Part shown: in pieces, positions 1 through 31,614 of the stretch | Layout: the number at the start of each line of letters is the position of its first letter | How positions within the stretch are numbered: position 1 is the stretch's first letter | IMG/VR virus record: IMGVR_UViG_3300028598_000004 | Coordinates: 1-31,614 of that record | DNA: 31,614 nt | Reading direction: 5' to 3' (one strand) | Source: a virus | Notes under the pieces: model-generated | Databases searched by the model: none | The model's input: the letters and a program-made list of their open reading frames with translations, nothing else | What the model was told of the DNA's origin: nothing | Program-made: the position numbers and the translations under genes

Positions 1-269
1 AATCATTAGGTGATCAATATGGTCCACGTGCTTTATGGGATCGTGTTGATCAAAGTAAGTTGCTTGAGTGTGATATAGTAGAATTATATGAAGAACTCAA
101 AGGCTCAGAACCTGATCCACGAGCTACCTCTACAATGCGTCATGCTATGAGAGATATGGGCTTTGAAGCAAGTCGTACTACTCTACCAGGCGGTAGACAT
201 GGTTATGCTTACTTCATTCCAGGACTGAAACAAATAACATTAGTACCATCGGAGATAGAAAATGAGTAA
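1..269 (+). CDS. C-terminal fragment of a possible phage primase/helicase (5' end outside window)
   Basis: The reading frame is open from the left edge (first whole codon at 3) to TAA at 267-269, so this is the tail of a longer gene. The visible 88 residues start SLGDQYGPRALWDRVDQ and continue as a small helical domain followed by a short strand segment ending near GGRHGYAYFIPGL. That pattern (an ATPase-end helix, then a winged-helix-like domain) resembles the C-terminus of superfamily 3 or D5-type primase-helicases, and a primase/helicase is the gene expected directly before the HNH and SSB genes of T7-like phages. No catalytic motif is in view, so the function is inferred from position and weak similarity. 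An internal TTG at 60 could be read as a start, but the frame is open before it. The stop overlaps the next start as ATGAGTAA. Confidence 0.5.
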   Translation, partial: SLGDQYGPRALWDRVDQSKLLECDIVELYEELKGSEPDPRATSTMRHAMRDMGFEASRTTLPGGRHGYAYFIPGLKQITLVPSEIENE

Positions 270-387
270 ATGGTTAGGTAGATTACTATGTCGTCTAAGA
301 CACCACAAATGGAAGATGTTTGGCGGTGGTTATACAGACATTCGATGTAAGCGTTGTGGTATTTGGTGGGATCAACAAGATGAATAA
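262..387 (+). CDS. Small Cys-rich zinc-ribbon-like protein (41 aa)
   Basis: A 41-codon gene starts at ATG 262 and ends at TAA 385-387, with a GGAG-type ribosome site just upstream. It begins MSKWLGRLLCRLRHHKWKMF and ends with RCKRCGIWWDQQDE. One Cys followed by two His (C10, H14, H15) and a C-x2-C pair near residues 29-32 suggest a single small zinc site. Very short proteins of this type are common among phage early genes, and their function is not known. It is fused by 8-nt overlaps to both neighbours (ATGAGTAA before, ATGAATAA after), which argues for a real, translationally coupled gene. A role next to the HNH nuclease is possible but not shown. Confidence 0.6.
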   Translation: MSKWLGRLLCRLRHHKWKMFGGGYTDIRCKRCGIWWDQQDE

Positions 388-703
388 CTTTCCAGAAAAT
401 GAAAATATGGCAACACCTAAGATGAAGTTGCCAATTAACTATGCTAAGTCACACTGGGCTGTACGTATACAAGCTAGAGAGCAATACGTAAGGAACCAGA
501 AAGGGAGATGCTATCATTGTAAGTGTGTCCTAAGTAAGAAGCCACCTAAAAGTATTACTAACATACCATTGACTGCTCACTTGTTTCCTAAGAATTTCTT
601 TGAGCATCCAGTGCACTTACACCATAGCCATAAGACTGGAATGACGCTTGGTGCTGTACACAATTATTGTAACGCCATACTTTGGGAATACCACCGAGAA
701 TAA
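380..703 (+). CDS. HNH / endonuclease VII-like zinc nuclease (107 aa)
   Basis: The chosen start is ATG 380. It overlaps the previous stop by 8 nt and is better placed than an in-frame upstream GTG at 320, which lies inside the preceding gene. The protein has a C-x2-C zinc knuckle (RCYHCKC), then a His-rich segment (HPVHLHHSHKTGMTLG), then HNYCNAILWEYH. This Cys-Cys...HH...H-x2-C-N layout matches small phage HNH or recombination endonuclease VII-type enzymes, in which the central His and the Asn help bind the metal and cleave DNA. Such enzymes nick or cut branched DNA during replication and packaging. Its place just before SSB and DNA polymerase fits a recombination role. It is shorter than T4 endonuclease VII (157 aa), so the exact activity is uncertain. 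Confidence 0.68.
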   Translation: MNNFPENENMATPKMKLPINYAKSHWAVRIQAREQYVRNQKGRCYHCKCVLSKKPPKSITNIPLTAHLFPKNFFEHPVHLHHSHKTGMTLGAVHNYCNAILWEYHRE

Positions 704-724
704 GAAATTAAATCAAATACTATG

Positions 725-753
725 TGTACATCAGTAGATTTATATGATATAAT
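725..753 (+). promoter_or_regulatory. Host sigma70-type promoter with extended -10, upstream of SSB
   Basis: TGTACA (725-730, four of six matches to TTGACA) is followed by an exact 17-nt spacer and a perfect TATAAT (748-753). TG sits one base upstream (745-746), giving an extended -10. Transcription should begin near 760. This lies in one of the only two real intergenic gaps of the plus arm (704-830), which supports a regulatory role. The promoter would be read by host RNA polymerase with the housekeeping sigma factor. Confidence 0.8.
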
Positions 754-760
754 AGAATTT

Positions 761-804
761 GTAGTGGAGACTTCTTCACTACGAACTGTAGAGCTGAAAA
801 GCTC
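761..804 (+). promoter_or_regulatory. Two stem-loops in the 5' leader of the SSB mRNA
   Basis: Directly after the predicted transcription start, GTAGTG (761-766) pairs with CACTAC (777-782), with further pairing inside the loop. A second hairpin follows, GAGCT (791-795) with AGCTC (800-804), closed by a GAAA tetraloop of the very stable GNRA class. They end 13 nt before the ribosome site (AAAGGA, 817-822) and leave it single-stranded. Such 5' hairpins commonly protect an mRNA from RNase E or set translation rate. Binding of the leader by SSB itself is another possibility. Function is inferred. Confidence 0.5.
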
Positions 805-830
805 ATTAACCAACCGAAAGGAACTGAAAT

Positions 831-1466
831 ATGTCTAATAAGATACAACCTATTGAATCGCCTGTAGGCACTCTTGAATGGTGCTTTATTGATGGCGACG
901 GCAAACCTGATCTTCAAGGTGTACCTAAATATCAAGTTGATGTTGTTCTTACACCTGAACAAGCTGAACCGTTCAAAGCAATGGTAGCTGACTTCTGGAA
1001 AGAGAACAAACCAAAAGGTGCCAAAGAAGCTAAGTCAACGGGCGTCTACCCACATACTGTTAAAGACGAAGAAGCTAGCTCTCAAGCTGGTGAAAATGTT
1101 TATAAAGAAACAGGTAATACTGTCGTGCGTTTCAAGACAGGTACTAAGTATGTGAGTGGTGATAAGAAGATAATCAAAGTCTTTAACTCTAAAGGCAATG
1201 AAGTATCTCTCCATGGTAAGAAGATTGGCAATGACTCTCGTGGTCGTGCCATTGGTTCCATTGCTATCTACGACTTCAGTAAGGCAGCTCGTGGTGTTAC
1301 TTTTTACCTGAACTCTGTTCAACTCAGCAAGTTTGTTGAATTCACTGGAAATGCTAATCCTTCTGGTCAGATTGATGAAGAAGAAGGTGGTTTTGAAGGT
1401 GTTGAAGGTGACATGCCTGGAGCAGTTGAAGATGAGTCAAGTGCGCCTAGCAAGCCACGTTTATAA
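831..1466 (+). CDS. Single-stranded DNA-binding protein, T7 gp2.5-like (211 aa)
   Basis: A 211-residue protein starting MSNKIQPIESPVGTLEWCFI, with a ribosome site AAAGGA 8 nt before ATG 831. The body (about 1-170) is beta-rich with the layout of phage OB-fold SSBs of the gp2.5/DUF2815 group. The last 35 or so residues are strongly acidic (IDEEEGGFEGVEGDMPGAVEDESS), the usual C-terminal tail through which such SSBs contact polymerase and helicase. A short basic/proline end (PSKPRL) follows the acidic tail, which is less typical. It would coat single-stranded DNA at the fork and during annealing. The gene stands alone between a strong promoter and two terminators, consistent with the large amounts of SSB needed. 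Confidence 0.85.
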   Translation: MSNKIQPIESPVGTLEWCFIDGDGKPDLQGVPKYQVDVVLTPEQAEPFKAMVADFWKENKPKGAKEAKSTGVYPHTVKDEEASSQAGENVYKETGNTVVRFKTGTKYVSGDKKIIKVFNSKGNEVSLHGKKIGNDSRGRAIGSIAIYDFSKAARGVTFYLNSVQLSKFVEFTGNANPSGQIDEEEGGFEGVEGDMPGAVEDESSAPSKPRL

Positions 1467-1497
1467 GTAGCTAGCTCACCCCCGACTAGCTACTTTT
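1465..1497 (+). terminator. Intrinsic terminator 1 after SSB
   Basis: The last two bases of the SSB stop codon begin a perfect 10-bp stem, AAGTAGCTAG (1465-1474) with CTAGCTACTT (1486-1495). It encloses an 11-nt C-rich loop and runs into TTTT (1494-1497). Stem and U-run fit a rho-independent terminator that is moderately strong because the stem is partly AT. Confidence 0.75.
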
Positions 1498-1541
1498 CCT
1501 ACCACCGCTATCTTAACGGTCTAGCGGTGGTAGGCTTTTTT
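1498..1541 (+). terminator. Intrinsic terminator 2, strong, between SSB and DNA polymerase
   Basis: A perfect 13-bp GC-rich stem, CCTACCACCGCTA (1498-1510) with TAGCGGTGGTAGG (1522-1534), has an 11-nt loop and is followed by C and six T (1536-1541). It starts immediately after terminator 1, so the two form a tandem block. It ends only 15 nt before the polymerase ATG. Confidence 0.93.
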
Positions 1542-1556
1542 ACTTATGAGGTAACA

Positions 1557-3206
1557 ATGTATAAATATGTAGAACTGGATGCGATCCTACCCAGTATAAA
1601 AACAGGACAACCACTCGCGTTTGATACCGAGACAGATGGCAAGTATGGAAAGATCTGCCTAGCTCAATTCTATCAAGCCCACTGGCCAGAGGTTCTTATG
1701 ATCAAGAACCCAGAGCCAATCCACCTCATGTCTATCCTAGCACAACTAACTGACACCATGCTTGTCATGCAAAATGCTAGCTACGACATCACAACAATAC
1801 AGCGACAAACAGGTAGTAGATTTATACCACCTAAGTTTGATGACACGCTTCTTCTGGCTCGCATTGCTTGGCCACAACTTCAAGGATACACTTTGGATGC
1901 ACTACTTGAGATAGCACTCAGGTATGATCCTTATAAACGCCTTGGTATTGACAAGAAGAAGATGCAAAAAGCTGTATGGACTACACCTATCATACCTGCT
2001 CTACAACTAAGGTATGCAGCAATCGATGTATTCCACCTCTTAGATCTTTATGAACAAGTCAAGAATGCTAAGTTAGATTTTAACTACATGCTTGACATTG
2101 TTTCTTTACGTGAAGCATTAGATTGGCAGAATAACGGTCAAGCTATTGATGCTGAGCGTCTTCAAGAGATGTATACAGCTAATCTTAGAGAGATTGAATC
2201 TTATGATCTACCTATCAATGTTAACTCCTGGCAGCAAGTTAGACCTTATATTGGTCAGGATGAATCTAATGGGTTAGCTCTAGCGACGTTTGCTTTACAA
2301 GGCAATACTAAAGCACGTAATGTGCGGACAGTGCGTAGCTTACTTAAGCTCAATTCTTTCTTAAACAAGTTTGATAACCCAGAGGGTATAATCTATGGAG
2401 TCTTTGGCCCTTACGCTAGAAGTGGACGATACACATGTCAGAATGACAATCTCCAGCAGTCTCCCAGAGCTACTAAGTCCTTATTTAGTGCAAGGCCTGA
2501 TAGATACATGCTGTATTCAGACTTCTCGCAGCTTGAACTTAGATCCATTACTGCAATTACGGGAGACCAGAGAATGGTTGAAACCTACAGAGCTGGTGGT
2601 GACATTCACGATCTCGTAAGAGATGAGTTAATGATTAGCAGACAGATTGCTAAGACTATTAACTTTAATGCTTTGTACGGTGGTGGTGTTGGTATGATGC
2701 GAGGTATCTTGATTAAAGATGCCGACATCTTACTAGACTTCAACGTGGTTGCTCGTGAGATGCGTAAATGGAAGAACCTCTTCCGTGGTGTTAGAGCGTG
2801 GCAAGAACAAGGTATTCGTGATTTCAATGGCGGACGCCTTGGTTCAACAGCTTGCGGGCGTAAGTATCGTGGTCGCATGATGACTGACCAACTAAATATT
2901 GAAAACCAAGGTACTGGTGCTGAAGTTGCAAAACTTGCTAAGCACTATATGTATCAGCCGTTGAAAGATTTAGACTGTAATATTGAGAACTTCATTCATG
3001 ATAGTTATATAATTGATTCACCTAATCATCCGTCTGTTCACAAGAAAGCGTCTAAGATTATAGCAGAAGCAATGAAAGAAGCATGGCATGAAGTTAGTAA
3101 GAATCTGAGAGTCAAGGACCTCCCAATGCCTGTAACAGTTCGTGGTGGCTATCATCACGGTGATATTGAAGCAGGTTCCCACACATTCGAATTAAAGGTA
3201 GACTAA
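1557..3206 (+). CDS. Family A DNA polymerase with 3'-5' exonuclease (549 aa)
   Basis: The start is ATG 1557 with GAGGT just upstream; an in-frame GTG at 1527 lies inside the terminator stem and is rejected. The exonuclease domain has DTETDG (D23, E25), NASYD (D77) and YAAID (Y153, D157). The polymerase domain has ARSGRYTC near 290, motif A SDFSQLELR (D322), motif B R362-x3-K366-x3-F370-x3-Y374-G and motif C IHDS (D482). All metal-binding residues needed for both activities are present. F370 sits at the position of E. coli F762 rather than the Tyr of T7. The usual HDE of motif C reads HDS. At 549 aa it is much shorter than T7 gp5 (704 aa), with only about 130 residues between exo III and the first polymerase motif, so thumb and thioredoxin-loop regions are reduced. 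It copies the phage genome with SSB and helicase. Confidence 0.95.
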   Translation: MYKYVELDAILPSIKTGQPLAFDTETDGKYGKICLAQFYQAHWPEVLMIKNPEPIHLMSILAQLTDTMLVMQNASYDITTIQRQTGSRFIPPKFDDTLLLARIAWPQLQGYTLDALLEIALRYDPYKRLGIDKKKMQKAVWTTPIIPALQLRYAAIDVFHLLDLYEQVKNAKLDFNYMLDIVSLREALDWQNNGQAIDAERLQEMYTANLREIESYDLPINVNSWQQVRPYIGQDESNGLALATFALQGNTKARNVRTVRSLLKLNSFLNKFDNPEGIIYGVFGPYARSGRYTCQNDNLQQSPRATKSLFSARPDRYMLYSDFSQLELRSITAITGDQRMVETYRAGGDIHDLVRDELMISRQIAKTINFNALYGGGVGMMRGILIKDADILLDFNVVAREMRKWKNLFRGVRAWQEQGIRDFNGGRLGSTACGRKYRGRMMTDQLNIENQGTGAEVAKLAKHYMYQPLKDLDCNIENFIHDSYIIDSPNHPSVHKKASKIIAEAMKEAWHEVSKNLRVKDLPMPVTVRGGYHHGDIEAGSHTFELKVD

Positions 3207-3207
3207 A

Positions 3208-3561
3208 ATGAGTACTAAACAATATGATAAGTATTTAGAAGATGAATATAATAAGCAAGTAGGTGATGATGAAGAACTTTATGTACCTAATAAAGAGTTC
3301 AAAACAGTAGCTGTTCAATATCCACGATTATTAATTAACTATACATTTATGACATTCTTTGATTGTAAAGTTGGTGATAAAGCTGTAGTTTTTACAGGTG
3401 GTAATTGGAATGTTGTTAGCATCGTAGAAGTACATGATGAACCACAATTGTCTGGTGGTTATGCTTATACGTGGTTAGTACAGATAGTAGATCGTTCTGA
3501 ATACGATAGACTGTGTATTGAATCACATGAAGGCATCCCATCCGTAGCGAGTAGATTATAA
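3208..3561 (+). CDS. Phage protein of unknown function (117 aa)
   Basis: Starts one base after the polymerase stop, with AAAGGTAG as ribosome site, and its stop shares one base with the next start (TAATG). The first 35 residues are acidic and polar (YDKYLEDEYNKQVGDDEELY). The rest looks like a small beta-barrel, with DCKVGDKAVVFTGG and NVVSIVEVHD resembling the strand-turn pattern of SH3-like domains. No catalytic motif or membrane segment is visible. Position between polymerase and the nucleotide-synthesis genes suggests an accessory replication or nucleotide-metabolism role, but this is only context. Confidence 0.7.
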   Translation: MSTKQYDKYLEDEYNKQVGDDEELYVPNKEFKTVAVQYPRLLINYTFMTFFDCKVGDKAVVFTGGNWNVVSIVEVHDEPQLSGGYAYTWLVQIVDRSEYDRLCIESHEGIPSVASRL

Positions 3562-4355
3562 TGCCTAGTCAATACGAAACAGACTATGCTGAGTTGGTCT
3601 CAGACATAATGGTGAATGGTGATGAAAGACCTACCAGGAATCATCCTACTAGATCTTTGTTTGGTAAGGTACTTACTGTTAACGAGTTATGTTACGGTGA
3701 GTTCCCTATCTTGCAAGGTCGTAGAATGTATCCTAGAGGTGTATTTGGTGAGTTAGCTGCATTCCTGAAAGGACCTAAGCACATAAAAGACTTCACTGAC
3801 GAAGGTTGTAATTATTGGAAGAAGTGGAGTGAAGCAGATGGATCAATACATGTTGACTATGGTAACAGTTGGCTTGATTTTAACGGTGTTAATCAGCTTG
3901 AGGCTGTACTCTCTTCACTCGCGGAAGATCCTAACGGGCGCAGACACATTATCTCTGGCTGGCGTCCTGATCGTCTTAGTAGTCTGTCTTTGCCTTGTTG
4001 CCATCTTCTCTACCAGTGGTATGTAAACAACGGTAGTCTTGAGATGATATGGTATCAACGTTCAGTCGATACTATGGTTGGTCTCCCGTCTGATGTCATT
4101 CTGGCAGCAGCATGGAACGTCCTTATGGCTGATCAATTAGGTCTTGATCCTGGTAAGTTGGTATTCATGTTAGGTGACACTCACATCTATAAATCACATA
4201 CATATGGAGTAGCAGATTACTTAGATGTAGTTCCTATGACTGATAATAATTGTCCACAGTACCTTCATGAAGGTACTCTGTACGATTTTAACTGTGACTC
4301 AATCGCCTTGATTGGTTACAATCCCTATAACCCTATCACTTTTGGATTACATTAA
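3561..4355 (+). CDS. Thymidylate synthase-family enzyme with dCMP-type Asp178; possible dCMP (hydroxy)methylase (264 aa)
   Basis: A full-length ThyA fold (E. coli ThyA is 264 aa). Seen in sequence: FGELAAFL with the active-site Glu, RRHIISGW with the phosphate-binding Arg pair, the nucleophile in LPCCH (C147, followed by H148), YQRSVD (Q166-R167-S168-V169-D170) and GDTHIY. Numbering runs one ahead of E. coli. E. coli Asn177 (GLPFN), which reads the uracil ring of dUMP, is replaced by Asp178 (GLPSD). The spacing R-S-x-D-x3-G-x3-D is the same as in T4 dCMP hydroxymethylase, where this Asp selects cytosine, and engineered Asn-to-Asp thymidylate synthases gain dCMP methylation. The enzyme may therefore make 5-methyl- or 5-hydroxymethyl-dCMP with methylene-tetrahydrofolate rather than dTMP. 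The C-terminus (ITFGLH) also differs from the usual loop that shields the active site. Family assignment is very secure; the substrate is inferred. Confidence 0.9.
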   Translation: MPSQYETDYAELVSDIMVNGDERPTRNHPTRSLFGKVLTVNELCYGEFPILQGRRMYPRGVFGELAAFLKGPKHIKDFTDEGCNYWKKWSEADGSIHVDYGNSWLDFNGVNQLEAVLSSLAEDPNGRRHIISGWRPDRLSSLSLPCCHLLYQWYVNNGSLEMIWYQRSVDTMVGLPSDVILAAAWNVLMADQLGLDPGKLVFMLGDTHIYKSHTYGVADYLDVVPMTDNNCPQYLHEGTLYDFNCDSIALIGYNPYNPITFGLH

Positions 4356-4356
4356 T

Positions 4357-4629
4357 ATGACTGAGAAACATGGAACTGATATACAAGCTACACTTGCTGA
4401 ACGTGAAGTCCAACATGGTTCATTTAGTGACCATGCTTATATAGAGCAAGATTTACGTGAGATACTAGAGGCTAATAGCACTCATCTTCCAGCAGTTCAT
4501 AAAATTGGTCTTGGTATGATACTGCATAAAATTGCTCGTATTCTGAATAGAGGTAATAATCATTCTGATACATGGCATGACATTGCTGGTTATGCGACCT
4601 TAGTAGAGCGAAGTATATTAGATGAATAA
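4357..4629 (+). CDS. DUF6378-type phage protein, possible MazG-like nucleotide hydrolase (90 aa)
   Basis: The chosen start is ATG 4357, one base after the previous stop; an in-frame TTG at 4312 lies inside that gene. The protein is all-helical, with EREVQHGSFSDHA near the start and LGMILHKIARILNRG followed by HSDTWHDIAGYATLVER near the end. These two blocks are the signature I recognise as the DUF6378 family of phage proteins. The H-K-x-x-R-I...D-x-W-x-D-I-x-x-Y pattern also resembles MazG-like and 'nucleotide modification associated' domains, all-helical enzymes that cleave NTPs to NMPs. Sitting between the TS-like enzyme and dCMP deaminase, it may trim a nucleotide pool (for example dCTP). 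Family call moderate, activity speculative. Confidence 0.65.
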   Translation: MTEKHGTDIQATLAEREVQHGSFSDHAYIEQDLREILEANSTHLPAVHKIGLGMILHKIARILNRGNNHSDTWHDIAGYATLVERSILDE

Positions 4630-5041
4630 GTGGAACCTACGTTACTTTGGTCTAGCACTTGAAGTAGCTACATGGTCTAAAGATCCTGATAAACAGGTCG
4701 GTGCTGTCTGTGTTTCGCCTGACAAGCGAAGGATAGTCACAGGCTACAATGGTTTTCCTGTTGGGATTGAAGACGATGAAGCGGCACTTAATAATAGAGA
4801 GCTGAAGAACAAACTAATGGTACATGCCGAAGCGAACTGTATAGTCAACGGTGTTTCATCACTACGTGGTTGGACTATGCATGTAACTAAAGCTCCGTGC
4901 CTTGGTTGTGCTAAGCTTATTATTAATGCTAGAATTAAACGGGTTGTTTGTCCCTCTCCAGGTGGATCCTGGGAAGATGAACAACTATTTGCAATAGGTC
5001 TTCTTAAGAAGGCCAATATAGAGGTAGAATTTTATGAATAG
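4622..5041 (+). CDS. dCMP deaminase-like zinc enzyme (139 aa)
   Basis: The cytidine deaminase fold is clear. GYNGFPVG near residue 41 is typical of dCMP deaminases. HAE (H68-A69-E70) supplies a zinc ligand and the catalytic Glu, and PCLGC (C93, C96) supplies the other two ligands. Known enzymes convert dCMP to dUMP, the precursor of dTMP. The gene overlaps the DUF6378 stop as ATGAATAA and the next start as ATGAATAG. Alongside a TS-family enzyme of altered specificity it may steer flow between dCMP and dUMP, as the T4 deaminase does beside dCMP hydroxymethylase. A preference for a modified dCMP cannot be excluded. Confidence 0.9.
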   Translation: MNKWNLRYFGLALEVATWSKDPDKQVGAVCVSPDKRRIVTGYNGFPVGIEDDEAALNNRELKNKLMVHAEANCIVNGVSSLRGWTMHVTKAPCLGCAKLIINARIKRVVCPSPGGSWEDEQLFAIGLLKKANIEVEFYE

Positions 5042-5240
5042 TAAATATGATATATATGAAGATGATTGTGCTGTATTAATAGCTATGTCAGCTTTATTAA
5101 ATGCTGAAGTTGAAGGTATGAAAGCTCTCAATACTGAACGAGCTAATAATGGTATGACTATAGCATATAGCGAATATCTTTTTTCTGAAGCTAGCAAACC
5201 ATTAAAAGAATACTTAAAAGGATTGGAAAAAAATGATTGA
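5034..5240 (+). CDS. Small acidic helical phage protein, unknown (68 aa)
   Basis: Joined to both neighbours by 8-nt overlaps (ATGAATAG at the start, ATGATTGA at the end), so it is almost certainly translated. The sequence is acidic and mostly helical (DDCAVLIAMSALLNAEVEGM, then SEASKPLKEYLKGLEKND). No metal-binding, catalytic or membrane motif is visible. Its tight coupling to the exonuclease start suggests a partner or regulator of that enzyme, but there is no direct evidence. Confidence 0.65.
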   Translation: MNSKYDIYEDDCAVLIAMSALLNAEVEGMKALNTERANNGMTIAYSEYLFSEASKPLKEYLKGLEKND

Positions 5241-6021
5241 CGATAAAATTGTATTACGACCAAGTTCATTAGATGAGTTTGCTCAATGTCCACAGAAGTG
5301 GCTTCGCACTTTCATTAACGGTGAGTCATCCTATGTCAACAGCAGAGCAGCGATTGGAACAGCAATCCATGCAGGTGTTGAAAACATGTGGAATGACTGT
5401 ATTCAAGTTAAGCAGAAGATCAAGTCGCCAAGCGCTATGGCTGATGCAGCAATGGAAGCTTGGAAGGAAGAAGAACAGAAAGGTATGCGATATGACAGTG
5501 GTGAGACTGAAGGCTCTTGTGCCAAAGAGATCATCACTGGTATGGATACATATATTGAAGATATTGTTCCTTGGGTAGACATTCCAACACATGTTGAAGT
5601 GCGATATACTGTTAACCTTGAACATGACTTAGTTGAAGGCATCTCAGGTCTTATGGACTATGTAGATACTGATAAGGGTATCATTGCGGATGTTAAGACT
5701 GGCAAGAGAAAGCACAATGTGACTAACTCTTCCACTCAACAATCCATCTACAAATACTTGGTTGAAGCTAACGGTGTGAAAGTTAACTGGAGTAACATCC
5801 AAAACGTAGTACTTAAGAAGAAGCCTGAAGGTCATGTCATGGATTGCCATATAGACATACCTAAAGCAAAATCTTTAGTGAATACGTTGCTTGACACACT
5901 GGACGTGTACCTGACAGACACTGTTGATCCTAACATACTGTTCAGAGGTAACTCTAAGTATTGGTTATGTTCACCTAAGTACTGTGCTTATTATAGTAGT
6001 TGTAAATTTGTAGGAAATTGA
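5233..6021 (+). CDS. PD-(D/E)XK exonuclease, Cas4/RecB-like, with Fe-S cysteines (262 aa)
   Basis: The nuclease core is seen as HAGVENMW near residue 50, then GLMDYVD (D142) and IADVKTG (D153-V-K155), the D...D/E-x-K metal site of RecB-family nucleases. A Cys at 19 (QCPQKW) and three near the C-terminus (C246, C251, C257) match the split four-Cys iron-sulphur cluster of Cas4 and AddB nucleases that pins the two ends of the domain together. Such phage enzymes act as 5'-3' or bidirectional exonucleases in recombination and in breakdown of host DNA, the role played by gp6 in T7. With the downstream helicase, ligase and VRR-NUC gene it forms a DNA-repair or recombination block. Start ATG 5233 overlaps the previous stop. 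Confidence 0.88.
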   Translation: MIDDKIVLRPSSLDEFAQCPQKWLRTFINGESSYVNSRAAIGTAIHAGVENMWNDCIQVKQKIKSPSAMADAAMEAWKEEEQKGMRYDSGETEGSCAKEIITGMDTYIEDIVPWVDIPTHVEVRYTVNLEHDLVEGISGLMDYVDTDKGIIADVKTGKRKHNVTNSSTQQSIYKYLVEANGVKVNWSNIQNVVLKKKPEGHVMDCHIDIPKAKSLVNTLLDTLDVYLTDTVDPNILFRGNSKYWLCSPKYCAYYSSCKFVGN

Positions 6022-6022
6022 T

Positions 6023-6118
6023 ATGAAAACACTATTAGGCGTATCATGCTTAATAGCTCTCTGCGTAATGTGGCCACCACTAATCCTGGTGGTCATATTC
6101 GTGTGGGCTATGTCATGA
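6023..6118 (+). CDS. Tiny single-pass membrane peptide (31 aa)
   Basis: ATG 6023 follows the exonuclease stop by one base and is preceded by AGGAAA, a good ribosome site. The product is MKTLLGVSCLIALCVMWPPL followed by ILVVIFVWAMS, nearly all hydrophobic, so it should form one membrane helix, perhaps kinked at the PP. Its TGA overlaps the next ATG (ATGA at 6115-6118). The start region could be mistaken for a signal peptide, but no downstream domain is in frame. Function unknown; candidates include membrane tethering of replication, superinfection exclusion or an early lysis or toxin-like effect. Confidence 0.6.
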   Translation: MKTLLGVSCLIALCVMWPPLILVVIFVWAMS

Positions 6119-6309
6119 ATCATTTTCACTTTAGCGGCAATATTAACATAACTGAAATAGATGTTTGTGATGGTAGAGGTATCACTACAAAAATAGTACT
6201 TAAAGAACCTATAACAATTAAACCAACTGATAGTCTAGCAGTACAGTATGATGAAATGACTAGAAAAGTTGTATTGTGCATTAACGGTGAACCACATGAA
6301 ACCATATGA
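6115..6309 (+). CDS. Small beta-rich phage protein, unknown (64 aa)
   Basis: ATG 6115 is coupled to the stop of the membrane peptide by a 4-nt ATGA overlap. A longer reading from 6046 would run through that peptide gene in another frame and has no ribosome site. The protein starts MNHFHFSGNINITEI and consists of short alternating strands (TKIVLKEPITIKP, TRKVVLCINGEP), likely a compact beta sheet. It overlaps the helicase start by 14 nt. No recognised motif is visible; it may be a helicase partner. Confidence 0.6.
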   Translation: MNHFHFSGNINITEIDVCDGRGITTKIVLKEPITIKPTDSLAVQYDEMTRKVVLCINGEPHETI

Positions 6310-7537
6310 TCATCAACTAGAGTTAGCTAATGAAGGCTATGACATACTGAAAGAACACATGATAGTGTATCTTGCTACAGAAGAACGCACAGGAAAGACT
6401 CTTGCATCTATATTGATAGCTGAGATGTGTGACAATATCAAGTCTGTATTAGTCCTAACAAAGTTAGGAAAAAACAGGAAAGTAATAAAAGGCTGGAAAG
6501 ACACACTTAAAGCGTTTCCACATGACAAAAAGTACACTGTTGTTAACTACCATCAGATGTACAAAGTTAGTCGTCATGATCTTTTAATACTAGATGAAGC
6601 ACACAATTATATCAGTGGTTGTCCTGATCAGCCTGCTATGCATAAGCATATACAACAATGGCTTAGTCCTCAAGTACCTATTATATACTTGTCAGCTACT
6701 CCACATGCTCAAGGCTATCAGATGTTGTATCATCAGTTTTCACTTAGCACATGGTCCCCATGGCGAAGGTATAAAAACTTTCGTCAATGGTTTAGTCATT
6801 ACGGTATTCCTACTGATATATACGTTAATCAGAAGAGACGTGCTATATACACTAATACACATGAAGATTTAGTCTTACCTGATATTAACCATCTCTTTAT
6901 AACTAGAACGCGTAAAGAACTTGGTTTCCCTCATGAGCCTATTGATAAGCTACATTATATAGAACTTGATCAAAGTACTAAAGAGATATATAATGAGCTC
7001 ATAAAAGATAAGGTTTATGAATGGGGTGAGAACGCTTTAGTATGTGATGTGCCTATTAAGTTGCGGTCATCATTACATATGCTTGAAGGTGGTGTAGCTA
7101 AAACTCATGTCTCAGCTGTAAAAACAAATGGTGAGGCGTACTTAAAGCCAGTATTTCACATATTTAATAATACAGAGAAGATTGACTATATTATGTCCAC
7201 ATGGGGTGATACAGAAGACCTTGTGATCTATTATCAATACATCGCAGAAGGAGCTAAGCTTAGGTATTATTTTAAGAAAGCACATGTACTTCAAGGTACT
7301 TCTAATGCAGAAGGCATTGATCTAGCTCATGTAGAAACTATTATAGTCTATTCACAGGACTTCTCTACAGCACGACACTCACAACGTAGAGCAAGACAAG
7401 CTGCGAAGCACCGAGATAAACCAATTACAGTACATTTCCTGTTAGTTAAAGAAGCTGTTAGTGCACAAGTGTACAAGACAGTGTCTATTAACAAGCAGAA
7501 CTTCGTTGACTCAGTATTTGAAAGGAAACTATTATGA
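6296..7537 (+). CDS. Superfamily 2 DNA helicase / translocase (413 aa)
   Basis: The start chosen is ATG 6296 (MKPYDHQLELA) with GGTGA 5 nt upstream; a TTG at 6269 in frame is less likely. A Q-motif-like YDHQ lies near residue 4, motif I is EERTGKT (K34, T35), motif II is DEAH (100-103), motif III is SAT (133-135) and motif VI is QRRARQ (363-368). The R-T-G-K-T P-loop and the QRRARQ arginine fingers resemble SNF2/DEAD-type phage helicases such as those beside RecB-like exonucleases. It would use ATP to move on or unwind DNA, probably in recombination-dependent replication with the exonuclease. Its stop overlaps the next tiny gene by ATGA. Confidence 0.9.
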   Translation: MKPYDHQLELANEGYDILKEHMIVYLATEERTGKTLASILIAEMCDNIKSVLVLTKLGKNRKVIKGWKDTLKAFPHDKKYTVVNYHQMYKVSRHDLLILDEAHNYISGCPDQPAMHKHIQQWLSPQVPIIYLSATPHAQGYQMLYHQFSLSTWSPWRRYKNFRQWFSHYGIPTDIYVNQKRRAIYTNTHEDLVLPDINHLFITRTRKELGFPHEPIDKLHYIELDQSTKEIYNELIKDKVYEWGENALVCDVPIKLRSSLHMLEGGVAKTHVSAVKTNGEAYLKPVFHIFNNTEKIDYIMSTWGDTEDLVIYYQYIAEGAKLRYYFKKAHVLQGTSNAEGIDLAHVETIIVYSQDFSTARHSQRRARQAAKHRDKPITVHFLLVKEAVSAQVYKTVSINKQNFVDSVFERKLL

Positions 7538-7623
7538 AAGTAGAAAAATTCATTGGTGGTCTTATACTTATGGTATTAGGCATTGCTACAATATTTTGGT
7601 TAATAGATCAGGTGATTGCATGA
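7534..7623 (+). CDS. Tiny single-pass membrane peptide (29 aa)
   Basis: ATG 7534 and TGA 7621-7623 overlap the helicase and the ligase by ATGA at both ends, with GAAAGGAA upstream as ribosome site. The product begins with a short charged stretch, MKVEKF, followed by an uninterrupted hydrophobic helix (IGGLILMVLGIATIFWLI) and DQVIA, giving one membrane span with a short inside N-terminus. It is the second tiny membrane gene inserted in the replication block (compare 6023-6118), and the two are not obviously alike in sequence. Function unknown. Confidence 0.62.
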   Translation: MKVEKFIGGLILMVLGIATIFWLIDQVIA

Positions 7624-8477
7624 AAGGCATGAAAGGTCAAGTAGTCCATCCAGACAAGCTTAAATTCCCACTTGGTGCGGAACGCAAGTTCGATGGTGTT
7701 AGGTTACACACGTTTGTTAGAGACGGTAAGGTTAGGTTCTACACGTACAACGGCAATAGGATACCACTTCCTAGGTTAGAAGCTCAGTTAGCTAAAGCAC
7801 CTACTAACACCATGCTGGACACTGAGATAGTATATAGAGACGGTTCTATGAAGTACCGTTCTAAGGTGTCAGGCATGATGAACTCAGCAAGGCAAGGCGG
7901 ACGTATTGATGAGCGTGAACTAACACTACACGCCTTTGACTCTATGCCCATACATGAATGGGATGCTAAGAGATGTAGTCAATTGTCTGTAGCACGATAT
8001 GCTGAGACTATGAAGATAGTACACGGTCTTGGTATGGACGCTCAAGTTAACCATGCTACAAGTCAGATAGTTAGGTCTGTAGAAGAAGTAGACAAACTGT
8101 CAGAAGACTTGTGGTTAATGGGCTATGAAGGGCTGATGCTTAAGGAGTTTAACCATAGGTATACGTTCACTAAGTCACGACTGTGGGCTAAGGTTAAGCA
8201 AGTCAAGACAGCTGATCTCATGTGCTACGACACGACAGAGGGTACTGGTTGGGCTGAGGGTTTGATTGGTGCACTTAAACTAATGGGTATTGTTGAAGGC
8301 AAGAATATCAAGGTTAAGACTGGCTCAGGTCTCACAGTTAATGATAGGCATAGACCAGCAAGTTATTATGTCGGCAACACTATTGAGATGAAGTATAACT
8401 CAGTGACTTGTGATGCTATTACAGGTCAGTATTCACTCTTCTCTCCTCGCTATGTGATGGTGAGATTTGACAAATGA
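7620..8477 (+). CDS. ATP-dependent DNA ligase, short form (285 aa)
   Basis: The start chosen is ATG 7620, coupled to the previous stop; the frame is open upstream to 7461 but that part overlaps the helicase. Motif I is ERKFDGVR with the AMP-accepting Lys23. Motif III is LDTEIV near residue 75, motif IV is YEGLMLK (E170) and motif V is LWAKVK (K191, K193). The C-terminal OB-fold region follows with TGSGLT and GNTIEMKYN. The protein joins nicks by the ligase-AMP route and seals Okazaki fragments and repair nicks. It is 285 aa against 359 in T7, because only about 20 residues precede the nucleotidyltransferase motif I. Confidence 0.93.
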   Translation: MKGMKGQVVHPDKLKFPLGAERKFDGVRLHTFVRDGKVRFYTYNGNRIPLPRLEAQLAKAPTNTMLDTEIVYRDGSMKYRSKVSGMMNSARQGGRIDERELTLHAFDSMPIHEWDAKRCSQLSVARYAETMKIVHGLGMDAQVNHATSQIVRSVEEVDKLSEDLWLMGYEGLMLKEFNHRYTFTKSRLWAKVKQVKTADLMCYDTTEGTGWAEGLIGALKLMGIVEGKNIKVKTGSGLTVNDRHRPASYYVGNTIEMKYNSVTCDAITGQYSLFSPRYVMVRFDK

Positions 8478-8788
8478 AAGAGCAAGCAATACAAGCCAAA
8501 GTACTGAAGTTCTTAAAAGGTAAGGGTTTTGCTAACTGTAAGATCATATCAGCTAACAAAGCTGGTATACTTGATATAATAGGTTGTGAACCACCACATG
8601 GCAGGTACTGGGAAATAGAAGCGAAGACGCCCACTGGGAAGGCGTCTAAGCTTCAAGAACATAGAGTCAGAGAGATACACCGAGCCGGTGGTGTATCTTT
8701 CATCTTCTATGGTTACGAGGACTTTCTAGTTAAGTTTAATGAGTGTACCGTCGTCCATACCAATAACGACGTAACCCTTGTTGATTAA
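8474..8788 (+). CDS. VRR-NUC domain nuclease (104 aa)
   Basis: Starts by ATGA overlap with the ligase. The VRR-NUC pattern is seen as GILDIIGCEPPHGRYWEIEA, then KTPTGKASKLQEHRV: the Asp of the G-x-x-D block, the E-x-K of the metal site (residues E51 and K53), then the G-K-x-S-x-x-Q motif. Stand-alone phage VRR-NUC proteins are structure-specific nucleases thought to cut branched or Holliday-type DNA, so this fits the repair and resolution block. The last 20 or so residues are coded in the part that overlaps, on the opposite strand, the end of the giant virion gene. Confidence 0.87.
   Translation: MKEQAIQAKVLKFLKGKGFANCKIISANKAGILDIIGCEPPHGRYWEIEAKTPTGKASKLQEHRVREIHRAGGVSFIFYGYEDFLVKFNECTVVHTNNDVTLVD
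8673..8698. other. Perfect inverted repeat at the convergence of the two arms
   Basis: AGATACACC (8673-8681) and GGTGTATCT (8690-8698) form a 9-bp perfect stem with an 8-nt loop. It is inside the VRR-NUC reading frame and, on the minus strand, 28 nt past the stop of the 1847-aa gene. In the minus direction it is followed by a pyrimidine-rich run without a T-tract, so it is at best a weak terminator for late transcription. It may instead be chance or a stop aided by other factors. Confidence 0.35.
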
Positions 8789-11700
8789 CCTTGCTTTATC
8801 AGTCTTACTAAGTTTAGTTAAGTCAGTACCATCCTTAATGATTTTAGAAGCAACTTCTGCAACTGCTATACGATGAACTGGTATACTGTCTGTCTCAACA
8901 GCACCTTCACTGTTTTGTGCAGACAGTCTACCACTCTTATCTTTGAACACCTTTATCTTAGTGTCAACCCTACCAGCATGCTTCTCAGCTGCAGCTTGTT
9001 CAGATAGTCTCTTTAGTGCTCCAGTAAGAGCAGCATCTTCCTTCGCTGTATCTAATGCATTCTGCACGTTAGTTGGATCCAACGGATCTTTTAGTAACTT
9101 AGTAGCAATCCTAACTAACGCAGAAGCATCACCTCTTGAAGTACCGGCTAACGTAGAAGCCTTATTGAAGATGGAACTGGCAATAGCAAACTGTGCTCTT
9201 ACAAAAGGATTAGTTGTCAAGTAACTAGTGAACGCATCTTCTGTGATCGTGCCTTTAGCAGCAATAGACAGTCGTACATCATTCTTGTACACCTCACCAA
9301 ACATCTCGGCCATCTCTCTAACAGCTTTTGCTTCCGGCCAAAGGAATTCAAAGTGTCCTAACTCTTCAGCTAACTGTGGAAACATGATTGCTTCAAAGCC
9401 TTGGCCTTTATTGAACGTGTGTTTCTCAACTAACTTGTTCATTACTAGAGCTTCTACCTTAGGTTGTATCTCTAGTGGTAACTGCTTAACAAATGACTGA
9501 TATGAACCATCTAGTGATCTACCGAACTTAACTAAAGTATTCGCAACCTTCTCTTCATCAAGCCCTGTAGTATAATACTTACTACCTTCTTTTCTGGTTA
9601 GCGTTCTATATAAGCCAGTCTTCTGAAGCTCATGCATCTCTTTAGCATCCATCAAGGCTCCCCAGTAGTTTTCTAACCACTGCTCGCCGCCAGGACCCAT
9701 ACGTTTGGACACAGCTTCTATCTCTTGGTCAATGCTTTCTAACATGCCATTAAGCTGGTTCCTAGTGTACTTTGGATTTCTTGGATCATCATACAGTTGC
9801 TGTACTTTATCACGGAAATCTAGTAAGCCACCAAAGGAGCGATCATCTGACTCCATACGAAGCTTCTCTAACTTCTTAGCAACTGATAGACCTTCAACTC
9901 CAGGTATTGAACCATCATACAGTTGATTGATGTAATCCTCTTTCATGTTAAAGCCGTAACCAGGTTCATACTTCGTGGTCTTGACTTTGTTTTTGAACTG
10001 AGGTAATACATTAGCTTTATTACCAGCACTATAACCTGCTGGTGTTAAGTCATTACCTGCTTGCTTCACTTGAGCAAGATTAGCCTCAGTCTCTTCAACC
10101 CATCTAGGTATGGCTTCAAGCAACTCCTCAACTGTATGTTTCTTACCGTGTACACTTAGTAGATCTTCTGTTACCTTACCCATCATGATAGCACGGTCGT
10201 GGATGTCATTACCAATAACAGCACCAGCACCAGGATTTTTATTAGCTATACCTTTTACTATCTCATCACCACCAAATCTAGTAACTGGTATAACTGCAAT
10301 GGCCTGCTCTTTCTCTCTCTTCGCAGTTGTCTTAACGTATCTTCTTGGACTGTACCAAGCACGCTCTAATACAGGTGCCTTTTTATTATTTAAGTGCTCC
10401 CACTTCTTAACAACCTCTCTTATCTCTGCTTTAGAAAGACCAGTCATTTTATTTAGTATATCGAAAGCACCTTCTACGTTACCATCAATTAAGTGATTGT
10501 AACCTTTTATTAACTGTTTTGCAAGTCCACCACCTAAAACACCAACGCCTATACCAATTGCATCACCAACAATAGATAGTTCTGCTGCACCAATAGCTCT
10601 ATCAACCGTAGTCTTCCAGTTGAAGTCTTCTTCTTGCCTAATATCAACTTCAAGCTGATCAGCCAATGAACCAGTTACAGCACCTACCATTGTCCAACCA
10701 CCTATAACACCCCATTGTACATATTTAGCAGCTGGATGTGGAACGCCGTTAATCCATCTTGTCATCTTCTGAGCTTTCTGAGCACCATACATAGCACCCA
10801 TTAAACCACCAACATCCATGTACTTTTCACCAGCTATACTTTGCATAGTAGATGGTGTTGCTGGCCACCAGAGTAACTCACCAGTCTCAGGATGCGGTAA
10901 CTTAACGTACCATTCGTCAGTTGCTAATGTCTGGTTACCAATCTTCTGACCTTGACCCTTCTGTAACTCTAAACCATTCTCAGCACCTTTCTTAACAACA
11001 AACTCAGTTAGTTTCTGATCTTGGTCAGCACGCCATGCGGCAGCCATGTTGTTACCAAACCCTTTAGCCATGAAAGAAAAGATCTTCCAGTTGTCTCTCA
11101 GGTTGACGTAGTCAGCAACTTGACCAGTTATCTCATTTAATGAAAGTCTCTCAGAATCTATCTCAGCTTGAAACTCTGCGTACTCTTCTGGATTATCTTT
11201 CCAGTATGCTTCTTGATAGATAGCATCAATACCACTAGGAGTGCTAGGATCAACCTCTAATTCAATAGCAATGTCTTTGATAGTGTCAGGAGTCAGTGTC
11301 TTATAACTAAGACCTCTGCCTCTACTTATATCATCTCGCATTAGATCATATTGCGATGCTAACGGTGCTGCTCTGTCATCACTACGTGGTCCTTCATGCG
11401 TAGCAAAATCAGCAGGATCCATTCCTCTAATTTTATTTTCAAATGCTTCTTGGTAATAAGCATCAATTTCTTCTGGAGTAACACCATGAGCTATAGCATC
11501 TTCTTTACGAGCTGCTTCATCTGTATCAGTTTTAGGATTCTCTGCTCTATATGCTTCGTATTCTGCTGGAGTAATGCCATTAGCAAGTGCTAACTCTCTT
11601 TCATCTTCCATATCTGTATTAGCAAATGCAGGTACAGTTAAAACACCAGAACCACCAGTAACCTTAGCTACTTTCTTTCCTGTAGGAAGTTTCATTTTTA

Positions 11701-14269
11701 AGTATCCATCTTCTTCAACTATTTCACCTTTGAATCTCTTAGCTAAGCTCTTGAACTTATTATACCAGATGCCACCTTTCTCATATTGTTTCTGTGGTCG
11801 ATTACCTCTACCTATATAACCAACACCATCAGGTTTTGATGTAAGCCATACTTCTGTCTGGCCATTTTTAATAGCATGTACAATCTCTTCTTGAAGCGCT
11901 TGCTTCTGCCAATCAAAGTCCAACCTAAACTTATTTGCATCGGGAAACTTCTCTAACGGCTTAAGCTCTTTCATACCGTCGTCAATCTTCTTATTGAAGA
12001 GTGTGTTTGCTTCAGCAATAAGATTAATTTTATCTTCTATATGAATAATATCGTCAGCTTCTTTTATAATATCTTTAAAGTCTTCATGTCTCTTAGCACC
12101 TTTATATGGCTGTAGGTCTACACCATACTTCTCGCTAAGTTCACTAAGAGTTTCTACTACTGCATTTGCATTGAGTTCGCCTTCTTCTTTAGATATACCT
12201 CGACCGCCAATAATACGAGCTTTGCGTTCTTCTGGAGTGACACGATACTTAGTAGCATCTTGTCGTTCTAATATCATCTCGCCTCTTTCACGAGCAAGGT
12301 GCTTTTTATAGATTGAGTCTAAGTTCTTAGTTTCATCTATAAGATCGCGTACTTGCGGCATTGTTCTGTTAATTCTATTAGCGATCTCTTCTACTACTTC
12401 AGTAGATGCCTCTAAATATTGATTATTATAATTAGCCCTTAATTCTGATAAGAATTGTACAGTTTCATCTGAATAGCCTTTACCTATTGCTTTATCAGGC
12501 CATAATTGATGAACTAGTGTATCTCTTACATTAGTTAGACTATAATTATCTTTGATTGCTATATTAAAGCCAATCTCATTATTAATCTCTTCTATGACCT
12601 TGTTGTTTGTTTTATTTCTCAGTTTTATAATTTCAGGACTATTAGTATTATAACGACTAGTACCTCCAGGACCTTTTAAACCAACGACATCAAAAGTCAT
12701 ATCCGCTGCAACTGGACCTTCTTTCCACTCATTTATAGCTTTAGCCCTATTACCTGCCATTGAATTGGATATGTCAGATTGCACTTCCTGAATGCGATGT
12801 ACACCAGCTTTGGGACTGTCTGTACGTGTAAAGAATATACCACCCCAGTTGTGTACATCTCTGTTATAACCCTTACGATCTACTGTTGGATCGTTATAAG
12901 CTTTAATAGCATATGTAGCATCATCAGTATCAGGCAATGTTGCTTCTCTAAATGCATCGGCTTCAAAGTCGTACCTAACATTACTTTGTACTTGACGTGT
13001 ATTATAGTTAGGTATAGTGATAGTCTCATCACCAGCTTCTACATGGACTCTTAGATTGTCATAAGACTGTTGAAGTTTATCTAAATGCTCTATTTTATCA
13101 GGATCTCTTTCAACAGCTTTAACGTCCATAAGAAATCTAGCTACTGATTCTGGATTATCAACATCTGGTGGACGCCAATTACGTTCATTTGCTATACGCG
13201 CGAATTCTTCTCCAGCATTGTCTACAAACTCTTGAGTAGTTCTAGTGAGATCTATTGTCTCAACAGTAGTTCTACTGAGATTATGGATATCAGTTTGCAA
13301 GTCTAACAGTTCTTCGAAGTTCTCAGCGGTGCCAAACTCTAACGTGCCATCATCTAATTGTGTTTTAATAGCTTCAACATAGTCATCAACATTCTCTAAC
13401 TCGACAGGACCATCCCAACGTACACCAAAAGTATCAATTAGTCTATTAAGACGATCACGCATAGCTCTAGGGTCTGAGCTATTAAAATCAATTAAGCGTA
13501 GTTTAAGATCTTCAAGATTTTCAGAGGAGTCTCGAAGTTTCTCTAGTTCTTCACTGTAATCTGGGTCCCATCGCTCTTCTAAGAAGTCCCCTACTTCAGC
13601 TTGCCTGTTATATAGTCGATCTAACGCAGTATCAATCCTCTCTACATCCACTGCTTCATTGTCATCAAACCCCATTACATCTTCCCACTCACGATGTAAA
13701 TTATCAAAGTTATACGTGTTATGTGCGCGTACTACATCTTGCATTTGTATGCTTGCTTTAAGTTCTTCAGCTTCTTCAATATACTCCATGTGCACGCCTT
13801 CACGTATTTCATCTCTAGCTGCAGCTGCATCATTTACTTGGAGTTGTTGCCTTTGTATATAACTATTTATATTATCAATGGTTAGTTCACCATGATCGTA
13901 ATCCCTAGTTACATATCCTTCTTGTCCTAGTAAGTCAGTCCAATGTTGTTCAGTATCTGGAGAATAACCTACACCGTCTATTGTATATGGTTTACCTTTA
14001 ACTTCTGTTACTTGCCAACCATCAGGTCTACCATTAGTTTTATAGTATTCTTGTAATTCAGGAGCACTTGAAATTTTATTTTCACTAAATAGTTTCATAT
14101 TGTTTGTCGCACGATTAATTTCTTCGTGTTTCACTTTACCGACAGCACTATTCACTATTTCATTAGGATTACCTTTAGGACTATTTTGTGTAAACCAATC
14201 AAGATGTTCTGCCCAAGCTGACTTAACAACTACACCTAACTTTTTAGCAGGAATTATTAATGCACTCAT
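8726..14269 (-). CDS. Giant internal virion / ejection-type protein with polyvalent-protein-like motifs (1847 aa)
   Basis: The last gene of the minus arm starts by an ATGA overlap with the portal stop. The first 450 residues are acidic and helical, with probable coiled coils. GGIFFTRTDS followed by HRIQEVQSDI (near 490-500), and later KQALQEEIVHAIKNGQTEVW with a Y/G-rich tract ending near WYNKFKSLAKRF (790-850), resemble the paired motifs of the large polyvalent proteins injected by phages and conjugative elements. Residues 900-1080 hold repeated acidic helix units (NGITPAEYEAY, HGVTPEEIDAY, GIDAIYQEAY). A glycine-rich hydrophobic stretch (about 1180-1260, with GVIGGWTMVGAVTGSL and GIGVGVLGGGLAKQL) could insert into a membrane. 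Size and position after the portal and two other internal proteins fit a T7 gp16-like role in DNA ejection. No lysozyme motif was found. The ejection role is inferred. Confidence 0.75.
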   Translation of the reverse strand: MSALIIPAKKLGVVVKSAWAEHLDWFTQNSPKGNPNEIVNSAVGKVKHEEINRATNNMKLFSENKISSAPELQEYYKTNGRPDGWQVTEVKGKPYTIDGVGYSPDTEQHWTDLLGQEGYVTRDYDHGELTIDNINSYIQRQQLQVNDAAAARDEIREGVHMEYIEEAEELKASIQMQDVVRAHNTYNFDNLHREWEDVMGFDDNEAVDVERIDTALDRLYNRQAEVGDFLEERWDPDYSEELEKLRDSSENLEDLKLRLIDFNSSDPRAMRDRLNRLIDTFGVRWDGPVELENVDDYVEAIKTQLDDGTLEFGTAENFEELLDLQTDIHNLSRTTVETIDLTRTTQEFVDNAGEEFARIANERNWRPPDVDNPESVARFLMDVKAVERDPDKIEHLDKLQQSYDNLRVHVEAGDETITIPNYNTRQVQSNVRYDFEADAFREATLPDTDDATYAIKAYNDPTVDRKGYNRDVHNWGGIFFTRTDSPKAGVHRIQEVQSDISNSMAGNRAKAINEWKEGPVAADMTFDVVGLKGPGGTSRYNTNSPEIIKLRNKTNNKVIEEINNEIGFNIAIKDNYSLTNVRDTLVHQLWPDKAIGKGYSDETVQFLSELRANYNNQYLEASTEVVEEIANRINRTMPQVRDLIDETKNLDSIYKKHLARERGEMILERQDATKYRVTPEERKARIIGGRGISKEEGELNANAVVETLSELSEKYGVDLQPYKGAKRHEDFKDIIKEADDIIHIEDKINLIAEANTLFNKKIDDGMKELKPLEKFPDANKFRLDFDWQKQALQEEIVHAIKNGQTEVWLTSKPDGVGYIGRGNRPQKQYEKGGIWYNKFKSLAKRFKGEIVEEDGYLKMKLPTGKKVAKVTGGSGVLTVPAFANTDMEDERELALANGITPAEYEAYRAENPKTDTDEAARKEDAIAHGVTPEEIDAYYQEAFENKIRGMDPADFATHEGPRSDDRAAPLASQYDLMRDDISRGRGLSYKTLTPDTIKDIAIELEVDPSTPSGIDAIYQEAYWKDNPEEYAEFQAEIDSERLSLNEITGQVADYVNLRDNWKIFSFMAKGFGNNMAAAWRADQDQKLTEFVVKKGAENGLELQKGQGQKIGNQTLATDEWYVKLPHPETGELLWWPATPSTMQSIAGEKYMDVGGLMGAMYGAQKAQKMTRWINGVPHPAAKYVQWGVIGGWTMVGAVTGSLADQLEVDIRQEEDFNWKTTVDRAIGAAELSIVGDAIGIGVGVLGGGLAKQLIKGYNHLIDGNVEGAFDILNKMTGLSKAEIREVVKKWEHLNNKKAPVLERAWYSPRRYVKTTAKREKEQAIAVIPVTRFGGDEIVKGIANKNPGAGAVIGNDIHDRAIMMGKVTEDLLSVHGKKHTVEELLEAIPRWVEETEANLAQVKQAGNDLTPAGYSAGNKANVLPQFKNKVKTTKYEPGYGFNMKEDYINQLYDGSIPGVEGLSVAKKLEKLRMESDDRSFGGLLDFRDKVQQLYDDPRNPKYTRNQLNGMLESIDQEIEAVSKRMGPGGEQWLENYWGALMDAKEMHELQKTGLYRTLTRKEGSKYYTTGLDEEKVANTLVKFGRSLDGSYQSFVKQLPLEIQPKVEALVMNKLVEKHTFNKGQGFEAIMFPQLAEELGHFEFLWPEAKAVREMAEMFGEVYKNDVRLSIAAKGTITEDAFTSYLTTNPFVRAQFAIASSIFNKASTLAGTSRGDASALVRIATKLLKDPLDPTNVQNALDTAKEDAALTGALKRLSEQAAAEKHAGRVDTKIKVFKDKSGRLSAQNSEGAVETDSIPVHRIAVAEVASKIIKDGTDLTKLSKTDKARLINKGYVVIGMDDGTLIKLN

Positions 14270-16134
14270 GCTGGCGCCTCATTCGTATTAGTTGGAAGTT
14301 TATTTTGTTGGCTCATATTCTTACTGTCGTCGCCACCTGATGGGTTTGCACCTGATGTTCCGTGAGCAATCTGTGCTGCTCCTTCTTCAGTTGGTACATC
14401 CTGGCTAATCATCTGCGCTGTCTCTTCAAAAAGTCTTGAGATCTCTGGAGAGTACTTAGTCTTCATTGTCTTCAAAGTGAGTGCAGAAATCTTAAAGAAG
14501 CCAGCAGGATTAACCTGTGCCATCATTTGACCCATCTGACCAGACATTACAGTCTCAAGCATAAGTTGAGTGCGTTCGTCTTCATCATTGTAGTTAACTG
14601 CTTCAATGCGAATGTCATGCTTTGAGTAAGCCAGTTCACTATTTGGATCAGGTACTGGTGCGAAGATCAATGCACCGTCATCACCAATCATTGGCTTGCC
14701 ATCTTCAGGATCATATACTTGCTCAAAGATTGGTTCCATGATAGCTTGACCAGTCTCTTGATCTATCTGACCAGACCATTTCTCAAGTGGCTTATTTATC
14801 TGTATGAACCTTTGTCCTACTATGTCATCAGATACTCTCAAGACTTGATCAGCAGTGAAGTACTGTTTAATTAGTGCTGATATATCCTGACCTAACAATT
14901 GATAGAAGTGTTCAATGCGCACAGTTAGGTAACGCAATGCCATGATTGTAGCATTCTGTTGTAGTTTAACCTTACGACCACTATCTGAAGCAAATGCCAT
15001 GCCTAAGAATGAATCATTGATATTCAGTACACGTTGTATGCGATCAAAAGCTTTGTCAATGATCTGATACTGTTCAATGGCATCAGCTGTTAGGTTTTCA
15101 ACCCTTATACCTTGTAGTTTTTTCACTGGTATGACGCCATTAACTCTATTAACAGCATCTGTGAACTTAGCAACATCTTTAACAGATGTAGTCTCTACGA
15201 ACACCTTTTGAGAGTTCGCCATCAACTGCAGCTTAATTAGTGCTTGGTTGATAGCTTTCTGAGTTTCTAGCACTTCATGGAAAATCCCATAGTACTCTTT
15301 GTAAGTGGAATGTTGTAACTTGACAACCCGGTAATCCCACTTAACTTCCTTGTATGTGATTTCCTTGCGTTCCAGCTCTACTTCATTGGACCAGTAGATA
15401 GACCACCGTTTACCCGCATCATCCTCAATAACAGTATGAACTACGAGATAGTTGTCAAATACTTTATAACGACCATAGAAGCCAAGTTCACCAAGACCCA
15501 TATAGTCGTAATCTGCTTCAGGGATCGCTAAATCATTGTTATTTGGTTCTAGCAGTCTCAGCTTAGCTTCACCAAACATCTTGACTACAGACTCCTTAGG
15601 GAGCCATTTAAAGCGATGTAAGAATCTTCCATCACTATAATCAACTTTAGTACTCAGTGGATCAAGAATGAGTTCATAATCAGGTACGCTTCCAATTCTG
15701 ATACCGTACAAAGGACGACCGAACTGATCACGTTCACCTGTCTTATATGGTTGTTGGCGTGTACACATCAAGCCGGAGATCATACCACCTAACTTAATTT
15801 GATCGCCTTGTACGTTCATGTGATTAACATCAAACACAGAAGAGATAGTATCCGTAACTAATGATGCAGTAGTTGAGTCTGAATATTGGACGGGATCAGC
15901 TACTGCTGTGTTCACAGTAGTTGAGTAGTAACCGACTAACATACGACTGAACAACTTAACAATGTTGAACGTCTCTACTGGTTGTCCACGATTTATTAGT
16001 TTGTTGATTGCATCGTCATTCCACTGTCTGTTGTGGTACATGTTCCATGCAATCTCAGCTTCGTGCCTGGATGCAGAATACTCATCGTATCCCAACCAGA
16101 AACTGTCTCTGAGTGTTTCAATATCAGTTTTCAT
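14266..16134 (-). CDS. Portal protein, P22 type (622 aa)
   Basis: The N-terminus has the pattern of P22-like portals: a helix with ARHEAEIAWNMYHNRQW near 20-40, then INRGQPVETFNIVKLF and MLVGYYSTTVNTAVADPVQY. The long stalk and wing regions follow, with helical segments around 290-420 and an Asp-, Gln- and Gly-rich C-terminus. The protein forms the dodecameric ring at one capsid vertex through which DNA is packaged and ejected. Its length is between the usual 550 and the 725 aa of P22 gp1. It overlaps both neighbours by ATGA. It is followed by the ejection-type giant and preceded by internal proteins, not by terminase as in most phages. Confidence 0.9.
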   Translation of the reverse strand: MKTDIETLRDSFWLGYDEYSASRHEAEIAWNMYHNRQWNDDAINKLINRGQPVETFNIVKLFSRMLVGYYSTTVNTAVADPVQYSDSTTASLVTDTISSVFDVNHMNVQGDQIKLGGMISGLMCTRQQPYKTGERDQFGRPLYGIRIGSVPDYELILDPLSTKVDYSDGRFLHRFKWLPKESVVKMFGEAKLRLLEPNNNDLAIPEADYDYMGLGELGFYGRYKVFDNYLVVHTVIEDDAGKRWSIYWSNEVELERKEITYKEVKWDYRVVKLQHSTYKEYYGIFHEVLETQKAINQALIKLQLMANSQKVFVETTSVKDVAKFTDAVNRVNGVIPVKKLQGIRVENLTADAIEQYQIIDKAFDRIQRVLNINDSFLGMAFASDSGRKVKLQQNATIMALRYLTVRIEHFYQLLGQDISALIKQYFTADQVLRVSDDIVGQRFIQINKPLEKWSGQIDQETGQAIMEPIFEQVYDPEDGKPMIGDDGALIFAPVPDPNSELAYSKHDIRIEAVNYNDEDERTQLMLETVMSGQMGQMMAQVNPAGFFKISALTLKTMKTKYSPEISRLFEETAQMISQDVPTEEGAAQIAHGTSGANPSGGDDSKNMSQQNKLPTNTNEAPA

Positions 16135-17771
16135 TCAGGCTTCTCCTGAGTTGTTTTATCTGGTGGGTCCAAAAACGCTTTTATATACGCTTTACGTTCT
16201 GGTGTGAGCGCTATTTTTTCTGTACTAGGAGGTGTAGTTATTGCTGTCTCTGGAGTATCATTAGCTACAGCATCAATCATACTAATACGATGATCAAGCT
16301 TATTGATAGCATCATCTAATTGAAGTTCGCCCATACCTGTACGCCATTTCATAACATACCGGTTTTCCATCTCAGCTATAGCATTGTAACTCTGCTTCTG
16401 TTGCATTAGGTTCTCTCTAAGCATTGTGAGAACTGGACCGATCTGCATGCCCATAGAACCAAATGCTTCAGCGAAACTCTTAAGCTCACCAGATGGAAGC
16501 ACTGAACCAAATTGTGCATGTCGTGCCATGTTGCGATACAATGCATAAGCTGCAGCAGCGGCAGTATTATCTGGAGCTTCTTCATAGATGTACTTCTTAG
16601 CACCGAACCACAAGTTATCTAAGAGACCAGTTTCTTTCTTAGTTAACTCACCAGCTTTATCACCTAAGTGAGTAAGATCTCTAATACGCATTAAGTGTTT
16701 CTTTGCGTTGGTGTCTAGCTTAGCATCACCGTAATTCTCAAGCTCACGTACCTTTGTTTCAATCTCATCATACTGGTCGTTACTGAGATTGCTAATATCC
16801 ATGTCCAAGAACTTCATATCTTTCAGTGACTTCTGAGCTTCAGTTGCTAAATTACCAAGTTTCTGTTTACTAGGCATTGATAGATTTTTATACTCTGTTA
16901 CTACTTCATCATACCGTTCATTAAACTCTTGATCACCCTCAAATATACCCTCTGCAGCTAACTTGTTAACAACATATCTTCTTTCATTTGACAGAGCGCC
17001 ACTTGAATAAGATTGTCTACCAGTTGTTCTAAGCTCTTCATATCTTTCTTGGTAAGCTTCTATGAATTCTGGATCATCAGGTGGTACATCAGGGAAGTTC
17101 TGTTTAGTTTCATTGAAAGCTTGGATATTCATCTTATCAGTAGGTAAACCAACAGAAACTAACATCTCTTTTGTCTTAACTAATGTCTGTCTCTCAATCT
17201 CCCGTTGAGTGGCATAGTCATTATAACCACCAGCGAACTGTTTCAAAGCATCCATGTCACCAAAACTAACAGTACCATCTTTCTGAGTAATCTTAACGTA
17301 CGAGCCCTTTACATCAGGATCTTCTAAGATCAACTTCTGATGTGCTTTACTCACACCCCAGTCATCCATCATTGGAATGTCTGTAGTATTGATTCTATCT
17401 ACACGTGACACACCACTAAAGAGTGAAGCACCACGAGCATCAAGGTCTGTGAGCAACTGGTTAAAGTGCTTCGTATCAAACTTGTCAGCATCATACCGTT
17501 GAAAAGCTTGATATGTGCTTTGTAAATTTTGATTCCTCTTTGCTTGCTTCAATTCACCAAGAGCAAGTTCTAGCTGTTGACTCTGAATCTCAGATTGATT
17601 CTGATAGTCTTGCTCTGTAGGTCTTGTCTTCTGCAACATCTTAAGTTGCTGATCAGACTTCTCTTTTGAAGCATAAGCTTCTGACCGTGATGCGAAGGTC
17701 TCAGGCGACATACCTCGAGACATTGCTTGAGCACCAGCGGCTCCTTTATAACTACTTGCTAAGCTGCTCAT
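16131..17771 (-). CDS. Internal virion (ejection) protein, probable (546 aa)
   Basis: Polar and strongly helical throughout, with long Gln/Glu/Lys-rich stretches (NQSEIQSQQLELALGELKQA, ELRTTGRQSYSSG) and an Ala-rich segment near 400 (TAAAAAYALYRNMARHA). The first 20 residues are Ala/Gly/Ser-rich. No membrane helix or enzyme motif is visible. The position between a gp14-like small protein and the portal matches the internal core or ejection proteins of podoviruses, which leave the capsid with the DNA. It is shorter than T7 gp15 (747 aa). The assignment rests on composition and position, not on a motif. Confidence 0.6.
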   Translation of the reverse strand: MSSLASSYKGAAGAQAMSRGMSPETFASRSEAYASKEKSDQQLKMLQKTRPTEQDYQNQSEIQSQQLELALGELKQAKRNQNLQSTYQAFQRYDADKFDTKHFNQLLTDLDARGASLFSGVSRVDRINTTDIPMMDDWGVSKAHQKLILEDPDVKGSYVKITQKDGTVSFGDMDALKQFAGGYNDYATQREIERQTLVKTKEMLVSVGLPTDKMNIQAFNETKQNFPDVPPDDPEFIEAYQERYEELRTTGRQSYSSGALSNERRYVVNKLAAEGIFEGDQEFNERYDEVVTEYKNLSMPSKQKLGNLATEAQKSLKDMKFLDMDISNLSNDQYDEIETKVRELENYGDAKLDTNAKKHLMRIRDLTHLGDKAGELTKKETGLLDNLWFGAKKYIYEEAPDNTAAAAAYALYRNMARHAQFGSVLPSGELKSFAEAFGSMGMQIGPVLTMLRENLMQQKQSYNAIAEMENRYVMKWRTGMGELQLDDAINKLDHRISMIDAVANDTPETAITTPPSTEKIALTPERKAYIKAFLDPPDKTTQEKPE

Positions 17772-18418
17772 CCTACTACATCTCCTGTATCTGGGTTAGC
17801 TTTTTTCGCTCTATGTGCTGCATACTTATCTAAACCAGCTTGTGCTAATTGTGTGACTGAATCAACTACTGCACCTGTCGCAATACCAGCATTCTGTGCT
17901 GTCTGTTGTTCAAGACCCGCTGATCGTGTCTGCTCGCCACTTAATGCTTTACGCATGCCTTCATCTGGGTTCTGACCTAATCCAACAGATAAGAAAGCTG
18001 ATTGCTCTTTTGCTATTTCCATTGGAGCCTCTGCTCTAATCCTAGCACGTGCTTCAGCTGAGTTAATGGCTATATTACTTTCAATCTGTGCTGTCATGCC
18101 ACTCATATCAACATTACGTTGTGCCATACTCTCACTGAAGTTCTTCATTGAGATTGCTTTCTCTTTCTCAAAGTTCGCTAACCCTTTAGCTATTTTAAGA
18201 GTTGGCGTTAGTGTTTCATAGTAAGCAGACAAGCGGTCTTCAACACCGCCGTAAGTCTCTTCCCATTCAGCTAGCTTTTCTTCTTCAAAAGCCATTCTAC
18301 GCTCGTCTGCTGCATCAGCTCTTTTATCTGCTCTCTTAGCAGATTTAGATGCTTTGTTTGATGCATATACAGTACCGGCTAAACCAAGCGCGGCACCACC
18401 TACTACTGCAACTGTCAT
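17768..18418 (-). CDS. Small internal virion protein, T7 gp14-like (216 aa)
   Basis: Starts with a hydrophobic Gly/Ala segment (VAVVGGAALGLAGTVY, residues 3-18), then a basic, Ala/Lys-rich helix (SNKASKSAKRADKRAD) and a long alpha-helical body. This is the usual layout of the small ejection protein of T7-like phages (gp14, 196 aa), which enters the outer membrane with the first DNA. The C-terminus is Ala- and Gln-rich (LEQQTAQNAGIATGAVVDSV). ATGA overlaps with both neighbours show it belongs to the same operon of internal proteins. Exact family not confirmed. Confidence 0.65.
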   Translation of the reverse strand: MTVAVVGGAALGLAGTVYASNKASKSAKRADKRADAADERRMAFEEEKLAEWEETYGGVEDRLSAYYETLTPTLKIAKGLANFEKEKAISMKNFSESMAQRNVDMSGMTAQIESNIAINSAEARARIRAEAPMEIAKEQSAFLSVGLGQNPDEGMRKALSGEQTRSAGLEQQTAQNAGIATGAVVDSVTQLAQAGLDKYAAHRAKKANPDTGDVVG

Positions 18419-18825
18419 GATAATGCCTCCAGTGCTTCATATGAGGGAGCAGTATGCTCATCCTCTAATTGTTTAATATCTGTGATGTCATTCTTGTTAG
18501 GATGTATACTAGCATACCATACATCAGTAATAGCATAACCAGCTTTCCTGCCTGTCTTTGACTTAAAGATGAACGGAGCTTCAGCTACTATCTTTTCACC
18601 AAAATCATTGACAACTGAAACAGTACCTTTAAGTACTATATTCAATGCTTCATGTTTGTGATGTGCACCAACTAACACATGACCTTTAGGAATGAACAAT
18701 GTACGCAAGTATACTCCAGGTGCAAAGAAGTGATCTGTGTATTCTCGCATGTCTGTTGTAATTGCAGGTACACTTTCTAATGCAGTCTGTAAGTTAGTTA
18801 TTGTGTTAATTGCTAAATTGTTCAT
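18415..18825 (-). CDS. Cupin-like phage protein (136 aa)
   Basis: The middle has a cupin motif: GAHHKHEALNIVLKG (H55, H56, H58) inside two beta-strand stretches (VYLRTLFIPKGHVLVG and TVSVVNDFGEKIVAE), with PN near the end (IHPN). Cupins are small metal-binding beta barrels of many uses. A cupin next to internal virion proteins is recurrent in podoviruses, where it may be a minor capsid or tail component, but no substrate can be read here. Start overlaps the 149-aa gene by ATGA. Confidence 0.7.
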   Translation of the reverse strand: MNNLAINTITNLQTALESVPAITTDMREYTDHFFAPGVYLRTLFIPKGHVLVGAHHKHEALNIVLKGTVSVVNDFGEKIVAEAPFIFKSKTGRKAGYAITDVWYASIHPNKNDITDIKQLEDEHTAPSYEALEALS

Positions 18826-19271
18826 GTTGCTATAATTCCCGTACCTCGTAATGCTGTTAATAAGTTGTTGAACTTTTCTGCATTAGCTACTTCTCTTGCA
18901 TCTAACGCTTCAACTTCTGCTTTTGTCGGTGGACCACTATATGTAAGAGGAGTTGTATTTGCATCAACTATAGTGTCTGGCGATTTAAGAGCATCAATCT
19001 GAGCTGTAGCTTCTTCTAATATCCCTGCTATAAGTTCAGAAGTAGCACTATCAGCGCTTAATGCACTTTCAACAATAGCGAGTACTTGTTTCTCAAGTGT
19101 GCTTAGTTCACTATTAGTTTTAAGTAAATCAGAAGCAGATACGTATGGATCACCACCACGTCTACCTAAGACTATGTCTATTTGTTCTACTAAGCGTACT
19201 AAGAACTGTCTAGTCTGCCCAGTCTCTTCTACTGTTGGTGGTACAGCAATTATTGATTCATTGGTTTGCAT
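18822..19271 (-). CDS. Phage virion-associated protein, unknown (149 aa)
   Basis: A Ser/Ala/Glu-rich helical protein, with RQFLVRLVEQIDIVLGRRGG near residues 21-40 and a C-terminal segment PPTKAEVEALDAREVANAEK then FNNLLTALRGTGII. The ending resembles C-terminal helices I associate with small phage tail or head proteins, but this is from memory and not checked. It overlaps the nozzle-protein stop by 14 nt (start 19271, nozzle stop 19258). No catalytic motif is visible. Confidence 0.55.
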   Translation of the reverse strand: MQTNESIIAVPPTVEETGQTRQFLVRLVEQIDIVLGRRGGDPYVSASDLLKTNSELSTLEKQVLAIVESALSADSATSELIAGILEEATAQIDALKSPDTIVDANTTPLTYSGPPTKAEVEALDAREVANAEKFNNLLTALRGTGIIAT

Positions 19272-21120
19272 CGCCGTCCTTCCATTGTATCTCGTACACA
19301 GTACCAGTACCTCTTACTTCAAATTGTATAGAGTAACCTTGACTTAGTTTCTCTGGTACTTTAATTTGGTGGTTACCATAGTTAGTTTCTAATACTCTAG
19401 TAGCTACTAGTGTCTTGTCTATATAAATGTCTACAGTTAGTTCACCTTCACTAAAGACATAGATGTTCTTGTACATTTTAGGTATTGAGAATGCTCTACC
19501 TATATATTCTGGTGAACGGTAAACTAATGGTAACAGTGTTGCGGATGACTCAAGTTCATGAAGTGCACTGGCAGTATAACCATACAACACATCATTAGCT
19601 TTATTGAAAGCTTCTATGTTGTATTGTGTATTCTTAATAACATTACGACCTAAGTCAATTAACCAGCTTTGATCGTCTGTAGCTAAGTAGTATCGCTCAT
19701 CATACACTACAGCATTAACACTTGTTGATAAGTCAATCTTATCTAATGCCTTACGGGTCACTACTTGCACTTGACCGCCGTTAGATATACATATACCGTC
19801 TGTACTAACCCACCAAGCTGCACCATCAATATTAACTACTGTGTCGCCATTGATACAACCTTGACTACCAGTTAATAACTGTTGAGCTAGTGACAAAGGA
19901 CCAGAGCCAGTGACTAACCAAGTTTCAAACTCATTAAACACTAATACACCCATCTGTGTCTTAGCTAGTCCTGTGATTGTTCTTGGAAAATCTAAGAAGT
20001 ACGTTTGAGGCCAGCTGTTAGGTTCACCAATAGGAGTAAACCTTAATTTATCTCCATCAGCTGCAAACAACATTGAGTAAGACTCCATCATCCAATGTAT
20101 GTTTTCAGGTGGTGGATAGTTGCCTTCTGAGTCCAGCAATGTACCATCTATCTCATCATCAGCTAATGAATCAACATATTGTGTTACACCAATGGCTAGA
20201 TCTGTAACTCTAGTAAATGTTGTTAGTGCACCACCAATGCGATACAATCTCTTTAAATCTACTTGAGGATCAGCGACTGGCACTTCAAGATTAGATACAG
20301 TTATAATACCATTCTCTACTTCTATTTCTTCAGAAATGACTGGTACAGACTCTGTGCTATCTACTGTATTGAACCAAGTTAATGCATACTGATATACACC
20401 ATCTAAGCTAGATGGTAAGTAGTTTGCTATCTCATCATTAGCGCTAATGTCGTATATCTGATCATAAAATATTATTGGTACGCCTTCATATACCTTACGC
20501 CAGTAGTTATCAAACAACCTAAATATAGCTATAGTCGTATCAACATTCGTATCTTCAACTGTTACTCGTATATCATTAGTTAAGTACTCTGGGTCACCTT
20601 CATTATATACACTTGTCACTTCTACTTTAAAGATATTATCGGAAGGGTAATATGAGCCAGAGGCAGTTATATTAACTACTCTGTATTGTAGGTTAATGCC
20701 TGCAGGAATATCGCCAGCTACAGCTGTATTTGGAAACAAGTCAACTCGTGTAATCTGTGACTGACTTGGAGCTTCATCACTAACTACACCTGTAGGTATT
20801 ACTGTAGGACCTACTATACCCATCAACCAGTTATTACCGTCTACAATCTTAGTACTAAAGCCTGTACGATTGCCAATATACAAACGCTCTTGAAACTCTA
20901 CCCAATCCTTAGGATCATCACTAAAATACCAAGCTAACTCAGTCGTAAAGAAGTGACCCCATTTCTTAGCATTAAGTACAGCTTCTGTCTTGTCGTGCAG
21001 AGGTGTAATCATACCAGAGACGTGATCCATGTTCTGATTAACAACACTTTCCTTATCTGCAATCAAATGAGCAGCAGGTGCTACATTTAATCCACCATTG
21101 AATACACTAATCTTAGGCAT
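19258..21120 (-). CDS. Tail nozzle-like beta-propeller protein (620 aa)
   Basis: The opening KISVFNGGLNVAPAAHLIAD then VVNQNMDHVSGMITPLHDKT is the characteristic start of phage tail nozzle or stabilisation proteins (T7 gp12 and P22 gp10 relatives). The rest is beta-rich with repeated short blades, aromatic residues and few charges, fitting a propeller with inserted platform domains. Such proteins form the hollow end of the short tail and carry the tail tip. Length (620) is close to T7 gp12 (794) and P22 gp10 (472). The first ATG shares one base with the preceding stop (TAATG). No signal peptide or membrane segment. Confidence 0.72.
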   Translation of the reverse strand: MPKISVFNGGLNVAPAAHLIADKESVVNQNMDHVSGMITPLHDKTEAVLNAKKWGHFFTTELAWYFSDDPKDWVEFQERLYIGNRTGFSTKIVDGNNWLMGIVGPTVIPTGVVSDEAPSQSQITRVDLFPNTAVAGDIPAGINLQYRVVNITASGSYYPSDNIFKVEVTSVYNEGDPEYLTNDIRVTVEDTNVDTTIAIFRLFDNYWRKVYEGVPIIFYDQIYDISANDEIANYLPSSLDGVYQYALTWFNTVDSTESVPVISEEIEVENGIITVSNLEVPVADPQVDLKRLYRIGGALTTFTRVTDLAIGVTQYVDSLADDEIDGTLLDSEGNYPPPENIHWMMESYSMLFAADGDKLRFTPIGEPNSWPQTYFLDFPRTITGLAKTQMGVLVFNEFETWLVTGSGPLSLAQQLLTGSQGCINGDTVVNIDGAAWWVSTDGICISNGGQVQVVTRKALDKIDLSTSVNAVVYDERYYLATDDQSWLIDLGRNVIKNTQYNIEAFNKANDVLYGYTASALHELESSATLLPLVYRSPEYIGRAFSIPKMYKNIYVFSEGELTVDIYIDKTLVATRVLETNYGNHQIKVPEKLSQGYSIQFEVRGTGTVYEIQWKDGDANQ

Positions 21121-21644
21121 TACGTTATAAACTCCACAACTCTATTCATCCAAAACTGTAAGTTAGGATTTTTGAAATCATGGCTGTGTGGACCATGACT
21201 AGCAAGATTAGTGACTCTCCTAGATTTAAACCCACGAGCTCCAGCTAATCCAAATGGATGGTACAAAGCTAATGAACCAGCTATAATCGTGTAATCTTGT
21301 GGTGAGTAGATGCAATACAATTCTGTAAGGATGCTTACCTTAGCGAATCTATGCCAGCGACTCATAGCAGGGCGAAACATAAATATAGCCCTGAAGTTTA
21401 TAGCTTTAGCTGCAATTACTGTCTTAAGACAGCCGTAGCTATGGCATATTACTACGTCACCATCTTTAGCTACCTCAATAATATCTAAAGCATCGCGGTG
21501 AGCATGAAATCGTGCTCCCCAAGCTGATCGTACAGGTTGGTTAAGATCATGTACGTCAAAACCTTTCATTCTCAAATTGTCTAAAGCAAGATCAGTAGAA
21601 CCTCTACCATCAGACCTTATACCGTTTACACCAATAATCTTCAT
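21120..21644 (-). CDS. Small alpha/beta hydrolase (174 aa)
   Basis: A compact alpha/beta hydrolase fold opens with KIIGVNGIRSDG. VVICHSYGC gives the nucleophile elbow (Ser69, H-S-x-G), SPQDYTI gives Asp117 and ASHGPHSHDF gives His150, so a Ser-Asp-His triad is present in the right order. There is no signal peptide or membrane helix. The spacing fits a small esterase or lipase. It lies between the endolysin-like M15 gene and the tail nozzle gene and overlaps them by 4 and 1 nt. It may act in lysis, in modifying host surface lipids or as a virion enzyme. Substrate unknown. Confidence 0.78.
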   Translation of the reverse strand: MKIIGVNGIRSDGRGSTDLALDNLRMKGFDVHDLNQPVRSAWGARFHAHRDALDIIEVAKDGDVVICHSYGCLKTVIAAKAINFRAIFMFRPAMSRWHRFAKVSILTELYCIYSPQDYTIIAGSLALYHPFGLAGARGFKSRRVTNLASHGPHSHDFKNPNLQFWMNRVVEFIT

Positions 21645-21958
21645 AGTGGTAACCTCTTTGGATCATATTCAACATGGATGTGATCATCTTCATTTAGTAC
21701 TTGATAATTTATACCTAACTCATGAAGTATCTTTTGGCAGTAGGCAGTGATATCGTTAGGTATCTCCCATACACGAATATCAAATGCAAAGCCTTTATAA
21801 TGTAGACTATAGTCAGAGTGTACACCATCTTTAGCAGAGGTGATTACAAAGGATATATCGTTTGCATCAAAGATACGAGCACAGACATCAATAGCAAACA
21901 ATGTCTCTTGTTGTAGCCCAAACAAACATACGCCTTTCTTAAATGATACTTTACGCAT
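21641..21958 (-). CDS. M15-type peptidase, probable endolysin (105 aa)
   Basis: The zinc-peptidase motif H-x2-G-x-A-x-D is seen as HYKGFAFD (H53, G56, A58, D60), and the second motif is EDDHIHVE (H93, H95). Together these are the zinc and catalytic residues of D-Ala-D-Ala carboxypeptidase/endolysin-type M15 enzymes, which cut the peptide part of peptidoglycan. It has no signal peptide, so a holin would be needed for access. The 111-aa holin-like gene sits directly upstream. The protein is only the bare catalytic domain, without a cell-wall binding part, which is normal for Gram-negative hosts. Confidence 0.83.
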   Translation of the reverse strand: MRKVSFKKGVCLFGLQQETLFAIDVCARIFDANDISFVITSAKDGVHSDYSLHYKGFAFDIRVWEIPNDITAYCQKILHELGINYQVLNEDDHIHVEYDPKRLPL

Positions 21959-22293
21959 TATGGTCCACCGTGGTTAGTAACACTTTCTGCATGTCTGTCA
22001 ACCTTATTCTCTATGCGGATTAGCTGTTGCTTTATTTCACCAAACCTTTCTGTTGCTAACCTCTGTTCATGTACAGCATCTTCTTTAAGATTAGCAACCT
22101 GAATATCAGTAACTATAGTATGTGTAATCACAGCTTGTTCAACTTTAGTCACTCTAGCTTCAATAGCCCACATTATTGCGCCTATGGCAATAATAAAACT
22201 TACAGTTGTAAATATGTGTGCTAAACTGATACGTTTATCTAAGTGCCAGCCTTGTGTTATCGGTTTATCAGCATCGTGTTTTATCACATTCAC
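21958..22293 (-). CDS. Holin-like single-span membrane protein with coiled coil (111 aa)
   Basis: The start is GTG 22293, which gives a sensible N-terminus and has GGAATA upstream; the nearby ATG is out of frame. One clear membrane helix (residues about 25-45, AHIFTTVSFIIAIGAIMWAI) follows a basic N-terminal stretch, so the short N-terminus should stay inside. The rest is a long polar heptad-like helix (VEQAVITHTIVTDIQVANLK ... EIKQQLIRIENKVDRHAE). This layout recurs in small phage lysis proteins placed next to endolysins. It could be a holin or a membrane-anchored lysis regulator. Confidence 0.6.
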   Translation of the reverse strand: MNVIKHDADKPITQGWHLDKRISLAHIFTTVSFIIAIGAIMWAIEARVTKVEQAVITHTIVTDIQVANLKEDAVHEQRLATERFGEIKQQLIRIENKVDRHAESVTNHGGP

Positions 22294-22309
22294 TATTCCA
22301 TATTCCCTT

Positions 22310-24715
22310 TTAGTTCACAACAAATATTCGTCTTGTTATTCCACCACGAATTATAAAAGATTCATTCGCAGCTACACCTATAACTTCTGTATCGCATCTA
22401 ACAGTTCTGTGACGTTTAACAACAGCATCATTATCTATTATATCAATAGTCTCTATAATACCTAATACATTACGTGATCCTGACCTAATGACAGTGGCAT
22501 CATTATCTGTAATGGTAATGATTTCCGTAATGCCTGTAACAACACGATCGGTGGCACGTGTTACAATAGCATCATTATCTGTAATATCAATCGTTTCTGT
22601 AATACCTAGAACAATACGATCAGTAGTTACAGTAGCATCATTATCTTCAATTATAATATCGTCTGTAATACCTACAACATTACGTGATCTATTGATATTA
22701 GAATCATTAGTAATAAAATCAACAGTTTCTGTAATGCCAGTAACAGTGCGATCAACACCACGTGTTATAATTGCATCATTATCTATAACGTCAATAGTAT
22801 CTGTTATACCGCTAACATTACGTGATCTATTGATAGTAGCATCATTGTCTATAACATCAATAGTATCTGTAATACTTGTTACATCACGAGTCCTATTGAT
22901 AGTTGCATCATTGTCAACAATATCAATAGTATCTGTAATACCAATAACACTACGATCAACACCACGAGTTACTATTGCATCATTATCTACTATATCGATA
23001 GTGTCTGTAATACCAATAACAATACGATCAGTGGTACGTGTTACAACTGCATCATTATCTACTATATCGATAGTGTCTGTTATGCTACTAACAATACGAG
23101 ATTTATTTACAGTAGCATCATTATCTACTATATCAATAGTATCTGTGATACCTGTTACATCGCGAGTCCTATTGATAGTTGCATCATTGTCAACAATATC
23201 AATAGTATCTGTAATACCAATAACATTACGAGACCTATTGATAGTTGCATCATTATCTACTATATCAATGGTATCTGTGATACCAGTAATAATGCGATCA
23301 GTGGCACGTGTTACAATAGCATCGTTATCTACTATGTCGATAGTATCTGTAATACCAATAACATTACGAGACCTATTGATAATTGCATCATTATCTACTA
23401 TGTTAATGGTATCTGTAATACCAGTAACAGTACGATCAGTAGAAAATGATACTATCGCATCATTAGTAACAATACTAATAGTTTCAGTTGTATCAACAAC
23501 TGCAGTAACTTCTAATTCTACTTTGTGGATAGTGCAACCAGTAGCACTACCAAAACCATAAACTTCAAGTTTTATACTATTGAGCTTATCCCACGTCCAC
23601 CCACCTGAATGTTCATCAAGGATGTCCCAGTTCGACCAGTCGGGAGTAGTTGTAACCGCAGAGAAAAAAGATAAAAGCGTATTATCCGTTTCACGTATCG
23701 ACAAGGCCATACTAGGCGAAACTTCTGCCCAGTAAACCCTCGTTCGTACTTGGCTTATAGTCCCACCGAATGAAGGAGCAGTACAGCCAACAGCGTAAAG
23801 GTTAAAAGACGTGCCCGCCGCCGTGGCGAACGTTGCCGTACTTCCGTCTAGGGCATTGGTCGGATTAGTAACCTGATACGGAGTTTGTTGTGAAACATTG
23901 CCATCAAAGTAGTATGTATCTGTATCGCTAGATCCAGCAACTATTCTATCACGAGTAACAGTAGCATCATTATCTACTATTGTAATGGTATCTGTGATGC
24001 CTGTAACAATACGATTAGTAGCACGAGTAACAGTAGCATCGTTATCTGTAATAGTAATAACATCTGTGATACCAACGACAATACGAGATTTATTAACAGT
24101 AGCATCATTGTCTACTATATCAATAGTATCTGTAATACCTATTACATCGCGGGTTCTATTAATACTAGCATTGTTATCAACAACATCAACTGTATCTGTT
24201 ATGCCTGTAACTGTTCTATTTGCTTGAGCTGTATAATCAACTTCAAGCTCAAGAGCATCAACATCTAAATAGAAACCATCAGGACCTTTAGCCTTTGAGT
24301 AAGCAGATTGTATTAATGTTACAGTAGCTGCATTGTACTGTGCTTCGGAGAATGTACCGACCGCAATTGATTTATCGGTGAAGCCGTTATTTTCATCAGC
24401 AGCAGTTGTATATTCTATATCGTAAGTACTACCACCAACATCTAGCCTAAATCTGTATGTTGTAGTATCACCACTACCTGGGTTTACAAGTCTTGCACGT
24501 ACACGAAATGTAGCTGAATTAACTGTACCAAATGATGCAAGATCTGATAATGCCCATATTGCATCATCATTTACTGCATCATCAACAATTGTATTATTAA
24601 CTGAACCATCAGCAGAAGCAACTGTTTCATCAATTAATGTATAATCATTAGTTGATAATATAATTACCGTACTAGTTGTCGCATTGGCATTAGGGACGAG
24701 TTTTTCTATAGCCAT
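22310..24715 (-). CDS. Repeat-rich tail fibre-like protein (801 aa)
   Basis: The N-terminal globular beta domain (about 1-160) starts MAIEKLVPNANATTSTVIIL. It is followed by five short repeats with consensus GITDTIDIVDNDAT, a second beta domain (about 265-405) and then about 17 further copies. Each unit is a strand-turn-strand with DNDA at its turn, so the protein should form a long rod of stacked beta turns. Such repeats are typical of phage fibre or appendage shafts. The extreme C-terminus ends RGGITRRIFVVN. No enzyme motif is visible. The start overlaps the Cys-rich gene by 10 nt. The rod could place a receptor-binding or adhesion tip away from the particle. Confidence 0.72.
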   Translation of the reverse strand: MAIEKLVPNANATTSTVIILSTNDYTLIDETVASADGSVNNTIVDDAVNDDAIWALSDLASFGTVNSATFRVRARLVNPGSGDTTTYRFRLDVGGSTYDIEYTTAADENNGFTDKSIAVGTFSEAQYNAATVTLIQSAYSKAKGPDGFYLDVDALELEVDYTAQANRTVTGITDTVDVVDNNASINRTRDVIGITDTIDIVDNDATVNKSRIVVGITDVITITDNDATVTRATNRIVTGITDTITIVDNDATVTRDRIVAGSSDTDTYYFDGNVSQQTPYQVTNPTNALDGSTATFATAAGTSFNLYAVGCTAPSFGGTISQVRTRVYWAEVSPSMALSIRETDNTLLSFFSAVTTTPDWSNWDILDEHSGGWTWDKLNSIKLEVYGFGSATGCTIHKVELEVTAVVDTTETISIVTNDAIVSFSTDRTVTGITDTINIVDNDAIINRSRNVIGITDTIDIVDNDAIVTRATDRIITGITDTIDIVDNDATINRSRNVIGITDTIDIVDNDATINRTRDVTGITDTIDIVDNDATVNKSRIVSSITDTIDIVDNDAVVTRTTDRIVIGITDTIDIVDNDAIVTRGVDRSVIGITDTIDIVDNDATINRTRDVTSITDTIDVIDNDATINRSRNVSGITDTIDVIDNDAIITRGVDRTVTGITETVDFITNDSNINRSRNVVGITDDIIIEDNDATVTTDRIVLGITETIDITDNDAIVTRATDRVVTGITEIITITDNDATVIRSGSRNVLGIIETIDIIDNDAVVKRHRTVRCDTEVIGVAANESFIIRGGITRRIFVVN
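22350..23490 (-). repeat. Tandem repeat array coding about 17 units of 20-24 aa
   Basis: On the minus strand this part of the 801-aa gene repeats a 60-72-bp unit coding GITDTIDIVDNDA(T/I)(I/V) plus a linker. Two alternating linkers are seen, NRSRNV/NRTRDV (about 20-aa period) and TRATDRIV/TRGVDRSV (about 22-aa period). Middle units are nearly identical in DNA; units at the C-terminal end are degenerate (for example CDTEVIGVAANES). Confidence 0.9.
23925..24220 (-). repeat. Short first block of the same repeat, about 5 units
   Basis: Four good copies and one decayed copy of the GITDTIDIVDNDAT unit lie between the two globular domains of the 801-aa protein. The decayed one reads VAGSSDTDTYYFDGN and merges into the second globular domain, suggesting that domain was inserted into a once continuous array. 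Confidence 0.85.
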
Positions 24716-24993
24716 CTCTCGCTCCCATGATCTGCTTTCTCAACACCAAAACCACATTCAAAACACTTTGTGAATGGTTTATCAGGCCAATCACGACAGT
24801 TAATACCATCAGTTAGTTTCGGTGCTACATCACGTTGGTATTCAGTAGACGCTAGAACAGCATCCCAGTCGCCTAGCTTACGGCGAAGACCACACACCCA
24901 CTGACGATCAGTGAGTGTGTTTTCTTCAAGGTGTTTGCATACCTGACCTTCCAGCCAACAGCAATGTCCTTCACTTGTGCCGTAGCAAGGCAT
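24706..24993 (-). CDS. Cys-rich phage protein, possible metal-binding (95 aa)
   Basis: Eight cysteines (C3, C11, C12, C19, C34, C66, C77, C80), with C-x2-C near the end (KCFECG). The Trp-rich middle RQWVCGLRRKLGDWDAVL and GINCRDWPDKP are blocks I recognise from small phage proteins of unknown role. It probably folds around one or two zinc ions or disulphides. It lies among tail genes (9 nt after the 158-aa gene, 10-nt overlap with the 801-aa gene), so it may be structural or an assembly helper. No function can be given. Confidence 0.65.
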   Translation of the reverse strand: MPCYGTSEGHCCWLEGQVCKHLEENTLTDRQWVCGLRRKLGDWDAVLASTEYQRDVAPKLTDGINCRDWPDKPFTKCFECGFGVEKADHGSERWL

Positions 24994-25002
24994 TAGCTAC
25001 TC

Positions 25003-25479
25003 TTATGCACCTTGATCAGCAGTCGCAAACGGAGCACCCCAAGAGATCGTAAGATCACCAGTTGTTCCATCAAACACACCACCAAGATCGACGTAACCAA
25101 TACAATTCTTATTAGTAGCTGTATCTGAATAGATAATGCCCCAATAGTTTGTAGTTGGGTTACCGGCGTTAATACCCCAAGTTGCAGGATCACCAAAGTC
25201 AATGTGAATTACACCACCAACAATAGAGACTGACGGAGTTGCAAGTGTCTGACCACCAGCAGGATAGTTACCACCAGACTGTTCATTAGTTGAGTAATTA
25301 ACCGTACCACCAGCACCCCAGCATGGATCAACTGCTTCAGGGACCGGAACAATCGTATTATCTACAATTGCACACTTAATGACATCAGGAGTTGCACCTA
25401 AGTCAAATGGACATTCAGGACTACCTTTAAATGAATAATTAATATATGAATCAAAAACTTTTACTGTACCTTGTGCCAT
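25003..25479 (-). CDS. Small virion/tail protein, unknown (158 aa)
   Basis: Starts MAQGTVKVFDSYINYSFKGS, then PFDLGATPDVIKCAIVDNTI, an extended beta region, and ends WGIIYSDTATNKNCIGYVDL then ISWGAPFATAD. This is a pattern I recognise in a widespread group of small phage virion proteins, often listed as decoration or minor tail proteins with Ig-like folds. No signal peptide. It begins two bases after the preceding stop. The exact role in this phage is not known. Confidence 0.65.
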   Translation of the reverse strand: MAQGTVKVFDSYINYSFKGSPECPFDLGATPDVIKCAIVDNTIVPVPEAVDPCWGAGGTVNYSTNEQSGGNYPAGGQTLATPSVSIVGGVIHIDFGDPATWGINAGNPTTNYWGIIYSDTATNKNCIGYVDLGGVFDGTTGDLTISWGAPFATADQGA

Positions 25480-25481
25480 GA

Positions 25482-25865
25482 TTATGCCTCGCTATAAAAT
25501 AAAGTTAACGCTAGTGAAACTACAGTACCTGTCTTATTTGTAGTTTCTAACCATACGTGTGAATTAGCAGGGATGAGATTGCTAGTAAAAGCTATTACAT
25601 CAATGCCTGTAGTTACTTCGGTAGTACCTGTGCCACCAGCGATTAACTCTGTGCCAATAGCACTCCTATCTGTTCCGTACCGAAGTGTCCACCGAACAAA
25701 AGGAGTTGAACCAATTAGGATTGGTCGTATTTTAAGTATCTTAAGCGCCCTATCAGTATAGAAGAATGATATGTCTTCTGAAACCGTAGGATTTTCAACG
25801 GTAATAGCCTTATTGTTATTAGGGTTACCGGAACCGCAATGTAAATCTGATAATTTAATAGTCAT
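25482..25865 (-). CDS. Small beta-sandwich tail protein, unknown (127 aa)
   Basis: An almost all-beta protein with ISFFYTDRALKILKIRPILI, VRWTLRYGTDRSAIGTELIA and PANSHVWLETTNKTGTVVSL. The sequence has the look of small phage tail or capsid ornament proteins, repeated in many phages beside fibre genes. No catalytic residues or membrane segment. It overlaps the 211-aa gene by ATGA, in the run of four small tail genes that precede the repeat-rich fibre protein. Confidence 0.62.
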   Translation of the reverse strand: MTIKLSDLHCGSGNPNNNKAITVENPTVSEDISFFYTDRALKILKIRPILIGSTPFVRWTLRYGTDRSAIGTELIAGGTGTTEVTTGIDVIAFTSNLIPANSHVWLETTNKTGTVVSLALTLFYSEA

Positions 25866-26497
25866 GATGTCTCAGAGCTTAATATTAGTTGTATGCGAAG
25901 TCCATAGTGCATACCAACATAATGTAAGTACGGCACTGGAAGAAGAGTACCCATTTCATATTCAATTGTAAATCTATCTCTTTGCAACTTACTATATAAT
26001 GTCCATGTACCACCACCATCTTCTTTAGTGTACCATAAAGTCATATCACTAGGTGCAGACTGAGTAGCTCGTTTATCATCAAGCTGAATGACTGCTGATA
26101 CTAATGTTGTACCTAAATCTTCTATTACTGTCTGACCTAAACTAGTATCATACCAAAATAGATATGTATTACCAGCAACTTTCCATGTTATAGTAAGTCT
26201 TGCATTTTGATCAAAAGTAAAATTAATATCTGTAATACCAAACACAATTGTAACTAATGTAACAGGAGGTCCAGTCGTGTTAGGAGTTACTGTAATCTCG
26301 CCAGTAATCTTATTATACGTTAATGTCCATGGTTGGTAAAGCAGACCCTCAGAAGTATCTTCAATTGCTAGTGGACCCATCTCATGTGAAATTAGACGTT
26401 TGAAAGCTCTAGCTTCTGGAGGAAGGAACACATCCTCAACAGGCACTGTAGACAGTCTGCCTTGAATATCTAATGGGTTTTCTGCTGGTATAGCCAT
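25862..26497 (-). CDS. Tail-associated protein, unknown (211 aa)
   Basis: The start is placed at ATG 26497, which shares one base with the preceding stop (TAATG) and has GGACTG upstream. A longer version from 26524 would add nine residues. The sequence starts MAIPAENPLDIQGRLSTVPV and is beta-rich with many Trp, Tyr and Phe (FWYDTSLGQTV, TLWYTKEDGGGTWTLYSKLQ). It likely packs as two or three beta sandwiches. Nothing points to an enzyme. Position suggests a tail-fibre accessory or tip component. Confidence 0.6.
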   Translation of the reverse strand: MAIPAENPLDIQGRLSTVPVEDVFLPPEARAFKRLISHEMGPLAIEDTSEGLLYQPWTLTYNKITGEITVTPNTTGPPVTLVTIVFGITDINFTFDQNARLTITWKVAGNTYLFWYDTSLGQTVIEDLGTTLVSAVIQLDDKRATQSAPSDMTLWYTKEDGGGTWTLYSKLQRDRFTIEYEMGTLLPVPYLHYVGMHYGLRIQLILSSETS

Positions 26498-27426
26498 TAT
26501 AATGCAGTCCAGCCGAATGTCCAATTCATAAGCATACTGTATGAAGCTGTTTTAGGTATGGCCAATCCACCTGGATTAGATGTAAACTCTGTTTGAAATT
26601 GTCCAGCTGTAGTTGTAATAAGTATACTTCTAATATCTTGATTCCAACCTGCAGAAGCTGCTGAACAGTTTACTTGAATTTCATAAGAGTTATCTAAATA
26701 ACTAGAGTTGTATTGGCTATCATTACCACAGTCTATACCTGTACCATTTGGCCCAAGTAGTACAGTACCAATAGTACCACTATAAGATTTCCAACCACCA
26801 CGACCAGTAACAACACCCATCTTAGTGCCAATATTAAAAGACTGCAAACTGCTAGTCACATTAGCTGCTCTAGTCTTAGTATCATATGTTACACCATCTA
26901 AAACTACTTGTGGACCATCTACATCTACTGTAGGAGCATAGTATCTTAGTTCATACGTTATATCTAAGAACTCATCTGATAATGGTGTAATAACCGTAGG
27001 TGTCTCTAAAATTGGATCAATTATTAAAGCTCTAGATATTAATGTACTACCAGACAAACCCCAACCAACGCCAGCTTCTTTTAAGTTCTCTCCACCAATT
27101 AACCCTGGATTAAATCTAAATCTCTTACGCTTCCAGCCATAGTAAGGAGGTGTTCCTTCTTGTCCATTTGTTGTTTCTTCTATTTGTGCAGTACCTTCAA
27201 TGTGTCCTAGCAGACTTGTATCATTAACAGTAGGAGCAGTATTATCTGTGCCTACTTGACAGTGCGTCATAAAATCAAAGTCTGCCATAGCATTACGACC
27301 AGCTACCAAAATCAAATTTGGGAAAAAGCCTGTATCTTGAGTTATTTCGCCGCTGTGTATATTAACAGTCTGAAAGCGTAGAAAGCCCTTAATACCAATA
27401 TTACAATGTATGTCTATTCGATTCAT
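26497..27426 (-). CDS. Tail protein, unknown (309 aa), paralogue of its upstream neighbour
   Basis: It shares with the 325-aa gene before it the block TGFFPNLILVAGRN...VGTDNTAPTVND, which there reads TGWRPNMILDQGIA...VGTSATPTVQT, and both have a similar strand pattern near FLDITYELRYYAP. Mostly beta, Gly/Ser/Thr-rich, with few charges. Likely a trimeric tail component. The two genes overlap by ATGA. GC is about 33-40% in the lines I counted, against 45-47% in the upstream gene, so the pair has separate recent histories. Confidence 0.62.
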   Translation of the reverse strand: MNRIDIHCNIGIKGFLRFQTVNIHSGEITQDTGFFPNLILVAGRNAMADFDFMTHCQVGTDNTAPTVNDTSLLGHIEGTAQIEETTNGQEGTPPYYGWKRKRFRFNPGLIGGENLKEAGVGWGLSGSTLISRALIIDPILETPTVITPLSDEFLDITYELRYYAPTVDVDGPQVVLDGVTYDTKTRAANVTSSLQSFNIGTKMGVVTGRGGWKSYSGTIGTVLLGPNGTGIDCGNDSQYNSSYLDNSYEIQVNCSAASAGWNQDIRSILITTTAGQFQTEFTSNPGGLAIPKTASYSMLMNWTFGWTAL

Positions 27427-28400
27427 GGCGTACCTCTTACAGAGATGATACGCATGTTGAATTTAAACTCATGGGTGTCTGTTTTCGACAATGGAGTACC
27501 GTCAGAAACCTTAGTGAAGTAGGTGAACATACCGTAGTCAATGATTGGTGAGTAGATATAGTTTATGTCCCTCGGACCCCAATCAACGTCAGCTGTCCAT
27601 CGCGTTTCTTGCCAGTAATCACCACCAAGAACCCCACCATAAAAATATGCACCGCTGATTCCTCCCATCTCGATAGCGGTGGCGTCCTTGGCTTCCAATA
27701 TTGTTGGCGCACGGCTGGCAGTACCAGCGTAAGACTGATTGCCTTCGCCGTTCAGTCTTAGAACTGTTGTATGTCCTGCTGAGGAATTTTGCACTAAAAA
27801 CATACCTACTTCGTAGTCATAATCCTCCCCGCTGATATCCATGACACCGAAATTAGAGGTTACAGGAAGTTGGAATGTGAGCTTGTGGTCTATGGTCAAC
27901 TCGTCAAACGGCCCCTTAACTATTGGTGCTGGCATTACCTGTCTCAGTCCGGCACCTAAAGTCCCATTTGAACCAGTGTAAGCTCCACATATAACAAACT
28001 CATTGATCGTTCCTTCTCCAGAGGCGGGACTCCAGACATAAGACATAATACTTACTTTTTCATAATTTGGTGTGCCAAGGTTTGTTCTTGCTCCGACTAT
28101 TTGACTGGTATTCGAGCCTAAAACAGTTCCCTGTATGCCTGTCATTGTCTGAACCGTTGGTGTAGCACTGGTTCCAACGTAAGCGGTTGACAGTGGGGTG
28201 ATAAAGCTGCCGTTATAGTAACCAGTAAAATGTGCTATGCCTTGATCTAAGATCATGTTAGGCCGCCAACCAGTTGTATATTTAATACGACCATCTGGCC
28301 CACGCAAAGTAGCGCGAAACTCGCCTTTGTGTCCGACCTTAAGAGAAGGAACTCCATCTCTGATATGAAGCTCTTTATATTTAGGAATCCAAATGTCCAT
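27423..28400 (-). CDS. Tail protein, GC-rich paralogue (325 aa)
   Basis: The start is ATG 28400 in a TAATG junction; an alternative in-frame start at 28421 lies in the preceding gene. It starts MDIWIPKYKELHIRDG and is beta-rich with a Gly/Tyr-rich middle (GGISGAYFYGGVLGGDYW). Two lines counted here gave 45% and 47% GC, clearly above the neighbours. The shared block with the 309-aa gene shows common ancestry. The composition points to recent exchange of this gene from another phage, as often seen for host-range parts. Confidence 0.62.
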   Translation of the reverse strand: MDIWIPKYKELHIRDGVPSLKVGHKGEFRATLRGPDGRIKYTTGWRPNMILDQGIAHFTGYYNGSFITPLSTAYVGTSATPTVQTMTGIQGTVLGSNTSQIVGARTNLGTPNYEKVSIMSYVWSPASGEGTINEFVICGAYTGSNGTLGAGLRQVMPAPIVKGPFDELTIDHKLTFQLPVTSNFGVMDISGEDYDYEVGMFLVQNSSAGHTTVLRLNGEGNQSYAGTASRAPTILEAKDATAIEMGGISGAYFYGGVLGGDYWQETRWTADVDWGPRDINYIYSPIIDYGMFTYFTKVSDGTPLSKTDTHEFKFNMRIISVRGTP

Positions 28401-28828
28401 TAAATTAAATCCATTGTGCATGTATCATTAATTGTGATTGATATTTGTAGTGACTCATCTGGTGTATCACCTTCGACTAACAGATATCTGTTACTACCAC
28501 TTACTGGTCCAATAGCTGCAGTATTAAAGTCTTCACCAGCATCATCAAACAAATACCAACGCTTCTGTATGTATGAAGCACTTACTGGTCCAATAGCTGC
28601 AGTATTAAAGTCTTCACCAGCATCATCAAACAAATACCAACGCTTCTGTATGTATGAAGCACTTACTGGTCCAATAGCTGCAGTATTAAAGTCTCCCCAG
28701 ATTTCTCCCATCTGTCCACCTGATACAGTGGCTGAAAAGACTAAGCCATCTGATACATCTACCGGATACAATGTTGTAGTTAAGACGATGGTTTCTTCAT
28801 CGCTAAACCACATGTAAATCGCTGCCAT
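28400..28828 (-). CDS. Small tail protein with internal 27-aa tandem repeats (142 aa)
   Basis: The N-terminal 45 residues start MAAIYMWFSDEETIVLTTTL. Then come two identical 27-aa copies (DFNTAAIGPVSASYIQKRWY LFDDAGE split by a space here only for length) and a third, shortened copy that runs into GSNRYLLVEGDTPDE. The end is a short beta segment. Neighbours are tail genes and both junctions are TAATG. The unique parts could be a complete small beta protein, so the repeats look like a recent expansion. Confidence 0.62.
   Translation of the reverse strand: MAAIYMWFSDEETIVLTTTLYPVDVSDGLVFSATVSGGQMGEIWGDFNTAAIGPVSASYIQKRWYLFDDAGEDFNTAAIGPVSASYIQKRWYLFDDAGEDFNTAAIGPVSGSNRYLLVEGDTPDESLQISITINDTCTMDLI
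28501..28694 (-). repeat. 81-bp exact tandem duplication with a third partial copy
   Basis: Copies at 28501-28581 and 28582-28662 are identical over all 81 bases. A third copy, 28663-28694, matches for 32 bases and then diverges. The period is a multiple of three (27 codons), so loss or gain of a unit keeps the reading frame. Confidence 0.97.
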
Positions 28829-29856
28829 TACTGTGGTACCTTAATACCTGTAACTGATACTTTAAGTCCAGTACCTTCTGTTATCGTCCCTATTTGATTT
28901 ATCCATACTTTAAACTGTGCATCGTCTGGTACACTAGTTATAGAAAACACAGGAGTTACTACTGAACCCACTGATGTATCCATGCCATCATCAATCTGTA
29001 TTTTAGTAGTAAATATACTAGTTCCATTCATTGTAATATCTACAATCAATGGCTGACCTTCAACAACTGTTGTTAAGTTAATACGAACGTAAGCTAATGT
29101 AAGTGGAAAAGAAGCTCTGAACGTAGTTGCTGGTAGTGATGCACTAACTTCAAGTGGTTTATACTCACTTGATGCAGATGCCACAATTGTATCATAATAG
29201 AGTGGTTCTGGTATATTAGCTATACAACCAGCTACAAAAGAGTATTCCCAAGTCAATGGTGACCATATAAAGTCAAATCTACCATTGTTGGTATTAATCA
29301 GTGCGTCTTCGTCAAGACTATCAATTGTCTTGCCATTACGCACAATAGAGATGTTATTGAGTCCTGCGTTGTTACCACAGTCCCAAACACCTACATAATC
29401 ATCTTCTTCAGGGTTAGGAGGTAAAGTAATAGTAATTGGACCAACATCAGAGTCAGCTAATACAACCTCGTGAGGATATTGTATTGTATAGTCTACATCA
29501 GTATATGTGTAAACTACATCACCACTACCACCACTACCACCACCACCTGAAACTCTGATGTACCGTCCAGGTTTGCTAACATGAATAGAGTTAGGTAGTA
29601 AGACAAGCACATTATCAGGTACAAGCATGCTGTCTGGATCGAAGTAATATTCAATCATTGCACCTATTTGGTGCAAACCAACATGTGGGTACTTGGTATA
29701 ATCAAGCGCTTTAATTACATCTACAGTCTCAAAGATGAATATAGCCTGTATACGTTGCATATTAACAACGTTAGGGCCTCGCGTTTGCTCAACCTTGCCG
29801 AAGCCTAAATCTAAGTCTTCGTGCCCGATTAATGATCTATAGAGTATTCTGGCCAT
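28828..29856 (-). CDS. Tail fibre protein with shared N-terminal anchor module (342 aa)
   Basis: Residues 1-100 (MARILYRSLIGHEDLDLGFG ... YYFDPDSMLVPDNVLVLLPN) match the visible N-terminus of the spike encoded next to it, and end in a Gly/Ser linker (SGGGGSGGSGD). The middle (120-215) has the strand pattern VGPITITLPPNPEEDDYVGV then WDCGNNAGLNNISIVRNG, a domain seen in many tail fibres. The C-terminal 120 residues are a beta domain of unknown type. It likely attaches to the tail through the same site as the spike, or to the spike itself. Start and stop junctions are TAATG. Confidence 0.7.
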   Translation of the reverse strand: MARILYRSLIGHEDLDLGFGKVEQTRGPNVVNMQRIQAIFIFETVDVIKALDYTKYPHVGLHQIGAMIEYYFDPDSMLVPDNVLVLLPNSIHVSKPGRYIRVSGGGGSGGSGDVVYTYTDVDYTIQYPHEVVLADSDVGPITITLPPNPEEDDYVGVWDCGNNAGLNNISIVRNGKTIDSLDEDALINTNNGRFDFIWSPLTWEYSFVAGCIANIPEPLYYDTIVASASSEYKPLEVSASLPATTFRASFPLTLAYVRINLTTVVEGQPLIVDITMNGTSIFTTKIQIDDGMDTSVGSVVTPVFSITSVPDDAQFKVWINQIGTITEGTGLKVSVTGIKVPQ

Positions 29857-31614
29857 TATGCTGGTGTATGTACTGTTGCGCCAGTGGAATCAACCCAAAT
29901 ACCATTAAGACCAAGTCCACCTACATACAGTGGTTTACCTAATGTTTCATCCCAAACCATAAGACCAATTTGTTTATAAGGCATTATATTAACAGGATCA
30001 CCTTCTGCTAAGAAATTAACACTAGCAGTTGTCATTACACCATCTATAAACCACCAATCGTATTTGAAATTACCTTGTGTTGGTATTGTACTAAAGATAT
30101 TATCATCTAATCTTACCATTCTGGCTTCAGTGAATGAAATACCAATATCGGCTTTAATATAGTTATTCGAAAAGATGGTATTCTGAATAGCGTATACAGT
30201 TAATGGTGGAGCTGATTGAATAGCATAGTCTAAAGCTGTAATTTGATTATCTGCAATATTTGAATTAGTTAATTCAGATACATATATACCAGCAACAGCA
30301 GCAGGACAATTTATAGTATTATTTGTAATTACACAATTACCATATATATCAATAGCTACTTTGTTATCGCCAGCACCTTGAACATCGCTTATAATGTTAT
30401 TAGTAATAATAATTCTATCACCAGCTACTTGAATAGCATTACATCTAATATCTGTATTAGCAATAAAACCTTTCATTTCACAATTACGTACAATTACGGT
30501 ATCACAATCTTTTGTTGTAACACTAAGTCCTATTCCTACAGTTTCTAAGTTATCACTTGTATTACCAATGCTCGCAATCTTAACATTTTCAATATCTGCA
30601 ATTTCTACCTTACCTACAAAATAGTAAGCATATCTCATGTCAGAACCTTGGAATGCTCCACCTCTAACACGTAATGTTGCAGTAATTGCATTTACATCAA
30701 GTGACTGTATACCATAAGCACAACCAACAGCACTAAAACTTATAAAGTCATAAGTTGCCGATCCTATTGGACTACCTGGAGGTGCTAAGTTAATACCACC
30801 AGACCAATTTACAATACCTATATTGCGTATACCAACATATTCATTTGCAAAAGTTATTTGAACACCATTATACAAATTAGAGAAGCCGTTACCTTCAATT
30901 TGAATGTGTTCAGTAATTGTAAGGTCTAAACCGTTTACATCATAATCAAGGTCTCTAAACTCTACTATGAGATTATTCATAGCACCTGCTGTTAGTGCAT
31001 TTTCAATAGCTGTTCTATCATTAGTAACATTATCACCTACAGCACCAAAGTGGTGGACACTTAATTTAGTAGAGATGATGCGGTGCCATCTACCAGGATC
31101 TGTGCGGCCACTAGGAGTGAGCACCATGCCGCCATCATGTGCGTCTGTGCTTAGTGGATCCCAGTAGAAAGCACCACCACCAAAGTCGCCAGCCACGTGA
31201 TACCCACTGACGGCTACTTGCGCCCCGGGAGCGACAGTTTCGACAACTGTTATATCTGCGATGAGTTCTGATACTGTTGAATAACTGTAATTAGAACCAC
31301 CACTACCACCTGATGTTACTCGAAGCCAACGACCTACAGGAATAACTGGAATAGGTGCTAGAACGAGATTGCCATCATCAATAGCAGCACTAGTTGGATC
31401 ATATACATAATGAATCAGTGCATTTGCATCAACATGCAATGATGCACGTGTATATCTAAGTACATCTAGGGACCTGATTTCATTAATATCTCTAAAAATG
31501 AAATCAAGCTCTATCTTTTGTTCAGAAAGGGTTACTTCACCACGAGTTTGAAGTACTTGACCAGCACCAAGTGCTAAATCTTCGTGAATAATAAGTGATC
31601 GATTAATTGTCCTA
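29856..31614 (-). CDS. Tailspike with right-handed beta-helix (partial, start just outside the window)
   Basis: The frame remains open to the right edge. The N-terminus, RTINRSLIIHEDLALGAGQV, matches the 342-aa protein from its residue 3, so only about two codons are missing. A second module (VAVSGYHVAGDFGGGAFYWD ... GRWHRI) follows a Gly/Ser linker. Then comes a pectate-lyase-like beta-helix (HFGAVGDNVTNDRTAIENAL; later INNTINCP-type coils such as IITNNIISDVQ and CVITNNTINCP), and the C-terminus is GLMVWDETLGKPLYVGG. Such trimeric spikes bind and often cut surface polysaccharide. The catalytic residues cannot be identified by eye. An internal TTG at 31439 is not the start. Confidence 0.85.
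   Translation of the reverse strand, partial: RTINRSLIIHEDLALGAGQVLQTRGEVTLSEQKIELDFIFRDINEIRSLDVLRYTRASLHVDANALIHYVYDPTSAAIDDGNLVLAPIPVIPVGRWLRVTSGGSGGSNYSYSTVSELIADITVVETVAPGAQVAVSGYHVAGDFGGGAFYWDPLSTDAHDGGMVLTPSGRTDPGRWHRIISTKLSVHHFGAVGDNVTNDRTAIENALTAGAMNNLIVEFRDLDYDVNGLDLTITEHIQIEGNGFSNLYNGVQITFANEYVGIRNIGIVNWSGGINLAPPGSPIGSATYDFISFSAVGCAYGIQSLDVNAITATLRVRGGAFQGSDMRYAYYFVGKVEIADIENVKIASIGNTSDNLETVGIGLSVTTKDCDTVIVRNCEMKGFIANTDIRCNAIQVAGDRIIITNNIISDVQGAGDNKVAIDIYGNCVITNNTINCPAAVAGIYVSELTNSNIADNQITALDYAIQSAPPLTVYAIQNTIFSNNYIKADIGISFTEARMVRLDDNIFSTIPTQGNFKYDWWFIDGVMTTASVNFLAEGDPVNIMPYKQIGLMVWDETLGKPLYVGGLGLNGIWVDSTGATVHTPA

Follow-up and report, generated by a model that had tools for sequence, protein, structure and literature searches.

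A Thymidylate Synthase-Family Protein with Asp at the Pyrimidine-Reading Position Is a Candidate dCMP C5-Methylase of KF-1-Like Podoviruses

INTRODUCTION

In the DNA of Xanthomonas phage Xp12, 100% of the cytosine is 5-methylcytosine (5mC), and about 90% of type II restriction enzymes do not cut this DNA (PMC7653180). Stenotrophomonas phage AXL1 is closely related to Xp12; of 31 enzymes, only 5 cut its DNA, and the authors called the mechanism unknown (PMC9206674). AXL1 is a 64-kb siphovirus in which genes for a pyrophosphatase, a thymidylate synthase (TS) family protein, a dCMP deaminase, and a dihydrofolate reductase (DHFR) lie side by side; it serves here as the proxy for Xp12, whose methylase is compared only through AXL1. 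For the dCMP hydroxymethylase gp42 of phage T4, the ternary structure defines a hydroxymethylase signature, namely, Asp or Glu three residues before the catalytic Cys, Ser or Thr two residues before Tyr, and absence of the TS tail (PMC6400193).

In the MetaGPA study, most TS genes from environmental contigs with modified cytosine encoded Asp at position 177 (E. coli ThyA numbering), and N-to-D mutants of TS shifted in preference toward dCMP (PMC8670742). In the same study, position 147 of TS was differentially conserved in modified contigs, and the modified-contig TS co-occurred with PRA-PH, dCMP-deaminase, and MafB19-like domains and was linked to a hydroxymethylcytosine carbamoyltransferase; DNA ligase was another associated domain (PMC8670742).

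RESULTS

The window, the whole 31,614-nucleotide stretch of viral DNA analyzed here (IMG/VR record IMGVR_UViG_3300028598_000004), encodes a TS-family protein with the following features.

3561 to 4355, plus strand: TS-family candidate dCMP C5-methylase, 264 amino acids (PF00303 [Thymidylat_synt], 1e-56; PHROG 160, 9e-68)
3999 to 4001, plus strand: codon for catalytic Cys147 (E. coli Cys146), from alignment; invariant in 88 of 88 homologues
4092 to 4094, plus strand: GAT codon for Asp178, the pyrimidine-reading residue (E. coli Asn177, T4 gp42 Asp179), from alignment; Asp in 85 of 88 homologues

MAFFT alignment with E. coli ThyA and T4 gp42 paired C147, H148, R167, S168, and D170 of the window protein with E. 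coli C146, H147, R166, S167, and D169, and D178 with E. coli N177 and T4 Asp179. The original prediction, that a TS-family enzyme here carries Asp in the dUMP-reading position, was borne out by this pairing; its residue numbering (C147, R167, S168, D170, and D178) was exact, as was the R-S-x-D-x3-G-x3-D spacing that ends in Asp as in T4 gp42. The window motif reads Y-Q-R167-S168-V-D170-T-M-V-G174-L-P-S-D178, with G174-L-P-S-D178 encoded at 4080 to 4094. An AlphaFold2 model (pLDDT, 95.5) superposed on E. coli TS at 1.7 Å with a TM score of 0.91 (Foldseek).

By its fold and its catalytic Cys, Arg, Ser, Asp, Glu, and Tyr, the protein belongs to the TS superfamily (PF00303). It resembles ThyA of E. 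coli and L. casei in fold, in length, and in all catalytic residues except that at 177, where it has Asp178 rather than the Asn of dUMP-specific ThyA; it differs further in having Ser for Phe176 and an altered tail, and in that its gene lies in a module with dCMP deaminase and pyrophosphatase. W86, D170, L144, and a C-terminal tail of TS length are all present and constitute the TS-type reductive apparatus expected of an Xp12-type dCMP methylase. The end of the tail diverges from that of TS (FGLH versus APVAI), which counts against a dCMP methylase. As had been anticipated, automatic annotation would call the gene thyA: the protein scored 141.9 bits against the cutoff of 108.35 bits for the NCBIfam thymidylate synthase model TIGR03284, and the majority of related phage genes are annotated as thymidylate synthase.

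The nearest annotated relatives, with 46 to 52% identity, are in Edwardsiella phage KF-1 and its kin, Dickeya phage Amaethon, Pseudoalteromonas phage PH1, Vibrio phage VPMS1, and two Manatee Spring podoviruses. A search of IMG/VR gave 80 loci, the top one 79% identical to the window protein. Among 88 homologues, E. coli-equivalent E58, W80, Y94, L143, C146, H147, R166, S167, and D169 are invariant, while at position 177, 85 sequences have Asp and 3 have Asn. Because Asp is so conserved, chance or sequencing error is excluded as the source of Asp178. The three Asn sequences (L011, L024, and L029) each lie on their own branch, and L011, which shares 63% identity with the window protein, falls inside the window's well-supported seven-member clade; from this placement, the Asp-to-Asn change probably happened more than once. 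A whole-record search of 50 phages found one TS gene per record. A second, canonical TS in ct1fd225 (MW202744.1, 329 to 1339, annotated as "bifunctional DHFR-thymidylate synthase") was rejected, since the product gave no TS alignment; the annotation is a probable error.

An ordinary TS that tolerates Asp and still acts on dUMP would account for the conservation of the fold and the remaining TS residues, and for the existence of the Asn relatives. Against it, Asp is nearly fixed in a clade where pairwise identity is often only about 50%, the Asn-to-Asp change shifts TS toward dCMP (PMC8670742), and the Asp clade has a genome-wide palindrome signature (see below). We consider this explanation very unlikely.

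The original prediction left the choice between methylase and hydroxymethylase open. T4 gp42 (19% identity) shares with the window protein the TS fold, the catalytic Cys, Arg, Ser, and Asp, and the cytosine-reading Asp. The water-activating Asp145/Ser94 signature of T4 gp42 is absent from the window protein, which has Leu144 and Val98 at those positions and retains Trp83, Leu143, His147, and the TS-length tail; Trp83 and the tail are lacking in T4 gp42. The same holds across the 88 homologues: position 143 is Leu in every one, and the residue two before Tyr94 is Val, Leu, or Ile, never Ser or Thr. Absence of the signature together with a TS-length tail favors 5-methyl-dCMP over 5-hydroxymethyl-dCMP as the predicted product. 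Dihydrofolate (DHF) as a product of methylation would also fit the DHFR genes of AXL1 and of some Asp records. A T4 gp42-like dCMP hydroxymethylase, with phage DNA containing 5-hydroxymethylcytosine or a derivative, would share the Asp and its spacing, would fit an Asp-clade palindrome signature equal to that of T4, and would agree with the carbamoyltransferase tie of the MetaGPA contigs (PMC8670742); the residues at the two signature positions, together with Trp83 and the tail, argue against it, as does the lack of any glycosyl- or carbamoyltransferase among the annotations of the complete KF-1 and VPMS1 records. We regard it as unlikely. A search for Tet/JBP dioxygenases gave no match, and its control likewise gave none.

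The gene lies in a replication module that the window phage has in common with KF-1 and its kin.

1554 to 3206, plus strand: family A DNA polymerase, adjoining the TS gene (PF00476, 2.5e-22; synteny with KF-1, PH1, and VPMS1)
4357 to 4629, plus strand: DUF6378 protein, 90 amino acids, four-helix model, possible substitute for a nucleotide pyrophosphatase (PF19905, 6.7e-8)
4622 to 5041, plus strand: dCMP deaminase, 139 amino acids, PF00383 fold with HAE and PCxxC zinc motifs intact (PF00383, 6.7e-19; PF14437, 7e-12; PHROG 174, 3e-43)
5233 to 6021, plus strand: PD-(D/E)XK exonuclease, conserved in the module (PF12705, 1.7e-16)
6296 to 7537, plus strand: SF2 helicase, conserved in the module (PF04851, 1.6e-5; PHROG 62, 1e-36)
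7473 to 8477, plus strand: ATP-dependent DNA ligase, conserved in the module, start codon uncertain (PF01068, 9.5e-15; PF14743, 1.9e-5, below its cutoff)

The usual order is polymerase, TS with Asp (TS-Asp), pyrophosphatase and/or DUF6378, dCMP deaminase, PD-(D/E)XK exonuclease, helicase, and ligase, and several annotated relatives have a VRR-NUC or endonuclease gene downstream of the ligase. The whole-record search found DHFR in a small number of records, of both the Asp and the Asn kinds; the matches in L016 and L046 are weak by Pfam. In four records, a gene for a T4 gp1-type dNMP kinase adjoins TS-Asp; these true neighbors were kept, and most other phrog_139 kinase matches were dropped as short, Walker-A-sized alignments in 750-residue open reading frames (ORFs). 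In PHROG family 38514 (L019, 8804 to 9430), the N-terminal part matches a MazG-like pyrophosphatase and the C-terminal part matches a dNMP kinase-like protein, so some phages may have the two activities in one fused protein. In the 31.6-kb record of the window, which is probably incomplete, neither a 5-methyl-dCMP kinase nor a proven dCTPase was seen, which counts against a dCMP methylase.

DUF6378 occupies the pyrophosphatase slot in the window. Among 73 distinct loci, 22 had only DUF6378, 34 had only a PF18909-like dATP/dGTP diphosphohydrolase domain, 17 had neither, and none had both. The PF18909-like domain is often fused to the deaminase, as in KF-1 (NC_019420, 17611 to 18219) and about half of the clade. 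This mutual exclusion is what suggests that the roles are interchangeable and that DUF6378 is a functional stand-in for the pyrophosphatase. DUF6378 as a recognized MazG relative was discarded, since its AlphaFold2 model had no PDB match and hhalign found no similarity to MazG or to the PF18909-like domain.

Of the 47 Asp records, 41 contained a deaminase; in the 3 Asn records, one of which (L011) is a 4.7-kb fragment, none was detected (whole-record search of 50 phages). The association of Asn with deaminase absence (naive p = 0.004) involves only two or three independent pairs and loses significance once the tree is taken into account; it is suggestive only. In L011 (2025 to 2237), a single DUF3310 protein stands in place of DUF6378 and the deaminase; a DUF3310 domain is also annotated in T3 gene T3p13.

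The T-even dCMP deaminase accepts 5-methyl-dCMP. A route to dTMP in reversed order is conceivable, in which TS-Asp would convert dCMP to 5-methyl-dCMP and the deaminase would convert that to dTMP, with the dUMP intermediate avoided and no DNA modification. The distribution of the deaminase and the single TS gene in each record are in its favor. Several points speak against it: VPMS1 and Kolga (both complete) and L019 (near-complete) are Asp genomes without a PF00383 match, the link between Asn and deaminase loss involves only the three records, and the palindrome signature is left unexplained. Furthermore, AXL1, which is Xp12-like, has retained a deaminase beside its TS while Xp12 DNA is fully 5mC, and a neighboring dCMP deaminase thus appears compatible with full replacement of cytosine. 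This route is quite unlikely in our judgment.

The Asp at 177 expected of an Xp12-type dCMP methylase is present in both the window protein and AXL1, and core genes of the AXL1 cluster are in common with the window's clade. The two TS proteins are only about 26% identical, and that of AXL1 differs in having Pro at 147 and longer inserts, as well as a DHFR gene in its operon; the window's group is one of podoviruses of roughly 40 kb. With the modified contigs of MetaGPA the window shares Asp177 and the domains PF00303, PF00383, PF14437, and PF01068, and its relatives share PRA-PH. His147 is invariant in the window's TS clade, whereas position 147 was flagged in that study, and the His147-bearing TS-Asp may therefore be a subclass separate from that in the MetaGPA sample.

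Palindromic sites tend to be lost from phage genomes under type II restriction. Avoidance was expressed as the observed-to-expected ratio (O/E) of C-containing six-base palindromes, with a maximal-order Markov expectation. With controls chosen by hand or taken from among the relatives of three polymerases, and with p values that ignore phylogeny, O/E was 0.83 to 0.985 in 12 Asp-clade records versus 0.40 to 0.80 in 10 phages without a TS-Asp gene (U = 0, p = 9e-5; no overlap), and the median was 0.895 in 40 dereplicated Asp contigs versus 0.525 in 12 control contigs (p = 6e-7). The difference was also seen in phage pairs matched by host: 0.985 for VPMS1 (Asp) versus 0.51 for VP93 on V. parahaemolyticus, 0.98 for PH1 (Asp) versus 0.80 for RIO-1 on Pseudoalteromonas marina, and 0.91 for Amaethon (Asp) versus 0.72 for BF25/12 on Dickeya. 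T4 (0.90) and AXL1 (0.89), which likewise shows little avoidance, were similar to the Asp clade. The window record itself (0.83 ± 0.05) is near the boundary with the highest control (RIO-1), and two Asp contigs had lower values (L074, 0.66; L047, 0.74). In the 20-kb Asn contig L024, six-base palindromes were as unbiased as in Asp contigs, which is a point against. Four-base palindromes were set aside for poor separation of the groups (T4 itself, 0.78), and AT-only palindromes were unfit as an internal control, as they show no avoidance even in T7. These palindromes are fair evidence that the DNA of the Asp clade is shielded from restriction; they do not prove the chemistry.

Three further proteins of the window lie elsewhere, all on the minus strand. 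In an 801-residue protein (22310 to 24715) adjoining structural genes, a repeat like GITDTIDIVDNDATINRSRNV occurs many times over; within the structural region, a small ORF (28400 to 28828) includes a nearly exact tandem repeat (EDFNTAAIGPVSASYIQKRWYLFDDAG); and an 1,847-residue protein without a Pfam match (8726 to 14269) adjoins a P22-type portal gene (14266 to 16134).

DISCUSSION

The Asp residue, its conservation, the module common with AXL1, and the fact that the clade avoids palindromes only weakly support the predicted action on dCMP, and the window protein is very probably a TS-derived, dCMP-directed enzyme. That the window phage modifies the cytosine of its genome is likely. The whole explanation, in which a TS-derived dCMP C5-methylase makes 5-methyl-dCMP that becomes 5mC in phage DNA and protects it from restriction, we hold to be the probable one. 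From the residues, conservation, synteny, and palindrome avoidance observed here, we infer the substrate, the product, its incorporation, and the roles of the neighboring genes.

In the proposed mechanism, Asp178 would pair with the amidine edge of cytosine (N3 and the 4-NH2), and Cys147 would attack C6 of dCMP. Methylene transfer from CH2-THF would proceed in the usual TS way with Glu64, Trp86, and Tyr100, and, given the TS-type active site and tail, hydride would reduce the methylene to methyl, yielding 5-methyl-dCMP and DHF. Once phosphorylated, 5-methyl-dCMP would replace some or all of the cytosine in phage DNA at replication, and the modified DNA would thereby be protected from type II restriction. 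The neighboring deaminase would most likely turn excess dCMP into dUMP, from which the host enzyme would make dTMP, and DUF6378 (MazG/PRA-PH in relatives) would probably trim competing nucleotide triphosphates.

The original prediction implied that the Asp idea was new; Asp177 had already been published as a marker of cytosine-modified phages (PMC8670742). TS-Asp as such is thus of a known kind, and what seems notable is that it spans a podovirus group with cultured isolates and natural Asn relatives. In the literature searched, we found no report of cytosine-modified DNA in the group of KF-1, VPMS1, PH1, and Amaethon and no restriction digests of KF-1-like phages. More tentatively, and with somewhat less than even confidence, we propose that the KF-1-like podoviruses, whose cultured hosts belong to at least four gammaproteobacterial genera, join Xp12 and its relatives as a second group of phages with genomes of 5-methylcytosine, made by a His147-retaining TS-Asp subclass; that some lineages have gone back to dUMP by Asp-to-Asn change and deaminase loss; and that DUF6378 is a new family of nucleotide pyrophosphatases.

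If the proposed explanation is true, a widespread and partly cultured phage group (KF-1, VPMS1, PH1, and Amaethon) would carry cytosine-modified DNA, which would explain its evasion of restriction and would hamper cloning and digestion of the DNA of these phages. The group would also supply new enzymes for the production of 5-methyl-dCMP and, given the close Asn relatives, would allow the Asn/Asp specificity switch to be tested cleanly on natural variants.
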